Translations under genes and position numbers: made by a program | NCBI GenBank assembly: GCA_945868805.1 | Contig: CAMBMO010000013.1 | Coordinates: 1 to 61,553 of the forward strand | DNA length: 61,553 nt | Reading direction: 5' to 3' | Source of the DNA: Singulisphaera sp. GP187 | GTDB taxonomy: Bacteria > Planctomycetota > Phycisphaerae > Phycisphaerales > SM1A02 | In this document: positions 1 to 61,553 of the stretch, piece after piece | Position numbering within the stretch: the stretch's first letter is position 1 | How the letters are laid out: each line of letters starts with the position of its first letter | The notes under the pieces: generated by a model | Database searches by the model: none | What the model saw: only the letters and a program-made list of their open reading frames with translations | What the model was told of the DNA's origin: nothing

Positions 1-588
1 GATGTGAGCAGCGAGCTCGGGTTGCGACGCGAGCACTGCTGCAGCTACGTCGAGGCAGGCGAGCGCACGGGCTGGTTGACCAAGTGCCTTGTGAATGTTG
101 CCAAGGTTGATGTCAACGCGAGCGGCCAGAACTGGCTCTCCAAGCGCGAGCAGTTCGCTGCAAGCGGTTTGACCAGCAACGAGTGCCTCTTCGGCCCGAC
201 CAGTCACCAAGAGCGGCTGCATCTGTGCGATCAGCGTGCGTGCTGCCTCAATTTTTTCGCCAGCAACGAGTGCTTCTGATCTTGAAAGCTCTGCAAGTGC
301 AAGCGCATCGACGTACGCCCCCGCATACGAGAGCGTGAGCACACGTGCTCGCCGGACACGTGCGAGCGCACGTGCGTCGCCGAGTGACTTTGCCGTTGAT
401 TCAAGGGTTTCGGCAGTGGCGAGTGCGTCAGTCACATCGGTGCAAGCGAGTCGCTCAACACTGTCGCCGTAATCACAAATCGCCGCGGCTGGTGCAGCCA
501 TCGCGTGAAGCGCCACCAATCGTGGCTTTTCAGCGAGCGCGACAAATTCGCTCAGCGACAATCGCGATGCGGAACCGGGAGCGGTCAT
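1..588 (-). CDS. TPR-rich protein, 3' end cut by window edge
   Basis: The 196 visible residues are a run of Ala- and Leu-rich helix pairs with TPR character (for example ALARVRRARVLTLSYAG, then GNIHKALGQ), with no signal peptide. The start is ATG 588, which overlaps the TGA of the upstream gene as ATGA, so the two are probably translationally coupled. The frame stays open to base 1, so the C-terminus is missing. In Planctomycetota, TPR proteins downstream of small ECF sigma factors often carry a CHAT protease-like domain at the far end. That is only a guess here, because the region lies outside the window. Role: probable protein-protein scaffold in the sigma-factor locus. Confidence 0.7.
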   Translation of the reverse strand, partial: MTAPGSASRLSLSEFVALAEKPRLVALHAMAAPAAAICDYGDSVERLACTDVTDALATAETLESTAKSLGDARALARVRRARVLTLSYAGAYVDALALAELSRSEALVAGEKIEAARTLIAQMQPLLVTGRAEEALVAGQTACSELLALGEPVLAARVDINLGNIHKALGQPARALACLDVAAAVLASQPELAAHI

Positions 589-1130
589 TGGACCAAGACT
601 CCCTTTGCAAGAATCGCCCCAGTCGGAAGAGCAACGGCGACGGCATAGGTACCAACCGGAAGGAAGACAGAGAAGAATCCAAGATCATCAAGGGTGGTTG
701 ATGCCGCCTCATTGCCCGCTTCATCGACGAGCACCACAGGAATTCCCTCGCAATTCTCAACACTCTGAACTTGCCCGCGCACGACCCCGCGCCGTGTCGT
801 GTGCCGCACGAGTGGTTCGACTTCGAGATCGATATGCACATTACCTTGAACAAATTCCATCGCACGGATTGTTCCGCCACGCAGTCCAACACCTGCGAGC
901 ATCGACTCGTTGAATGTCACGCTTGCGAGAGCGACGCGGGCTCGATCCCACCAAGCCAGCGGGGCATCTGCAGGACCGCCACCGACAGCTGATGGCAAGC
1001 AGCGAGCCAATCCCAGCGCATTCGCGAGCACACCAGGAGATGCGGTGCATCCTGCATCCGCGGCGATGTGCGCCATGGCAAACTCTGCCATGCGCTGATT
1101 ATGTTCGTCGGATTGCGGGAAAGTGTTCAT
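585..1130 (-). CDS. Unknown protein between ECF sigma factor and TPR gene
   Basis: This 181-residue protein belongs to no family I recognise. The N-terminal half is helical and Ala-rich (AEFAMAHIAADAGCTASP). The C-terminal half (about residues 115-181) is beta-rich with alternating Val, Leu and Gly and resembles a small immunoglobulin-like or carboxypeptidase-regulatory-like fold (RRGVVRGQVQSVENCEGIPV). I see no signal peptide, membrane helix or zinc-finger motif, so a classical anti-sigma zinc-finger role is not supported. It lies 106 bases after the sigma factor and overlaps the next gene by ATGA. The context suggests a partner of that regulatory locus. Confidence 0.6.
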   Translation of the reverse strand: MNTFPQSDEHNQRMAEFAMAHIAADAGCTASPGVLANALGLARCLPSAVGGGPADAPLAWWDRARVALASVTFNESMLAGVGLRGGTIRAMEFVQGNVHIDLEVEPLVRHTTRRGVVRGQVQSVENCEGIPVVLVDEAGNEAASTTLDDLGFFSVFLPVGTYAVAVALPTGAILAKGVLVQ

Positions 1131-1236
1131 GGTGGTCGTCGTTACCCCTAGATGAGCGAGCCCCCATCATCCTGATACGAGCCCTCCGAGAAACAATTGC
1201 AAAAGCAAAAAAACGCCAATCCGCTCGTCCGTGCCG

Positions 1237-1821
1237 TCAGGGGGCTCTCCGTTCACGGGGGTCGGCTCCCCCTGGTCTTCGAATCCCCATTTTTTTGAGA
1301 ATAACGCCAAGTTTCTCAAGGCATCTCGCCCGGGTCGGCCCAATGCTCCCCATTGGGATCCCAAGTTGGACTGCTACTTTTTCATAATCGCACTTTTCGG
1401 AACCGCCAAAGAGCATCAAGAGAAGTTCCTGGCACCGACCGCCAAGTTGATCGAGTCCCACCCGAACGAGCTGCTGCTCTTCGATCTCCTCCACGACCGA
1501 CTCTGGAGGATCAGAAACACTCACAAAGTCACTGTCAGTGTTCAGTATTCGGGAGCGTACGCGCCCGATTCGCCAACATTCTCGGTGGGAGGTTGTGATC
1601 AACCAAGCAGGAAGTGCCTGCGGATTCTTTAATTTGGAGATATTGCTCACGAGGTTGGCAAAGACCGCCTGATGAATGTCGTCGCAATCCGCCGAAGGAA
1701 GCCCATATCTGCGTGGAACACTGTACACAAGCTTGGTGTAGCGCTCGACCAGCACCCCCCAAGCGTCAGCCTCGCCGAGCGCACAGCGTTCGATGAGTCG
1801 GATGTCTGGTTCGGCTTTCAC
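1237..1821 (-). CDS. ECF-type RNA polymerase sigma factor
   Basis: A sigma-70 family factor of about 194 residues. Region 2 covers roughly residues 10-80 (the DIRLIERCALGE helix, VERYTKLVYSVPRRYGL and DDIHQAVFANL). Region 4 is near residues 125-180 (LGGRCQELLLMLF, then a helix-turn-helix around YEKVAVQLGIPMGSIG). It would direct RNA polymerase to a dedicated regulon. I chose GTG 1821. The frame is open to a TTG at 1902, but that longer form would overlap the upstream 66-residue gene by 32 bases and adds a tail with no homology. Downstream are the unknown gene and the TPR gene, so the sigma factor is probably co-expressed with them. Confidence 0.8.
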   Translation of the reverse strand: MKAEPDIRLIERCALGEADAWGVLVERYTKLVYSVPRRYGLPSADCDDIHQAVFANLVSNISKLKNPQALPAWLITTSHRECWRIGRVRSRILNTDSDFVSVSDPPESVVEEIEEQQLVRVGLDQLGGRCQELLLMLFGGSEKCDYEKVAVQLGIPMGSIGPTRARCLEKLGVILKKMGIRRPGGADPRERRAP

Positions 1822-1870
1822 GGGTTGGAAGTCTACGAAACATATCGAGGCCTTCGCCCAACTCGATCGC

Positions 1871-2071
1871 CTAGCGACGTGGCGTCCAAAGTGCGGCGTC
1901 AAGGATCGACCAGATGTGGATAATCCAACCGAGCCAGATCAACCAGAGGAGAGCGGCGAGAAAAAACTGCAAAAGCGCGATCAACAGTCGCCCTTGCAGG
2001 AGCTGCCCGAGCCCAGGGATGAAAAAACTCGCAAGTGCTGAGATGACATTTCCGGCTGATCCTTGGCTCAT
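1871..2071 (-). CDS. Small two-helix membrane protein
   Basis: This 66-residue protein has two hydrophobic stretches. The first begins with SFFIPGLGQLLQG, a Gly/Pro-containing turn typical of TM2-like or DUF-type small membrane proteins. The second is LLWLIWLGWIIHIWSILDAALW. It ends in a short basic tail (TPRR). It begins at ATG 2071, 30 bases beyond the end of the dockerin gene, and precedes the sigma factor by about 50 bases if that factor starts at 1821. The function is unknown. Related small proteins are common in bacteria, but I can name no pathway. Confidence 0.65.
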   Translation of the reverse strand: MSQGSAGNVISALASFFIPGLGQLLQGRLLIALLQFFLAALLWLIWLGWIIHIWSILDAALWTPRR

Positions 2072-2101
2072 GGAATTCTCACCACAGAATCGTACCCAGA
2101 C

Positions 2102-4360
2102 TCAACCCCAGTCCGAGAGAAGCAGGGTCAGGTCTGCGCCATCAGCAGTTCCATCGTGATTGATGTCTCCGGACCCCGAGGTACCCCAAGTCGAAAGCAA
2201 GAATGTCAAATCAGTTCCATTGACCACTCCATCGCCGTTGATGTCGCCTGGCCGTGGCGGAGCGCAGTCGAAACCAAACATGCGCAGATCGTCGACTCCC
2301 GCCTCGACGAGGCTTCCGGTATCCAAGTCACGCGCCTGAAATCGCACGCGCATCGCGTTGGTCGGTGCCATGAAGTTCGCGATTCGAATCCGTTTTTCTG
2401 TCCAGGAACCAGGGCTCGCTGTCACCAACTCGACCTGTGTCCACGTTGTTCCAGCGTTGTTGGAGAGGAGCATCGGCATCGAATCAAGTCCAGGCGCGCC
2501 ACCCAAGTTGTTGGAGTACCAGACATAGCAACCGATCACCGGATCCAAAATCAAAGTCGCATCGATTGACGGCGATGTGAGGGACGTCGTTCCACCATCA
2601 ACATCCGCGACTCCTGCGCCACCACCAACGACGCCGTTGCCCGTTATCCACGCCGAAACTCCGCTGGGGGTGTGATCGTCTTCTGGTTGGGCAGTCGTCC
2701 CGACTGGATTGGCACGCTCCCAAAGTCCGCTCACTGCATTGTCGCCCGTCGCTCCGACCGTCCATCCGTTCGCCGAAACTTCCATTTCGTCGGTGAAAGA
2801 AACTGATTCGCCGTACGCCACGGATGCGGTGTGATTTCCGCTCGGAGGATCCCGAATGACGCTCCCACTCGCGAGCGTGAATTCGACGGCGAATGAAACT
2901 TGCGATGGACAGGCGAGCGCCGTGAAATTTGCCTTCCACTGACCTGGACTCGTTGGGATCAAAGGCACACGCAGATCAGCGCCCGAACCGGTGTTGTAAA
3001 CAAGCGTTGCACCACCCGGAGCGATCGACTGTCCTGCGGCGAGAACGGTCGCGACATTGAATGATCCCCCGATCGGATCGATCTGGGTCGGAATGCCATT
3101 GGGATAGCTGATAGTGATCGGCGCCGCGCCAAGCGTCCAGACGAAAAGTCCGCGCTGGATATCGCTCCCGATGACCGTCCCACTCGGGAAGTATGGGTAG
3201 TTGCTCCAAAGTCCCGCATAACCAGTCGCATTCTCCGCTGGATAGGTATCGAAGTATGCCGTTTCGTTCGGCGACGTGCGATTGGTGATGTCGTAGATGC
3301 GCAATCCGCTCTTGTAATTGCTCGCAAAGAGATTGTTTCCCTTGATGTACAGATTGTGGTCGACCGAGACAACTCCGTTGGTGTAACCACCCGCATAGAA
3401 CGGCGCCGCGAGATTCTGAATGTCGATGATGCGAGTCAGTCCAATCACGCCGAAACTCGACTCGTCGATCTCGTCGTTGATATATGCATACTTGAAGTCA
3501 GGCGAGATCCACACTTGATGGCAGTAGGCAGCATTCGCGTAAGTGGCGCGACCGATGACGACGATGTTCGCCTTGTCGGTGATATCGATGATGTCCAATC
3601 CCGTGTCCGTTTGCCCGCTGTTGAGGCCGCCACACGCAAGAAAAATCTCGCGCCCCGCATAAGGACCACTCGGCCAGACAAAGACCGCTCCGTCGTGCGT
3701 GTACTTGGGATTCCAAGCACTGACATATGCGGGAAGCGCTGGATTCGCAAGGCTGTAGCAACGAATCCCGCTCGAACCTCCGCCCATTCGATACAAGAAT
3801 CCCGTCGCCTCATTGATGATCATCGTGTGGGACGATGCCACGCCACCGTCGGTGACGGTGCCGAGATCCGTAATGACGCCAGTATCGATCCCAGCGAGAT
3901 CGAAGATCTGAATGCCACCGCCGCCTTCGCTCACCGCATAGCAGTAGTGCTGATATGTCTTCATATTGCGCCAAAGACTGTCGCTCGCACTTGCCGGTCG
4001 AGCCTTGAATTGGACGAGCTGCGATGCGGCTGGGTTTGTGACCTCGACAAACGCCGTTCCGTTGCTCATCCCAAGAATCGCGTACTCGCGACCGCTCGGA
4101 CTGACATAGCCCCAAGAATCACTCGCACTCGTCGCCGCAGCGCTGATGGCGGTGAATGGAAACCAAGCCTGCAATTGAACACCCGACGAACTGAAAGTCT
4201 CTCCAGCGATTCCACCCTCGCTGGCGCGCCAGATCGGCCCGAAGAAGGGTGGCTCGTTGTTCTGATCTTTGGGATCGTCTTCGTGGGCGATCGCGGCGAC
4301 GACGAGCGTCATCCCCACGAGCACCGATGTGATCCACGACCGAGGGCGCGATAAGCTCAT
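2102..4360 (-). CDS. Choice-of-anchor B / LVIVD beta-propeller protein with C-terminal dockerin-like module
   Basis: An exported protein of about 752 residues. ATG 4360 gives a clean signal peptide (basic MSLSRPRSW, then a hydrophobic core ending near VVAAIAHE). The frame runs open upstream to 4474, but that extension would overlap the peroxidase gene. Residues 40-430 carry the repeated short metal-like propeller blades of the LVIVD/choice-of-anchor B family (IQIFDLAGID, LDIIDITDKANIVVIG, RIYDITNRT). A beta-sandwich with an acidic, Gly-rich stretch follows. The last 52 residues hold two calcium-binding loops (GDINGDGVVNGTDL and GDINHDGTADGADL), the dockerin-like anchor seen in Phycisphaerae secretomes. 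It is last in a four-gene operon, 35 bases after the peroxidase stop. Its ligand is unknown. Confidence 0.88.
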   Translation of the reverse strand: MSLSRPRSWITSVLVGMTLVVAAIAHEDDPKDQNNEPPFFGPIWRASEGGIAGETFSSSGVQLQAWFPFTAISAAATSASDSWGYVSPSGREYAILGMSNGTAFVEVTNPAASQLVQFKARPASASDSLWRNMKTYQHYCYAVSEGGGGIQIFDLAGIDTGVITDLGTVTDGGVASSHTMIINEATGFLYRMGGGSSGIRCYSLANPALPAYVSAWNPKYTHDGAVFVWPSGPYAGREIFLACGGLNSGQTDTGLDIIDITDKANIVVIGRATYANAAYCHQVWISPDFKYAYINDEIDESSFGVIGLTRIIDIQNLAAPFYAGGYTNGVVSVDHNLYIKGNNLFASNYKSGLRIYDITNRTSPNETAYFDTYPAENATGYAGLWSNYPYFPSGTVIGSDIQRGLFVWTLGAAPITISYPNGIPTQIDPIGGSFNVATVLAAGQSIAPGGATLVYNTGSGADLRVPLIPTSPGQWKANFTALACPSQVSFAVEFTLASGSVIRDPPSGNHTASVAYGESVSFTDEMEVSANGWTVGATGDNAVSGLWERANPVGTTAQPEDDHTPSGVSAWITGNGVVGGGAGVADVDGGTTSLTSPSIDATLILDPVIGCYVWYSNNLGGAPGLDSMPMLLSNNAGTTWTQVELVTASPGSWTEKRIRIANFMAPTNAMRVRFQARDLDTGSLVEAGVDDLRMFGFDCAPPRPGDINGDGVVNGTDLTFLLSTWGTSGSGDINHDGTADGADLTLLLSDWG

Positions 4361-4395
4361 GTCATACTTTACCCCGCCACCGCAATGCGTCCAGT

Positions 4396-5754
4396 TCAAT
4401 CGTGCGGTTTTTCGGTTGGTACCGCCACAGGTGGCAGTTGTTGCGGGGGCGAAAGTGCGGGATCTCGCGTCCACTGGGACGGTGGTGGCGCCCCATCGAG
4501 GGAACGCAAAAACGCCTCGAGATCCAGCAATTCTTGCTCCGAAAAATCGCGTCGCTTCAGCACCAATTCGCGGTGGTGATCCATGGTGACGGCTCCGTCG
4601 AGTGTGCTGTAGAAACGCAGAACTTCTTCAAGAGTCGCGAATTGTCCCTGATGAAAGTAGGGCGCGGTGAGTCCGAGGTTTCTCAGCGACGGGGTTCGGA
4701 ATGCACCCCACTGATCTGGTTGAGCAACGAGCGATTCGACGATTTGCGCGCGCTCGACACGAGGCGAATCCGAGTGTGGTCCTCCCGTGCGAAATGGGCT
4801 CGCGAGGAGTTTGTCCACTGCGCCAAATCGACCAGGATCGGAGATCAAGTCGTTGCGAGGAGCGGCGCCGAGCGCGTGAAACTCTCCATCGCTCAGAAGC
4901 GGTCCCGCATGACATTTCCAACAAAGCGCGCGGCTTGTAAAGAGATCGAGTCCGCGCTGCGCGCTGGCAGAGAAATCTCCCGCGGGCACTCGATCAAGTT
5001 CACGAGTCATGCGCAAGTCGCGCCAACGATCCACCCAGCGGTCGAACGCGCTCGGACCAGTCATTAACCGTCGCTCGTACGCGGCGAGAGCCTTGCCGAG
5101 GTTCGACACGGCTTGTTCGACATGAAACGGCGTAAGCGGCGTAGCAGGGAATTGCCCGAAAATCGCCTCGTACTGACTGCAGATTTTCGCGTCCCCCCTG
5201 ATCGCATTGACCACTTGATCGAATGAAGCCCCCATCTCACGCGGATGGGAGATCGGACCGTGCGCCTGACTCCAGAGCGAATCGAATCGGCCATCCCAGT
5301 TGAACCAGGTCTGGTGTGCTGCGTCGAGGATCGTGAGCGTATTGCGAACACCGCGCGAGATCCCGACATTCAGGGCAAGACCATCGGTGAATCCGCGATC
5401 TGGTTGGTGACATGTCGCACATGAGATGTCGCCGTGCACTGAAAGCCTCTTGTCGAAGAAGAGGATGTGCCCCAGATTCGCCGCTCGAAGATCGTCGCAC
5501 ACATGATTCGTTTCGTCTGGCGAAAGCGGCCCGGGGAAACCCATCTCACTCACACGCTCGATCTGCGCCTGACCAAAGACCACACCAGAAAGTTCAGGTG
5601 ATTTGGGATCGGTCGGCGTTGGTTGAGAACATGCCCAGAGCGCTAGGTAGAGGGACAGCCAGAGCGCCACGCAGATCGAGGGCGCGCACGCGATCGAAGA
5701 GAACAAGGCTCTCAGTACATCCCGATGTTCCACTGTGCTCTTTCCACGGTGCAT
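4396..5754 (-). CDS. Di-heme cytochrome c peroxidase / MauG family lipoprotein
   Basis: Two c-type heme sites are visible: CATCH at residues 112-116 and CWKCH at 278-282. The spacing and flanks (FFDKRLSVHGDISC, FTSRALCWKCHAGPLLSDGEFH, then TPSLRNLGLTAPYFHQGQ) are those of the bacterial CcpA/MauG family. These periplasmic enzymes reduce peroxide or oxidise a protein partner through two hemes. The N-terminus has a hydrophobic segment ending in a lipobox-like ALWAC, so it is probably a periplasmic lipoprotein. The start is ATG 5754. GTG 5733 is a good alternative because GGAAAGAG lies just upstream and the overlap with the previous gene shrinks. It is third in the operon, after the YtkA-like gene. 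Confidence 0.9.
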   Translation of the reverse strand: MHRGKSTVEHRDVLRALFSSIACAPSICVALWLSLYLALWACSQPTPTDPKSPELSGVVFGQAQIERVSEMGFPGPLSPDETNHVCDDLRAANLGHILFFDKRLSVHGDISCATCHQPDRGFTDGLALNVGISRGVRNTLTILDAAHQTWFNWDGRFDSLWSQAHGPISHPREMGASFDQVVNAIRGDAKICSQYEAIFGQFPATPLTPFHVEQAVSNLGKALAAYERRLMTGPSAFDRWVDRWRDLRMTRELDRVPAGDFSASAQRGLDLFTSRALCWKCHAGPLLSDGEFHALGAAPRNDLISDPGRFGAVDKLLASPFRTGGPHSDSPRVERAQIVESLVAQPDQWGAFRTPSLRNLGLTAPYFHQGQFATLEEVLRFYSTLDGAVTMDHHRELVLKRRDFSEQELLDLEAFLRSLDGAPPPSQWTRDPALSPPQQLPPVAVPTEKPHD

Positions 5755-6143
5755 CCGTCGTCAATATCGACATCAACTTCCCATCGTCCGGTCATGTGAA
5801 AGAGCATTCCGTCCGCTCGCCCGCCCTGTTCGTCGAGCAGAATCGTTGGCGCGACATTCATCCCGTGTCCATGCTCGGGCATCTGAGCATCGACCACGAT
5901 CAATCGTGGCGTTTGGGGCGGTGTACATGTCGACTCCAGTTTCAATTCGATCGTGAACCTGCGCCGAGGAACCGGAAGTTCCACCTCCCGCTGGTCGACG
6001 AGCAATCGCCACTTCACTCGCCACGATCCATCATTGCTCGTCACTTCCTTCCACGGAGGTTTTGCGTCGACTCGCTGAAGCGCAAGCGATCCCGCTCCGC
6101 AAAGAACAAGCGCGATGGCGACACGGGGCGCAATCGGATTCAC
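5712..6143 (-). CDS. YtkA/FixH-like exported small domain protein
   Basis: This 143-residue protein starts at GTG 6143, which overlaps the TGA of the NHL gene as GTGA. The longer open frame upstream is just read-through in the NHL gene. A hydrophobic N-terminal segment (RVAIALVLCGAGSLALQ) serves as signal or anchor. The rest matches the YtkA-like pattern of a small beta-sandwich, with a characteristic MPEHGHGM turn and a late FHMTGRWEVDVDID strand. Such domains sit next to copper, heme and peroxidase genes and are thought to be periplasmic. Here the gene is fully embedded between the NHL protein and the peroxidase. The C-terminus overlaps the peroxidase start. Confidence 0.72.
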   Translation of the reverse strand: MNPIAPRVAIALVLCGAGSLALQRVDAKPPWKEVTSNDGSWRVKWRLLVDQREVELPVPRRRFTIELKLESTCTPPQTPRLIVVDAQMPEHGHGMNVAPTILLDEQGGRADGMLFHMTGRWEVDVDIDDGCTVERAQWNIGMY

Positions 6144-8122
6144 TGCTTCGAATCCTCGGGGATCGCGACTGGTCCGTCTGTCTTTTTGCGAATTCGAAGG
6201 ACCTCGTCCGCCGTTCGCGCGCGGGTGTATGTCCGCCCCAAACTGAATGTCATCTCCCAATCGCCCGACGAACTGAACCGCTGCGCCCGGTGATTACCAC
6301 CATCGACAACATAGATCTCGCCACCACTCCCAATCGTCGCGGCACCCGGGAGCCACAATTGGCCATCGGCGACGCCCCGCGAGCCCGTTCGACTCGCCGT
6401 CCCCTCAGAGTTCAATCGAGTAACTGAATCCCCCCACGAATCGACGACCAACCACTCGTCATTGGGCATCGCGACGAGCCCATTCGCACATGCCACATCC
6501 GCGAGCGTTCGAGTTTCCGTTGATCGCCACGAAAGTCCCTCGCGCACATACAGACAGAGAATCGCCGGTCGATCAAAGAGCACTCCAACGACCCCGCTCT
6601 GTCCAATCGCAATGGAACAAGGACGAGCAGTCGTGTCGGGAGCAGAAATCGGTGCGGCAGTCTCCGTCCTCAGTGATGAGTCCAATGTCACGATCGACGG
6701 TCCTTCTTCCGAGAGTGCGAGCACGAGATCGTTTGGACCGCGTGCAAGCCCGACGATTTTCGTTCCAGCGGGAAGCCCGAGCCGGTCATACGGACGAGTC
6801 TTCACCAACCTGGCCATGAATGGTTCGAAGATGATCTCCTTCGGAGGGGGAGTCAACTCCCACAGGGCCAAGCGGCGGTTGATCCCGTCCGCAACGAGCA
6901 ACCGAGTCCCGCCGGCAAGGCCGACCATCGCATCGATCGAACCAAACTCATGTGGCTTTGCGCCAGCCGATCCGACATTCGACACGTGAAGCGGCTGTCC
7001 CTTCGACAAATCGAAAACAACGATGCTGCACGACTCTGGATCATGCATGAAAAGTCGCTGGCCTTCACGAGCGACTGAGTCACCGAAGTGGCTCTGGACT
7101 CCGTCGAGCTTTGGGAGGACGAGCCGGATGTCGACTGGCTCAGCATCCAGACCGGGTTCGAATGCTTGTATTCGCCGCTCAAATGGTTCGCAGACCACCG
7201 CAAGAGATCGCTTGGATGATCCAATTGAGACATCTCGACAAACTGCGATCGCCGTCGGGTAATGAACTGCACCCTCTCCCTCACGGGGCCGAACGGCGTG
7301 CTGACCGTACGCGAGTTGTCCTTGCCCCCGAGCATCTTGGCGTGATATCCGGTGGTTGTACTGATCTGCGACAAAGATCCAATTCCCATCGCTCGCGACT
7401 CCGAGCGGATGGTTGAAGAGCCCCGGAAATGGACCGCGCCCTCCCCACACCTGGAGGACCCGCACTGGATCGGAACCCTGTGGCGGCTCAAAGACGAAAA
7501 CGTGATTCTGCTCCGCGGCGGTCGCAACCAATCTGCCAAACCCAGCGAACGCAATGCCGCTCGGCGTGCAGATCGATCCATCTTTCTTCTTGAAAGTCTC
7601 GCGACCGATGCGTCGGATCACCTCGCCCGTCTCCGAGCAGATCACAATTTCTCCACTTGCATCGTCGACGATCGCGACGCACGCGAGTGGTGGCACGCCG
7701 GCTGTTCCGACTGCGATCGAGCCTGGTCGACCGAAGAATGTGTCCGCGGCGAATCGCTTTATCCACGCGCCTGATGTCGCATAGTGTTCGACTCGACCGC
7801 GCCTGCGGTCGCAGAGGAGAAACGAACCATCTGGTAGCGCCGCGACGGCGCTTGGTTCCACGAGTTTCTCGTCGCCCGCACTCTTCGTACGCCAAAGGAT
7901 CGAACCGTCGAGCGCGGATACTCCGACAAACTCACCGCTTGAATCTGCGACTGCGACCACTCCGGCCGGCACGATCGCACACGCGACTGGCGACTCGAAG
8001 CCACCCCTCTGCCAGAGGAACTTTCCTGCCAACTCGCTCGACGATGGAATCGCTTGGGGCACACTCTGCACAGTCGTGCCCGCCGCGACGACGAGAGAGA
8101 GTGTCATGATTGCGACGATCAC
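6140..8122 (-). CDS. Exported NHL-repeat beta-propeller protein
   Basis: This 660-residue protein starts at GTG 8122 with a signal peptide (MTLSLVVAAGTTVQS core). The rest is a series of six-stranded propeller blades of the NHL type, clearest at NHPLGVASDGNWIFVADQYN and GEIYVVDGGNHRAQRF. Similar blades recur about every 45-60 residues (PDGSFLLCDRRRGRVEHY, GTRLLVADGINRRLALWEL). NHL propellers bind peptides or other ligands. No catalytic motif is visible. It heads the exported operon, is separated by only 29 bases from the divergent antiporter gene, and is coupled to the YtkA-like gene by GTGA. Confidence 0.82.
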   Translation of the reverse strand: MIVAIMTLSLVVAAGTTVQSVPQAIPSSSELAGKFLWQRGGFESPVACAIVPAGVVAVADSSGEFVGVSALDGSILWRTKSAGDEKLVEPSAVAALPDGSFLLCDRRRGRVEHYATSGAWIKRFAADTFFGRPGSIAVGTAGVPPLACVAIVDDASGEIVICSETGEVIRRIGRETFKKKDGSICTPSGIAFAGFGRLVATAAEQNHVFVFEPPQGSDPVRVLQVWGGRGPFPGLFNHPLGVASDGNWIFVADQYNHRISRQDARGQGQLAYGQHAVRPREGEGAVHYPTAIAVCRDVSIGSSKRSLAVVCEPFERRIQAFEPGLDAEPVDIRLVLPKLDGVQSHFGDSVAREGQRLFMHDPESCSIVVFDLSKGQPLHVSNVGSAGAKPHEFGSIDAMVGLAGGTRLLVADGINRRLALWELTPPPKEIIFEPFMARLVKTRPYDRLGLPAGTKIVGLARGPNDLVLALSEEGPSIVTLDSSLRTETAAPISAPDTTARPCSIAIGQSGVVGVLFDRPAILCLYVREGLSWRSTETRTLADVACANGLVAMPNDEWLVVDSWGDSVTRLNSEGTASRTGSRGVADGQLWLPGAATIGSGGEIYVVDGGNHRAQRFSSSGDWEMTFSLGRTYTRARTADEVLRIRKKTDGPVAIPEDSKQ

Positions 8123-8151
8123 CAGTGGAAGTCTAGTGCGCTACCCTCGTT

Positions 8152-9486
8152 GTGATGTTGGCATCGCACGCATCATGGCCGATTGGAACTTTGCCATTCA
8201 TAGGACTTCTGCTCGCCATTGCGGTACTGCCGCTCGTGCCGAGATCGTCTCATTGGTGGCACTCAAATCGAAACAAGGCAATCGTCTCGGTGGGATGCGG
8301 GTTGCTTGCGCTGGCATTCCTGGCGATCACCGAAGGATTCTCCGCGTCGGGGCAGGTCCTCGCCCACACAATATTGACCGAGTACGTGCCATTCATGGTT
8401 CTCCTTGGTTCGCTCTACATCGTCGCCGGGGGCATCGCGCTCCGTGGAGATTTCACGCCAACGCCAGCGACGAACACTGGAATCTTGGCATCTGGTGCGA
8501 TTCTGGCAAGTGTGCTCGGAACGACTGGGGCGAGCGTGCTCTTCATTCGTCTGCTCATCGATACAAATCGACGCCGCACCCGGGTCGCGCACACGGTCGT
8601 CTTTTTCATTTTTATCGTTTCGAATGTCGGCGGATTGCTCCTTCCAATCGGTGACCCGCCGCTCTTTCTTGGATACCTCCGTGGAGTGCCTTTCTTCTGG
8701 ACACTGAACATGTGGCCACAGTGGATTTTCACGGTCGCGCTCCTGTTGGCGATCTACTTTGTGCTCGACACATGGTTGATGAGGCATGAGACCGCGACTA
8801 CGACTTCGCTCGGTTCCAAGCCCTCCGGAAGAATCCAGATCAGCGGATGGGTGAATTTTCTTGCGCTCGGGGGAATCCTGGCGAGCGTCATCGTTCTCAT
8901 TCCGGGGCGACCATTTCCGGGGACGAACGCAGTCATTCCTTCGTTCGCACGCGAGATCGCGATGTGCCTCTTTGCTGCGATCAGTCTTTGGATGACCCCG
9001 ACGGGCGTACGAGCTGCCAACAAGTTTTCATGGGGACCGATTCTTGAGGTCGCGGCACTCTTCATCGGCATATTTGTAGCGATGCAGGTGCCGATGGCCG
9101 TTCTTGCCGAAAAGGGTGCGGAACTTGGCGTCACAAGCCCTGCACAGTTCTTCTGGGTGAGTGGAACGCTTTCAAGCTTCCTCGACAATGCGCCGACCTA
9201 TCTCGTCTTTCTCACGATTGCGGCAAGCCTTCCAGTTGATCTGGGTGCAACCATGATCACACTCAACGATGGCGCGCAGGTCAGCGCGACACTCTTGACC
9301 GCCATTTCGCTTGGAAGCGTCTTTATGGGAGCGAACACTTACATCGGCAATGGGCCCAATTTCATGGTGAAGGCGATGGCGGAAGAAGGTGGAGTTCGCA
9401 TGCCAAGTTTCTTCGGATTCATGGGCTGGTCGATCGCTGTGCTGATCCCCGTCTTTGTACTCGTGACGATTTTGTTCGAGTACTAG
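8152..9486 (+). CDS. NhaD/ArsB-type sodium:proton antiporter
   Basis: An integral membrane protein of 444 residues with about 11-12 hydrophobic helices. Family-typical signatures are TGASVLFIRLLIDTN, the conserved SNVGGLLLPIGDPPLFLGYL loop, and SSFLDNAPTYLVFLTIA with the buried DNAPT motif of the ion-transporter superfamily. NhaD-type proteins exchange cytoplasmic sodium or lithium for external protons. The start is GTG 8152, followed directly by an in-frame ATG at 8155. It diverges from the NHL operon, so both promoters must lie inside coding sequence or in the 29-base gap. It ends 92 bases before a convergent lipoprotein gene. Confidence 0.85.
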   Translation: MMLASHASWPIGTLPFIGLLLAIAVLPLVPRSSHWWHSNRNKAIVSVGCGLLALAFLAITEGFSASGQVLAHTILTEYVPFMVLLGSLYIVAGGIALRGDFTPTPATNTGILASGAILASVLGTTGASVLFIRLLIDTNRRRTRVAHTVVFFIFIVSNVGGLLLPIGDPPLFLGYLRGVPFFWTLNMWPQWIFTVALLLAIYFVLDTWLMRHETATTTSLGSKPSGRIQISGWVNFLALGGILASVIVLIPGRPFPGTNAVIPSFAREIAMCLFAAISLWMTPTGVRAANKFSWGPILEVAALFIGIFVAMQVPMAVLAEKGAELGVTSPAQFFWVSGTLSSFLDNAPTYLVFLTIAASLPVDLGATMITLNDGAQVSATLLTAISLGSVFMGANTYIGNGPNFMVKAMAEEGGVRMPSFFGFMGWSIAVLIPVFVLVTILFEY

Positions 9487-9578
9487 CGGGGTGGAGAAGG
9501 GCACCAGGAATCAAAACCACGACGAAACTTGGGCGCAAAACCGGGTTTCATCAGCGCCTTGCTATCCCCCCGCGCCAG

Positions 9579-10415
9579 TTACTGCTTCGTCGCCTTGGCA
9601 TCGTCGCGCTTCATCATCGAGTAGATCACGCTTTGCACAACGACAGATTCGCCGATGAGCCGACCGACTCTCTCCCCCGCCTCCCTCACCGAACGAATCT
9701 TTCCCTCGTCGAATTCCTCTTCGAAATCGCAGAGCGAGTTTTCGATGCCGAGCATCATCGATGCAATCACGGCCCATTCGTGACGAGTGTCGGGCCAATA
9801 CTGGTTCGTTCTCAGTGTCTCGACAGGGACATTCAGCCGCCAACCGTCGGATGTCTCGACCATCGTCAAGAGTCCGCCGAACGCAGGTTCATCGTCGATC
9901 ACGATCGCCGCTGTTCCGTCGCCAAGGTCTTCCACCTTCATTCGTGAGCGCTGCTCGATCAAAAAACCGAACGGATCTCCGAAGACGCGCTTGGCGAGCG
10001 TGCGGTAGTCGAATCCTCCCTCGTCAAGCTGACGCCCCGGACGATCGAGCAGCGCATCGACGCCGACTTTCGCTTCGTCTGCGAGCTCCTTCGGAAAACG
10101 CTCCTTGATCTTCTTCGAGACGCGCCACAACTGCGCAAGCACATCGCTCAATTTGTCTTTGACATTCTGGATCGCGCTCGCTTCTGTGACTCCATCGTCG
10201 AAAGTGATGTCGCGCGCCTGAATCTCGATCATCTGTGGCAATCCCTCGGGATGTCCGGATTCGATCATGGTTTGGATCGCGTCGAGTGCCTTTTCCGGCG
10301 TACTCGTGTCCACTCCCTTGCTCCCGCAGGCGAAACCGGAGAACATCACCGCGATCGACGACACAATTGCGATCGACAGTCGAAAATGACGGAAACGGTT
10401 CGGGTCGGAAGGCAC
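9579..10415 (-). CDS. Unknown lipoprotein
   Basis: A protein of about 278 residues starting at GTG 10415. It has a basic N-terminus, a hydrophobic core and a lipobox-like FSGFAC, so the mature form is probably lipidated at that cysteine. The frame is open further upstream to 10571, but that part overlaps thiS on the other strand. The mature protein is acidic and helical (PEKALDAIQTMIESG, DKLSDVLAQLWRVSKKIKERF), followed by a beta-rich section (GDGTAAIVIDDEPAFGGLL). I recognise no family. Its start codon is 21 bases from the divergent thiS start. Confidence 0.7.
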   Translation of the reverse strand: MPSDPNRFRHFRLSIAIVSSIAVMFSGFACGSKGVDTSTPEKALDAIQTMIESGHPEGLPQMIEIQARDITFDDGVTEASAIQNVKDKLSDVLAQLWRVSKKIKERFPKELADEAKVGVDALLDRPGRQLDEGGFDYRTLAKRVFGDPFGFLIEQRSRMKVEDLGDGTAAIVIDDEPAFGGLLTMVETSDGWRLNVPVETLRTNQYWPDTRHEWAVIASMMLGIENSLCDFEEEFDEGKIRSVREAGERVGRLIGESVVVQSVIYSMMKRDDAKATKQ

Positions 10416-10436
10416 TGCGCTAATCTTATCCAACCG

Positions 10437-10637
10437 ATGCGAATCACCGTCAATGGAATTCAATCCGATCTGGAAGTGCCGATCACGGTCGCGGAGTTCA
10501 TACGCCAGCGCCGCACCAATGACGCCCCCTGCGCCGTCGAATTGAACGAACGACTCGTCGCCTTCGATCAACGCGAAACGGTCCTGATACAGGATGGGGA
10601 TCGCGTCGAGGTCGTGACACTCGTGGGAGGAGGTTGA
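10437..10637 (+). CDS. thiS: ThiS sulfur carrier protein
   Basis: This 66-residue ubiquitin-like protein ends in the Gly-Gly-Gly tail (VTLVGGG) that is adenylylated and thiocarboxylated in thiamine biosynthesis. The beta-grasp pattern is clear ([13 protein letters not shown], then VAEFIRQR, then RVEVVTLV). It hands sulfur to ThiG. It starts at ATG 10437 and ends four bases before thiG, so the two are surely one transcript. A longer open frame begins at 10251 but has no homology ahead of the ThiS fold. I saw no TPP riboswitch, and the 21-base gap to the lipoprotein gene is too short to hold one. Confidence 0.9.
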
Positions 10638-10641
10638 TCAA

Positions 10642-11478
10642 ATGATGGTTCCACCACTTCAAGTCGGTTCGTTCACGCTTCGAAGTCGCCTCGTCGTAGG
10701 AACCGGAAAGTACTCCGAGGCCGAAACGATGAATCTTGCGCTGGCCGCGTGCGGAGCCGATGTCATCACCGTTGCAGTACGCCGCGAAAGATTGATCGAT
10801 GCGAATGGAAAGTCGCTCTTGGACACATTGGACTCTTCACGATTCACGATTCTCCCAAATACGGCGGGCTGTTTCACAGCCGCAGACGCCGTGCGTGTCG
10901 CTCGACTTGGGCGGGACATCCTGCGACAGATGGGTAATCCCGGCGAACGATGGGTGAAACTCGAAGTGCTCGGCGACAAGCGAACACTTCTTCCAGATCC
11001 AGTCGGAACGCTCGAAGCATGTCGCGAGCTTGTCGCTGACGGATTCGAAGTGCTCTGCTACTCCAGCGACGATCCGATCATGGCGGTTCGACTGCGCGAT
11101 GCTGGTGCAACGAGCGTCATGCCGGCTGGCAGTCCCATCGGATCAGGCCGAGGCATCTCCAACGCCAGCGCGATCTCGATCATTCTCGAACTCTTGAAAG
11201 ATCCCGCAGCAGGTGGCGATCCGAGCTTTCCCGTCATTGTCGATGCAGGTGTTGGCACTCCCAGCGATGTCACAACTGCCATGGAACTCGGCGCAGATGG
11301 GGTTCTCTTGAATACCGCGATCGCTCACGCGAAGGACCCCGTCATGATGGCGAAAGCAATGCGAATGGCGTGCGATGCGGGATGGCTTGGCGCGCATGCG
11401 GGAAGAATGCCAAAGCGTCGCTACGCAAGCGCATCGAGCCCCTGGGAAGGCGTCGTGACGCATATTCCAGGAGAGTGA
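10642..11478 (+). CDS. thiG: ThiG thiazole synthase
   Basis: This 278-residue TIM-barrel enzyme makes the thiazole phosphate moiety of thiamine from 1-deoxyxylulose 5-phosphate, dehydroglycine and ThiS thiocarboxylate. Family landmarks are [11 protein letters not shown] near the N-terminus, the Schiff-base lysine region [28 protein letters not shown] (phosphate loop) and [12 protein letters not shown] strong ribosome-binding site (GGGAGGAGG, 10625-10633) lies inside the end of thiS. The last 58 bases overlap the convergent trpG gene on the opposite strand, which is unusual. Confidence 0.95.
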
Positions 11479-12098
11479 GCGGTCTGAACGGTCTTCGCCG
11501 ACTTGGCCATCTGCAAGGGCGTCTGCAAGAAATTCCCTAGCAACTGTGGTCCGTCCGTCGAAAGAAAACTCTCCGGGTGAAACTGCACGCCGTCCATAGG
11601 AGCCTTGCCAACGGGTGACTTCCACCGAAGTCCCATCACCTCGTCCTGCGCAGTCCACGCCGAAATTTCGAAGTCGGGAGTGACCGTTGCGCGCTCGACG
11701 ATCAACGAGTGGTATCGCGTCGCAGTGGTCGGATTGCAGATCCCTTGAAATATCCCCTTACCGTCGTGGAAAATATGCGAGGCCTTTCCGTGCACGGGAC
11801 GATCGTTGCGCTTGACTCTCATGCCGTGCGCATCCGCGATCGTCTGGTGTCCGAGACACACTCCCAGAATCGGGATCACACCGCGAAAGGTACGAATGAG
11901 ATCCCCGCAGACTCCGCTTTCTTTGGGCGTGCAAGGACCGGGCGAAATCACCAGCCACTTTGGATTGAGTTCCTTCGCTTGATCGGGAGTGATGGCGTCA
12001 TTACGAACCACATGGATCGGCATCGATCCATCGAGTACGCCAAACGCTTGCACCAGGTTCCAGGTGAACGAGTCATAGTTGTCGATGAGGAGGATCAT
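11421..12098 (-). CDS. trpG: Anthranilate / aminodeoxychorismate synthase glutamine amidotransferase subunit
   Basis: This 225-residue class I glutamine amidotransferase starts at ATG 12098 ([14 protein letters not shown], the family's hallmark N-terminus). The oxyanion/nucleophile segment is [14 protein letters not shown] with the catalytic Cys. The His-Glu pair is in [10 protein letters not shown], and [11 protein letters not shown] is also typical. It supplies ammonia to TrpE or PabB. The partner is not in this window, so trpG and pabA (or a dual role) cannot be told apart. The C-terminal tail (about 25 residues) is longer than usual and lies within the overlap with thiG. Confidence 0.88.
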
Positions 12099-12146
12099 GG
12101 GTCGGGTCGAAGCTCTCCAATCGAAGCATAGACATCGCGTTCGAAC

Positions 12147-12169
12147 AAAAAACCCGCCGAGTCGGCGGG
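12147..12169 (-). terminator. Intrinsic terminator downstream of tRNA-Ala
   Basis: A perfect GC-rich inverted repeat (CCCGCC, short GAGTC loop, GGCGGG, 12153-12169) is followed on the minus strand by six U residues (A6 at 12147-12152). On the plus strand the same hairpin is followed by GCGTTTTT, so it may work both ways. It sits between tRNA-Ala and trpG. Confidence 0.75.
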
Positions 12170-12201
12170 CGTTTTTCGCGCCCGGTTCAGGGGCATTTCA
12201 G

Positions 12202-12274
12202 TGGAGTGGATGAGGATCGAACTCACAACCTCTTGAATGCGATTCAAGCGCTCTCCCAATTGAGCTACCACCCC
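12202..12274 (-). tRNA. tRNA-Ala(CGC)
   Basis: This 73-base cloverleaf has acceptor GGGGTGG/CCACTCC, D arm GCTC/GAGC, anticodon stem CTTGA/TCAAG around loop ATCGCAT, and T arm GTGAG/CTCAT with loop TTCGATC. The anticodon is CGC. The acceptor has the G3:U70 wobble pair that is the identity element of alanine tRNA, and the discriminator is A. CCA is not encoded. Confidence 0.93.
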
Positions 12275-12313
12275 TGAGCTCTCAACTCCGAGCTTGCGCT
12301 CGAGGGCGGAAAA

Positions 12314-12319
12314 AGTATA
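12314..12319 (-). promoter_or_regulatory. Candidate -10 box of tRNA-Ala
   Basis: TATACT in the context GGCTATACTTTT on the minus strand lies 40 bases ahead of the tRNA. The same hexamer is seen in front of tRNA-Ile and tRNA-Met. No convincing -35 was found. Confidence 0.45.
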
Positions 12320-12340
12320 GCCAATCGAGTGAGGATGGAC

Positions 12341-15049
12341 ATGTGCCACAAGTACGCTCGCGATGTGGCGAACGACACGGTGAACAACGAAAAAGCTGCG
12401 TCGCCAGCCAATCGCGACACGCCAGCGATGCGGCAGTACCAGCGCTTCAAGGCAGAGCACCCGGGATGCATGCTCTTCTTTCGAATGGGCGACTTCTACG
12501 AGATGTTTCACGATGATGCCATCCGGGCACATCGCATCCTCGGGATCACGCTGACCCAGCGCAGTGCGGGGATCCCGATGGCGGGTGTTCCATTTCATTC
12601 GGCCGAGGGGTACCTGCGTCGACTCGTCGAACATGGAGAACGTGTCGCAGTCTGCGAACAAATTCAAGACCCCAAGGACGCCAAGGGTGTCGTCGATCGC
12701 GCGGTCGTTCGCGTCGTGACACCTGGAACTCGCGTCGACGAGGCACTGCTCGAAGCTGGAACGCACAACATCGTTGCGTCGATTGCGATCATTGGCGATC
12801 GCGCGGCCATCGCTCTCGTCGAACTTTCCACTGGATCATTCCGCGTCCTTCCATGCGAAGCGCAGAGTCTTTCGGATGAACTCGCGCGCTCAGCGCCATC
12901 GGAAGTCATCTGTGCAGAAGAAGCGCAACTTCCCAATGGTTCGTCCCTACGCGAACTCGCCAACTTGATGCAACTCCCCATCACGACGCGACCTCCCTGG
13001 TCGATGGGGTCGGAAGAGTCTTCGAATGTGCTCCGCAAACACTACGGCGTTGGATCGGCGAGTGCGTGGGCGCTCGACGGCGCCTCGATCTGCGCAGCCG
13101 GCGGTCTGTTGGGATACCTCCTCGAAACACAGTCGGGATTCGCCGTTGATGGTGCCGCCGGCACAGCAGCTGGAGTGCGAGATTTGTCGCATCTCGAAGC
13201 GCCGAGAGTCGTGGACCGATCGAAGTTTGTCGTCCTGGACGCCTGGACTCTGCGAGCCCTTGAAATCGAGCGGACATCGCTCGCGGGAACGACCGACTCA
13301 TCCCTCGTCGCGACACTCAATTGCGCTCGGACTCCGATGGGCCGTCGAATGCTTCGTGACTGGATGTGCTTTCCACTCCGCGATCAACACGCCATCGAAG
13401 GCAGACTCGACGCGGTCGCTTCACTTGTCCAAGATTCATCGCTACGCGAATCTCTCTCATCGGTTCTCGGGCGCATCCAGGATGTCGCCCGCATTCACGG
13501 GCGCGTGGCGATGCGCCGTGCGACTCCACGCGACGTGGTCGCTCTCGGCCGATCACTCGCAGCACTTCCGACCACCATTGAATTGCTTGAAGGAGTCGAG
13601 GCGTTCGCAGAGTCGTACGCACGACTCTCGGTGCTTGGGATTGGATTGACAGAACTCGGCATGCGCATCGTCCGATCGTGCGTCGACGATCCCCCCGCTC
13701 ACTTGCGCGAAGGCGGACTCCTCCGCGAAGGTATCGATGCGGATCTCGACGAGGCGAAGGCTCTCCAACGCGACGCCGGCGAGTGGATTGCCAATTATCA
13801 GAGCCAACTGATCCGCGAGAGTGGGATTGACTCTCTGCGAACGGGCTTCAATCGAGTCTTCGGCTACTACATCGAAGTCACGCACACGCATACGGCGCGG
13901 GTGCCGATCACATTTACGCGCAAGCAGACTCTTCGAAATGCAGAGCGATACATCACGCCCGAACTGAAGGCCTTTGAGGACCGCGTCCTTCATGCCGAAT
14001 CCCGAGCATTTGAGCGCGAAAGACAATTGTTCGAGCAGATTCTCGAGGCGATTTCTGGGCGCGCGAGCGACCTCGCTGCGTTCGCGGACACGATCGCTCA
14101 ACTGGACTGTGTCACTTCTTTCGCCGAGACGGCTGTTCGACACGCGTACGTTCGCCCTGAAATTTCTCGGGTTCCACTCCTCGAGATCGACCAAGGTCGG
14201 CACCCAGTTCTCGACCGATCGCTCGGTGGAAAGTTCGTCCCCAACGAATGCACTCTCGGCACACCGAATGTGTACGCGACACTCGCACTGGTCACTGGTC
14301 CGAACATGGCAGGTAAGTCGACATTCATTCGACAGAACGCGCTCATCGCATTGATGGCACTCTCCGGAAGTTTCGTGCCGGCGAAACGCGCGGTCGTAGG
14401 AGTGTGCGACCGAATCTTTGCACGCATTGGTGCGGGCGATGAACTGCACGCCGGCCGTTCGACATTCATGGTCGAGATGACCGAGACCGCAAACATTCTC
14501 CACCATGCCACTGAGCAGAGCCTCGTCGTGCTCGACGAAATCGGGCGTGGCACGAGCACGCTCGATGGACTCAGCCTCGCATGGGCGATGACCGAGTGGC
14601 TCGCCCAGAAACGCGTCCGCACGCTCTTTGCGACGCATTATCACGAACTGACCGCTCTCGCAGACGACGAACGGGCGATCTGCAATCTGCAAGTCGGCGT
14701 GCGCGAGTGGAAAGACGAAGTCATTTTCCTTCACCGGATCGAGCCTGGACGTGCTGATCGCTCCTATGGCATTCATGTCGCAAAATTGGCAGGTGTGCCC
14801 GCGAAAGTTGTGGAGCGCGCCACGAAGATCTTGGAAACTCTCACTGTCCAGGCTGCAACGCCCACTCGGCGACGGAGCGCGCGCGACGACGACCAGCCAT
14901 CGCTTTTTGCTCCTCCAGTTACGAGCGCGCCACCACTGCCTGCGCTTCACCCAATCGTTCGGGAAATCTCCGAAATCTCGGTTGAGAATCTCACCCCGCT
15001 TGCCGCGTTCGATCTCTTGCGTAAGTGGAAGTCGAGCATCGACCAATAG
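12341..15049 (+). CDS. mutS: DNA mismatch repair protein MutS
   Basis: A protein of about 902 residues, close to the usual length for MutS. The mismatch-recognition motif MGDFYEMF lies near residue 50. The ATPase domain has Walker [10 protein letters not shown], Walker B with [12 protein letters not shown], and the downstream FATHYHELT. It binds mispaired bases and recruits MutL. GAGG (12331-12334) lies six bases ahead of ATG 12341. GTG 12329 and ATG 12335 in the same frame are alternatives. The gene diverges from tRNA-Ala and ends 24 bases before the convergent giant gene. mutL is not in the window. Confidence 0.97.
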
Positions 15050-15073
15050 ACGCGAGCGACAATAATTGCGCTT

Positions 15074-18000
15074 TCACTTTGGTTGCCGCTTCGGTTGCGT
15101 TGGGGACCGAGTCTCTTCGATCCCGGCGATCACGATCGCCATATCGTCTGCCGTGATTTGACCATCGCGGTTGAGATCGCCAACGAACTGATCGCTCGAA
15201 ATCCATGCTTCCAGAAATGCCGAGAGATCCTTGTCGTCAATCGTGCCATCGACTGTTACATCTCCCCGTTCCTGAGCGCAAACCGCGGGTTCGGCTCCCA
15301 AACGTGGCTCGAAGAGAGAAGTCAATCGTTCAATCAACACCTCCAGAGATTCCGCTTCGCTGTCCGTCAGTCCACCACGCGAAAGGCGATTCAAGTGCGA
15401 TTGAATCTGACGCGCCAGCTCATGCGAGACAATCTCGCAAGGACCGAACTTCTCGTCGATGTCGTCGACAACTTCGGCGGGGATCTTGGCGCTGAGCGAG
15501 TCACTCAACGACTCGCCAGACGATCCATCCGAATCTGGCACGTTGTCCATTCCAGATGCATCGCTCACATCACTTTCGCCACGCGTCCCATTCGATTCAC
15601 TGCCGCCACCCGCCACACCTCCCTCGTCACCCTTCCCATCCCCTCCAGCAAACCCAGGCGGTCTGATTCCTGTGTCAGGCAAACTCATCAGCGTCGCAAC
15701 AGTCGTTTCGAGCATGACTCCTGCGAGCACGTACTTCATCCTGACGGAGTATGTGGCCGTCACGCCCGACGGGATCGAAAAGTCATCGAAGATGAATGTC
15801 AGCGCGTCGGTCACACCCACGAGTGTCGGCGATTCCTCTGCAAGAGATCGCCAGAGTTCGAACCCAACCAGCTCGAGAGCGGTCTTTCCTGTTGGCGAGG
15901 CGTTCCATGTCACGCGCACTTTCACAGGGTCGGTATCCGTAGCGACGAGATCAATTGGCGCAGGATGATTCGCATATCCGAGATTTCCAGCACTCGGAAG
16001 ACTCAAACCCACCGCGCCGATCGCTCGAACTCGGTACACGGCAGCGCTCCCGGAGAGAGCGGAGAAGTCGCTGAATGTCGTGACCACGCCGATCGTCGCG
16101 ATCGCAAGGGAAGAAGAGTCCTTGAAGATCGAGTATCCCGTCGCGCCGATAGACCCGACCCAAGTCAATTCCACGCGATCGGAGAACGATCCATTGGATG
16201 CCGCCACGGCCGTCGGAGGCGAGAGATTCCGGAAGCCGCTCTCTTCGACGCTCAAATCACTCACTCCAACGCCACCAACTGCAACGACCGCGTATGAGTA
16301 CAGAGTTCCTGGAACGGCCGTCAAATCGTGGAAAGTCGTCTCGACCCCGACAGTTCCAATCTCGGTCGCGCCTCGGTTTCGATAAATCTTGTATCCAGTT
16401 GCGGCGAACGATGTCGACCAATTCACGCTTATCTTTCCAGTGAATGTTCCGTCCGACGCCGAAAGCTCGACAGGTGCCTTGAGCTTTCGATACCCCGTGT
16501 CCGCGAGACTCACGACGCTCACTCCAACGATTCCATGAGACTTGACCGAGTATGTGTACGGCGTCCCGGGGATGGCAGAGTTGTCATTGAATGTCGTCGA
16601 AGCTGGAACCACCGCGATCGGAGCGATCGAACCGTTGCGGAAGATGGAATACGAGGTCGCGCCGATCGATCCGCTCCATGTCACGGTCACATGCGATGTC
16701 GATGTTCCATCGGAGGCGATCACGTCGCTCGGAGGCGAGACATTGCAATATCCCGAGTTTGCCACGCTCGTCGCCGAGACCCCAGTCGCGATGATTGCGT
16801 TCACCGTGTACGGGTACGGCGTGCCTGCGATGGCGTCGAAGTCGGTAAATGTCTGAACGAGGTTTGACACCGTGCCGATCGGCGTTGTCGATCCACTGCG
16901 AAAGACGCCGTACCCAGTCGCTCCTGCCGATGGATTCCATGTCACGACGACCCTGTCCGTAAATGTGCCGTCAGTGGCAAAAACTCCAGTTGGTGCTGCC
17001 ACATTTCTCCAGCCAGGATCGCCGAGACTCGCGGTGGACATTCCCGTCGGAACGACGACCTTTACCGTGTATGTGTACGAATTGCCTGCAACCGCACTCG
17101 TGTCGCTGAATGACGTCACGACACCGACGCTCCCGATCGCCGTTGTCAAGCCATCTCGAAAGATCTTGTAGCCAATCGCCCCAAATGACGGCGACCAAGT
17201 CACTGCGACTCGATCTGTAAAAGCGCCATCCGATGCGGCGACATCGACCGGAGGCGCAATGGCACGGTAGCCGCTATTCCCTGCACTGAGAGCACTTGTT
17301 CCGATCATCCCAACCGCTCGAACCTTGTAAGTGAAGACCGTCCCAGGAATCGCGGTCGTGTCGGCGAAGGAAGTGACCGCTGAAAGGACTGCGAGCGGGC
17401 TGGCAGAGTCACTTCGCAGGATTTCGAATCCGACGGCACCAACCACGGAATTCCAGGTGACTTCGACGCGATCGGTGAATGTTCCATCTGATGCGGCAAC
17501 CCCAGTCGGCGCCGACAGATTTCGAAACCCCATATCGCTTGCACTCTCGGCAGAGAGGCCAGCCGCTGTACTCGCTTTGACGCTGTAGACGTACGAGATC
17601 CCCGCGAGTGCGCTCACATCAGTGAATGTCGTCGCGACACCAACGGCTCCAATCTGATTGGGAGCGCCACCACGGTAGATCTTGTACCCCGTCGCGCCAG
17701 TGACCGCGCTCCACCCGATCAGAACACTCGTCGTGCTCGTCCCATCGGACGCAATCACGTTCGTCGGCGCCGCTGGCGCGCGCCAACCGATCACACTCGC
17801 ACTAAGTTCACTCGCCCCGACGGCTCCGGTCGCCTTGACCGAATAGGAATAGCTCACGCCGATTGCGGCGGTGAGGTCGTCATAGGGCGACGCCGTCGCG
17901 GTTCCGGGCGCCAGTGGTGCGCCGTTTCTGAAGATCACATAGGAAATCGCGCCTTCCGAGCCAACCCACGAGATCCGCACTCGATCGGTCAATCCTCCGA

Positions 18001-21000
18001 TGGAGACGACGCTCGTCGGCGGGAGCAAGTTGCGGTAACCCGTCTCGCCAACACTTCTTTCACTCATTCCTGCCGAATTCGTCGCGACGAGAGCGTATGT
18101 GTACAAAATTCCAGGGAGGGCAGTCAGATCGTCGAACGATGTCACGCTCGCTACCGTTGCAATCGCTTCAAGCGAGTCGCTCCGAAAGATTTGATAGCTC
18201 GTCGCATCGGCAACTATGTCCCACGCGATCGCGATGTGATCGGTGAACGCGCCGTCCGTTGCAGAGACATTTGTCGGCATGGCTGGAATCGACTGGCCTC
18301 CGAGAGTCAACCCAGACACACGAAAGGTCGATGAAAACCTGGTGGAATCATCGAATTTCCCGGTGATCACCATTCCATCCGCAGAGATGCCGGCCTCTTT
18401 GAGTATCCAACCACCGAGATTTAGTCCCAGACCCGTGAGGTATGCCTCGAGGTCGATGACCCCGAGTTGCGCTGTCCAGAAACACGCGACCCGGTCGAAT
18501 TCTCCGCCGCCACCACGACGTGAACCGCAGATCACCGAGCCATTGCCGGTCATGTTCGTGATGCGCTCCATGGGAGCGAGCCCCACCATTCCTTGACCCG
18601 AAGTCCATCGGAAGACACTCGAGATCTGTTGCCCTTGCTTCGAATCAAATCCCCAGCACTCGCCGGCGATAACGACGCCATCGCGACTGACCCCCCTCGC
18701 CATTGAGTCAGTAAACCCATCCAAGACTCCAAGGTTCGACATGAGACCGCCGGACCATCGAAACGCTCGCGCACTGACATCCCCGCAGGCTCCGACAACG
18801 ATCGAGCCATCGTCGCTCACATCGCTCGCGAACGACTTCGTGAATCCGTCGAGGACTCCAAGACCAACCATTCCAGCGCTCGTCCAACGAAACGCTTCCG
18901 TCAGAGAACTCTGCGATTGATCCAGGAATGACTCTCCAACCACGACCGATCCATCGATATTGACGGTTCTCGCCTTTGACATCGTGAATCCATCGAGCAC
19001 GCCGAGATCGGACATCACACCTTGACTCCATCGGAATGCGTTGTGCCGAGAAATGGAATTGCCGTCGAAATCTTCGCAACTACCAACGACAACCATCCCA
19101 TCGCCGCTGACTCCCGCGCTGGTCGAATGGCCAACAAACCCTGGCAGAATTCCAAGATCGATTGGATCGGCATTCGTCCAAAGGCACGCGCGAGTGAACC
19201 CTCCACCTCGACTCTCGCCGACGACGACACTTCCGTTTCGACTCAGGCGGCGCTCGCCCCCGGTCGACTCGGACGTGTTGATGGCCGCAATCGAATCGCC
19301 CGCGAGCGGTCGTAACTCGATCATTCCATTGGAGAGTGACCAGCGATAGGGACGGTTGCTTGACACGCCCATTCCGATGATGATCGAGCCGTCGTCACTG
19401 ATACCCGATGGTTCCGAGTGATCGGGCAATCCAACGAGTTCGACCATGCCAGCGATGGTCCATCGAAATGCGCTTGGATCTGCGCCACCAAGCCCGCTAC
19501 TTGTCCCGACCACGACTGAACAATCACGACTCGTCCCCTCGACCTTGCAGTTGATATCCCCTGGCAGATGTCCGAGGTCTCGCATCCCTGTGCTGATGCT
19601 CCAGTGGAATCCAGATGTCGAATCGAATGAACTTGAACTCCGAACAGTCCCGACCAGAGCACCTCCTTCGTCACTCACGACACAATTCACGATCGAATCG
19701 GGGAGCGCGCTCGGGGGCAATCCGAGGTCTTCAAATGGGAACTCCGGCGACGAACGGAAAACTCTTGAGCCGCTGAATGTCCCAACAATGACTGATCCAT
19801 CGCCGTTCATGTCGTGTGCATGACAGTCTCTCTGCGTGTCACTGACGAAATCCCATCCATCGCCGAGAATCCAGAGCGAGGCGCGCCGTGTTGGTCCCGC
19901 CGCCGTTAAACCATCTCGGTTGGCGACAACCACTGACCCCGAGTCATCGAGCTGAAAATCATCCAACCATGTTGCGTTGGCGAGTAAGTCGCTCGGAACA
20001 CCAAGGTCCATCCATTCTGGCGCTCCCTTCGACTCGGTCCAGCGGAACAAGTGCACAGGACTCGTGCCACTTTCGCTAGAGAGTGTCAAGACACCCGTAC
20101 CAGGTTGCGAGGCATAGCCACCAAGCCGGACGAGATACGTCTCTCCCAGGACGGCTTGAAAAGTCAATCGACTGCTGAAATAGTCGCAACCAACGACATC
20201 GTCATTGCACGCGAGCAGTTCGCCGCCGCATTCGCTCAAGACCTCGAGCCGAGTGTCGAAGTCGGTCTGATTGCATGTGCTCAATGTGATTGATTCGGTC
20301 GCCTGTGCGTAGTAAGTGAACCAAATGTCGCGGTAAAAGGTCGCGGCAAAAGGGCTACAGCTCGGATCTGTCGGGTTATTGCCGTCGGTCTGAGCACCAA
20401 ATGTCGAAAACGGCGTGTCGCCAAATTGAATTGGGATCGCGTCCGCGCACAGATCGTTCCCACCGCCCGTCACTCCAGACGATCCACTCAGCGCAATTTG
20501 AACTACCACGACGGACCCATCACCGCTTATCCGAACGCCCTTCTGCGAAAGCCCGAGGACGACCTCACCTGGTGGAATTCCCATTTCCTGAGCGATCGCG
20601 GACCCGGCCGTCCAGCGAACGAGTCGCAAGATCATCGTTTGTCCTGCTTGGTCCCAGCGTCGACTCGCCCCAACCACGACCGTTGCATCTGAGCTTGCAT
20701 TGAATGCGACAGAGTTCGTGTCGCCTGGAATGGGCTCTAGGAGTGTGGTTTCGTTGGGAGCAGTCCATCGAAACGCTCGAGGCCCCGCTTCAGTCTCGGC
20801 ATTCCCGACAATGGCACTGCCATCGAAACTCACTCTCAAGAGTGCGATGTTCGTTGCGGTCGATCCAAGATCGAATGCGATCGGGACCGCTCCACTCGCG
20901 CTCGTCCAACGAAAGAAGCGCCCTTGCTGAGACTGAGAGTCGGATGCACTTTCTCCGATGACGACCACGCCATCTCCGCTTACAAGGCGTGCGATCGACG

Positions 21001-21160
21001 ACGCCGGTAGCCCGCCCAAATCCTCAATCGCAAGTTGTGCTGGAGCGCTGAGAGCGCTGAGAGCGATCACCAACGCGGGAATCCATCCCACGAATCGGTA
21101 GTTCGTGCGATCCGAGCGCATGAACTTCATGAACAAGCAAGTGGCAACTCTCATAAACAA
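15074..21160 (-). CDS. Giant exported HAF / PPC / fibronectin-III / dockerin-like protein
   Basis: A mosaic of 2,028 residues, probably a surface or exoprotein. A signal peptide ends near ALSAPAQ (residue 42). Residues 45-230 and 370-955 carry HAF-type repeats (pattern DGSVVVGES ... AFRWT, ending in a Gly/Thr-rich blade). Between them, residues 232-368 form a PPC-like beta-sandwich (NDLCADAIPIQFG, DIWFTYYAQ, LLACNDD). Residues 962-1827 are ten fibronectin type III modules of about 87 residues. A Gly/Ser/Asp linker follows, and then a two-loop dockerin-like module (GDVTVDGTIDDKDL, GDLNRDGQITADD) at about 1967-2025. Start at ATG 21160. It is convergent with mutS with 24 bases between. The target is unknown. 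Confidence 0.85.
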   Translation of the reverse strand: MFMRVATCLFMKFMRSDRTNYRFVGWIPALVIALSALSAPAQLAIEDLGGLPASSIARLVSGDGVVVIGESASDSQSQQGRFFRWTSASGAVPIAFDLGSTATNIALLRVSFDGSAIVGNAETEAGPRAFRWTAPNETTLLEPIPGDTNSVAFNASSDATVVVGASRRWDQAGQTMILRLVRWTAGSAIAQEMGIPPGEVVLGLSQKGVRISGDGSVVVVQIALSGSSGVTGGGNDLCADAIPIQFGDTPFSTFGAQTDGNNPTDPSCSPFAATFYRDIWFTYYAQATESITLSTCNQTDFDTRLEVLSECGGELLACNDDVVGCDYFSSRLTFQAVLGETYLVRLGGYASQPGTGVLTLSSESGTSPVHLFRWTESKGAPEWMDLGVPSDLLANATWLDDFQLDDSGSVVVANRDGLTAAGPTRRASLWILGDGWDFVSDTQRDCHAHDMNGDGSVIVGTFSGSRVFRSSPEFPFEDLGLPPSALPDSIVNCVVSDEGGALVGTVRSSSSFDSTSGFHWSISTGMRDLGHLPGDINCKVEGTSRDCSVVVGTSSGLGGADPSAFRWTIAGMVELVGLPDHSEPSGISDDGSIIIGMGVSSNRPYRWSLSNGMIELRPLAGDSIAAINTSESTGGERRLSRNGSVVVGESRGGGFTRACLWTNADPIDLGILPGFVGHSTSAGVSGDGMVVVGSCEDFDGNSISRHNAFRWSQGVMSDLGVLDGFTMSKARTVNIDGSVVVGESFLDQSQSSLTEAFRWTSAGMVGLGVLDGFTKSFASDVSDDGSIVVGACGDVSARAFRWSGGLMSNLGVLDGFTDSMARGVSRDGVVIAGECWGFDSKQGQQISSVFRWTSGQGMVGLAPMERITNMTGNGSVICGSRRGGGGEFDRVACFWTAQLGVIDLEAYLTGLGLNLGGWILKEAGISADGMVITGKFDDSTRFSSTFRVSGLTLGGQSIPAMPTNVSATDGAFTDHIAIAWDIVADATSYQIFRSDSLEAIATVASVTSFDDLTALPGILYTYALVATNSAGMSERSVGETGYRNLLPPTSVVSIGGLTDRVRISWVGSEGAISYVIFRNGAPLAPGTATASPYDDLTAAIGVSYSYSVKATGAVGASELSASVIGWRAPAAPTNVIASDGTSTTSVLIGWSAVTGATGYKIYRGGAPNQIGAVGVATTFTDVSALAGISYVYSVKASTAAGLSAESASDMGFRNLSAPTGVAASDGTFTDRVEVTWNSVVGAVGFEILRSDSASPLAVLSAVTSFADTTAIPGTVFTYKVRAVGMIGTSALSAGNSGYRAIAPPVDVAASDGAFTDRVAVTWSPSFGAIGYKIFRDGLTTAIGSVGVVTSFSDTSAVAGNSYTYTVKVVVPTGMSTASLGDPGWRNVAAPTGVFATDGTFTDRVVVTWNPSAGATGYGVFRSGSTTPIGTVSNLVQTFTDFDAIAGTPYPYTVNAIIATGVSATSVANSGYCNVSPPSDVIASDGTSTSHVTVTWSGSIGATSYSIFRNGSIAPIAVVPASTTFNDNSAIPGTPYTYSVKSHGIVGVSVVSLADTGYRKLKAPVELSASDGTFTGKISVNWSTSFAATGYKIYRNRGATEIGTVGVETTFHDLTAVPGTLYSYAVVAVGGVGVSDLSVEESGFRNLSPPTAVAASNGSFSDRVELTWVGSIGATGYSIFKDSSSLAIATIGVVTTFSDFSALSGSAAVYRVRAIGAVGLSLPSAGNLGYANHPAPIDLVATDTDPVKVRVTWNASPTGKTALELVGFELWRSLAEESPTLVGVTDALTFIFDDFSIPSGVTATYSVRMKYVLAGVMLETTVATLMSLPDTGIRPPGFAGGDGKGDEGGVAGGGSESNGTRGESDVSDASGMDNVPDSDGSSGESLSDSLSAKIPAEVVDDIDEKFGPCEIVSHELARQIQSHLNRLSRGGLTDSEAESLEVLIERLTSLFEPRLGAEPAVCAQERGDVTVDGTIDDKDLSAFLEAWISSDQFVGDLNRDGQITADDMAIVIAGIEETRSPTQPKRQPK
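15690..18280 (-). repeat. Ten tandem fibronectin-III coding repeats
   Basis: Ten copies of about 260 bases each encode modules that start with variants of PTxVxASDGTFTDRV, continue with WxxSxGATGYxIFR and close with GTxYTYxVKA followed by SGYRN. Copies are diverged at DNA level but clearly related, so the array probably grew by internal duplication followed by drift. Confidence 0.8.
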
Positions 21161-21298
21161 CGCGCATTTCGCCCAACGAGATCTGACTCATCCATTTTGA
21201 CTATTAGCGATCGCAAGTCAAGTAACGCCCTCAACTTTGCCGTCACGACCCACCTGAAACGATTCCTTCGACACTTAGCGGGGGTACCCCCCCCCAAG

Positions 21299-22489
21299 TC
21301 ATCGCCCCGGCGACTCGGGCATTGGGGCGGGTGGAGTCGCAAGCGTTCCGAGCCATTGTTCAAGAGCGTCGGGCATAAGTGGCTTGAGGATGTCCGGGAC
21401 TTCACGTGTTCTGTTCGAGAGCACGATCGCGGTCGCCGTCGCACCCATTCGATACGGATTCTGATCATCGGATGGGTCCATGACGATTCGGACCGGAAAC
21501 CGCTGTGCAAGCCTGACCCAATCAAGCGTTGGCGAGACAGTTGGGAGAACTCCATTACTTCCCTGGTTCGGGTCGTAGAGCGCCCATCCAATCCCCTGAA
21601 CGACTCCGTGAAAATGCACGCGCGGATAGGCCATCAAATAGACCTCAACATCCATGCCAGGCTGAATGACTCGGATATCCGTCTCTTGATAGTTGGCGAG
21701 CAGATACCAGCTCGAGGTGTCGACGAGCGCGAAGACCTCCACGCCGGTCGACGCGTATTGACCTACCGAGATATTAAAGTTCGTCACATACCCGTTCACC
21801 GACGAGCGGACTTCGCAGTAGCCGACATTGAGTTGGTTCTCGACAACCATTGCCTGCGCGCGCGCTCGGCGAACATTGACATTTCCGATCTGCCCGAGAT
21901 TGGCGACCGCCTGCGCGAGTGCCGCCTTCGATTGCAAAACGCTTGCATCCGCGGTTCGCACATTTCGCTTCGCCGCATCGATCTGATCTGGAGTTACGAA
22001 CTGCTTCGGAAGGAGCGGTTCAATGCGCGCGAGATACTGCATGTTGTAGAGCGCGACGGCTTCGGCATTGACGATGTCCGCTTCACGCTGTGTGATCGCA
22101 TCCTTGAGCGCCTGAATCTCCAAATCGACATACGCGAGGTTCGCGAGGGCGACGTCGAGTTCAGCTTGATAGGGTCGAGGATCGACGCGAAAGAGCAGGT
22201 CCCCGATGGCGACTTTCTGGTTGTCCACAACCGCGAGCTCGGTGATGTATCCAGAGACATTGGCCGCGATTCCAACGATGTTCGCGCGCAGATACGCGTC
22301 GTCTGTGCGCGGACGAATGTCGAGTTCCCACCAGGTCAAGAACGAAAGCACGAGGGCCGAAAGGACGGCCGAGATCCCGAAGAGTCGTCCAAAGATCTTT
22401 CTCAGCCGATTCGGGGTTGAAATCGGAGCCTTCACGGGAGACCGCGCGACCGCAGGAGCTGGTGCCGGAGTTGGGGTTTCGCTCGTCAT
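21299..22489 (-). CDS. HlyD / EmrA-type periplasmic adaptor
   Basis: A membrane-fusion protein of about 396 residues. ATG 22489 overlaps the preceding gene's TGA as ATGA. The frame is open upstream to 22771, but that part lies over the YtcA-like gene. A Pro/Ala-rich cytoplasmic leader is followed by a single membrane helix (about residues 33-50, ISAVLSALVLSFLTWW). The biotinyl-lipoyl region then includes NVSGYITELAVVDNQ and RVDPRPYQAELDVA, followed by a long coiled-coil hairpin and a beta-barrel (SSVNGYVTNFNISVGQY). It should bridge an inner-membrane pump and an outer-membrane TolC-type channel. No pump gene is next to it. Confidence 0.88.
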   Translation of the reverse strand: MTSETPTPAPAPAVARSPVKAPISTPNRLRKIFGRLFGISAVLSALVLSFLTWWELDIRPRTDDAYLRANIVGIAANVSGYITELAVVDNQKVAIGDLLFRVDPRPYQAELDVALANLAYVDLEIQALKDAITQREADIVNAEAVALYNMQYLARIEPLLPKQFVTPDQIDAAKRNVRTADASVLQSKAALAQAVANLGQIGNVNVRRARAQAMVVENQLNVGYCEVRSSVNGYVTNFNISVGQYASTGVEVFALVDTSSWYLLANYQETDIRVIQPGMDVEVYLMAYPRVHFHGVVQGIGWALYDPNQGSNGVLPTVSPTLDWVRLAQRFPVRIVMDPSDDQNPYRMGATATAIVLSNRTREVPDILKPLMPDALEQWLGTLATPPAPMPESPGR

Positions 22490-22743
22490 AGCCGAAAGAA
22501 CCCCAGCCAGAGCCCAAGCGTGCAAGTCAGATAGACACAGAAATAGACCGTCACCCGCGGACCGATGAATTGCTCCATACCAAGCCGAAAGATCACCCAG
22601 CGGATCCCGCCGAGCATGAATCCGGCAGCGATCATGCAGATAAGCCAGGCAGGGAAGAATGCCCCATCGACTTCGAGGATCGGATCGCACCCCGCGAGAA
22701 ATGCCACCGCTCCCCACGAGCCGATCATCGCGAACTTCCTCAT
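22486..22743 (-). CDS. YtcA-like small membrane lipoprotein
   Basis: A protein of about 85 residues: a short signal, a lipobox-like FLAGC, then two hydrophobic segments (FPAWLICMIAAGFMLGGI and TVYFCVYLTCTLGLWLGFF). This matches the YtcA family, which in enterobacteria and many others sits beside a HlyD-type adaptor. Here it overlaps the HlyD gene by ATGA. I chose ATG 22743 because it puts the lipobox about 20 residues in. ATG 22806 in the same frame would extend the leader by 21 residues. Confidence 0.75.
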   Translation of the reverse strand: MRKFAMIGSWGAVAFLAGCDPILEVDGAFFPAWLICMIAAGFMLGGIRWVIFRLGMEQFIGPRVTVYFCVYLTCTLGLWLGFFRL

Positions 22744-22843
22744 CGCGTCGCCCGCCTCTGGAGTGAACCACGACTTTGCTCGACGACCTGATCCAGCGAA
22801 TGCCATGATCTCGCTAGCGTACTCAAGTTGCTAAAATCGGGCG

Positions 22844-24388
22844 ATGCCTCGCAAGTCACTTCCCGTCGGTTCAGACTTGCGCGATCGTTCACTTGTATCT
22901 GCGACCACACTTTTCGTCCTGTTCTCGTGTTGCATCGCGTGTTTCATCTCGGGATGCATCATGGATGGACCGTTCGTGGATCAAGAGATCGACAAACTTG
23001 TCTCGCACGACTCGGCAGTCGGCTGGGCGCCAAAGGGACAACCGACACCAGTCACCCCGCTCGCAATACCGGTCGCGCCAACCACCCCCGAGATTGCAAG
23101 GCGCACGGCAGAATCGCAAGTCATCGGCGCCCCGCTCCTCGTCGCGAATCCAACTGAGAAACTCTCGCTCACGAGATGCCTCGACCATGCGCTGACCAAT
23201 AGTCCAGTGACACGAGGCGCGTGGGAATCAGCGCGAGCGACCGCGGCGACGATTGGCATCGCAGACGCCGCCTATATGCCCGACATCGCGTTCACCTCGG
23301 CGATGGGACCTCAAAGACTCGCCGAAGCGCCGATGATCGTCACACAGACCCCGGCGACCGCCGCCATCGGCATGAGTTGGGTGCTCATGGATTTCGGTCG
23401 CCGAGATGCGGAAAGTGCCCGCGCACGCGCACAATTGATCGCGGCGAACTACACATTTAATCGCGCGATGCAGAAGCTCGTCTTCGATGTTCAGAGCGCG
23501 TACTTCACGCTCGACGCAAAGATTTCATTGCGCGAAGCGGCACGCGAGAATGTCATCACAGCCCGCAAGCAGCTCGATGCAACTGATGATCGAATGACGG
23601 TCGGCCTTGCGACGCGCCCCGAAGTTCTCCAGGCTCGGCAGCAGTATCTCCAAACGATCTACGATCTTGAAAACGCCAAGGCAGAAGTCTTCATAGCTCA
23701 GTCAAATCTGGCGGTCGTCATGGGCGTTCCTGCGGATCACGCGCCTGACATCATCGCGCTCAATGAATTGCCCCTGCCCGATTCCCTGACCAAAGGAGTG
23801 GACCTCGCGATCCAATCCGCGCTTGTACAGAGACCTGATATTGCGTCTGCGATCTCGCAGGTGCGCGCACTCCAACAGGTCACAAAGAATGCCGAAGCGA
23901 ATTTCCTGCCGATCATCTCTTTCGAGGGATCCGGCGGAATCACGACCGACAATTACAGCTACACGATGCCTGGAACGACAGGCGGAAGCGGCGTTCCGAC
24001 GACTGGAACATACTCCGCACAAATCACCGCGGACTGGCTGATATTCGATGGATACGAACGAGCGAATGTCCTTCGACAAGCGCGGAGCAATGTTCGGGCA
24101 GCGGAAGCTCAACTTGAGCAATTGCGACTCGTCACGACCGGCCAAGTCTGGGCGAGCTATTTCGACTTCTTCTCCGCGCAAAAACGATACGAGGCTGGCG
24201 TCGCACTGTTGACGGCGTCGCAGGACTCCTACGACAGTGTCTATCAGAACTATCTCAATGGGCTCGCAACGATCAACGACTTGCTTCTCGCCGAATCCTT
24301 CCTCTTCGACTCGCGCTTCGAACTCATCAAGTCGCGCGCAGAGCTTCTCACCGCGAGCGCCACATTCGTCTACGCTCTAGGCAGTTAA
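22844..24388 (+). CDS. TolC-family outer-membrane efflux lipoprotein
   Basis: This 514-residue protein has an N-terminal signal with lipobox-like FISGC, then two matching helical halves of the TolC fold. The first includes LDHALTNSPVTRGAWESARA and LMDFGRRDAESARA. The second has VQRPDIASAISQVRAL and the parallel LIFDGYERANVLRQARSNV. The RP/DIASA and W-x-FD-x-x-x motifs are typical. It should form a trimeric outer-membrane duct. It diverges from the YtcA-like/HlyD pair across a 100-base gap and is followed three bases later by a thioredoxin gene. Confidence 0.9.
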   Translation: MPRKSLPVGSDLRDRSLVSATTLFVLFSCCIACFISGCIMDGPFVDQEIDKLVSHDSAVGWAPKGQPTPVTPLAIPVAPTTPEIARRTAESQVIGAPLLVANPTEKLSLTRCLDHALTNSPVTRGAWESARATAATIGIADAAYMPDIAFTSAMGPQRLAEAPMIVTQTPATAAIGMSWVLMDFGRRDAESARARAQLIAANYTFNRAMQKLVFDVQSAYFTLDAKISLREAARENVITARKQLDATDDRMTVGLATRPEVLQARQQYLQTIYDLENAKAEVFIAQSNLAVVMGVPADHAPDIIALNELPLPDSLTKGVDLAIQSALVQRPDIASAISQVRALQQVTKNAEANFLPIISFEGSGGITTDNYSYTMPGTTGGSGVPTTGTYSAQITADWLIFDGYERANVLRQARSNVRAAEAQLEQLRLVTTGQVWASYFDFFSAQKRYEAGVALLTASQDSYDSVYQNYLNGLATINDLLLAESFLFDSRFELIKSRAELLTASATFVYALGS

Positions 24389-24391
24389 TTT

Positions 24392-24967
24392 ATGGATGCG
24401 AAATTCCTCCGGTTGAAGCACTCGGCGGGACTCGATTTCGAGGCTTACCTCGCGACCGACCCAGGGCGCACCGCGCAGTGGCGTGAAAAGTGCAAACTGC
24501 TCTCGCTTGACAACGAACAACGCGCCCTCTTGCAAAGCTTCACTCGCCGAATGCCCGTCATCTGCCTCAGCGGGACGTGGTGCGGGGATTGTGCGGTTCA
24601 ATGTCCGATGCTCGTTGCCATTGCAACTGCGTCCCCCGCGATCGACTTGGTCTTTCTCGATCGGGACGAGCACGCGGACCTTTCCGATCAAGTTCGCATT
24701 GCCGGCGGCAAACGAGTGCCGACTGTGCTCTGGATGAGCGAAGAGTTCGAGTTCGTGCATTTGTTCGGCGATCGAACTCTATCGCGCTATCGCCGCATGG
24801 CAGCCACCCAACTTGGCACGACAACTGGCCCAGCTTGCCCGCTCCCATCGATCACGACACCCGCGAGCGAGAGTGCCACCGTCCTCGCGGAATGGATTGC
24901 GGAATTCGAACGCGTCCAATTGATCTTGCGCCTCTCCCCGAGGCTCCGCCAAAAGCACGGCGACTAG
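24392..24967 (+). CDS. Thioredoxin-family protein
   Basis: A protein of 191 residues with the active site WCGDC at residues 63-67, an extra Cys at 71, and a cis-Pro loop near residue 110 (KRVPTVLWM). It has no signal peptide, so it is probably cytoplasmic. The CGDC sequence is that of the YbbN/thioredoxin-9-like group more than of classical CGPC thioredoxin. It starts three bases after the TolC-like stop and ends ten bases before the convergent mraY stop. Role: disulfide reduction or redox sensing. Its substrate is unknown. Confidence 0.82.
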   Translation: MDAKFLRLKHSAGLDFEAYLATDPGRTAQWREKCKLLSLDNEQRALLQSFTRRMPVICLSGTWCGDCAVQCPMLVAIATASPAIDLVFLDRDEHADLSDQVRIAGGKRVPTVLWMSEEFEFVHLFGDRTLSRYRRMAATQLGTTTGPACPLPSITTPASESATVLAEWIAEFERVQLILRLSPRLRQKHGD

Positions 24968-24977
24968 GTGGCTTGGA

Positions 24978-26180
24978 TCAGCGCAGTTTCAAGCTGACAA
25001 GCGCGATCATCGTCAAGACCACCGAAACAATCCAGAAGCGCACAACCACTTGTTGCTCTTTCCAACCGCCGAGGTGGAAGTGATGATGAATCGGGGCGCA
25101 ACGAAAGATTCGCCGACCCTGACCGTACTTGCGACGGGTCCACTTGAACCATGATGTCTGCACAACGATGCTTCCAAGTTCCAGGAAGAAGATCCCACCG
25201 ATGAGCAAGAGTAGAAATTCCTGACGAATGGCGACTGCGAAGTACCCAAGAAGCCCGCCGAGCGCAAGACTTCCGGTGTCTCCCATAAACACGCGGGCAG
25301 GACTGCAGTTGAACCAGAGAAATCCCAGGCACGCGCCGGCCATCGCGCCCGCCATCACCATCAGCTCGCCAGTACCCGGAACGCTCGGGACCAAGAGGAA
25401 GTACGACGCACGCGGGCTCCCCGCGATCCACACCAGCACCATCATCGCAAGGCTCGCAATGATGAGCGTGCCGGTCGCAAGTCCGTCCATTCCATCGGTC
25501 ATGTTGACCGCGTTGGAAGTTCCCGCAATGGCCAGCATCGCGATGATTGTGAAGCATCCGATTCCCAAGATCCAGACGCCACCCGCGATCGCCGGTGGCT
25601 GAATCAAACTTTCGATTGACGGAGTCGGCAGATACGTTCGTTGGAACGGGATATTCAGTACATGCGCATCAGGTGAGGTTCCGGATCGATAGAGAAAGAA
25701 TCCAACCAGTAAACCGAATCCAACTTGAAAGAGCAGTTTCTCCCACGCGAAGAGACCATCGCGAATTCCTGGAGACCGACGACTCTGGGTGAGCTTCAGC
25801 CAGTCGTCGACACCTCCAAGGATTGCGTAGCAGAGCACCACGATCAGGCCGAGATGGATGTATCGATTGTGTATCACATCAGCGAGCAGGATTGTGCTCG
25901 CAATCAATGCACCACAGATGATGATCCCACCCATGGTTGGCGTTCCGGCTCGACTCTGCATCAATTGATTGAGGCTGTCGTTTCCAAACTCTGGGGCATC
26001 GCCAATTTTGCGGCGTGCGAGCCACCGAATGACTCTCGGTCCGAATGTCAGAACAAGCACGAAAGAGAGAAGCGCTGCAAAGAGCGCGCGAAACTCGAGT
26101 TGGTGCATCACCATGACAAGCCAGGAGAGACCTCGGTCGTCGAGCCAACTCTGCGTCGCAGCTGTCAGGTTGTAAAGCAT
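24978..26180 (-). CDS. mraY: MraY phospho-N-acetylmuramoyl-pentapeptide transferase
   Basis: This 400-residue polytopic membrane enzyme transfers phospho-MurNAc-pentapeptide to undecaprenyl phosphate, giving lipid I. Diagnostic sequences are PTMGGIIICGA, GVDDWLKLTQS (aspartates of the active site), NAVNMTDGMDGLATG, FLWFNCSPARVFMGDTGSL and the C-terminal PIHHHFHLGGWKE. The ATG overlaps the murF stop by one base (TGATG). It is the last gene of the def-fmt-queA-murE-murF-mraY run. murG and ftsW do not follow. Confidence 0.97.
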   Translation of the reverse strand: MLYNLTAATQSWLDDRGLSWLVMVMHQLEFRALFAALLSFVLVLTFGPRVIRWLARRKIGDAPEFGNDSLNQLMQSRAGTPTMGGIIICGALIASTILLADVIHNRYIHLGLIVVLCYAILGGVDDWLKLTQSRRSPGIRDGLFAWEKLLFQVGFGLLVGFFLYRSGTSPDAHVLNIPFQRTYLPTPSIESLIQPPAIAGGVWILGIGCFTIIAMLAIAGTSNAVNMTDGMDGLATGTLIIASLAMMVLVWIAGSPRASYFLLVPSVPGTGELMVMAGAMAGACLGFLWFNCSPARVFMGDTGSLALGGLLGYFAVAIRQEFLLLLIGGIFFLELGSIVVQTSWFKWTRRKYGQGRRIFRCAPIHHHFHLGGWKEQQVVVRFWIVSVVLTMIALVSLKLR

Positions 26181-27655
26181 CAGGCGGCCAATCGTTCTTG
26201 AAGCGAGGCGAGGAGTCTCTCAAGTGCCGCGCCACGCGATCCCTTCAACAAGATCGCATCCCCTGGTAAAAATTCGCGCACGATGGTCGCAGCGCATGCT
26301 GGGCTCAGATCCGCCACGTGCACCACCTTGCACGTACCCGCCTCGCGACAGGCTCGCGCGGCGTGCGCCGCGAGCGCACCAACAAAGATGGCGACATCGG
26401 GCGCAGTTGCGCCGACTCCTCTTCCCACTGCACGTCCGATCTCTGCGTGGAGTTCGGGCGATGCTTCCCCCAACTCCAGCATGTCACCGAGCACCACCAC
26501 CTTGCGCTGACCGACCGGAACGATTTCCGAGAAGGTCGCGAGTGCCGCGAGAACTGCGTCTGGATTGGCGTTGTAGGCGTCGTTATAGATGGTCAAGTCC
26601 CCCACCTGCTGTCGAACAAATCGCATCTCCGAAGATTGGACCCGCACAAGTCCCATCGATATCTCATCGTTGGACAATCCGCGGTCGATTCCGATCGCAA
26701 TCGCCGCCAACGAGTTCATCGCGTTGTGCGCTCCATCGAGCGAGAGTTCCACCGTGAACTTTCGACCGCACGCCTCGACATCCAAACGTTGCCCGCCACC
26801 AGCGCGAAGCTCGCGTCGACGCAGACGAACATGATTCATCGGTCCCTCACCAAAGCGCACGACCCGTACTCCCGTCGAGAGTGCTCCCTCGAGCGATGCA
26901 TCGAGCAGTGCGCTATCGCCCCGCACGACCGCAAGGCCACCAGACGAGAGACTCGAGACGAGAGCGAATTTCTCGCGCATGATGCAATCGAGCGATCCGA
27001 GTCCGGCGAGGTGTGCACGACCAACCATCGTGATCACCGCAATGTCGGGACGGGCGAGTGCCGCAAGCGTCTCGATTTCGCCCGGGGCATTCATGCCGAT
27101 TTCGGCAAGCAGATAGTCGTCGTCGCGACGGGCCCCGCACAAGGTGATCGGCACCCCGATGTCATTGTTGAAACTCTTCGGGCTCGCGGATCCGCGAAAC
27201 TTCGTCGCGAGAACTCCCTCGATCAATCGACGCGTCGTTGTCTTTCCTGCACTTCCGGTGATCGCCACTACTTTCGTCGCGACGAGACCTTGACGCCAGA
27301 CACGGGCGGCCGCCTGCAGCGCGCGACGTGTGTCCGCGACCACGAGAATCGCCGCGGATGAGGGACCGCTCAATCGAATCCGTCTCCACTTCGACTCCTC
27401 GACCACCAGGATTCGCGCCCCTGCACGAACCGCATCGAGCAGATGATCGTGCGCATCGTGTCGCTCTCCGTGAAGCGCGAAGAAGACTCGGTTGGTCAGA
27501 TCGCAGCGGGTGTCCGTACCGACACCGATCGTCGGCACGTGCGAGTTCGGGGCGGGAGCCCAAGATCCATTCACCGCAGTTCTCAATTCCTCCGGGGTCA
27601 TGAATCCTGTCACTGTGGATGATCCGATCGTCGATGTCGCTCCCATATAAGTCAT
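26180..27655 (-). CDS. murF: MurF UDP-MurNAc-tripeptide:D-Ala-D-Ala ligase
   Basis: This enzyme of about 491 residues adds D-Ala-D-Ala to UDP-MurNAc-tripeptide. The P-loop is ITGSAGKTTTRR near residue 130, followed by LLAEIGMNAPGEI, the central Mur-ligase domain, and IYNDAYNANPDAVLAAL in the C-terminal domain. The start is ATG 27655 (ATGA overlap with the murE stop). An in-frame start at 27688 would overlap murE by 37 bases and is less likely. It is coupled on both sides to its pathway neighbours. Confidence 0.96.
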   Translation of the reverse strand: MTYMGATSTIGSSTVTGFMTPEELRTAVNGSWAPAPNSHVPTIGVGTDTRCDLTNRVFFALHGERHDAHDHLLDAVRAGARILVVEESKWRRIRLSGPSSAAILVVADTRRALQAAARVWRQGLVATKVVAITGSAGKTTTRRLIEGVLATKFRGSASPKSFNNDIGVPITLCGARRDDDYLLAEIGMNAPGEIETLAALARPDIAVITMVGRAHLAGLGSLDCIMREKFALVSSLSSGGLAVVRGDSALLDASLEGALSTGVRVVRFGEGPMNHVRLRRRELRAGGGQRLDVEACGRKFTVELSLDGAHNAMNSLAAIAIGIDRGLSNDEISMGLVRVQSSEMRFVRQQVGDLTIYNDAYNANPDAVLAALATFSEIVPVGQRKVVVLGDMLELGEASPELHAEIGRAVGRGVGATAPDVAIFVGALAAHAARACREAGTCKVVHVADLSPACAATIVREFLPGDAILLKGSRGAALERLLASLQERLAA

Positions 27656-29226
27656 TTTCGTGCTCCGATTCCTGCTGGGATTCCGCATGTATTCGAATGC
27701 GAAATGGTTTCGACGTGCGCCCTTCGCAATTCATGTGCGGATCCCGCACCCAACTCGTCGAGCGCCTCTCGTGCCACCCGGCGATCGTCGAATGGTCGCT
27801 TCTCGCTTCCGATGATTTGGTAGTCCTCGTGCCCTTTCCCGGCGATCAGCACGATGTCCCCCGCCTGTGCAATCGAGATCGCACGCTCGATCGCGCAGCG
27901 TCGATCTTGTTCGCATTCGACCGCAATCGAGCAATTCGTCGGAACTCCAGTCCGGATCTCGGCGATGATTGCCTCGGGGGACTCGGTCCGCGGATTGTCA
28001 CTCGTCACGACGATGTGATCCGCGTGAGCCACTGCCGTCGCCATCATGCGCGGTCGCTTCGTGCGATCGCGATCGCCCCCGCAACCGAAGACAAGGATGA
28101 TCCGTCCCGAAGCGACGACCGGTCGCAGTGCCGTCAGCACATTGGCCAGCGCATCATCCGTGTGCGCATAGTCGACGAGTACTGCAAATGGCGCATCGGG
28201 AGCGGTCACTGGTTCGAGCCGTCCAGGAGGGGCGGGCGCGGTTCGCAGTGCAGCTGCAATTGAATCTGCTTCGATGCCGAGTGACCACGCGGTCGCCACT
28301 GCCTCGAGTGCGTTCATCGCGTTGTGACGACCAACGCAGGGAAAATCGACACTGATATCTCCCCAAGGACCGTGCAAGTTCAGTCGGGTCAATCCAAGCC
28401 GCGCTTCGACCGTTTCGACGAAGCAATCGGACCCGGCATCACGCGAACTGCAACGAAGCACTTTCGCCACACACCCATCGAGCATCTCGCGGTGCGCAGG
28501 ATCGTCGACATTCACCACAGCGCACGCGCCCGATCGGAGTCCCCGAAAGAGCCGCGACTTCGCCCGTGCGTACGACTCCATCGTCCGGTGATAGTCAAGG
28601 TGATCGCCAGTCAGGTTCGTAAAGACTCCGACGGTGAAGTCCACACCATCGACGCGCCCCTGGTCGAGCGCATGGCTCGACACCTCCATCACGGCGGCCT
28701 TGCACTCGTTGTGAACCATCCGACCGAGGAGAGAGGCCAATTCCACCGCGCCTGGAGTTGTCAGTTCGGAGTTCGTCCGCGTGGCTCCATCGTCCGTCAC
28801 GACCGTCCCAAGCAATCCACAGCGAAGTCCACTCTCGCGAACCAAGTGCTGGATCAAGAATGCCGTTGTCGTCTTTCCGTTCGTGCCGGTCACCCCGATC
28901 ATCCGCATCGCCCGAGCGGGGTATCCATGAAAGGCATGGGGAAGTTCCACGAGCGCCTTTTTCATGTCTGGAACACGGACGATTGCGATGCCAGCCGATT
29001 CGCATTCCCGGGTCAGCGCGCTTGAATCGACGCAGACTGCTACGGCGCCCTTGGCAATCGCATCCCCAATGAAGACGCGACCGTCTCCGACGCTCCCAGC
29101 GCGTGCGATAAACAACGACCCCGCGCCGACCCTTCGAGAATCATCCGTCACAGCAACAACCGTGGGATCAGATCCGCTCAAGACAGAAACGCCGTCGAGA
29201 TTTGCGATCAGATGCGACAACTTCAT
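27652..29226 (-). CDS. murE: MurE UDP-MurNAc-Ala-Glu:meso-diaminopimelate ligase
   Basis: A Mur ligase of about 524 residues. The P-loop is GVTGTNGKTTTAF and later motifs include MEVSSHALDQGRV and GNFTNLTGDH-type sequence. The sequence SDNPRTESP carries the DNPR motif that marks diaminopimelate (rather than lysine) as the added amino acid, so the peptidoglycan is A1-gamma type. I chose ATG 29226, with GGAG seven bases upstream. The frame is open to 29298. queA ends 84 bases before it. The C-terminus overlaps the murF start. Confidence 0.96.
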   Translation of the reverse strand: MKLSHLIANLDGVSVLSGSDPTVVAVTDDSRRVGAGSLFIARAGSVGDGRVFIGDAIAKGAVAVCVDSSALTRECESAGIAIVRVPDMKKALVELPHAFHGYPARAMRMIGVTGTNGKTTTAFLIQHLVRESGLRCGLLGTVVTDDGATRTNSELTTPGAVELASLLGRMVHNECKAAVMEVSSHALDQGRVDGVDFTVGVFTNLTGDHLDYHRTMESYARAKSRLFRGLRSGACAVVNVDDPAHREMLDGCVAKVLRCSSRDAGSDCFVETVEARLGLTRLNLHGPWGDISVDFPCVGRHNAMNALEAVATAWSLGIEADSIAAALRTAPAPPGRLEPVTAPDAPFAVLVDYAHTDDALANVLTALRPVVASGRIILVFGCGGDRDRTKRPRMMATAVAHADHIVVTSDNPRTESPEAIIAEIRTGVPTNCSIAVECEQDRRCAIERAISIAQAGDIVLIAGKGHEDYQIIGSEKRPFDDRRVAREALDELGAGSAHELRRAHVETISHSNTCGIPAGIGARK

Positions 29227-29310
29227 GCACCGCTCCATGAACATTGATCGGCATATTGGATCGCTCCGCTTCAAGTTGGAGCATGCACAATCGAGCACCC
29301 GCTGGCGACT

Positions 29311-30459
29311 TCACGGGAGTATCAGCATCGCGTCGCCAAACGAATAGAAGCGATACCGCTCCCGCTGTGCAACCGCGTAGATCTCCTTCAGTTGCTCCAG
29401 GCCGACGAGCGCCCCGACCAGTGCCAGGAGCGTCGAGCGTGGAAGGTGAAAGTTCGTCAGAAGTCGATGGGTCCACCGAAAGTCGAAGCCAGGCGCGATC
29501 AAAATGTTGGTGGTGAAATCCATCGCGACCGCCTCGGGAGAACCGACGTCCACCATCGCCTTGGCCCTCGCGATGATCCCTTCGGGGATCGGCCTGGGAA
29601 GGCTCTCAAGAAACCGAACGGAAGTCGTTCCCACGACGAGACTTCCATCGCTGACGTTATCTGCAAGCCGAAGCAGATTCCAGGCCGATATACGGCAATG
29701 CTCGTGGTGCATCGGATGCGCCGAGAGCACCGGCACTTCGACGGGGCGAAATGTCCCCGTCCCAACTTGCAATTCGATGGCGATCCGCTCGACGCCAAAG
29801 TTCGCGATGCGCTCGAGCAGTTCGGGAGTGAAGTGCAAACCTGCGGTTGGCGCGGCACAGCTTGGGAGATCACTCGCTCGAGCGAAGACGGTCTGATACT
29901 CGCCACGATCAACCGCGTCGGAGTACTCACCACCACCAGCAGCGTTACGTGCCTGCACGATGTACGGCGGCAGTGGCGTGCGTCCGGATCGCTCCCAGAT
30001 CGCAGATGGAACGCTCGACGATTCGAATGCGACTTCCCATGCCATCTCTCGACGTCCATAGAGTTTGATTCGATCCTGATGAGAAGTTTCTGCTCCCGCC
30101 GGAGGGCAGAGTTCGAGTTCATCACCAATGGCAAATCGCTTCGCCCCCTTGATGAGCGCGAGCCATCGCCCCTCTGCCGCACGCCCAAGGAACAATCCTT
30201 CAGTCTCACGTCCATCGCCGACGCGACGAGCGACAAATCGCAGTGGAGCCACACGCGTCTCGTTCACGATCAGCTTGCTGTTGGGCTCGAGATACTCCGG
30301 CAAGTCAGCCACTCGCCGATGCTCGATCCGCGACTCCCGGCGGTGAAAAATGAGCATCCGAGCCTGGTCGCGCGGATGCGCTGGGGTCGTCGCGATCAAC
30401 TGCGGATCGAGTCGGTAGTCGAGCGCCGCGGACGGCAGATCACCGACGATTTGCGTCAT
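29311..30459 (-). CDS. queA: QueA S-adenosylmethionine:tRNA ribosyltransferase-isomerase
   Basis: An enzyme of about 382 residues that makes epoxyqueuosine in tRNA from pre-Q1. Typical landmarks are LPSAALDYRLDPQLIA at the N-terminus, NETRVAPLRF, SCAAPTAGLHFTPELL, VGTGTFRPVEV, and NFHLPRSTLLALVGA near the end. ATG 30459 overlaps the fmt stop as ATGA. A longer frame to 30636 would run through the fmt tail repeat. It sits inside a translation and cell-wall gene run. Confidence 0.95.
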   Translation of the reverse strand: MTQIVGDLPSAALDYRLDPQLIATTPAHPRDQARMLIFHRRESRIEHRRVADLPEYLEPNSKLIVNETRVAPLRFVARRVGDGRETEGLFLGRAAEGRWLALIKGAKRFAIGDELELCPPAGAETSHQDRIKLYGRREMAWEVAFESSSVPSAIWERSGRTPLPPYIVQARNAAGGGEYSDAVDRGEYQTVFARASDLPSCAAPTAGLHFTPELLERIANFGVERIAIELQVGTGTFRPVEVPVLSAHPMHHEHCRISAWNLLRLADNVSDGSLVVGTTSVRFLESLPRPIPEGIIARAKAMVDVGSPEAVAMDFTTNILIAPGFDFRWTHRLLTNFHLPRSTLLALVGALVGLEQLKEIYAVAQRERYRFYSFGDAMLILP

Positions 30460-31550
30460 GGCGCACCACCGCCACCGACTGAATTCGGATGATTCGGATG
30501 ATTCGGATGATTCGGATGATTCGATTCGATCCGAATCCCCATCGACATTCGTCTGCCATTCATAAACGCGCCGAGCGATGTGACACGGCTCCCGGGCGCC
30601 TGGACTTCTAACAACTCGATCGATCCGGTCCCGCAACCAACGAGTCCATCTGCCCCGACTTCGCCTGGGATGGCGCGAATGGACGGGTTCGCCTCGGCAA
30701 CTCTCGCCCGAAGGAGTCGCGCAGGCTCACTGCCGATCATCGCATCAACTCCGGGCCAAGGACTCAATCCGTTGATCCGCGCGCACACTTCGCCGGCGGA
30801 GCAAGTGAAGTCGACCCACGCATCGGCACGCGAGAGTTTTCGCGCGCGAGTCGCGAGGGACTCGTCTTGCGTCTCACCGCCGAGTGCTTCGAGCGCTCGG
30901 CACGATCGCGTGGACCTGGACTGCGAGCTCGTCGCTTCGGCTCGGAATGCACTCACCCAACGAGCGACCGTTTCAAAAAGCGGAATCGCCCCCAGCGTCG
31001 AGAGGCGATCATGCAAATCCCCTGCTGTCTCGGTTGGAATCAAGTCAGTTTGGGCAGTTGCAAAGACAGACCCCGCATCCATTCTCTCGCTGAGCCCGAT
31101 GACACTGACTCCTACCTTTGCGTCGCCAGCCATCACGGATCGCTGGATTGGAGCCGCGCCCCTCCACCGAGGCAGAATTGATCCATGCAGATTGATCGCC
31201 GCGACATTCTCAAGGAGCGCGTCTGACATCTTCTGCCCGAACGCGATGACGACAAAGAGTCGCGCGTCCAGCTGCCGAATCATCTCAAGCGTCGCTGGTT
31301 CGTTGACATCGGGTGTCCTCAGTAGCGGGATCCCGTGCGCGATCGCCCAGACGCTCACTGGAGTCGCCAACGATTCTCTCCCTCTTCCCGCCTTGCGATC
31401 GGGTTGCGAAATCACCTGAACGATCGTGACCCCCAATTCTGGGAGGCGTGCTCGAAGGAGTTCGAATGGGCCAACCGCGAATTCGCCGCTCCCGAACAAG
31501 ACTATTGGAATGCAATCAGCGGTCTCTGTGACTGGCTCAATGCGTGTCAA
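30456..31550 (-). CDS. fmt: Fmt methionyl-tRNA formyltransferase
   Basis: A protein of 364 residues that formylates initiator Met-tRNA. Landmarks are VLFGSGEFAVGPFELL (N-terminal), SQPDRKAGRGRE, NLHGSILPRWRGAAPIQRSV (the formyl-transfer His and the WRG loop), and a C-terminal OB-fold part (INGLSPWPGVDAM). It starts at TTG 31550, which overlaps the def stop as TTGA, and GGAGAG precedes it. The C-terminus ends in a run of Asn-His-Pro repeats (about residues 345-357) that is not normal for Fmt and comes from a nine-base tandem repeat. Confidence 0.94.
   Translation of the reverse strand: MTRIEPVTETADCIPIVLFGSGEFAVGPFELLRARLPELGVTIVQVISQPDRKAGRGRESLATPVSVWAIAHGIPLLRTPDVNEPATLEMIRQLDARLFVVIAFGQKMSDALLENVAAINLHGSILPRWRGAAPIQRSVMAGDAKVGVSVIGLSERMDAGSVFATAQTDLIPTETAGDLHDRLSTLGAIPLFETVARWVSAFRAEATSSQSRSTRSCRALEALGGETQDESLATRARKLSRADAWVDFTCSAGEVCARINGLSPWPGVDAMIGSEPARLLRARVAEANPSIRAIPGEVGADGLVGCGTGSIELLEVQAPGSRVTSLGAFMNGRRMSMGIRIESNHPNHPNHPNHPNSVGGGGAP
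30483..30523. repeat. Nine-base tandem repeat at the 3' end of fmt
   Basis: Four full copies of ATTCGGATG (plus strand) and a partial fifth. In the fmt frame they encode repeated Asn-His-Pro. The unit is a multiple of three, so copy changes would keep the frame open. Confidence 0.9.
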
Positions 31551-32056
31551 TCCCGCTCTCCGGCCGACTCCATCGCTCGCAATCGCTTTCGATTGACAAT
31601 TCGATCGATCACCGACATCCGATCGATGATCAGAACGCCATCGAGGTGGTCCATCTCATGTTGCCAGCACCGTGCCATGAGGGCACTTCCCTCGAGTGTG
31701 AATGACTTGCCATCAATGTCGAGCGCTTCGACGATGACATGAGGCTGCCGTCGGACAGAACCACGGATGTTTGGAAGGCTCAGACACCCTTCTTCGGATG
31801 CCTCGAGCAATCCATCGATGAGAATGAATTTGGGATTGATAAAGACCCGCTTCCCACCTCCGTGCTCCTCGTCTCCATCGGTCACGAAGAGACGCTTGGA
31901 GGCGCCGACTTGCGGAGCGGCCAATCCGAGTCCTTGTTCCGCTTCAAGAATCTGAAACATCTCCTCGACGAGGGATACAATTCCATCGTCGATGGTGTCG
32001 ACCGGATCGGCGCGACGTCGCAGGACAGCTGAAGGATGAAGGACGAGATGTCGCAT
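31547..32056 (-). CDS. def: Peptide deformylase
   Basis: A 169-residue metalloenzyme that removes the formyl group from nascent proteins. All three signature motifs are present: GLAAPQVG near residue 44, EGCLSLP near 85 (metal Cys), and QHEMDHLDG near 130 (HEMDH, two metal His and the catalytic Glu). It starts at ATG 32056, 106 bases from the divergent TPR gene. It leads the def-fmt-queA-mur operon, and its stop overlaps the TTG start of fmt. Confidence 0.97.
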   Translation of the reverse strand: MRHLVLHPSAVLRRRADPVDTIDDGIVSLVEEMFQILEAEQGLGLAAPQVGASKRLFVTDGDEEHGGGKRVFINPKFILIDGLLEASEEGCLSLPNIRGSVRRQPHVIVEALDIDGKSFTLEGSALMARCWQHEMDHLDGVLIIDRMSVIDRIVNRKRLRAMESAGERD

Positions 32057-32162
32057 TCCGTTCGAATCCTAGCGTGAATTGGTGCGGGATTGCCGACGGT
32101 AGAGCAGGCAACCGCGTGATGTAGTCTGTAGGATTGTCCGATTGATCGAGAGGTGGCCTTCC

Positions 32163-33629
32163 GTGATTTTGCCTTGGAAAAAGAACGATAGCGACAAGAA
32201 ATCTCCGTTCGTGCCCTCGCCAGAAAAGGCGAAGATGTTTGTCGAGCGTGCCGAGAAGGCGCAGTCGCAGTCGGCCTTTGATGTCGCGCTCTTTTACTTC
32301 GCCAATGCGGTCAAAGTCGATCCGCAGGACATCGCATTGCACGAGGCGATGTATGCGTGCGCCAAGCTTCATTTCGCTGGTGGCGGCAAACCAGCATCGA
32401 ACCTCGACATCAAGCCACTCGAAGGGCCAACGGCGATCGACCGGCTTGCGATCACCGAGCTCTACTGGATGCGTGACTTGAACAATGTCGACCGCGCACT
32501 CGACATGCTTCACGCGTCAGTCAAGGCCGACCAGATTGCCTTCGGTTCGTGGGCTGGCCCAAAGGTCTTTAACCTGCTTTCGGTTTCGCTTCGCGACAAG
32601 CCCAACAAGAAGATGCTTCTTCGCGCAAAGGATCTCTTCGTGCAAGTGAATTCTTGGGAAGAAGCAAAGCTCTGCATCGAGAAGGCGTTGGCAATCGACC
32701 CTTCCGACATCAACCTCGACCGAGAATTCAAGCAGATCCTCGCGAATCGTGCGATCGTCGCGAGCGGATTCGACCGACCAGACGGAGGCACCGGCAATTT
32801 CCGGGAAAATGTGCGAGACCTCGACAGACAACGCGCGATGGAAGAGGCGGATGCGCTGACGGGGAGCGCGGGATCCGAAGATCGCAACCTCGCACGCACG
32901 AAGGCAGAGTATGACGCCAACCCCGCAGTCCCGGACAATGTGCAGAAGTACTGCACGGCACTCCGTCGAATGGGAACGCCTGAACATGAGGCAACGGCGT
33001 ACCGAACTTATTTGGCGGCGTACGAAGCGCTGAAGGAGTACCGATTCCGAATGGCCGCTGGCGATATCAAGTTGATGCGTGCGATCCGCCAGCAGAGTGC
33101 CGCGGAAGAAGTGGTCAAACTCGCTCCAACCGATGCAACTGCGCAGGCGAATCTCGCCCGCATTCGCAAGGCGGTCCTCGATTTGCAAGCATCCGAGTAT
33201 CGCGAGCGCGCGACCAATTATCCGACTGACCGAGGGATCAAGTCCGAACTCGGGCGGATTCTCTACGACCTCGGGCTGTATGAGGATGCGATGGGTTGCT
33301 TACAGATTGCGAAGGAAGAGCCGAAGATGCGTGTCGCGGCGGCGCACATGCTCGGTCGCTGCTTCGCAATATCCGGCTGGCACGCAGAGGCGATCGGCGA
33401 ATTCAAGGACGCAATCGCAGCAATGGATGTGACGCACGCAGATCGCGAGCAGGAGATTCGGTATGACCTGATGCTGTCGCTCCTCGAACTGGCTCGGAGC
33501 GAAAAAAGCGGTCAGCACGCGCGGGACGCATCTGAAATCTGCTCGAGCATCCTGCGCAAGGACATTAGTTTTCGGGACATTCGACAACGACGCAAGGATC
33601 TCGACCTTCTTGTCAAGGAACTCGGTTGA
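32163..33629 (+). CDS. TPR-containing protein upstream of kdsB
   Basis: A cytoplasmic helical protein of about 488 residues, starting at GTG 32163 with GAGAGG nine bases upstream (TTG 32142 in frame is an alternative). TPR-like pairs are seen at residues 45-80 (FDVALFYFANAVKVDPQD), 150-180 (SWEEAKLCIEKALAIDPSD) and 370-420 (GLYEDAMGCLQIAKEEP, GWHAEAIGEFKDAIAAM). Between them is a highly charged middle with repeated coils. It has no signal peptide. It is coupled to kdsB by a TTGA overlap. Its partner is unknown. Confidence 0.8.
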   Translation: MILPWKKNDSDKKSPFVPSPEKAKMFVERAEKAQSQSAFDVALFYFANAVKVDPQDIALHEAMYACAKLHFAGGGKPASNLDIKPLEGPTAIDRLAITELYWMRDLNNVDRALDMLHASVKADQIAFGSWAGPKVFNLLSVSLRDKPNKKMLLRAKDLFVQVNSWEEAKLCIEKALAIDPSDINLDREFKQILANRAIVASGFDRPDGGTGNFRENVRDLDRQRAMEEADALTGSAGSEDRNLARTKAEYDANPAVPDNVQKYCTALRRMGTPEHEATAYRTYLAAYEALKEYRFRMAAGDIKLMRAIRQQSAAEEVVKLAPTDATAQANLARIRKAVLDLQASEYRERATNYPTDRGIKSELGRILYDLGLYEDAMGCLQIAKEEPKMRVAAAHMLGRCFAISGWHAEAIGEFKDAIAAMDVTHADREQEIRYDLMLSLLELARSEKSGQHARDASEICSSILRKDISFRDIRQRRKDLDLLVKELG

Positions 33630-34414
33630 GCGTCGCCTCCCGCCCCCCGAATTCGGGCGCGGGGTCGCGTCGGGTCATCGCCGTCATTCCCGCACGACTC
33701 AATTCATCTCGGTTTCCGGCGAAACTGCTTGCGTGCGAAACGGGGAAGACTCTCCTCCAGCATGTCTGGGAACGCGCATCGCTCTGCCCTCGAATTCGCG
33801 AGACGGTTATTGCGACCGACCATGATCGGATTCGCGATGTCGCGATCTCGTTCGGGGCGCGCTGCGTCATGACGCGCTCGGATCATCCCAACGGCACAAG
33901 TCGAATCTGCGAAGCGGTCGATGCGCTCGAAGGTGACGATCGCCCGGAGATCGTCGTCAATGTGCAAGGCGATGAACCGGAGTTTGAGCCCGAGCTCGTC
34001 GAGGCCGCAATCATCGCACTCGAAGGTGATCCGGGGGCGTCGCTCTCGACCGTGGTCTCTCCCTTCCTTGCACATGAGGATCCGTCGAACCCAAACATTG
34101 TCAAATGCGTTGTCAGTCGAGGCAATCGCGCGCTCTATTTTTCGCGGGCGCTCATCCCATTTGTGCGTGACCCGAGCGATGCCCACGTCGAACCGCTCAA
34201 ACACGTGGGGATCTATGTTTATCGCCGAGATTTTCTCCGGGTTTTCTCGACACTTGCGGCAACGCCACTCGAAGAATCGGAAAAACTAGAGCAACTTCGC
34301 GTGCTCGAACACGGCTACGCGATCGCGGTCGCGCATGGCATTGCTCGATCGCACGGAATCGACACGCCGGAGCAGTACGCCGCCTTCGTTCGTCGTTACG
34401 GCGCTGCCGGCTGA
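33626..34414 (+). CDS. kdsB: KdsB 3-deoxy-manno-octulosonate cytidylyltransferase
   Basis: A 262-residue nucleotidyltransferase that activates Kdo as CMP-Kdo for LPS. Landmarks are IPARLNSSRFPAKLL, NGTSRICEAV, VQGDEPEFEP (the metal-binding Asp), and HVGIYVYRRDFLR. The start is TTG 33626, which overlaps the TPR stop as TTGA. No ATG occurs ahead of the nucleotide-binding loop. The last 19 bases overlap the convergent aminopeptidase gene. It implies a Kdo-containing outer membrane. Confidence 0.94.
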   Translation: MSVASRPPNSGAGSRRVIAVIPARLNSSRFPAKLLACETGKTLLQHVWERASLCPRIRETVIATDHDRIRDVAISFGARCVMTRSDHPNGTSRICEAVDALEGDDRPEIVVNVQGDEPEFEPELVEAAIIALEGDPGASLSTVVSPFLAHEDPSNPNIVKCVVSRGNRALYFSRALIPFVRDPSDAHVEPLKHVGIYVYRRDFLRVFSTLAATPLEESEKLEQLRVLEHGYAIAVAHGIARSHGIDTPEQYAAFVRRYGAAG

Positions 34415-37080
34415 GGTGCCGGCACTGGCGTTGCCTCGCTCTTTGGCTCACTTTTCGGCTCAGCACGAATCTTCCTCGCCCATCCCTCGGCTCGTTCTCG
34501 GGTTCTCGGATCAGGATCGCTCGTCGCCATTGCGTCAATTTGGGCCAATGCCTCGGTCGCCTTCATGTTTGCGAGTGCTTCACCAGCAGCAGCCTGCGCT
34601 CGCGATTCAGGGTCGTCGAGAAATCCCGCTAGAACCGTGACGACTTGCGCGCGACCGCTGGGATCCGTCGCACTGGGCGCGAGCTCGGCAAGTGCCTCGA
34701 TCGCGGATGGACGCATTCGTTCGACATGCCCAGGCATGGCGAGAACTGCGACCTGGTCTCTCAGCTCGACCAGTCCGAGTGCTCTGATCGCTTTCAGTGC
34801 GGCCGACCTGACCGATTCGTTTGGTGTCGAAACCGCCAGCATCTTTTTGAGTCCAGCGCAGATCGCTGCGTCCTTCACCAACAACGCGCGCTGGTCGGGG
34901 AAATCAACTGCGCCCAACCGAGCGAGACCCTCCGCCGCGGCGATTCGAGGTGCATAGCCCGAGTCTTGATCGAGTACCGACTGCAATCGTGCAAGCGCGT
35001 GCTCGAGAGGCGCCACGGCAATCGCTTCGGTCAGCGTCGCTCGCAGACGCGGATGACAGAATTGCGCCGCGACCGCCGCTGACTTCCCGAGCGTCGCAAC
35101 GACCAACTCGTCAAAGAGCGAGCGCGTGACTTCGCGCGCCTCTGGAGACCCCCACGCAGAGAGCGCCTCAATTGCCTCCACTCGCAGACTCATTCGAGCC
35201 GTTTGGTCCCGCGCAACACTCGCCAGTGCATCACGGACTTGCGGCAATTCGGTTTCGCGAAGTGCGAGAACTGCCTGTCTGCGCGTTGCGGCAGTTGGAC
35301 CGCTCCGCATCTGCTCGATCAACAGTGGCGTCGCGAGCGATACTTCAAGCACCTTCAGCACATCGAGCGTGGGATCGACAGCAATCATCGTCGGAGGTCC
35401 ATCAAGTTGCTCCTGTCGATTCACTTTGTCGGTTGCAATGGCGATGGAAATCGTCCGCTCTCCCGTTGCAGTACGAATGAGGACCGGCAAGTCGAATTTC
35501 ATCGGCGAGGCAGCTGGATTTCGCTGCTTCTGTTCGACATCGATGGTCAACAGTCGCGATCCAGCGTCATACGACGATGACACTTTGACGACCGGGCATC
35601 CGGAGCGAAAGCACCACTGGTTGAAGAATTCCTCGAGACTCCGACCGCTCGCCTCTTCGAGGCATTTTCGAAAATCATCCGTTTCGACTGTCTTTCCAGC
35701 AAATCTGTCGACATAGATCCCGACGCCACGAAAGAAGATCTCGTCGCCGAGGAGGCGTCTGAGCATGTGCAGGATCGACGCTCCCTTGGGGTATGGATTC
35801 GCCGCACGCCGAAATGTCTCGCCGGCTGACTTGTAGACACGTGAACACATCGCTTGCGCCGTCGTCGCAGATTCGCCTCGACCAAGTCCGGTGTCGTTCT
35901 CCGCGACTGCGGCGCTCCCAAGCATCGAGTCGTAGTAACCATCGGCGCCGTCACGTTCTTCCATCCAAAGGGCGGATCCATACGTCGCCCACCCCTCGTT
36001 CAACCAGAGATGCTCCCACGACTTGCATGTCATGAGGTCGCCAGTCCATTGATGGCAGAGTTCATGTGAAATCAGTCCGTCGATATCGCCTTCGAGCAAC
36101 GCCGTCGAATCGAGGACCGCTCCGGAATGCATCGTCGTCGCCGATGTGTTCTCCATGCCCCCCGCCCCAAAGTTTCGAACCACCAACTGGTCGTATCGAA
36201 CCCAGGGATAGGGTTCTCCGAAGACGCGCCCAAAGCATGCCATCATGCGATCCGTGTTTGCGTACGTCGCTCGCGCCAAATGGGCGTGGCTCGGTCGAGT
36301 CCAAACTGTCATCGGAACTCCGCTCAGAGATGAGGGCAATTCCGTCCGCTGGAAGTGCCCTGCCACGAGCGAGACGAGGTAGGGAACATGCGGTTTCTCC
36401 TGCAACCAATGCCAAATCTCCCTATTTCCTTCGGTTCGGTGCTCGACCAATCGACCATTGGAGCTTGCGGAAACCCCCGCTGGAAGATCGACAACGATCT
36501 CGGTGGAAAGTCGAATGTTGGGAAAATCGTGTACCGGAAACCAGAAGTGATTGGATTCGGGTTGCCCCTGCGTGTGGATCTCGGCCGCGACGCCTGGTTG
36601 TCCGTCGACTCCGGGAATAGCCGTGGAAAACGTCATTCCCTGTTCCGGGTCGCGAACCCGATAGTCGATCACGATCGTGAGTGGCGCCACACCAGGGGAT
36701 TCGGTCGCTGGATTGACGAGAATCGCGGGTCCGATCGGTTCACGCAGTCGAATCTGCAACTTGTTGCCTTCAAGCGACCATTCGAGGGGTGCGCCACCAC
36801 CCTTGCCCTCCCGAACCGACCTGATTTCGAGACCAGCCGCATCCAATTGAATCGATTCAACCCGCTGACCCGCTGGCGCGATCGTGTACGTCGCCCTTGC
36901 CTCGAACGCCGGATCGTTCATGTCGGGAACTCGAATGTCCAAACGGAGGTGCTTCCACTGCACTTGGGGATTCGGCGGGAAGTGTTCGGACTGCTCTTGC
37001 GCAGAAGCAACCAACAATGTTGCCATCGCTTGCGCGATCGAAAGAACGATCGCAAATTTCCAGGGTCTTTTCATGTGCAT
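34396..37080 (-). CDS. Exported M1-family aminopeptidase with HEAT repeats
   Basis: An 894-residue protein with a signal peptide (basic MHMKRPWK, core ending LLVASAQ). The N-terminal beta-domain precedes the exopeptidase motif GAGGMENTSA and the zinc site HELCHQW, with the third ligand Glu 18 residues on (LWLNEGWATYG). M1 peptidases cleave N-terminal residues. The last third (about 590-870) is a HEAT-type helical array (SLRVEAIEALSAWG, RSAALKAIRALG, AAAGEALANMKA). A tail with Ser-Glu-Pro-Lys repeats follows. It overlaps kdsB by 19 bases and diverges from pyrG with 36 bases between. Confidence 0.93.
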   Translation of the reverse strand: MHMKRPWKFAIVLSIAQAMATLLVASAQEQSEHFPPNPQVQWKHLRLDIRVPDMNDPAFEARATYTIAPAGQRVESIQLDAAGLEIRSVREGKGGGAPLEWSLEGNKLQIRLREPIGPAILVNPATESPGVAPLTIVIDYRVRDPEQGMTFSTAIPGVDGQPGVAAEIHTQGQPESNHFWFPVHDFPNIRLSTEIVVDLPAGVSASSNGRLVEHRTEGNREIWHWLQEKPHVPYLVSLVAGHFQRTELPSSLSGVPMTVWTRPSHAHLARATYANTDRMMACFGRVFGEPYPWVRYDQLVVRNFGAGGMENTSATTMHSGAVLDSTALLEGDIDGLISHELCHQWTGDLMTCKSWEHLWLNEGWATYGSALWMEERDGADGYYDSMLGSAAVAENDTGLGRGESATTAQAMCSRVYKSAGETFRRAANPYPKGASILHMLRRLLGDEIFFRGVGIYVDRFAGKTVETDDFRKCLEEASGRSLEEFFNQWCFRSGCPVVKVSSSYDAGSRLLTIDVEQKQRNPAASPMKFDLPVLIRTATGERTISIAIATDKVNRQEQLDGPPTMIAVDPTLDVLKVLEVSLATPLLIEQMRSGPTAATRRQAVLALRETELPQVRDALASVARDQTARMSLRVEAIEALSAWGSPEAREVTRSLFDELVVATLGKSAAVAAQFCHPRLRATLTEAIAVAPLEHALARLQSVLDQDSGYAPRIAAAEGLARLGAVDFPDQRALLVKDAAICAGLKKMLAVSTPNESVRSAALKAIRALGLVELRDQVAVLAMPGHVERMRPSAIEALAELAPSATDPSGRAQVVTVLAGFLDDPESRAQAAAGEALANMKATEALAQIDAMATSDPDPRTRERAEGWARKIRAEPKSEPKSEATPVPAPQPAAP

Positions 37081-37116
37081 CTTGTACCCGCATTGCGCTT
37101 GGGAGTAGCATCAGGC

Positions 37117-38964
37117 ATGCCCCAATCGGGTCCCGATCCAAATTCTGGCTTCCTTTCGCAGTTTTCCAATAGCGAAGAGTTGGGCGAGCACTTCTCGCCA
37201 GCACCGGCTGGATATGTCCGCGGACGCACAAGATTCGTCGTGGTCATCGGCACGGTGATGAGCGGACTTGGAAAGGGAATCTTCTCCAGCTCGCTCGCGA
37301 AGTTGCTGAAGGACAAGGGGCTTTCGGTTGCGCCGGTGAAGTTGGAGGGATACCTCAATATCGATTCCGGAACGCTGAACCCCTATCGACATGGCGAAGT
37401 GTTCGTGCTCGACGACGGTCTTGAGACCGATATGGATTTAGGAACTTACGAGCGAATTCTCGGACAGAATCTCTCGCGCAAGAATTTCATGACGGCGGGA
37501 CAGATCTACACCGAAATTCTCGAGTGCGAGCGTCGTGGCGGTTATCTCGGTCGCGATGTGCAGATGATTCCGCATGTGACCGGCGCGGTAAAGATGAAGA
37601 TTCGCGAGTTGGCGATGACTGGTCCCACGACCGGCCCGAAGGGCAAGCAGATCGATGTTGTCTTCGTCGAAGTTGGAGGCACCGCCGGCGACTACGAAAA
37701 CGGTTTCTATATTGAAGCGCTGCGCGAACTTGCATTCGAAGAGGGCGATGGCAGCACATGCTTCGTCGCGCTGACATACATCATCGAGCCCGCGATCCTC
37801 GGCGAACAGAAGTCGAAGGCGGCGCAACTTGGAATGAAACGACTGATGGAGGCGGGGATCCAGCCACACATCATCGCCTGCAGAGCGAAGAATCCAGTGA
37901 CCCCGAAGGTCGCTCAAAAAATCTCGATGTTTTCGAATGTCCCGATGAAGCGAGTCTTCTCGATGCACGATCGCGATTCGATCTATGTCATTCCTGACGC
38001 GATGCGATCCGAAGGACTCGACCGCGAAATCCTTTCGATCCTCGAGCTTCACGACCGGGTTGATACCGTGGCGGAAGACGCGGCACGGAAGGTGTGGTCT
38101 ACGTTCGCATCACGCCTCAGCGGACCACGAGACCATCAGGTCACACTCGGGATTTCGGGAAAGTACGCCGCACTGCGCGATGCCTATGCATCAATCGACA
38201 AGGCGGTCGAACACTGTGGCGTCGCACTTGGTGCCGAAGTCCAGATTCGCTGGCTTGACACGTCGGACGTCGACACAGCGGAGCACGCAGCAACGGCACT
38301 CGAAGGCGTCAACGCAATCATCGTTCCAGGCGGATTCGGAACGCGCGGCATCGAAGGCAAGATTCACTGTGTCGAACTCGCTCGGATTCAGCGCATTCCG
38401 TTCCTCGGCATCTGTCTCGGATTCCAGATGGCGGTCATCGAGTACGCGCGCAATGTGCTCGGATGGAAGGACGCGAACTCGACCGAATTCGACTCCAAGA
38501 CCAAGCATGCAGTGATCAGCGAGTTGCCCGATCAGAAGAAACTCGAAGGAATCATGGGCGGAACGATGAGGCTTGGTGCGCAAGATGTCGCAATCACCCC
38601 GAACTCGCTCGCATCGTTCCTCTTTGTCGGATCGAAATTGGTACGCGAGCGATTTCGCCATCGATATGAAGTCGATCCAGTGTTCATCGATCGGCTCGAA
38701 GAGGCAGGACTTGTTTTTAGCGGACGGCATCCGCAACATGCGATCATGCAAGTCCTCGAGTTGCCACTCACAAGCCACCCTTACTTCATCGGGGCTCAGT
38801 TCCATCCCGAATTGACGAGCAGACCGCTTGCTCCTCAGCCGGTCTTCATGGGACTAATCGCTGCGGCGATTGCGCAAAAGGAACCATCGTTCGCCCAAAC
38901 TCCCACGGGTCGTCGATGGGTTCGGTCCGCTTCGACCACTCCGACCGCGAATTCGCACTCGTAA
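37117..38964 (+). CDS. pyrG: CTP synthase
   Basis: A protein of about 615 residues, longer than the 545 of E. coli. The synthetase half has GTVMSGLGKGIFSSS instead of the usual GGVVSSLGKG, and KLEGYLNIDSGTLNPY where E. coli has KLDPYINVDPGTMSP. The Mg-binding aspartate in ETDMDLGTYERI and VEVGGTAGDYENG are kept. The amidotransferase half has GICLGFQ (Cys) and the FHPELTS His-Glu pair. It converts UTP to CTP with glutamine. I chose ATG 37117. The frame is open far upstream, but that part lies over the aminopeptidase. The N- and C-terminal extensions are unusual. Confidence 0.94.
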   Translation: MPQSGPDPNSGFLSQFSNSEELGEHFSPAPAGYVRGRTRFVVVIGTVMSGLGKGIFSSSLAKLLKDKGLSVAPVKLEGYLNIDSGTLNPYRHGEVFVLDDGLETDMDLGTYERILGQNLSRKNFMTAGQIYTEILECERRGGYLGRDVQMIPHVTGAVKMKIRELAMTGPTTGPKGKQIDVVFVEVGGTAGDYENGFYIEALRELAFEEGDGSTCFVALTYIIEPAILGEQKSKAAQLGMKRLMEAGIQPHIIACRAKNPVTPKVAQKISMFSNVPMKRVFSMHDRDSIYVIPDAMRSEGLDREILSILELHDRVDTVAEDAARKVWSTFASRLSGPRDHQVTLGISGKYAALRDAYASIDKAVEHCGVALGAEVQIRWLDTSDVDTAEHAATALEGVNAIIVPGGFGTRGIEGKIHCVELARIQRIPFLGICLGFQMAVIEYARNVLGWKDANSTEFDSKTKHAVISELPDQKKLEGIMGGTMRLGAQDVAITPNSLASFLFVGSKLVRERFRHRYEVDPVFIDRLEEAGLVFSGRHPQHAIMQVLELPLTSHPYFIGAQFHPELTSRPLAPQPVFMGLIAAAIAQKEPSFAQTPTGRRWVRSASTTPTANSHS

Positions 38965-39008
38965 GCTTGCTGTTTCGTCCCTCGCAACAGCCATTGGCGG
39001 GACTCCGA

Positions 39009-39014
39009 TATACT
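39009..39014 (+). promoter_or_regulatory. Candidate -10 box of tRNA-Met
   Basis: TATACT, ending 11 bases ahead of the tRNA. The matching -35 is weak. Confidence 0.45.
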
Positions 39015-39025
39015 GCGCGATCCTC

Positions 39026-39099
39026 GGCGATGTAGCTCAGCTGGTTAGAGCGGAGAATTCATAATTCTTAGGTCGGCGGTTCGAGTCCGCCCATCGCCA
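39026..39099 (+). tRNA. tRNA-Met(CAT)
   Basis: A 74-base cloverleaf: acceptor GGCGATG/CATCGCC (fully paired), D arm GCTC/GAGC, anticodon stem GAGAA/TTCTT with loop TTCATAA (anticodon CAT), T arm GGCGG/CCGCC with loop TTCGAGT, and discriminator A. Paired base 1 and the anticodon stem without three G:C pairs argue against an initiator, so this is probably elongator Met. An Ile tRNA with modified CAT cannot be excluded. CCA is not encoded. Confidence 0.9.
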
Positions 39100-39186
39100 C
39101 TCGTTTTTCCCGACGTTTGCGGGGTGTGAGACCAAGTCGGTGTTCCCTTGCAGGGTGTCGAGGGTGTGCCCCGCTGTTTCCAACAA

Positions 39187-39260
39187 CGCCCGATGACGGG
39201 CTCGAACCGTCGACCTCCGATTTAGGAAACCGGTGCTCTATCCAACTGAGCTAATCGGGC
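39187..39260 (-). tRNA. tRNA-Arg(CCT)
   Basis: A 74-base cloverleaf on the minus strand: acceptor GCCCGAT/ATCGGGC, D arm GCTC/GAGC, anticodon stem CCGGT/ATCGG with loop TTCCTAA (anticodon CCT, reading AGG), T arm GACGG/CCGTC with loop TTCGAGC, and discriminator G. It converges with tRNA-Met. The 87 bases between the two hold no gene that I can support. Confidence 0.92.
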
Positions 39261-39322
39261 TCGTGAACGAAAGCGGAATCCGACCCCAAAGTGACTTCGA
39301 GCGATCGACCAACACTCTTCAA

Positions 39323-39466
39323 TCAGCGTGGTTCTTCATAATCTGGGTAACGCCCACCCGCAGCACGATCGACTTTCGCCTGAACGAAGTAGAAGACGCA
39401 CCAGCCAGAGAGAAAGATGATCCAAAGGGCATTCGAGAGCAGGACGAGTTCCATGCGAGTGATCAT
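39323..39466 (-). CDS. Small single-helix membrane protein
   Basis: A 47-residue protein with one hydrophobic helix (LVLLSNALWIIFLSGW) and a charged, Tyr-containing tail (GGRYPDYEEP). ATG 39466 has GGAG nine bases ahead. The frame is open upstream to 39544, but the part before the ATG is basic and non-helical. It diverges from trmL across 65 bases. The length and clear membrane helix favour a real gene. The function is unknown. Confidence 0.5.
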   Translation of the reverse strand: MITRMELVLLSNALWIIFLSGWCVFYFVQAKVDRAAGGRYPDYEEPR

Positions 39467-39531
39467 AGTGACTTTCTCCGTGAACCCCTTTTCGCACCTG
39501 CGCCTCGTGCGTCTAGCCTGAACCACGGCGA

Positions 39532-40047
39532 ATGGACGATCCACTCTTCAACATCGTGCTCTGGCAACCGCAGATTCCCCAGAACACTGGCAACATCGGT
39601 CGCACTGCGATGGCAACCCACTGTCGACTGCATGTCATTCACCCGATCGCGTTTGACATGTCGGAAAAGGCGTGCCGTCGCGCCGGGCTGGACTATTGGG
39701 AGCATGTCGACTGCCGAGAGCACAAGTCGTGGGATTCGTATCTTCAGAGCGAGAAACCAACGAGACTCTGGCTCTTTACGACCAAGAGCGATCGCCCTCA
39801 CTGGGGAGCGCGGTTCGAACAGGGGGATCACCTGCTTTTCGGTCAAGAACAGGGCGGGATTTCGAAGGAGATTCACGAGTGGGTTGCGACGACATTCGGG
39901 ATCGAACACCGGATCTCATTTCCGATGGTTGCGAAGGAAAGTGCGCGCAGTTTGAACCTCGCCACAGCAGTCGCGTGCGGGGTTTATGAGGGGCTAAGGC
40001 AGGTCTCGCTGGCAACTGGACGCATGCCCCCTGCGTATGATCAATGA
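39532..40047 (+). CDS. trmL: TrmL tRNA (cytidine/uridine-34-2'-O)-methyltransferase
   Basis: A compact SPOUT methyltransferase of 171 residues. It starts with FNIVLWQPQIPQNTGNIGRT, the family hallmark. LLFGQEQGGIS and FPMVAKESARSLNLATAVA form the trefoil-knot cofactor site. It methylates the wobble base of tRNA-Leu species. The start is ATG 39532. The gene is closely followed by a pseudopilin gene. Confidence 0.94.
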   Translation: MDDPLFNIVLWQPQIPQNTGNIGRTAMATHCRLHVIHPIAFDMSEKACRRAGLDYWEHVDCREHKSWDSYLQSEKPTRLWLFTTKSDRPHWGARFEQGDHLLFGQEQGGISKEIHEWVATTFGIEHRISFPMVAKESARSLNLATAVACGVYEGLRQVSLATGRMPPAYDQ

Positions 40048-40057
40048 CAACCCACGC

Positions 40058-41062
40058 ATGAAAAACAAGCCAACTCGAACATCGAACACAACCCGCTTCG
40101 TCGCCAACCGGCGCGGATTCACATTGGTCGAACTTCTCGTCGCGATCGGGATCATCATGGTTCTGATCGGAATCCTGTTGCCGGCACTCGGCAAAGTCGC
40201 CGCAAAGGCGAAGGCGACCGCGACAACCGCCACGATGAACGAATTCGGGAAGGCGTGTGATGTCTTCTACACACAGTTTGGCTACTACCCCGGAATCGTC
40301 CCCGAAACTTATCTTGCGAGCACTCCGAATTCACCGTTGAGCGGGACTGAGAATGCGCTCCTCCACTTGATGGGTGGCGCAATTCGAGATGACGATCCAA
40401 ATTATGCAGCCGATAGTGGATCACCACTCACCTTTCTGGGTCCGACTGGAAGTATTCCTGTCAGCATCTCGATCAAAGTGAGCCCGATCAATATTGGCCG
40501 AGGACCTCGCGTCGAAGGCAAGCAGTACGACCCATTCTTCACTCCCAAGGATTCGCAGTTGAAGGTCGCGCTAGGTCAAATCGGCCAGACCATCGCATTG
40601 CCAGACTTGCTCGACGGATGGGGGCAACCGATTGGCTATGTGCGCGCGGCGCGACCGAGTGGAATGCTCACACGTGCGCTCACGAGTGACAATCCGCAGT
40701 TCTACATCGAGCCACTTCTGCCTTATTTCAATTCGACCGCGCTCGGCGAATTCGCCCTTGACCAGACGGCGAATTCGGTCTTCTCTTCCGGGACTCTCGC
40801 GCAGAAGAACGATTACTTCGCTCAGCTCATCCGACATCCTGCGATGGGGTCATTTGCCACGATCACGGACGCGCGTGCCGGAACCGCACGCGGAAAGTTT
40901 TTCCTCTTCTCTCCTGGATCGGACGGAATCTTCTTCGCGAAAACTGGCGATGGACCGCTTCAGCCTGGAACACTCGTCCTGCCAATTGCGGGCGGATCTG
41001 CTGCACTCAAGCCCGATGTCGTCACGACCTACAACGACATTGTTGTTTCTGGCGGAGGCTAA
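40058..41062 (+). CDS. Type II secretion / type IV pilus-like pseudopilin
   Basis: A protein of about 334 residues with a 20-residue basic leader and the prepilin cleavage site R-R-G-F-T-L-V-E-L-L, followed by the hydrophobic helix (LVAIGIIMVLIGILLPALG). The globular part is large (about 290 residues) and rich in Gly and Pro. An alternative start at ATG 40037 overlaps trmL by 11 bases. Planctomycetes carry many such prepilin-like proteins, and the target machinery cannot be told from this sequence. No peptidase or assembly gene is nearby. Confidence 0.83.
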   Translation: MKNKPTRTSNTTRFVANRRGFTLVELLVAIGIIMVLIGILLPALGKVAAKAKATATTATMNEFGKACDVFYTQFGYYPGIVPETYLASTPNSPLSGTENALLHLMGGAIRDDDPNYAADSGSPLTFLGPTGSIPVSISIKVSPINIGRGPRVEGKQYDPFFTPKDSQLKVALGQIGQTIALPDLLDGWGQPIGYVRAARPSGMLTRALTSDNPQFYIEPLLPYFNSTALGEFALDQTANSVFSSGTLAQKNDYFAQLIRHPAMGSFATITDARAGTARGKFFLFSPGSDGIFFAKTGDGPLQPGTLVLPIAGGSAALKPDVVTTYNDIVVSGGG

Positions 41063-41098
41063 AAAAAAGCGCCCGCGCTTGTCATTGCGTGCGGGCAC
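41063..41098 (-). terminator. Intrinsic terminator of the Spy-like gene
   Basis: An imperfect hairpin (GCCCGC arm, GCGGGC arm, short loop) is followed on the minus strand by eight U residues (A8 next to base 41063). It sits 60 bases after the Spy-like stop and directly at the pseudopilin stop on the other strand. Confidence 0.72.
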
Positions 41099-41126
41099 TG
41101 TTTGAATCTAGGTCAACGAGTCTGGC

Positions 41127-41168
41127 AGCTTCAGTCCGAAAGCTTCAGTCCGAAAGCTTCAGTCCGGA
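41127..41168. repeat. Fourteen-base tandem repeat covering the stop codon of the Spy-like gene
   Basis: Three copies of AGCTTCAGTCCGAA (third copy with one change). The stop codon of the minus-strand gene (41159-41161) lies inside the third copy. Confidence 0.9.
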
Positions 41169-41983
41169 AACTTATAGTCGCGCTTCGGGGGATCTTGTGG
41201 TGGTGGCGCCTTCTGGCCGTCCGGACCATCCTTGCCACCATTTGGACCCTTACCTGGGCCACCTTTCATCTTGCCACTTCGCTTCTCCATGTCCTTGCGC
41301 ATCTGGGCCATGTTCGCCTTGAGAGTCGTCACCTGATCAGGGGTCAGAATCGCCACGAGTTGGTCGCGAGTCTCTTCCATGTTTGGCATCGACGCCTTCA
41401 GTTTCTGCATTTCTTCGAGCGCAGCCTTTTTCGCAACCATGTCTCCGTTGCCAGCGCCGTTGCCAGCGCCGTTGCCAGCGCCGTTGCCAGCGCCTTCACC
41501 GCTATAGAGCTGCCTGTACTCGCGCAACTTTTCGCCGTTGACATCCATCCAAGCCTTCATTCGAACTTCGAATGCGCCACGAATCTCCTCGATCTTGGTT
41601 CGTTGGTCATCGGAAAGCTCAGAGTGCAGCGAGTGCAGGGCATCCATGAAGAGTCGCCCATCCGCCATAAGTCGATCCCTCATCGGACCGCCCTTCCCTT
41701 TTCCATCACCTGGACCAAAGGTTCCATTTCCGCCAGTCGCGTCGGGCGGGACTTTCGGACCTGAGAGCATGCCTCCATCGTCGGTTTTCGAATCCCCATC
41801 TCGCGGAGGCTGCTTCGCCTTGGGAGTCGCTGGCGGCGGAGCCTCTTGCGCGCCCTTGGATGCCCCAGCAGGAGCGGTCATTGGATCGTCATCGAACGAA
41901 CAGAAAGCTGGGGTTGGGCTCCCGGCGAGCGCAACCGCAGTTGCAAGTGCAAACATAGAACTGAAGAGTGAGAGATGTGTCAT
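41159..41983 (-). CDS. Exported Spy/CpxP-like LTxxQ protein
   Basis: A protein of about 274 residues with a signal peptide (core ALATAVALAGS) and an AAAGGAC-type ribosome-binding site before ATG 41983. Its middle is very rich in Gly, Pro and Asp. Helical segments with LTxxQ-like signatures follow (SDDQRTKIEEIR and ILTPDQVTTLKANM), as in periplasmic Spy/CpxP chaperones. A Gly-Ala-Gly-Asn run splits them. It diverges from mrp across 71 bases and is followed by its own terminator. Role: probable periplasmic stress chaperone or metal-linked protein. The family match is weak but plausible. Confidence 0.72.
   Translation of the reverse strand: MTHLSLFSSMFALATAVALAGSPTPAFCSFDDDPMTAPAGASKGAQEAPPPATPKAKQPPRDGDSKTDDGGMLSGPKVPPDATGGNGTFGPGDGKGKGGPMRDRLMADGRLFMDALHSLHSELSDDQRTKIEEIRGAFEVRMKAWMDVNGEKLREYRQLYSGEGAGNGAGNGAGNGAGNGDMVAKKAALEEMQKLKASMPNMEETRDQLVAILTPDQVTTLKANMAQMRKDMEKRSGKMKGGPGKGPNGGKDGPDGQKAPPPQDPPKRDYKFPD
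41447..41494. repeat. Twelve-base tandem repeat inside the Spy-like gene
   Basis: Four exact copies of GTTGCCAGCGCC, read on the minus strand as Gly-Ala-Gly-Asn. A multiple of three, so copy changes keep the frame. Confidence 0.9.
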
Positions 41984-42054
41984 AAAGTGTCCTTTCGGCA
42001 AGTGTTGCCATCGAAGGCGAGAATTGGGACAGGGTACCCTAGTATTTTCTACCA

Positions 42055-43161
42055 ATGGCAGAGCTCCACCTTACCTCGTCCGATATCCGCGATGCGCTTC
42101 GTACTGTCAAGGATCCAGATCTCGGCAAGGATTTGGTCACGCTCAATATGGTCAAAGATGTGCGGATTGTTGGATCGGCAGTGACGGTCGGCATCGAGCT
42201 CACGACGCCTGCGTGCCCAATGAAGGATGTCATCCGAAAGGACATCGAGCGAGCCATTGCCGAGCAAGCGAAACGTGTCGGCGCAAGCGCTCCGAAAATC
42301 ACGGTCGAGTTCACGGCTCAGGTTCGGGTCGCAGCAACGAAGTCTGCAAGCAATCCGCTTCCGCAAGTCAAGCATGTCATCGCCGTCGGCGCAGGCAAGG
42401 GCGGAGTCGGCAAGAGCACTGTCAGCGTAAATCTCGCGGTCGGACTCGCTCGAATGGGGGCTCGAGTCGGATTGCTTGACGGCGACATTTACGGACCGAG
42501 CGCGCCGACAATGCTGGGACTCGACGAACTGACAGGCGCGATCCGCAATGAGATGCTCATCCCATTTGAGGTGCACGGCATTCGCGCGATCACGATTGGA
42601 AAGTTGGTCGACCCCGACAAAGCACTCATCTGGCGAGGACCGATGGCGCACGGAGCTTTCAAGCAACTTGCGCTCCAAACCGAGTGGGGTGAACTCGACT
42701 ATCTGATCGTCGACCTGCCTCCTGGAACTGGCGATGTTCCGCTCACACTCGCTCAACTCCTGCCACTCTCAGGGGCGGTCGTCGTCTGCACTCCTCAACG
42801 AGTTGCGCAGGACGACGCGCGACGCGCGGTGCGGATGTTTCAACAACTCGGAGTCCATGTACTCGGTGTCGTCGAAAACATGTCCTATTTCGTTGGCGAT
42901 GATGGAAAGACATACGACATCTTTGGTCGCGGCGGCGCGGAAATCATGGCACGAACAATGAACCTGCCGTACTTGGGTGCAATTCCGATCCACATGGATC
43001 TGCGACGCAATAGCGACGAAGGAACACCGCTGAAGAATTGGCAGGGCAATCCAACGCTCGCGAGCGAACTTGATGGTGTCTGCTCGCGCGTGGCGAGCCA
43101 GATCTCGATCGCGACAATTCAGGGTGGTTTGATTCAGCCAACGCTCTCGGTCACTGGCTGA
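42055..43161 (+). CDS. mrp: Mrp/ApbC-type P-loop iron-sulfur carrier family protein
   Basis: This 368-residue protein has an N-terminal MIP18/DUF59 domain (KDPDLGKDLVTLNMV, TTPACPMKD), then a MinD-like ATPase with deviant Walker A GKGGVGKST at about residue 117, DGDIYGPSAPTM, and IVDLPPGTGDVPLT. It should carry Fe-S clusters to target proteins. The C-terminal Cys pair that normally follows ENMSYF is missing: here the sequence is ENMSYFVGDDGKTYDIFG. It starts at ATG 42055 and diverges from the Spy-like gene. Its last 11 bases overlap the next, convergent gene. Confidence 0.9.
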   Translation: MAELHLTSSDIRDALRTVKDPDLGKDLVTLNMVKDVRIVGSAVTVGIELTTPACPMKDVIRKDIERAIAEQAKRVGASAPKITVEFTAQVRVAATKSASNPLPQVKHVIAVGAGKGGVGKSTVSVNLAVGLARMGARVGLLDGDIYGPSAPTMLGLDELTGAIRNEMLIPFEVHGIRAITIGKLVDPDKALIWRGPMAHGAFKQLALQTEWGELDYLIVDLPPGTGDVPLTLAQLLPLSGAVVVCTPQRVAQDDARRAVRMFQQLGVHVLGVVENMSYFVGDDGKTYDIFGRGGAEIMARTMNLPYLGAIPIHMDLRRNSDEGTPLKNWQGNPTLASELDGVCSRVASQISIATIQGGLIQPTLSVTG

Positions 43162-44608
43162 TTGTCCGCGAGGGAATTGTTTTTCCCAACGCTGCTTCCA
43201 CCGATCCCACCGGGAGATCCGCTCCCTCGACTGGATAGCCGCGACCAAACCAGGGCCAGTAACCACCTTTCAGCGTCGCACACTCGATTCCTCGGCGGTG
43301 CAGAAATGCGCAAGCGCGCGCGCTCCGGCCACCGCTCGCGCAATAGGCAACCACAAACTTGTCGCGGGGAATTTGACCAATCAAACCAGGGATCTGCGAA
43401 AGAGTCATAAACCGCGCGTCCGCGATTCGACCGCGAAGCCACTCGGCTGTATTGCGCACATCCAGAAAGAACGCTTCGCCCCTCTCGAAGAGTCGGTGAG
43501 CTTCGTGCTGCGAAATGTCGTCGACATCGCTGTAATTCAGCAGTGAACGATCGATCATCGCAAAGACATCGCTCGCGATCCAACCCGTCATGTCGTCGAT
43601 CCCAATCAGTCGTAGCGCACGGGTGATCTCGCCGATCTGATTGCGATCGCAGATGACCGCCACGCGTTCATCTGGTCCGACCGAGACGGCGATGAGCGGA
43701 GAAAAATGGCGATCGAGCGGAATGTGAAGCGCTCCCTCGGGTGCATCCGAAGTGAATCTGGTCCACGACCGTGTATCGAGGACGACGGTGCGTGGAATTG
43801 AGAGCAACTGAACAAACGTGTCGCCGTCCACCTCTTTCGGTTGAGAGAGTTGGTGCACGTAGCTCGGTCGCTCATGCTGATTCACTTGTTCCATCCTCGA
43901 GAAATAGCTCGGTCGGTCGGGTCTTCTCTCCTGAACCGCACTCGTGAACGCGGCGGCATCTGTCAGAGTCTGGAAGACGCGATTGAACCGCCTCTCGATC
44001 CCAAGTGTTGTTTCTCCCGGCAGATTCACGGATCGACCGCACGAGCTTCCACTGGTGTGACCTGCGAGAATGACCGTCGCGTCATCCAATTGCCCGAGGC
44101 GCAGAAGCGAATCGCGAAGGACTTCTGATTCCAAATCGTTCGAGCTACCGACACCACCGGGAAGCAACGCGTCGCCCGTCAGGATCACTTGAACTCCGCT
44201 TGGCAGATGGACGACGAGAATGCTCAGCGCTCCGTCGGCGTGCCCTGGGGTGAGAATCGCGCGAGCGCGCAAGTCTCCGATCGAAAACTCCTCGCCATCC
44301 CTGAGGAACTGAACGCGCTCCGCCCAGTCGTTCGATTGTCCGGCGCACCATTTCGGCGCAGTTGTTTCGCCGGACAGGTATGCACGTGCCGAAGTTGAAA
44401 CCAGAAACTCGCGAACACCCGAGACATAATCGGATGGGGCGTGCGTTTCGATGACGGCGACGATCGAAACGCCAACTTCCTTCGCGATCAGCCCGTATCG
44501 AGTCGCGTCGCGAACGGGATCGACGAGCAACGCCCTTCGCGTGCGCGGGCAGGCGATCAGGTAAGCGCACTGCGCAATGAGCGGTTCTGTCACTCGGCGC
44601 ACAATCAT
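43151..44608 (-). CDS. ETHE1-like metallo-beta-lactamase fold / double rhodanese fusion
   Basis: A protein of about 485 residues from ATG 44608. Residues 1-200 are an MBL-fold domain like persulfide dioxygenases. The first motif is H56-A-P-S-D60-Y61 where HxHxDH is normal, but H123, D146 and H184 are in place. Two rhodanese domains follow. The first (about 275-370) has VICDRNQ as active loop. The second (about 385-470) has the catalytic Cys in VAYCASGGRSARA. Persulfide dioxygenase turns glutathione persulfide into sulfite, and rhodanese moves sulfane sulfur. It diverges from pqiA by 42 bases. Confidence 0.86.
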   Translation of the reverse strand: MIVRRVTEPLIAQCAYLIACPRTRRALLVDPVRDATRYGLIAKEVGVSIVAVIETHAPSDYVSGVREFLVSTSARAYLSGETTAPKWCAGQSNDWAERVQFLRDGEEFSIGDLRARAILTPGHADGALSILVVHLPSGVQVILTGDALLPGGVGSSNDLESEVLRDSLLRLGQLDDATVILAGHTSGSSCGRSVNLPGETTLGIERRFNRVFQTLTDAAAFTSAVQERRPDRPSYFSRMEQVNQHERPSYVHQLSQPKEVDGDTFVQLLSIPRTVVLDTRSWTRFTSDAPEGALHIPLDRHFSPLIAVSVGPDERVAVICDRNQIGEITRALRLIGIDDMTGWIASDVFAMIDRSLLNYSDVDDISQHEAHRLFERGEAFFLDVRNTAEWLRGRIADARFMTLSQIPGLIGQIPRDKFVVAYCASGGRSARACAFLHRRGIECATLKGGYWPWFGRGYPVEGADLPVGSVEAALGKTIPSRTISQ

Positions 44609-44650
44609 GTGATGAAGAATACATCCCCTGCCACGCGGTACGCTTCGTTC

Positions 44651-45688
44651 ATGCCGCAACGAGACGATCTCACCTTGCTCTCGTGGTGTGGCCCCAAGGG
44701 ATGGCTGATCCCCATCTGCATCTTGAGTGCACTCGCACTGCAGTTGCTGGCTCTGACCCTTCCGTTCATCGAAATGTCTGTCTTTCTCGAGGGTCAGACG
44801 ATCTATGGCCTATTGACCACGGTCAAACTGCTCTGGAAGGGCGAGCTTTACACGATTGCGATCCTCATCGTCTCGTTTTCGGTGGTCTTCCCATTTGTAA
44901 AGCTGACGGGGCTCATGATCGCATGGGTCGGGCTTCGTCCGTCCCCGGCACGATCCAAATTGATCAAGGTCCTTGGAACGCTCGGAAAGTGGTCGATGAT
45001 GGATCCATTCTGCGTGATCCTGCTCGTCGCACTCTCATCCGGTCAGTGGGCGGTCGGTGCCACCACGTGTGTCGGCGTCTACTGCTTTCTCGGCGCGATC
45101 GTCATTGCAATGGTGTTGTCGATCATCATGTCCATCGCCGACCGTCGCCAGTCACCGCCGAATGCTCCGCGCGATGCGCCGGCATTCCGAGTTGCGAGCA
45201 AGGGTGGTTTCGAGGCAACTCTCGTCCCAGCCGCGCTTCTCGTTTCGCTTGCGTGCATCGTGCTTGCGTTCGATGTCCCGTTGATCCAGATCGATCAGTT
45301 CCTCCTCCACTCGAACGCCTTCGGGCTCGCGGATGTCTGCATCCAACTCTACAAGAGCAACCAACATCCCCTCTCGGCGCTCGCGTGGATCGGATTGGGA
45401 TTCGTTCCGTTGGGAGTCATCGCGCTCGAATTCTGGGCGTGGCTCGCCAAGAGCACCCCAAATGGGCACATCGCAAGACGTCACTTCATCGACTATGTCC
45501 ACGAGTGGGGAATGATCGATGTCTTTGGACTCTCGCTGGTCCTCTATTTGCTGGAAGGGTCGAGGTTCATCAAGACCGAAGTTCGAAATGGACTCTGGGT
45601 GCTCGTCGGCGCCGTGATTATGACGCAGATCAGCCGTCGAATCGCTCAGCATGTCGTGCTTCGATGCGTGCGCCAACGCTCGCTCTGA
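44651..45688 (+). CDS. PqiA-type paraquat-inducible membrane protein
   Basis: This polytopic protein of about 345 residues has two similar halves, each with four hydrophobic helices (LALTLPFIEMSVFLEG and VFPFVKLTGLMIAW in the first half; VLAFDVPLIQIDQFLL and FVPLGVIALEFWAWLA in the second). This is the duplicated PqiA domain. It lacks the zinc-ribbon cysteines found in some PqiA. In enterobacteria PqiA works with PqiB for envelope lipid transport. No PqiB is nearby. The start ATG 44651 is preferred. ATG 44612 in the same frame begins three bases from the divergent ATG at 44608. Confidence 0.8.
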   Translation: MPQRDDLTLLSWCGPKGWLIPICILSALALQLLALTLPFIEMSVFLEGQTIYGLLTTVKLLWKGELYTIAILIVSFSVVFPFVKLTGLMIAWVGLRPSPARSKLIKVLGTLGKWSMMDPFCVILLVALSSGQWAVGATTCVGVYCFLGAIVIAMVLSIIMSIADRRQSPPNAPRDAPAFRVASKGGFEATLVPAALLVSLACIVLAFDVPLIQIDQFLLHSNAFGLADVCIQLYKSNQHPLSALAWIGLGFVPLGVIALEFWAWLAKSTPNGHIARRHFIDYVHEWGMIDVFGLSLVLYLLEGSRFIKTEVRNGLWVLVGAVIMTQISRRIAQHVVLRCVRQRSL

Positions 45689-45703
45689 GACCGGCAGGAA
45701 TTC

Positions 45704-46918
45704 TCAGCGATCGAGCTTCTTGAGCGCGGTGAAGAGCGCGTCGAGGTGATGCCGCTCGTGTGCGGCCGAGATCTGAACTCGCAATCGGGCGTGACCTTCA
45801 GGGACCACCGGAAATCCGAATCCAATGACGAAGACTCCAAGATCGAGCAGGCGTCGGCTCATCGCAATCGCCTTCGCTGTGTCGTGCACAATGATCGGAC
45901 AGATCGCCGTTGAACTCTTCAAGACGGAGAATCCCGTTGCTGCAATTCCAGCGCGTGCGTATTCCACGTTGTCGCGCAACTTCGCGACACGTTGGGGCTC
46001 GCGCATGAGCACTTCGATCGCCTTGGTCGCGCTACACGCAACAGAGCACGGCAACGCATTCGAAAAGAGCGTCGGCCGACCGCGCTGAATCAGCAGATCG
46101 ATCGCCAAGCGCGATCCCGCGATGTATCCACCGGCCGCACCACCGAGAGCCTTCCCGAGTGTCCCGGTGAAATAGTCGATCTTGGTCGCGGGCATCCCCC
46201 AATGTTCGTGGGTCCCTCTCCCAGTTGCGCCCATGACCCCGGTTCCGTGGGAATCGTCGACGATAAGCAGTGCGCCAAACTCATCGCAAAGTCCGCGAAT
46301 GCCTGGCAGATCGGCGATGTCTCCCTCCATCGAAAAGACGCCATCGGTCACGATCCAAATCGTCCCGGTGATGGCGGGGTTCGAACGAGCTTCGGTCAAC
46401 TTCTCCCGCAATGAACTCAGGTCGCCGTGACGATAGACAGTCCGCAAGAGACCTTTCTTGATCGATACCGCCAAGCGAATTCCGTCGATGATCGACGCGT
46501 GATTCAGCTCATCGGAAATGATGATGTCACCCGCTTCGCAAAGCGTCGGGAAAATCGCCTCATTCGCGTTCCAACAACTCGTGAAGGAGTACGACGCTTC
46601 AACGCCGTAAAACTGCGCGATGCGATCCTCAAGCTTTTCATGGCAATCGAATGTTCCGCAGATAAATCGAACGCTCGCAGTTCCTGCGCCATACTTGCGA
46701 ATTCCCTCGTGCGCTGCTTCGACAACCTCTGGATGATTGGCGAGTCCGAGATAATTGTTCGAGCAGAGACAGACCACTTCCCCCTTCCCCCGAATGCGCA
46801 CCGTGGCATCCATCGGTCCCTCGATCATCTGGAGGTGCTTCAACTGCCCGCTGGTTCGCAGCGACTCCAAGATCTCGTTCGTGCGTGAGGGGAAATTCGC
46901 GGCAGCCGTCATGGTCAT
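45704..46918 (-). CDS. kbl: Kbl glycine C-acetyltransferase (2-amino-3-ketobutyrate CoA ligase)
   Basis: A 404-residue PLP enzyme of the alpha-oxoamine synthase family. The PLP lysine is in TGTLGKALGGAAGG, and the conserved His-Gly is in VDDSHGTGVMG. CSNNYLGLANHPEV and SDELNHASIIDG are also typical. It splits 2-amino-3-ketobutyrate into glycine and acetyl-CoA. The start codons ATG 46918 and ATG 46912 are both possible. The gene follows tdh after 17 bases, so the two form the threonine dehydrogenase pathway operon. Confidence 0.95.
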   Translation of the reverse strand: MTMTAAANFPSRTNEILESLRTSGQLKHLQMIEGPMDATVRIRGKGEVVCLCSNNYLGLANHPEVVEAAHEGIRKYGAGTASVRFICGTFDCHEKLEDRIAQFYGVEASYSFTSCWNANEAIFPTLCEAGDIIISDELNHASIIDGIRLAVSIKKGLLRTVYRHGDLSSLREKLTEARSNPAITGTIWIVTDGVFSMEGDIADLPGIRGLCDEFGALLIVDDSHGTGVMGATGRGTHEHWGMPATKIDYFTGTLGKALGGAAGGYIAGSRLAIDLLIQRGRPTLFSNALPCSVACSATKAIEVLMREPQRVAKLRDNVEYARAGIAATGFSVLKSSTAICPIIVHDTAKAIAMSRRLLDLGVFVIGFGFPVVPEGHARLRVQISAAHERHHLDALFTALKKLDR

Positions 46919-46935
46919 GGGATTCAGGATATCGA

Positions 46936-48048
46936 TCAGCTCGTGCTGGATCGCTCGTAGTGACCGACGATTGTCGGCAGGAGATACTCACTGAATGCGG
47001 TTGAAAGCGTGTGCATCGGGGTCCATCCCCACTCGCTTCGGGCCGCTTGGTCGTTGCAAGTCTCTGGCCACGAGTCGATGATCGCCTGCCGCCCGAGGTC
47101 TGGATCAAACGAAATCCGCGCTCCTGGGAAGGCCTTTCGCACCAGCGCCGCGAAGTCATCGGCGCTCGGAGAGAAACTTGCAACGTTGTAGACGGTTTGA
47201 GTGAGCGACCGCTTGGGCGCTCGCATCAAGCGCATCGTCGCGTCGATGGCTTCCGGCATCGTCATGAATGGGATGCGCGAATCAGGTCGCACGAAGCATC
47301 GGTATTCTCGACCCCCTGCGGCCGCGTGAATCATCTCCGGTCCGTAATCGCTCGTTCCACCCGATGGCATCGTTTCTGCCGAGATGATCCCTGGGAACCG
47401 GATCGAACGGAAATCGACCGGGCTTTCAAATCGATCCTTCGCCAGCTTGCGATAGTGATGGTTGTAGTAGCGACCAAGATGCTCACCTGCCAGTTTGTTG
47501 CATCCATACATGGTGTGCGGATCGCAGAACTGCTGTTCGGTCACTGCTCCCGCACCATGCTTGGTCGCGAGATCCGGCAGACCATAGACCGCGATCGAGC
47601 TCGGGAAAAAGAACCGCACGGTTCGACCGTGTGACCGAGCCTGCTCGGCGGCAAGATGAAGCAAGTTGAGCGTTCCCCCGACATTCACGTGATGGGCTGT
47701 CTCGGGCGCGAATTCGCTCCGCGTTGAAAGGAGCGCTGCGAGGTGATAGATCTCCTTGATCTCGTACATCGCCAACAATCGCTCAAGCAACGCGTGATCG
47801 CAGACATCTCCCACGAAGGCCTGATCACACTGCTCTCGGATTTCCGCAGAAAGCTCCCGAATGTCCAACGCGATAATCGCACCTTGCTCATCGGCGTCCC
47901 CGGGCGTCGCCGACGAACGCGCCGCATTGAGCGCCGACAAGAGGCCATGCCCCATCTCCCCGCCCGCTCCGCTTACCAATATGGCCGAGGGGCGCTGCGA
48001 ACCGGTGGGATGAGCGAGGTGCGTTTTCGGTGATGATGAAGGCAACAT
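46936..48048 (-). CDS. tdh: SDR-type L-threonine 3-dehydrogenase
   Basis: An extended SDR of about 370 residues. The NAD-binding loop is VSGAGGEMGHGLLSAL and the catalytic Tyr-x-x-x-Lys is YGCNKLAGEHLGRYY, preceded by FPSSIAVYGLP. RFPGIISAETMPSGGTSDY marks the threonine-dehydrogenase subgroup of GalE-like enzymes. It oxidises threonine to 2-amino-3-ketobutyrate, the substrate of Kbl directly downstream. The start is ATG 48048. TTG 48069 in the same frame is an alternative. Confidence 0.92.
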   Translation of the reverse strand: MLPSSSPKTHLAHPTGSQRPSAILVSGAGGEMGHGLLSALNAARSSATPGDADEQGAIIALDIRELSAEIREQCDQAFVGDVCDHALLERLLAMYEIKEIYHLAALLSTRSEFAPETAHHVNVGGTLNLLHLAAEQARSHGRTVRFFFPSSIAVYGLPDLATKHGAGAVTEQQFCDPHTMYGCNKLAGEHLGRYYNHHYRKLAKDRFESPVDFRSIRFPGIISAETMPSGGTSDYGPEMIHAAAGGREYRCFVRPDSRIPFMTMPEAIDATMRLMRAPKRSLTQTVYNVASFSPSADDFAALVRKAFPGARISFDPDLGRQAIIDSWPETCNDQAARSEWGWTPMHTLSTAFSEYLLPTIVGHYERSSTS

Positions 48049-48141
48049 TCGTTCCAAATGTATATCCAAAGCGATGATCAGATGCTCGATTCCTGCGTGT
48101 TTGTCCCGTGATGATCACCCCTGCGTCGATCGACCGTCCCT

Positions 48142-49122
48142 CTAGAGCACGCAGCCGTTGCGGAGCAAGAGGTCTCGAGTGGCGTTGGTCCCAGCAATTT
48201 CGCTCGCCTTATCCCCTTCGTACTCGACCCCCACCCACCCTCGATAGCCCGCAGCTCTGACGATTCCCATCATTTTCGCGAAGTCGGTCGCGGTCTCGTT
48301 CCCAGCGGCATCGAACTCGTGACTCTTCGCGCTGACCGCACGTGCAAATGGCATCATCGCCTTCACGCCCGCGTAACGATCGCCCATCGTTCCGTCTTCG
48401 CACCTAAAATTGCCGAAATCTGGGAGGGTTCCAAAGTTTCGCATCGCAGTCTTTCGGACGACTGACGCGACCCACTCGCCGTCGCATGAGAGCCCCCCGT
48501 GATTCTCCACGATCACACTCAGTTTCATTGGCTCGGCAATTGCGCAGAGCGCCCGAAAACCCTCCGCACACCTATCGATTTGCTCCGATAGCGTCCCGCT
48601 GCTTCTTGCGTTGACCCGAATCGAGTGGCACCCAAGGAATGCGGCTGCATCGAGCCACCGTCGGTGCGAATCGACTGCCTTGGCACGTGCCACCGAATCT
48701 GGGTCACCGAGGTCCCCTTCGCCGTCGCACATGATCAGCAGGCTCTTGACGCCCGCACCATCGGCGCGTCCTTTCAAATCGTGGATCCATGACGGGACGG
48801 AGCCACTGGTACCGCCCAGAGGCAACCCTCGGTAGAACGTGCTTACATACTCGACTCCAGCGACTCCGCAGGTTCGGCGCGCAAACGCCGGGAAATCAAG
48901 TGGATCCAAGGTCCCCGCCTTGAGCATGCGATGAAACGACCACTGAGCAACACTGATTCGATTCGGCGAAGCACCATCATCGGTCACCGCCGAAGTGGAA
49001 GGCGAACTCTGCGGTTGCGCGGTCGCTCGACTCACGGCCGCACCGACTCCGATGCTCGCGAGCAACCGAAGCATGGACCTACGGGTGACATTAACTGCGG
49101 AGGCTTTCTTGGATGGGGTCAT
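48142..49122 (-). CDS. Tat-signal TIM-barrel sugar isomerase/epimerase-like protein
   Basis: A protein of about 326 residues. The N-terminus has a twin-arginine signal (TRRSMLRLLASIGVGA), so it is exported folded. The rest is the AP-endonuclease-2-type TIM barrel (SVAQWSFHRML, DFPAFARRTCGVAGVEYVST, VENHGGLSCDGEWV, GWVGVEYEGDKASEIAG). Such proteins are hydroxypyruvate isomerase-like, and substrates are rarely known. It starts at ATG 49122 (open to 49173) and diverges from the next gene by 69 bases. Metal-binding acidic residues are plausible but not resolved by eye. Confidence 0.8.
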   Translation of the reverse strand: MTPSKKASAVNVTRRSMLRLLASIGVGAAVSRATAQPQSSPSTSAVTDDGASPNRISVAQWSFHRMLKAGTLDPLDFPAFARRTCGVAGVEYVSTFYRGLPLGGTSGSVPSWIHDLKGRADGAGVKSLLIMCDGEGDLGDPDSVARAKAVDSHRRWLDAAAFLGCHSIRVNARSSGTLSEQIDRCAEGFRALCAIAEPMKLSVIVENHGGLSCDGEWVASVVRKTAMRNFGTLPDFGNFRCEDGTMGDRYAGVKAMMPFARAVSAKSHEFDAAGNETATDFAKMMGIVRAAGYRGWVGVEYEGDKASEIAGTNATRDLLLRNGCVL

Positions 49123-49191
49123 TGGGAAGTGCGGGGGATCGAGATCGACTCGCGCAAGATTACCCCACTCCAAGTGGCTACAATCGGACCT

Positions 49192-50430
49192 ATGAACACG
49201 AAGTGCCTTTTCATCGTCGCGAGTTCGCTCGTCTTCGTCAGTCCCATCGCCTCATATTCACAAGATTCGGATGCGAGCCCGGCCTCGGCAACGACTCCAT
49301 CCGTTCATCCCCAGATCCAGGCTGCGCTCGTGAATTTGACGATCGAGTCGAACGCACTTCACACGCTCCTTCACTCGATCGGCAATGTTCGAGTCAATAC
49401 TGAAGACCGACTCAAGGCGATGAATGCGTACATGCAGCAGAAGAACCTGATCGATGGCTGGAGGAGCTACTCCGCAACGACCACCAACCTTCCCGCAGGA
49501 ACTTCCTTCAATGAGGGCTATCAAGCAGCGCTCGCGCAGCAGAAATTGCTCGGCACGCCACAGCCAACGACTCAAGATCTTGACGCACTGACGAACGATG
49601 TTGCTGCGACGACGACCCTCGCGCAGGAGTCGTGGAACTCGCAGAACAAGCGCTTTCAGCAGGTCTCGTTGATCTCGTCATATCTGCAGTCGAAGAACGA
49701 ACTCGTTGGGTATCAGCAGTGGGCACCGAATTACGCGGCGAGCCAGCGCAGTGCGGACAAGGCGCGATACGCCGCCGCGAATCAGGCGCAAGATCAGATG
49801 TCTCAGGCGTACTACCAACATCTCGATGCTCTTCACGCCGAGTGGGATAAGCAACCCCACGGAACTGGCGAAGATTTCAATTACGGGTTTAGCCAAGGCA
49901 ATGGGCCAAATGAAGGTGGCACCGGAGAGTCAACCAACACCGGCGGTGTTGGTACCAACGCGCCGAATGTCGTCGGAGCCAACACTCCGTGGAGTTACGC
50001 CGGAGCGCAAGGCGGGTACTACCCCGGTGCGTACGGTGGCGGAAGTGGCTACTACGGCGGAGTTCCAGCGGGAAACAATTACAACGTCAACAACACTGGC
50101 GGGTATTACAACGGCAGCAATTACAACTCGTACTCCGATACTTACCCAGATCTCTACGGTTATCCAGATGGCACCGACATGGGCATTGGCGGATTTGGAC
50201 CCAACGGAATCAACAATGTGTGGAACCGCACGAATGGTCGTGGGAATCTTCGATCTCCAAATGGGATCGGTGGTGCTGGAGTGCATGTCGGCGGTCCAGC
50301 AGGTGCCGGTCATGCCGGTGGAGCCGCGGGAGTAGGTCAGGTCGGTGGACCTGGTGGCGCCGGTCAAGTCGGAGGACCTGGCGGAGCTGGACGCGTGGAT
50401 GGTCCTGGTGGAGCCCGCAACCGCAAGTAG
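49192..50430 (+). CDS. Unknown secreted Gly/Asn/Tyr-rich protein
   Basis: A protein of about 412 residues from ATG 49192 with a signal peptide (LFIVASSLVFVSPIASYSQ). Residues 25-225 are helical and Gln-rich (LTIESNALHTLLHSI, FNEGYQAALAQQKLL, FQQVSLISSYLQSKNEL). The second half is low complexity: Gly/Tyr/Asn runs (GGYYPGAYGGGSGYYGG) and then about five nine-residue repeats of the type VGGPGGAGQ, ending in GARNRK. No family is recognised. Repeat-rich tails of this kind suggest a surface or matrix protein. The open frame begins at 48931, but the part before the ATG is antisense to the TIM-barrel gene. It ends 21 bases before the convergent guaA. Confidence 0.75.
   Translation: MNTKCLFIVASSLVFVSPIASYSQDSDASPASATTPSVHPQIQAALVNLTIESNALHTLLHSIGNVRVNTEDRLKAMNAYMQQKNLIDGWRSYSATTTNLPAGTSFNEGYQAALAQQKLLGTPQPTTQDLDALTNDVAATTTLAQESWNSQNKRFQQVSLISSYLQSKNELVGYQQWAPNYAASQRSADKARYAAANQAQDQMSQAYYQHLDALHAEWDKQPHGTGEDFNYGFSQGNGPNEGGTGESTNTGGVGTNAPNVVGANTPWSYAGAQGGYYPGAYGGGSGYYGGVPAGNNYNVNNTGGYYNGSNYNSYSDTYPDLYGYPDGTDMGIGGFGPNGINNVWNRTNGRGNLRSPNGIGGAGVHVGGPAGAGHAGGAAGVGQVGGPGGAGQVGGPGGAGRVDGPGGARNRK
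50287..50421 (+). repeat. 27-base coding repeat at the 3' end of the secreted protein gene
   Basis: About five units of 27 bases encode the nine-residue pattern V-G-G-P-x-G-A-G-x. Units differ at several third positions, so the repeat is older than the exact repeats elsewhere in the window. Confidence 0.85.
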
Positions 50431-50451
50431 GGACTTCAAAGAGACGCCAAA

Positions 50452-52026
50452 TCATTCCCATTCAATCGTCGCGGGCGGTTTGCTTGAGATGTCGTAAACG
50501 ACCCGATTAACGCCGTTGACCTCGTTGATCAATCGGCTTGAAATCGTGGCGAGTACTTCGTATGGCAAGCGCGCCCAGTCCGCAGTCATAAAATCCTGCG
50601 TCGTCACAGCGCGCAACGCGACAACCGAGTCGTACGTCCGTCCGTCACCCATCACTCCAACGCTTCGCACCGGGAGCAGGACCGCGAAGACTTGATCGGT
50701 CTTTCGATAGAGATCTGCGGCGACAATCTCTTCGAGAAGAATCTCGTCGCAGTCCCTCAGAATTCGAAGCTGCTCTGGCGTCACTGCGCCAAGGCAACGA
50801 ACGGCGAGTCCTGGCCCTGGGAACGGGTGCCGCGAGATGATGTGCTGTGGAAGCCCGAGCACTTCGCCAAGCGTCCTCACTTCATCCTTGAAGAGGTGAC
50901 GGAGTGGTTCGATCAAATCGAATCCGAGATCTTCGGGTAGTCCCCCAACATTGTGATGCAACTTGATGTTGGCGGCGGTTCCAGCATGGCCGTGCCCGCT
51001 CTCGATGACATCCGGGTAGAGAGTTCCCTGCGCCAGAAACTGCACATTGCCCTCGATCGTCTTTGCCGCAGTCTTAAAGACTTCGATGAAGCGATGGCCG
51101 ATGCGCCTGCGTTTTTCCTGCGGATCGGTGATGCCATCCAAGTCGGCAAGAAAATCTTCGCTCGCATCGATGACACGAAGGTCGATATCGAAGTGATCTC
51201 GAAAGGTCGACTCCACGAGGGTGCGTTCGTTCTTGCGGAGGAGTCCATTGTCGACAAAGATGCAAACGAGTTGTCGGCCGATTGATTTGGCCAGTAGTGC
51301 CGCCACAACCGAACTGTCGACACCTCCCGAGAGTCCGCAGAGCACACGACTCGAACCAACTCGCTCCCGAATTCGATCGCTCTCGGTCGAGACAAAGTCG
51401 GACATCCGCCAATTCCCGCGACAACCGCACGACCGGAAGAGGAAATTTCGAATGATGTCCATCCCATGCGGAGTGTGCGTCACTTCGGGATGAAACTGCA
51501 CACCGAAGATCTTTCGCTTTGGATCGCCCACTGCCGCGAACGGGCATGTTGAAGTCGATGCGAGCACCTCGAACCCGGCGGGCAGATCCAACACTTGATC
51601 TCCATGACTCATCCAGACTGTCGAGTTCGCTGGAACACCCATCATGAATCCGCTTGGGTCGTGCACTTCAAGATTTGCGCGCCCATACTCGCGAGTGGCG
51701 ACCCCTTCGACTCGCGACCCCATGATTTGGGCGGTCAACTGCATGCCGTAACAGATTCCGAGAACCGGAATTCCGAGCTTGAATATTGCGGGATCGCAAC
51801 GCGGGGCGTTCTTGTCAGAAACACTCGAAGGACCACCTGAGAGAATGATTCCCACAGGATTGTGCCTCAATAACTCCGCAACCGTCGCGTCCGGCCGGAC
51901 GAGCAAACTGTAGACCCCGGCTTCGCGAACTCGGCGCGCGATCAACTGCGCGTACTGGCTCCCGAAGTCCAATATGAGGACCGTTTCGGATTGTGAAGGA
52001 AGCGTTGGGGAATTGGAAGCACTCAT
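50452..52026 (-). CDS. guaA: GuaA GMP synthase
   Basis: A protein of about 524 residues that makes GMP from XMP with glutamine ammonia. The amidotransferase half has [33 protein letters not shown] (Cys) and [12 protein letters not shown]. The ATP-pyrophosphatase half has the PP-loop [22 protein letters not shown], and the dimerisation end [14 protein letters not shown] chose ATG 52026 because the upstream frame to 52131 is non-homologous. It is convergent with the secreted-protein gene and divergent from a lipoprotein gene (110 bases). guaB is not here. Confidence 0.97.
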
Positions 52027-52136
52027 GAGATTCAGGCGATCTGAAGGGACGGGATAGTAACGAGCTTTACGGTATCCTCGGATCGGTGCACCTGTTTTCA
52101 CTTGCGACCAAACTTGACGCTCCTCATGCACCTTTC

Positions 52137-52535
52137 ATGATGTGGTTCACCACGCTTGCCACCGCGATGATGGCGATGGTCGTTGGAGTGATCGGTTGTG
52201 CTCCGAGCGCGACCGAAGGAGGCTTTTCAAATCCGGCTCCTGGTGCGAGGGTCTACGCCATTGAGGATGCAGTTCGATATAACCGGCGGGATCAGATTCC
52301 ACAGATCGTGGAGTGCCTCTGTTCGGACGATGAGTTCGTGCGATACTTGGCCATTGGCGGGCTTCAGAGGATGACGGGGCAGGATCTGGGGTATCAGTTC
52401 GACGATCCGGACGCGCTTCGGTTCGTTGCCTACAAACGGTGGCAGCAGTGGACGATCGATCAGAAATTGGCTCCTCCAGAACAGGCGTACGCATCGACGA
52501 TTTATCCTCCCGCTCGCCCTCGGCCACAGTGGTAA
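52137..52535 (+). CDS. Small lipoprotein with HEAT-like helices
   Basis: A protein of about 132 residues. ATG 52137 (and 52140) gives a short hydrophobic leader (TLATAMMAMVVGVIGCAPS) with a lipobox-like VIGC. The mature part is helical and resembles a single HEAT-type repeat pair (QIPQIVECLCSDDEFVRYLA, GGLQRMTGQDLG). It ends in a Pro/Arg-rich tail. GTG 52086 in the same frame is less likely. It is followed five bases later by the anti-sigma-like ATPase gene and may share its transcript. The function is unknown. Confidence 0.68.
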   Translation: MMWFTTLATAMMAMVVGVIGCAPSATEGGFSNPAPGARVYAIEDAVRYNRRDQIPQIVECLCSDDEFVRYLAIGGLQRMTGQDLGYQFDDPDALRFVAYKRWQQWTIDQKLAPPEQAYASTIYPPARPRPQW

Positions 52536-52540
52536 AGCGC

Positions 52541-53011
52541 ATGGAACGGGAACCCGAAATCAGCGTCCGCATCTTCAGCGACCCACAGTTGCTCTCGGGA
52601 ATCCGTGCGATGGTCGAAGCGATCGCGAAAGTCGTCGGATTTACCGACAAATCGAGAGGGCTTCTGACACTCGCGGTCGACGAAGCGCTTGCGAATGTGA
52701 TTCGTCATGGGTACCAAAATCGAACAGATGGGATGATTTGGATCAATCTCTGGCGGGTTCGCGAACCGCGTGGAATTCGTATCGTCCTCGAAGATCTCGG
52801 TCGATCGGTCGATCCAGCACAGATCAAAGGGCGCGATCTCGATGATGTCAAGCCGGGTGGCTTGGGCGTCCACATCATCAAGGAAACTATGAACGAGTCG
52901 TGCTGGGAGAATCGACCTGGTGGCGGCATGCGCCTGACCCTCGTCAAATGGCTTTCACCTGAAGAACTTCAAAACTCGACACCAACTCAGCCGGAGAACA
53001 CAATCCCTTGA
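52541..53011 (+). CDS. RsbW/SpoIIAB-type ATP-binding regulator (GHKL)
   Basis: A single-domain HATPase_c-type protein of about 156 residues. The N-box is DEALANVIRHGY. The glycine-rich boxes are near LEDLGRSVDP and GGLGVHIIKETM. SDPQLLSGIRAMVEAIA is the typical N-terminal part of RsbW-like serine kinases. These phosphorylate a STAS partner and can hold a sigma factor. I chose ATG 52541. The gene overlaps the STAS gene as TTGA, which strongly suggests a kinase/antagonist pair. Its STAS partner is followed by mlaE. Confidence 0.85.
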   Translation: MEREPEISVRIFSDPQLLSGIRAMVEAIAKVVGFTDKSRGLLTLAVDEALANVIRHGYQNRTDGMIWINLWRVREPRGIRIVLEDLGRSVDPAQIKGRDLDDVKPGGLGVHIIKETMNESCWENRPGGGMRLTLVKWLSPEELQNSTPTQPENTIP

Positions 53012-53349
53012 ACCAAGAACTCGTCATTGATCAAACAACAATCGGAGATGCAATCGTGCTACGGCCTGGTGGTGACATCGACATGTCGCGCGCATCGACG
53101 ATCCGCAAGGCGGTCGCTGAGGTGATGAAAGTTCGACCTGCGAAGTTGATCATGGATCTCGGAAGCGTCGAATACATGGACTCGTCCGGAATCGCGACGC
53201 TGATCGAGGCATTGCAGCACGCGATGAGAAACAAGATGAAATTCGTCCTTGTCGGAGTCGGCCCGCGTGTGCGAAGTGCGTTCGAAATCACCAAGCTCAT
53301 TGGGATGTTCACGGTCTGCGCGACCGTTGAAGATGCCACGAAGATCTAA
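53008..53349 (+). CDS. STAS-domain anti-anti-sigma-like protein
   Basis: A 113-residue STAS domain. The phosphorylatable Ser is in VEYMDSSGIATLIEAL, with LIMDLGSVEYMD before it. The start is TTG 53008, which overlaps the preceding stop as TTGA. Two family roles fit. It could be the substrate of the RsbW-like kinase upstream, or a MlaB-like subunit of the phospholipid transporter whose permease follows three bases later. The neighbours on both sides make a link between the two plausible, but this is inference. Confidence 0.85.
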   Translation: MNQELVIDQTTIGDAIVLRPGGDIDMSRASTIRKAVAEVMKVRPAKLIMDLGSVEYMDSSGIATLIEALQHAMRNKMKFVLVGVGPRVRSAFEITKLIGMFTVCATVEDATKI

Positions 53350-53352
53350 TCG

Positions 53353-54189
53353 ATGTCGACAAGCGCCTCACAACGACCATCGCTCTTCACTGGGGCGGTC
53401 GACCGATATTGGGAGATCTGGTCAAGCGTTCTCGGCTTGGTTGGGTCCTGGGCGAATCTAGCCTTCGATGTCCTCGTCTGGATCGTGCGCTCGCTCGTGC
53501 GCCGTCGCGCGCGATTCGGCGCACAAGCGCTCGCGACCCAGATCGTGCGAGTGGGAACGAGATCGATTGGCATCGTGATGCTTGTCTCCGGATGCATCGG
53601 AATCATTCTCGCGCTGCAAACAGCACCCACCTTCGAACAGTACGGACAGGTCGACAAAGTTGCGAATCTCGTCGGAGTCGCCGTGTTTCGTGAACTCGGC
53701 CCGCTCATCGCCGCCATCGTTCTGACTGGATTCGCTGGCGCGTCGATCGCAGCGGAACTCGGGACCATGAAGGTGGGCGAGGAGATCGAGGCGCTTGAAG
53801 CCATGGCGCTCAATCCGATTCGTTATCTCGTCATGCCACGCGTGATCGCGACTGCAGTCAGCTTGATCGTGCTCACGGTCTTCGCGGATATCTGTTCGGT
53901 CGTCATGGGAGGTGTTGTCGGCGTCTGCTTTCTTGACATCCCATACGAGGTGTACAGGTCGAACACGATTACCCAGCTTCGCCCAGTCGATTTCAACACT
54001 GGACTCTTCAAGGCGGCGGTCTTCGGAGTGTTGCTCGGATTGATCGCGTGCACGAATGGACTGAAGGTGACGGGTGGTGCGGCAGGAGTCGGCCGCGCGA
54101 CCACCAACACAGTCGTACAGACCACAGTTGCGATCGTGATCTGCGACCTCCTCTTCACTGCGCTCTTCTTCAGTCTTGGACTGAACTAA
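53353..54189 (+). CDS. mlaE: MlaE-family ABC transporter permease
   Basis: A 278-residue membrane protein of the MlaE family. The conserved core is present: FRELGPLIAAIVLTGFAGA, then SIAAELGTMKVGEEIEALEA, LNPIRYLVMPRVIA and NGLKVTGGAAGVGRATTNTV. About five to six helices are seen. It moves glycerophospholipids or other lipids between the membranes, with an MlaF ATPase and an MlaD shuttle. Neither is in the window. The N-terminus is about 50 residues longer than the core. The 3' end is duplicated downstream. Confidence 0.92.
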   Translation: MSTSASQRPSLFTGAVDRYWEIWSSVLGLVGSWANLAFDVLVWIVRSLVRRRARFGAQALATQIVRVGTRSIGIVMLVSGCIGIILALQTAPTFEQYGQVDKVANLVGVAVFRELGPLIAAIVLTGFAGASIAAELGTMKVGEEIEALEAMALNPIRYLVMPRVIATAVSLIVLTVFADICSVVMGGVVGVCFLDIPYEVYRSNTITQLRPVDFNTGLFKAAVFGVLLGLIACTNGLKVTGGAAGVGRATTNTVVQTTVAIVICDLLFTALFFSLGLN

Positions 54190-54215
54190 ACACAGCTTCA
54201 GTCTTGGACTGAACT
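54168..54215 (+). repeat. 20-base direct repeat at the 3' end of mlaE
   Basis: An exact 20-mer at 54168-54187 (last sense codons of mlaE) recurs at 54196-54215, after the TAA. Each copy contains the inverted repeat CAGTC-TTG-GACTG. The 28-base period covers the stop codon. Confidence 0.88.
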
Positions 54216-54245
54216 CGTCGCCATCCGTGGACCCCCTCTTCGCGC

Positions 54246-54277
54246 GCAAAACGGCCCGAAGATGCCGCGCGTTTTGC
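54246..54277. terminator. Weak hairpin between mlaE and dprA
   Basis: Stem GCAAAACG/CGTTTTGC, eight exact pairs, loop of about 16 bases with possible inner pairs. No U-run follows on either strand, so it is a candidate only. Confidence 0.3.
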
Positions 54278-54297
54278 CCACGAACAAGACCTAGACC

Positions 54298-55290
54298 TCA
54301 CCCACGCCCCCTCGGCGGCGCGAAACCCGCGAGCCCAAGCAAGTGCGCCCCCTCGATCGTGGACGCGTGTGCCACCAAGTGATTGAGCACATCATCTGGC
54401 GTCTCCACCAGAGCTGCCTGCATCGACTGAATCAACTTGTGACAGCCAGCGGATCTGCCCGAGTGCACGGGGCCTGGCAACGCCATGCACAGACGATTGA
54501 TGTCGCATGCGATATTCGCGGTGATGATCGCGCCGGACCTCGTCGCAGCCTCGATGACCAGCGTTCCCAGACTCAACCCTGCGATGATGCGATTTCGACT
54601 CGGGAATCGATCGGGGGTCGCTGCCGCTTGCATGGGACACTCGCTCACGACCGCGCCACCCGCAGCGACGATCTCATCGAGCAATTCGATGTGCTCAGGC
54701 GGATAGGGATCGCTCAGTCCGCCTCCAACCACGGCGATCGTCCGCCCCTCCGCTCGAAGTGCGCCACGGTGCGCCTCGGCGTCGATCCCGCGGGCGGCGC
54801 CCGAGACAACCGTAACTTCGCTCGCCGCCAGCGCGCCAGAAAAACGCCCAGCCTGCTCGACTCCGTATGCGCTCGACCGACGTGCACCGACGATTGCCAC
54901 ACTCCAAGCGTCATTGGGAAGGAAGTCCCCACGAATCCAGAGCACGATGGGTGGATCGCTTGTCGCCGCCAGCATCGGCGGATAGTCCGAATCACCTGCG
55001 ATGACGAGTGCAACTCCGAGCGACTCCATCCTTCTGCGCTGAGCGTCCGGATCGCTTCGTGCGAAGCACTCTCGAAGTTTGGCTGCACCGCAACCAGCGC
55101 CCGGCTCGACGGATTCCAAAAGGGACTCCAAGCGGACCTCCACCTGCCCCTTGCCCACATGCGCCTCGCGTGCGAGTGCATCGAGACCCCCGGCGCGAAT
55201 CGCGGCACTCCTCCACGCCCGCGGGGCGCGATCGAGTGCCTCCGCAGCGCGAAGCGTCCAATCGTTCAGTTCATCCAGTGTTCTTGGCAT
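54298..55290 (-). CDS. dprA: DprA/Smf DNA-processing protein
   Basis: A 330-residue protein. The Rossmann-like core shows DYPPMLAATSDPPIVLWIRG, VGARRSSAYG, VVSGAARGIDAEAHRGAL and FPSRNRIIAGLS, then EAATRSGAIITA. It loads RecA onto incoming single strands in transformation. The N-terminal helix-hairpin-helix-like part is divergent, and the C-terminal winged helix is absent or reduced: the protein stops soon after HLLGLAGFAPPRG. It is convergent with mlaE. Confidence 0.92.
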   Translation of the reverse strand: MPRTLDELNDWTLRAAEALDRAPRAWRSAAIRAGGLDALAREAHVGKGQVEVRLESLLESVEPGAGCGAAKLRECFARSDPDAQRRRMESLGVALVIAGDSDYPPMLAATSDPPIVLWIRGDFLPNDAWSVAIVGARRSSAYGVEQAGRFSGALAASEVTVVSGAARGIDAEAHRGALRAEGRTIAVVGGGLSDPYPPEHIELLDEIVAAGGAVVSECPMQAAATPDRFPSRNRIIAGLSLGTLVIEAATRSGAIITANIACDINRLCMALPGPVHSGRSAGCHKLIQSMQAALVETPDDVLNHLVAHASTIEGAHLLGLAGFAPPRGRG

Positions 55291-55337
55291 CGGTGACCTG
55301 GGTCGAAACCTAGGTCATTGCCTGACGCCTTCTCAAA

Positions 55338-55829
55338 CTAGATCGGTTTTTCTTGAGGCTTGATCGCTGGTCCAAAAATCAGCCCAAGGAAAACCGAAAA
55401 CGCTCCAGCAGCGATAACCCAGAGTCGTTGTGGGCCCAGGGTCCACCGCGAAAGCAGTGTGTCGGGATACGAGTCGCAGTCGTAGTTCGGCGGTGTCACA
55501 CTCGCCTCGATCCAGTCGCTCGGAGTTGCATCGATCGATGTCGCGACAAGAAGCGCAGTTTCCCCCCTTGGCATCAGGTTCAGCTGACTCGCGGCGAGTC
55601 GTCGAACCAGCCCTTGATCTCCAGCCTTGAGATCGTCAAGAAACCGCGAGCATGCCGCCATGCGCGCGAAGTTGTGTTGCTCTGCGAAGCGAATGGTCTG
55701 CAACTGCGTCCGCATCGAGTGAACCTTTTCCGCTTCCGGGATGACTGCAGCAGCGACGATGAGCGCAATCCCCGCGATGAGGAAAAGCCATCCAGGATCT
55801 GGATTGAAGAACGGGAGCGAAACGCGCAC
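55338..55829 (-). CDS. Unknown membrane protein with two flanking helices
   Basis: A protein of about 163 residues (GTG 55829; open to 55919). A hydrophobic helix at residues 10-28 (GWLFLIAGIALIVAAAVI) and another at 138-156 (LWVIAAGAFSVFLGLIFG) flank a helical, probably cytoplasmic or periplasmic domain of about 100 residues (KVHSMRTQLQTIRFAEQ). No family is recognised. The start is uncertain, because the longer form would overlap the previous gene by 44 bases. It lies between dprA and the next unknown gene. Confidence 0.6.
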   Translation of the reverse strand: MRVSLPFFNPDPGWLFLIAGIALIVAAAVIPEAEKVHSMRTQLQTIRFAEQHNFARMAACSRFLDDLKAGDQGLVRRLAASQLNLMPRGETALLVATSIDATPSDWIEASVTPPNYDCDSYPDTLLSRWTLGPQRLWVIAAGAFSVFLGLIFGPAIKPQEKPI

Positions 55830-55875
55830 CTCAGAGAATCGGCAGAATGCCCCGATTGAATTGAGGAATCCCAGA

Positions 55876-56301
55876 TCAGGCGGTCGGTGGTGGTTCTGCG
55901 ATGGAATCCATCGAATCAAGGACTTGCCTCAACTGAGCACGCATTGCAGGCGCGCCCCAAAGGAGGTCGAACTCGATCCGCCAGTTGCATCGCTGGACGA
56001 GGCACTTTCCGGAGAAAACGAAGGGCGAATTGGTCAAGACGAGCGTGCACGAATCGAAGGTGCAGTCGACGTAGGCATTCCCGGCCAGATGGACGGTCTG
56101 CGCCACAAAGGTGCGCTTCTCATGGCGCGTGAGCTGAATCTGGGCGGCTTGACCAGCTTGTCCCCCACCACCCGTCGAGGCCGGTTGAGGTGACGCACCA
56201 GATGGGACTCCAGCGGTTGGTTTCCCTGCGTTCGCCCCGCCCGAACCCAAGCTCCATGGACCGCCGGACATTCGAAGGAGTGATGATTGAAAATTGTTCA
56301 T
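55876..56301 (-). CDS. Unknown small protein with beta-helix-like core
   Basis: A protein of about 141 residues starting at ATG 56301, with GAGGA upstream. The N-terminal 60 residues are Gly/Ser/Pro-rich and probably disordered. Residues 65-115 alternate Val/Thr/Phe with Cys (HLAGNAYVDCTFDSCTLVLT), as in a short right-handed beta-helix, although pentapeptide repeats are not exact. It sits 30 bases after mdh in the same direction and may share its transcript. The function is unknown. Confidence 0.6.
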   Translation of the reverse strand: MNNFQSSLLRMSGGPWSLGSGGANAGKPTAGVPSGASPQPASTGGGGQAGQAAQIQLTRHEKRTFVAQTVHLAGNAYVDCTFDSCTLVLTNSPFVFSGKCLVQRCNWRIEFDLLWGAPAMRAQLRQVLDSMDSIAEPPPTA

Positions 56302-56330
56302 GTGTGATTCCTCTGCGGGGTGTGGGTGGT

Positions 56331-57299
56331 TCAAGCCAATTCTGGGAATGTCTTTCGAACAATGTCCACGAGGTCCTTCACATGCTGGATGGATTCGTCG
56401 AAGAGTTTCCGCTCATCAGCGTTGAACTTAATTTCGACGACGCGCTCCATGCCTTTGCTTCCGAGGACACACGGCACGCCGATGAAGTACCCCGCGCCCT
56501 TCTGCCCGGGCGCCACCCCGAGGGCATCTTCGCAATATGCCGCACATGGCAGGATGCGCTTCTTGTCCTTGATGATCGCTTCAACCATCTGGATCGTGCC
56601 CGACGCAGGTGCGAAGTACGCGCTGGTCCCCATCAACTGCACGATCTCGCTACCGCCGACCTTTGCTCGTTGCGTGCATGCGGCGATCTTTTCGGCAGAG
56701 AGCAACATGTCAAGCGGAATTCCGTGCACGCTTGTGAACCGAGAGAGCGGAACCATATCGTCGCCGTGACCGCCAAGGAGCAACGCCTGAATGTCCTCGA
56801 CCGAACAACCAATCTCCATCGCAATGAAAGTTCGGAATCGGGCGACATCGAGACATCCCGCCTGTCCAAGAATCCTGTTCGTTGGAAACTTCGACGCCTT
56901 CCACGCGGTGTAGACCATCGCATCAAGTGGGTTGCTCACGACGATCATCACGGCTTCGGGCGAGTGCTTCGCAACCTGTTCCGCGACCTCCTTCACGATC
57001 TTGACGTTGGTGGCGATCAGGTCGTCGCGGCTCATGCCTGGCTTGCGTGGGATGCCCGCAGTCACGACCACGACATCGCTCCCTGCCGTATCTGCGTAAT
57101 CGGAAGTTCCGATCACGCGCGCATCAAATTCCTCAATGGGACCGCAGCATGCCAGGTCGAGCGCCTTTCCCTTCGCCACTCCAGCACGATCTGGAATGTC
57201 CAAGAGCACGATGTCTCCGAGCTCTTTGGCTGCGGCCCAGTGAGCGCAAGTTGATCCGACATTTCCAGCTCCGATGATTGAAATCTTTGCGCGACGCAT
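56331..57299 (-). CDS. mdh: Malate dehydrogenase
   Basis: A protein of about 322 residues of the LDH-like malate dehydrogenase type. The NAD loop is SIIGAGNVGSTCAHW, and the catalytic residues are in PRKPGMSRDDL (Arg pair), VSNPLDAMVY and LGGHGDDMVPL (catalytic His). It interconverts malate and oxaloacetate in the TCA cycle. Arg in the RKPGMSRDDL loop fits malate rather than lactate. The start is ATG 57299. The frame is open to 57434, but that part overlaps the tRNA-Ile region. Confidence 0.96.
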   Translation of the reverse strand: MRRAKISIIGAGNVGSTCAHWAAAKELGDIVLLDIPDRAGVAKGKALDLACCGPIEEFDARVIGTSDYADTAGSDVVVVTAGIPRKPGMSRDDLIATNVKIVKEVAEQVAKHSPEAVMIVVSNPLDAMVYTAWKASKFPTNRILGQAGCLDVARFRTFIAMEIGCSVEDIQALLLGGHGDDMVPLSRFTSVHGIPLDMLLSAEKIAACTQRAKVGGSEIVQLMGTSAYFAPASGTIQMVEAIIKDKKRILPCAAYCEDALGVAPGQKGAGYFIGVPCVLGSKGMERVVEIKFNADERKLFDESIQHVKDLVDIVRKTFPELA

Positions 57300-57395
57300 G
57301 ATGAATGGTGACTCCGTAGAAGTGCGAATGGAAGGGCAAGGATCATAGCGATGGAACGGCCGCCCATTCGCCCCCAGGACGCAAACGCACCAATG

Positions 57396-57428
57396 AAAAG
57401 CGGCGAACTCTCTTGGAGAATCCGCCGC
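57396..57428 (-). terminator. Candidate terminator downstream of tRNA-Ile
   Basis: Six-pair stem (GCGGCG/CGCCGC) with inner TCTC/GAGA pairs, then four U residues on the minus strand. Confidence 0.5.
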
Positions 57429-57434
57429 CATCAA

Positions 57435-57508
57435 TGCGCCAGAAAGGACTCGAACCTTCGACCTCGCCCTTATCAGGGGCGTGCTCTAGCCAGCTGAGCT
57501 ACTGGCGC
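57435..57508 (-). tRNA. tRNA-Ile(GAT)
   Basis: A 74-base cloverleaf: acceptor GCGCCAG/CTGGCGC, D arm GCTC/GAGC, anticodon stem CGCCC/GGGCG with loop CTGATAA (anticodon GAT), T arm GAAGG/CCTTT with loop TTCGAGT, and discriminator A. It stands alone and is not inside the rRNA spacer. Confidence 0.94.
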
Positions 57509-57519
57509 AAGGGGGAACC

Positions 57520-57525
57520 AGTATA
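57520..57525 (-). promoter_or_regulatory. Candidate -10 box of tRNA-Ile
   Basis: TATACT on the minus strand, 12-17 bases ahead of the tRNA 5' end, in the context CGCTATACTGG. Confidence 0.5.
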
Positions 57526-57560
57526 GCGACGATCCCCTCATTCGCTCGGATCGAACGCGA

Positions 57561-58541
57561 TTACCACTCTGGTGTTGGGCCAAAGATCGGCTCGACGACA
57601 TCCTTCAGCGTGATGATGCCGATCGGAGGCGCCGTTGCGCTCTCCGCGATGATCGCAATCGTTCGACGCGACGCGCGCAATCGTCGCGCAGCCTCGATCA
57701 CGAGCGTCTTCGGGTCGATGATCAGTGGTTCTTGAGCGATTTCCGTCAGAGCCATCGTCGGTTGCAGGAGCGCGTCGAGTGCAGAGATGACTCCGACGAC
57801 GACCACTCGACCGTCCTCGACCTTCGTGATCGGGTATCGACTGAACGCGTTTTGACTGAAGGTCGTTCCACGCGCTGAATCCGTCGCGTCTGCTGGAAGA
57901 GTCACAACTCGAGACCATGGCACTGCGCAATCAGAGACCGATCTCTCCGCGAGGCCGAAGACTCGATCTGCCATCTCTAGGTGGACTCCCTTGATCAAGT
58001 CTCCCTCGATCCCCTCTCGCAACGATTGCAGAATGCGCTGGCGAATCGGTGCCTCCTGATCCGCGCGAAACCCAAGGAGGTACGCGAGAGTGTCGCCGAG
58101 GAATCGCACGATCGGAACGACGCCTGTCCAGGTCAAGACCACTCGAAAAAACACCAAGATTCCCGAGCATCTGTATGTCCACGAATTGGTGAAGACACGA
58201 AAGAACTCCTTCGGAATCGCGTCTCCAAACAAGAAAACCAGCGGGAGCACGACGATGGTGTTGAGAACTGCAACCCGAAGTGGATCGGCCGAGACCTGCT
58301 CCATCACCGCAGTGGTGGCCGCGCTCAACCCGGCGTGGGCGATATTGGTTCCGACGAGGAGCGTCGCTAAGAGTCGGTTTGGGTGTTGCAGTTCTGCGCG
58401 AAGTCGCTTCGCCGATCGCGATTGCTTCGCAGCTCTCGCAGCCAGACGAACCCGATTGAGCGTGTAGATGCCCGTCTCCATTCCAGAGAAGAGTCCGCAA
58501 GTCAGGATCGCGACAATGCCGATAGCAATCGCCAGGATCAT
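57561..58541 (-). CDS. CNNM-type membrane protein with CBS pair, second copy
   Basis: A 326-residue protein. A DUF21/CNNM transmembrane domain (GLFSGMETGIYTLNRVRLA, LFGDAIPKEFFRVF) is followed by a CBS-domain pair (residues 200-320, for example DALLQPTMALTEIAQE and GIITLKDVVEPIFG). It lacks the CorC/HlyC C-terminal domain. Its ATG overlaps the stop of the preceding, similar gene as ATGA. This family is linked to Mg/Co efflux and magnesium homeostasis. A tandem copy suggests a heterodimer. Confidence 0.88.
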   Translation of the reverse strand: MILAIAIGIVAILTCGLFSGMETGIYTLNRVRLAARAAKQSRSAKRLRAELQHPNRLLATLLVGTNIAHAGLSAATTAVMEQVSADPLRVAVLNTIVVLPLVFLFGDAIPKEFFRVFTNSWTYRCSGILVFFRVVLTWTGVVPIVRFLGDTLAYLLGFRADQEAPIRQRILQSLREGIEGDLIKGVHLEMADRVFGLAERSVSDCAVPWSRVVTLPADATDSARGTTFSQNAFSRYPITKVEDGRVVVVGVISALDALLQPTMALTEIAQEPLIIDPKTLVIEAARRLRASRRTIAIIAESATAPPIGIITLKDVVEPIFGPTPEW

Positions 58542-59821
58542 CGAGAATTATCCTCGTCATCGTTTGTGTTCGATTCGCTCTTGCGTGTGACGATCAATGA
58601 TCGCGCTCGCCCTCTTTCAACTTCGTCGACCCGAATGTCGAGCGACCCAAAGGTAAAGGTCTGCCCGACCGTGGGGAGATCACCTTTGATTTCGAGGGCG
58701 ATCCCGCCCACCGTCGAAGCGTGAGTCAAGAGGCTCGCCTCGCCAAAGTGAGCGCAGAACGCACGCGCAGACATCTTTCCGTCGACGCGCCAAGTTCGAT
58801 CGTCGATTGCTTGCGGCGCGATCGGTGTGACTTCGTCCTGAGCAACGATGTCCCCGACAATCTCTTCGATTGCGTCTTCAAGGGCGACTACTCCGGCAGT
58901 TCCACCGAATTCGTCGACCGCGATTGCCAGGCTTGTCTTCTGGACACGAAAGAGCTCAAAGAGTTGCTCGAGCATCGCGATCTCAGGCACGATGACCGGC
59001 GTTTGGATGTACGAATCGATCGGAGTCTCGACCCCACGCGGGTCGAGCAAGAACTTCCGAACATCGAGAATCCCGATGACACGGTCATGACTTCCGTCGA
59101 CAACTGGGAGTCGCTTCAATCGACTCGCCATTGCGAGCCTCACGACATCGGCCCGAGTACAGCGGCGAGGGAGCGCCGCCATCTCCGTCCGGTGCGTCAT
59201 GACATCGCGAACACGCGCGCGCCGCAAGATGAGCAGTCGTCCGAGCATCCCCTCTTCCTCTGCGGTGATGTCCCCCTGCACGCGCGCCGCGGCGACAAAC
59301 TCTCGAAGCTCTTCCGCGCTCGGGCCGGATTTGGGAATGGAAGGCGCCGTCAATCTGTGAAGCGGAATGAAGACCAAGTGCTCGAGCACGACGCGGATCG
59401 GAGTGATGATCCGAAAGAGAACCAGCGCAGGCCAGGCGAGGATTGGCGCAAACGGAAATCGCATCGAATTGGCGACCAATTTCGGCAAGACCTCGCCGAA
59501 GACGATCAAGGCGAGGACTTCTCCGATACCGATCGCGAGACGCTCGACGACAGAGAGCTCGGTCGTTGCGAGCGAGACCGTGGCGATCGCGAAGTAGAGC
59601 GAATTCACCGACATGTTCGCCAGCAGAAGCGTGACGAGAAGTCCTCGTGGCTTCTCGAGGAGCTTCTCAACAACCCTGCCCGCACCCGGACGTTCGCGTT
59701 GCAAGCGCCAACGTTCATCGGCGCTGAGTCCGAAAAAGACGGTCTCGGATGCCGAGCAGACAGCGCTGATCCCGATCAGAATCGGAAGGAGCAGAAGCAT
59801 CGACTCCATCGCGATTTTCAT
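58538..59821 (-). CDS. CNNM/CorC-type hemolysin-family membrane protein
   Basis: A 427-residue protein: DUF21 transmembrane domain (about residues 5-185; SASETVFFGLSADERW, LIVFGEVLPKLVANS), CBS pair (about 200-330; RDVMTHRTEMAAL, GILDVRKFLLDPRG, AIAVDEFGGTAGVVALEDAIEE), and the CorC/HlyC C-terminal domain (WRVDGKMSARAFCAHFG). It is probably involved in divalent-cation export or maintenance. It starts at ATG 59821, overlapping the hscB-like stop by one base (TGATG). It is the larger of two tandem paralogues. Confidence 0.93.
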   Translation of the reverse strand: MKIAMESMLLLLPILIGISAVCSASETVFFGLSADERWRLQRERPGAGRVVEKLLEKPRGLLVTLLLANMSVNSLYFAIATVSLATTELSVVERLAIGIGEVLALIVFGEVLPKLVANSMRFPFAPILAWPALVLFRIITPIRVVLEHLVFIPLHRLTAPSIPKSGPSAEELREFVAAARVQGDITAEEEGMLGRLLILRRARVRDVMTHRTEMAALPRRCTRADVVRLAMASRLKRLPVVDGSHDRVIGILDVRKFLLDPRGVETPIDSYIQTPVIVPEIAMLEQLFELFRVQKTSLAIAVDEFGGTAGVVALEDAIEEIVGDIVAQDEVTPIAPQAIDDRTWRVDGKMSARAFCAHFGEASLLTHASTVGGIALEIKGDLPTVGQTFTFGSLDIRVDEVERGRARSLIVTRKSESNTNDDEDNSR

Positions 59822-60357
59822 CAGCGACTCGCTCCACGCCTACGTTCGACAAGTCGAGCATGGTCGCTGGACAATCTCACAAGCGCACGCAGATATGCCA
59901 CCAACCGGCGGATCGAAACCCAATCGATTGGAGTCCGCGCGAACTCACTACCAAGCAACTCCATCGTTGCATTCGTCTGCGCCTTCAGCCAAGTCGCGCA
60001 CTCCGCTGCTTGAGCGGGCGAAGCTTGAACAGATTCCTCGATCGACTCGCGCCAATCGAGCAATTGCGAAAGTTGGTCAATCGAAAGAGGTTCCGCGCGC
60101 CCAGCTGGATCGCCCATTGAAACAAGCGCCTCAGCGCGCAAGAGCGGATCCGCGAGCACTGTCGCTGCGGCGTTCACTTGAGCGCTCCGAAGAACCGCCA
60201 ATTCCCTTGCAACACCTTCGGGGTGGCGATCGGGATGAGACTGCGCGAGAGCACGTCCTTGCGCACGGACCACAGCTTGAGGATCCAACTGAAAGGAACG
60301 GGGAAACCCAAGCACTCCGAAGGGATCATCCACGGTGAACACCACGCCGCGGTCCAT
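59821..60357 (-). CDS. HscB-like J-domain co-chaperone
   Basis: A protein of about 178 residues. The J-domain His-Pro-Asp is in SHPDRHPEG near residue 40, preceded by GFPRSFQLDPQAVVRAQG and followed by AQVNAAATVLADPLLRAEAL, which fits HscB rather than DnaJ. The C-terminal half is a helical bundle. HscB delivers IscU to HscA in Fe-S assembly, but no isc gene is nearby. The start is ATG 60357. TTG 60360 is adjacent. It follows the RRM gene by 18 bases and is coupled to the CNNM genes. Confidence 0.78.
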   Translation of the reverse strand: MDRGVVFTVDDPFGVLGFPRSFQLDPQAVVRAQGRALAQSHPDRHPEGVARELAVLRSAQVNAAATVLADPLLRAEALVSMGDPAGRAEPLSIDQLSQLLDWRESIEESVQASPAQAAECATWLKAQTNATMELLGSEFARTPIDWVSIRRLVAYLRALVRLSSDHARLVERRRGASR

Positions 60358-60375
60358 CAAGAGCGACTTTCATGC

Positions 60376-61218
60376 TCAAGGAGTCGGATCGGGACCTTTG
60401 CCTGCAGTTCCGGAACGTGGGGCTTTCGGCTTCGAAGTGGCAACCTTCGGCTTCACAACACGAGGAGGCTTTGGACTTGGACTTTCGACTCCCGAACTCT
60501 CGACGATGGGAGCCGGAGCGCTGGGAGCCGCGAGGCTGGGAGTATCCAATCTGCGAACCACTGGTGGTTTTGTTGCTGGGGCACGGGCAGGTGAAACTGC
60601 ATCCGTCGGGGCCGACTGCGGTTGCGGCGGCGATGGCGCGACCTCCGGAGCTCGAGCGGGCGGAGTGCCTGGAGAACCAATTCGTCCTGGAACTTGCGGA
60701 CGGAAGAATCCAGCGGATCCACTTGGTCTGTTGGAACTTCCTTCGGGCGAACCAGGACCACGACTGAATCCTCCCTGACCACCAGTGAACCCTCCGCTCG
60801 AACCACCGCAGTCTCGGCGTGCGTTGCCTCTGCTGAAAGGCCGACTCGACGGCCGCCCCGATGGCGGTCGACTTGGAAAGCGAGGTTGCCCCCCCGTGCC
60901 AGAACCACCGAATCCTCCACCGGGCGATGCGCTACCAGGCCGCAACGGACCCTTCTTTGGCGGAGTGCCCTTACCCTTCTTCTGTGCTTCGTTCAGAACG
61001 AGCGGGCGACCGTTCAAGATCTTGCCCTGCAATGTTTCGATCACGAGTTGCCCGCGGACCGCCTCGCGAAACATCGCTATCGCGAAGCAACGACTCTCGC
61101 CAGTCTCTGGATCCATCACGAGAACCAGATCTTCGAGATCTGTGAAAGGCTTGAACACCTCTTTCAATTGCTCGAGAGTGACACCATTCTCCAAGTTGCC
61201 AACATAAACTTTGTACAT
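60376..61218 (-). CDS. RRM-domain RNA-binding protein with long Pro/Gly-rich tail
   Basis: A 280-residue protein. Residues 1-80 form one RRM: RNP2 is KVYVGNLE, RNP1 is degenerate (RCFAIAMF). Residues 95-280 are low complexity, rich in Pro, Gly, Ser, Arg and Lys, ending in SGTAGKGPDPTP. AAAGGG precedes ATG 61218. Bacterial single-RRM proteins bind RNA and are often cold-linked. The long tail is unusual because most have only a short Gly-rich end. It lies 157 bases beyond the 5S terminator, so it is transcribed separately or by read-through. Confidence 0.88.
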   Translation of the reverse strand: MYKVYVGNLENGVTLEQLKEVFKPFTDLEDLVLVMDPETGESRCFAIAMFREAVRGQLVIETLQGKILNGRPLVLNEAQKKGKGTPPKKGPLRPGSASPGGGFGGSGTGGQPRFPSRPPSGRPSSRPFSRGNARRDCGGSSGGFTGGQGGFSRGPGSPEGSSNRPSGSAGFFRPQVPGRIGSPGTPPARAPEVAPSPPQPQSAPTDAVSPARAPATKPPVVRRLDTPSLAAPSAPAPIVESSGVESPSPKPPRVVKPKVATSKPKAPRSGTAGKGPDPTP

Positions 61219-61374
61219 GAAACCCTTTCAAATCCCCTCGGTTTGAATGCGACGGTTCGATGATAGCGAGAGGAACAGGAGACAAGCAAGTCTGCTTGAA
61301 AGGACTGATCAACCAAACCGACCCACCAAAATCCACTCGATCACCGACAGTTATAGATAAAAAAGCACAGATAG

Positions 61375-61410
61375 AAAAAAGAGCCCCACCCAGTTACCCG
61401 GATGGGGCTC
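61375..61410 (-). terminator. Intrinsic terminator of the rRNA operon
   Basis: Stem of 11 pairs with one G-U (GAGCCCCATCC arm; GGGTGGGGCTC arm), loop about eight bases, followed on the minus strand by six U residues (A6 at 61375-61380). It sits just after the 5S gene. Confidence 0.88.
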
Positions 61411-61415
61411 ATGAA

Positions 61416-61521
61416 GTCGGCGATGACCTACTTTCCCGCTGAGCAGTATCATCGGCAGCGAAAATTTCACTTCTGTGTTCGGGATGGGAACAGGTGTTTC
61501 CTTTCGCTTATCGTCACCGAC
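61416..61521 (-). rRNA. rrf: 5S ribosomal RNA
   Basis: About 106 bases on the minus strand. Conserved 5S landmarks are CACCTGTTCCCATCCCGAAC and, near the 3' side, GATGATACTGC and GGGAAAGTAGGTC. The ends pair as helix I (GTCGGTGACGA with TCATCGCCGAC). The 23S gene should lie beyond the right edge, and bases 61522-61553 are the spacer. Confidence 0.93.
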
Positions 61522-61553
61522 AAATCCCTAAACATCCTTTCGGACCCTCAGGG

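Follow-up and report, generated by a model that had tools for sequence, protein, structure and literature searches.

An exported planctomycete gene set around a MauG/MbnH-like di-heme cytochrome and a candidate copper-binding partner

Four closely spaced genes for exported proteins, which we call A to D, make up a single set in the window (i.e., the whole stretch of 61,553 nucleotides that was analysed; Table 1). We propose, tentatively but as a serious possibility, that this operon encodes exported proteins for redox maturation or copper handling of the MauG/MbnH type, with propeller proteins as clients or partners. This explanation is favored by the pairing of B with C in the phylum and on plasmids, by the gene order and the C/D concordance in the family, by a conserved tyrosine of C, by the Met/His motif of B and its match to a copper resistance protein, by the invariant histidines of D, and by an MbnP/MbnH locus in Pseudoalteromonas. 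It is also favored by three precedents (mtoX-SCO1-mauG, CorA/MopE with CorB/SACCP, and MbnP/MbnH), as described in the available parts of their sources. In this scheme, C, with its Tyr-type second heme ligand and probably tethered to the membrane in this genus, would oxidize protein residues via peroxide or oxygen equivalents. B, the constant partner of C, probably binds copper through its Met/His motif and could be the substrate of C, its electron partner, or a metal carrier. A and D would act as downstream clients or partners. A generic dockerin module would tether D on the outside, and the His-lined pocket of D probably holds a metal delivered or readied by B and C. We infer the copper, the direction of oxidation, and the delivery to D.

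Table 1. Features of the gene set and of its divergent neighbor, in window coordinates (C residues are numbered from the longest reading frame)
Feature	Position	Strand	Basis
A, exported protein of 660 aa; tandem NHL propellers (two), each probably with six blades	6140..8122	-	Pfam NHL and AF2 model
B, YtkA/FixH-like exported protein, partner of C; 143 aa, GTG start	5712..6143	-	profile search, PDB match, motif counts
B motif M88-P-E-H91-G-H93-G-M95, candidate metal ligands	5859..5882	-	alignment counts
B motif H116-M117...W121	5781..5798	-	alignment counts
C, di-heme MauG/MbnH-like c-type cytochrome	4396..5730 (GTG start); longest ORF from ATG 5754	-	Pfam CCP_MauG, alignments
C heme site 1, CATCH, residues 112-116	5407..5421	-	sequence
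C heme site 2, CWKCH, residues 278-282	4909..4923	-	sequence
C Tyr382, at the cytochrome c peroxidase Met position	4609..4611	-	alignment
D, 752 aa; seven-bladed propeller of the choice-of-anchor B family, followed by a C-terminal anchor module with dockerin	2102..4360	-	TIGR04312, AF2
D His26, predicted mature N-terminal residue	4283..4285	-	alignment of D
D His178, just ahead of blade 3 inner strand	3827..3829	-	alignment, strand map
D His222, blade 4 inner strand	3695..3697	-	alignment, strand map
D His281, blade 5 inner strand	3518..3520	-	alignment, strand map
D His335, blade 6 inner strand	3356..3358	-	alignment, strand map
D C-terminal anchor module, also present in other proteins of this genome	2105..3130	-	matches over about residues 403-752
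D dockerin, residues 704-747	2120-2251	-	Dockerin_1 4.7e-5
E, CitMHS_2 transporter, divergent neighbor	8152..9486	+	PF16980 2e-149

A preliminary description of this DNA had claimed four same-strand genes with GTGA coupling, export signals on all four, and two heme sites, CATCH and CWKCH, in the third. All of these are present, the export signals being judged by eye rather than by a predictor. The GTG of B lies at 6143 and the stop of A ends at 6140, giving an overlap of 4 nt. C probably starts at GTG 5730 and not at ATG 5754, since a start codon is found at this very position in most orthologues of the genus; with this start, C and B overlap by about 19 nt, and 35 nt separate C from D. Three of the four family labels stood, i.e., NHL (Pfam, 2.2e-12), CCP_MauG (2e-43), and choice-of-anchor B (TIGR04312, 6.1e-91, 305.4 bits, above the curated cut-off of 100), the YtkA label of B being weak (PF13115, E 0.092 and 13.8 bits, below the cut-off of 25.9, for the single sequence). 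The whole genome holds a single CCP_MauG match and a single choice_anch_B match, both in this set, which argues that the co-location of C and D is not due to chance. The AF2 model of A (pLDDT 87.8, pTM 0.89) matches NHL domains of the PDB over residues 15-306 (Z 35.1) and Pizza6 over residues 325-610 (Z 27.3). A PADLOC scan of the four proteins gave no match, and an anti-phage defence role was dropped on this ground. The neighboring gene E does diverge from A, as had been described, and belongs to CitMHS_2 instead of the NhaD type. It is divergent from A in 16 of the 20 family loci that we fetched and that extend far enough upstream; the same query that finds it 17 times in family loci, as a positive control, finds none in 55 phylum loci. 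Judged by these searches, E is conserved in the family only, and we did not retain it as a core member.

The order A-B-C-D is intact in 23 of the 28 same-family genomes that carry C (2 of these with A truncated at a contig end); contig ends interrupt 4 others and 1 is rearranged. In a survey of 294 genomes of the phylum, we counted 56 places with B outside the window. C comes directly after B at 52 of these, A is nearby at 30, and D is nearby at 32 (5 of them weak); the counts of B and D are possibly low, as many-candidate searches were scored on the best 13 or best 17 per genome. C also follows B in all five plasmid records with a B match. Since A and D are less often near than C, the unit is, at the level of gene arrangement, hierarchical: the B-C pair is the core, to which A and D are often but not always added. 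Thus, the one-system idea of the preliminary description keeps its linkage, the four families being neighbors throughout the family and in much of the phylum and C pairing with B rather than equally with unrelated genes, and loses its equal four-part character. B-C without A and D occurs at 15 of the 56 places, which counts against our proposal. Around such places, we scanned nine proteins, some possibly from wrong-frame ORFs: one lies beside a separate A-B-C set (locus L192), and the eight upstream of B are a YHYH protein, a tRNA synthetase, an esterase, one marginal match, and four without any match. Upstream ORFs at 13 of the 15 places gave no match to A at E up to 10.

In 35 of 37 family genomes, C and the D propeller are either both present or both absent (Fisher p 3.5e-6, uncorrected for kinship or missing assembly), propeller absence having been re-tested in the 7 genomes lacking it. 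Of 88 loci with D, 20 lack C, although at least 3 of these have too little upstream DNA to judge (L127, L164, and L185, with less than 800 bases, so that the unlinked group is not clean); D without C is also found in other families of the order. Hence, D does not need C nearby, and this weighs against our proposal. Ten neighbors of C-less D, from 7 loci, share no common family, and 3 of them have no family at all. A mere neighborhood without shared function would fit the absence of A, D, and E each from some lineages; we consider it very improbable given the overlapping reading frames here and an order kept in the family and much of the phylum.

Classical bacterial cytochrome c peroxidases have a Met as sixth ligand of the high-potential heme, and MauG uses a Tyr in its place. 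C has Tyr382 there, aligned to the Met of 2c1u and to the Tyr of 6e1c, which we take to be MbnH. This Tyr is conserved in 61/61, 51/52 (1 gap), and 5/5 sequences of three sets, together with CxxCH at heme site 1 (59/61 with 2 gaps, 52/52, 5/5) and at heme site 2 (61/61, 52/52, 5/5); the 80-locus sample and the phylum sample overlap, 11 of the 52 C, 11 of the 56 B, and 11 of the 29 D of the latter repeating the former. By alignment, C thus combines two CxxCH with a Tyr replacing the axial Met, which places it loosely in the MauG/MbnH type and apart from classical peroxidases. It scores far below the equivalog cut-offs of MauG (TIGR03791, 152.9 bits for 443.85) and MbnH (TIGR04039, 143.2 bits for 362.85), a point against our proposal. 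The main idea of the preliminary description was peroxide defence, with C acting as an ordinary cytochrome c peroxidase with two hemes, B feeding it, and the propellers serving as scaffolds or substrate binders. C indeed falls in the CCP_MauG family, and its two best single-sequence PDB matches are peroxidases, but the Tyr at the Met-ligand position lowers this reading, and one would not expect a detoxifier to require a single dedicated partner that is retained in 52 of 56 cases. The name "peroxidase" probably misreads C, and peroxide defence is unlikely; the MauG/MbnH-like position of Tyr382 makes oxidation or maturation of a protein partner likelier than peroxide scavenging. C is likely a lipoprotein in this genus only, as a loose regular expression finds a lipobox-like site in the 11 genus rows given and in only 3 of 12 other family rows.

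The partner of C has no NCBIfam match at E up to 1, and a Cereibacter homologue is annotated as FixH family. Its sole PDB match at E up to 1 is the copper resistance protein 9ll2 (E 8e-4). Counted from the alignment, M88, H91, and H93 are each kept in 57/58 (1 gap), 55/56, and 5/5 sequences of three sets (11 of the 56 repeating sequences of the 58), M117 in 58/58, 55/56, and 5/5, W121 in 58/58, 56/56, and 5/5, and H116 in 56/58, 53/56, and 0/5. This motif, MPxHxHGM...HM, suggests copper binding. Trp121 may be structural, since 9ll2 has the same Trp, and this tells against our proposal. At locus L246, loss of C coincides with loss of the B motif; L199 and L244 show no such coupling, and we claim none. 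A search of open-licence PMC literature for YtkA with peroxidase returned nothing relevant by title among the matches listed.

The choice-of-anchor B name refers to a variable C-terminal surface anchor. D carries such an end, i.e., a dockerin and a module common to other proteins of the genome. The dockerin foreseen in the preliminary description is present; since Dockerin_1 occurs at 28 places in this genome, it is a general anchor and not a system-specific tether. In the AF2 model of D (pLDDT 89.3, pTM 0.66), His178, His222, His281, and His335 stand at the inner-strand starts of four consecutive blades, and each is found in 87/87 (1 gap) and 29/29 sequences. A fifth histidine, His26, is kept in all 86 of the 88 D that have that column. 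It follows a signal-like stretch with a predicted cleavage, residue -1 being A in 71, G in 10, L in 3, and S in 2, and residue -3 A in 48, L in 16, V in 10, T in 6, S in 4, and G and P in 1 each; model residues 1-3 are of low confidence. Histidine-brace copper proteins have a mature N-terminal His and bind copper through the amine of this residue together with another His. Conserved Trp and Tyr accompany the invariant His, and the pocket looks more like that of an enzyme. We compared C-linked with C-unlinked D for charged residues and for His, Trp, Tyr, Cys, and Met: the key residues are alike, and the one clear difference is a Trp near the end of the dockerin (Trp751). On these residue types, we rejected D as a residue-modified substrate of C, and the earlier notion that the propellers bind a target on which the peroxidase acts finds no support in this comparison. 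In open-licence PMC literature, neither "choice-of-anchor B", alone or with MauG, nor "histidine brace" with copper and propeller was found.

Sb-PTE-type propeller hydrolases have a binuclear metal site on the propeller axis, and D could be a related metal-dependent hydrolase, with B-C maintaining its redox or metal state or being an independent neighbor. The Sb-PTE haloalkylphosphorus hydrolase 5hrm is the top Foldseek match of D (E 1.3e-10; Z 30.3, rmsd 2.6, 322 aligned residues, 18% identity), and His281 aligns, in a weak piece (i-Evalue 5), with a 5hrm His that is presumably a manganese ligand. However, the Z scores of many unrelated propellers differ from this by less than 1 unit and 3bws scores higher (Z 31.6), the sequence match (whole-sequence E 0.0025, from pieces none of which passes alone) vanished with a larger alignment, and D has four blade His; we consider this explanation quite improbable. 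Another explanation, unlikely in our view, is surface copper scavenging, in which D (and A) would bind environmental copper like MopE/CorA, with B-C creating or reducing the site and no enzyme involved. The dockerin and five invariant His of D would suit it, as would the copper proteins CorA/MopE, co-transcribed with the di-heme CCP-like proteins CorB/SACCP (available part of PMC3912023). The likeness is one of gene arrangement, and nothing here points to kynurenine. The enzyme-like Trp/Tyr of D speak against scavenging, and no copper-uptake family was found among the few window neighbors scanned non-systematically (585-1130, 1237-1902, 8152-9486, and 12329-21160). Within our preferred explanation, a redox-maturation or copper-handling system, we infer the metal, the substrate, and the protein contacts. 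A bolder version, speculative and unlikely as it stands, sees in D a founding example of a so far unrecognised class of metalloenzyme, exported and built on a propeller, with a four-His axial site and a His-brace-like N-terminal His cap, loaded or oxidatively matured by B and C; if true, the whole choice-of-anchor B family would be a copper oxidase or oxygenase family. For this family, the invariant His set yields a prediction of a metal site that can be tested. Although MauG-like di-heme proteins abound, few have known clients; a widespread B-C pair, a strongly constrained B, and two recurrent propeller neighbors would make client finding a direct experiment.

Known systems give partial parallels. 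As for MauG of methylamine dehydrogenase, C shares its family and its Tyr, and differs by its score. The copper methanethiol oxidase MtoX is a propeller. D has no match to SBP56 (PF05694) in Pfam at E up to 1, and SBP56 is above cut-off in none of 149 phylum genomes; we thus rejected D as an SBP56/MtoX relative. The mtoX-SCO1-mauG set nevertheless places a copper chaperone and a MauG homologue beside a Cu enzyme with four proposed N (His) ligands (available part of PMC5739008), with SCO1 where we find B. In MbnP/MbnH (TIGR04052/TIGR04039), a MauG-like di-heme enzyme and its partner are encoded adjacently, as are C and B (available part of PMC3621798). Unlike true MbnH, C stays below its cut-off, and a comparison of B with one MbnP detected no similarity (hhalign probability 0.1); on this comparison we dropped B as an MbnP relative, and the result argues against our proposal. 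A D homologue of Pseudoalteromonas lies divergent to a true MbnH (503 bits, cut-off 363) and an MbnP (153 bits, cut-off 140); this link across phyla is a single locus, the sole D match among 72,556 plasmid records, which limits its weight for our proposal. By HMM alignment, this homologue has a Leu in place of His178. Visual inspection suggests that its AHNVYV motif, which we did not count, may correspond to His178.

The window sits on contig C13 within a 2.5 Mb genome, and carries on one strand the genes for an NHL propeller protein (A), a YtkA/FixH-like protein (B), a di-heme MauG-like protein (C) and a choice-of-anchor B propeller ending in a dockerin (D). A and B overlap by 4 nt, B and C by about 19 nt, and 35 nt separate C from D; the start codons of the set were compared against orthologues. 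As judged by eye, all four proteins have export-type hydrophobic N-termini, and C presents a lipobox-like site that is found in 11/11 of the genus rows aligned and in 3/12 of the other family rows. The divergent neighbor, E, encodes a CitMHS_2 transporter. The whole genome contains one CCP_MauG match and one choice_anch_B match. The genes just downstream of D encode a sigma-70 region 2 protein and a small, weakly carboxypeptidase-regulatory-like protein. Elsewhere in the window, a fibronectin-type/dockerin protein of 2028 aa adjoins mutS.

Coordinates of the four genes and of the other features mentioned in the text
Feature	Location	Strand	Description
A	window 8122-6140	minus	NHL protein
B	window 6143-5712	minus	weakly YtkA-like by single sequence
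C	window about 5730-4396	minus	CCP_MauG di-heme protein
D	window 4360-2102	minus	choice-of-anchor B protein with dockerin
D C-terminal module	window 2105-3130		
Sigma-70 region 2 protein	window 1237-1902	minus	
Small protein	window 585-1130	minus	
Fibronectin-type/dockerin protein	window 15074-21160	minus	
mutS	window 12329-15049		
YHYH protein	L230:7604-8932		PF14240, 4.8e-47
Long ORF, first pair	L210:9671-11959		
Long ORF, first pair	L213:9686-11311		
Long ORF, second pair	L211:10381-12399		
Long ORF, second pair	L218:9706-11361		
Long protein	L140:14234-19090		1618 aa; second CCP_MauG domain, 4.6e-17

C is present in 31 of 61 relatives, own genome included (E 1e-20), and 28 of these belong to the window's family of 37 genomes. 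In 23 of the 28, window included, A-B-C-D are ordered on one strand, A being cut by a contig end in two of them (G009 and G034). Contig ends cut the set in four of the 28 (G012, G019, G021, and G029), and G036 has an inverted C, with D on a different contig. Family-wide, C tends to co-occur with the D propeller: 28 genomes have both, two have D alone (G028 and G030), none has C alone, and seven, five of them less than 90% complete, have neither (Fisher p 3.5e-6, kinship not corrected for). A search with the propeller only, in the nine C-less genomes and G036, found it in G028, G030, and G036 alone. In other families of the same order, D is found without C, beside unrelated genes.

At the scale of the phylum Planctomycetota, B occurs in at least 42 of 294 genomes, at no fewer than 57 places including the window; the 55 regions fetched correspond to the 56 places outside it. 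At 52 of these 56 places, C follows B in the same orientation and no more than 600 bp away, the remaining ones being L195 (contig end), L199, L244, and L246. C also stands directly after B in 5/5 plasmid records with a B match (Cereibacter, Polaromonas, Sinorhizobium, Gemmatirosa, and Photobacterium). Hence, the stable unit is B-C. A is found near B at 30 of the 56 places and D at 32 (five of these D being weak, <250 bits); all four genes are present at 21 and B-C alone at 15. Starting from D, 80 loci (genome_contigs) plus the window gave 88 full D sequences, with C in the fetched stretch for 68, A, B, and C together for 57, and no C for 20, at least three of which are short of upstream DNA. 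A and D are thus frequent partners of B-C in Planctomycetota, and the conserved order that the preliminary description expected of a four-part system holds in the family and in much of the phylum, with the B-C pair as its core. In L088, L089, L134, L137, L166, and L181, D is repeated in tandem beside the cluster, in full or in part. The cluster at locus L155 belongs to Poly30, a cultured planctomycete. Three loci (L126, L142, and L149) are titled Bacteroidia, Proteobacteria, and Bacillota, yet their clusters are of Planctomycetota type; they are probably mislabelled MAGs.

C retains its two CxxCH sites, as well as the family's Trp and Glu positions. Its residue 382 (longest-ORF numbering) is a Tyr, facing a Met of the peroxidase 2c1u in an ungapped alignment and a Tyr of the di-heme enzyme 6e1c; at this position, the Met of CCP and the Tyr of MauG are heme ligands. 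Tyr382 is kept in 61/61, 51/52 (one gap), and 5/5 C proteins, 11 of the 52 repeating members of the first set. C reaches 152.9 bits against the MauG equivalog cut-off of 443.85, and 143.2 against the MbnH cut-off of 362.85, so that it is neither MauG nor MbnH, but its working mode looks similar to theirs. The domain scan, run on L140 alone, revealed a second CCP_MauG domain in a long protein. Such proteins are encoded some 3 kb downstream of the D gene in a group of Planctomycetota, with a similar place in L141, L142, L149, L154, L157, L225, L228, L229, L232-L235, L237, L239, and L240.

The profile of B matches a single PDB entry with E no higher than 1, the copper resistance protein 9ll2 (E 8e-4). 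M88, H91, H93, M117, and W121 hardly vary in any of the sets. H116 (56/58 and 53/56) and the less strict M95 (47/58 and 39/56) are usual in Planctomycetota, but both are absent from the plasmid set. The conserved Met and His residues form a predicted soft-metal ligand set. W121 may play a structural role, as it is shared with 9ll2. B gave no match with the one MbnP compared. In L230, where B-C stands without A and D, the gene immediately preceding the pair encodes a YHYH protein, a possible alternative client. Long ORFs unlike A precede other A-less B-C pairs, L210 resembling L213 (43% identity) and L211 resembling L218 (38%); they could be other partner families or wrong-frame reads.

The mature D chain, modelled with AF2 (72 sequences; pLDDT 89.3, pTM 0.66), shows seven inner strands, which begin around model residues 54, 106, 154, 195, 255, 309, and 358. 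In this model, H178, H222, H281, and H335 (full-length numbering) lie at or beside the inner-strand start of blades 3 to 6, and the conserved Trp 83 (84/88 and 24/29), 130, and 385 lie in or beside the remaining inner strands. The four His are kept in 87/87 (one more gapped) and 29/29 sequences of two partly overlapping samples, and the strand order suggests that they converge on the axis. Immediately after the signal-like stretch comes a fifth His, H26, which is kept in 86/86 sequences with the column (the preceding residue being A in 71, G in 10, L in 3, and S in 2) and in 24/24 of the phylum sample, where five more are gapped; model residues 1-3 are of low confidence. The top Foldseek match is Sb-PTE (5hrm), many propellers tying in Z, and His281 aligns with one His of 5hrm in a piece not significant alone. 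The last ~340 residues of D are a generic anchor module, which appears to be a common surface anchor, larger than a dockerin. This module also matches the C-termini of other large proteins encoded on other contigs of the same genome.

The best-supported account of A-B-C-D is a MauG/MbnH-type system, in which C would use peroxide to oxidise a protein. The leading candidate for the role of substrate, of electron partner, or of copper carrier would be B, which constantly accompanies C. D, a likely metalloprotein, and A could act outside the cell as clients or co-workers of B-C. Against this account, D exists without C, almost no residue separates C-linked from C-unlinked D, and A and D are optional. 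A bolder reading would make D the putative founding case of a new five-His propeller metalloenzyme family. The di-heme-plus-partner principle is already known: passages on MopE/CorA (PMC3912023) and MbnP/MbnH (PMC3621798) present this pattern, and the mtoX-SCO1-mauG set (PMC5739008), in which MauG and a copper chaperone accompany a Cu-dependent protein, follows the same logic as proposed here. Neither a YtkA-like partner nor propeller clients of a di-heme enzyme turned up among the papers listed in searches of the open-licence PMC literature.

Pseudoalteromonas xiamenensis carries the sole D homologue detected on a plasmid (31% identity, hhalign probability 100), in whose sequence a His likewise comes directly behind a signal-like stretch. 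The gene of this homologue is divergent to those of MbnP and MbnH, both above their cut-offs. This one case links the D family to a MauG-type pair in which the partner is MbnP rather than B.
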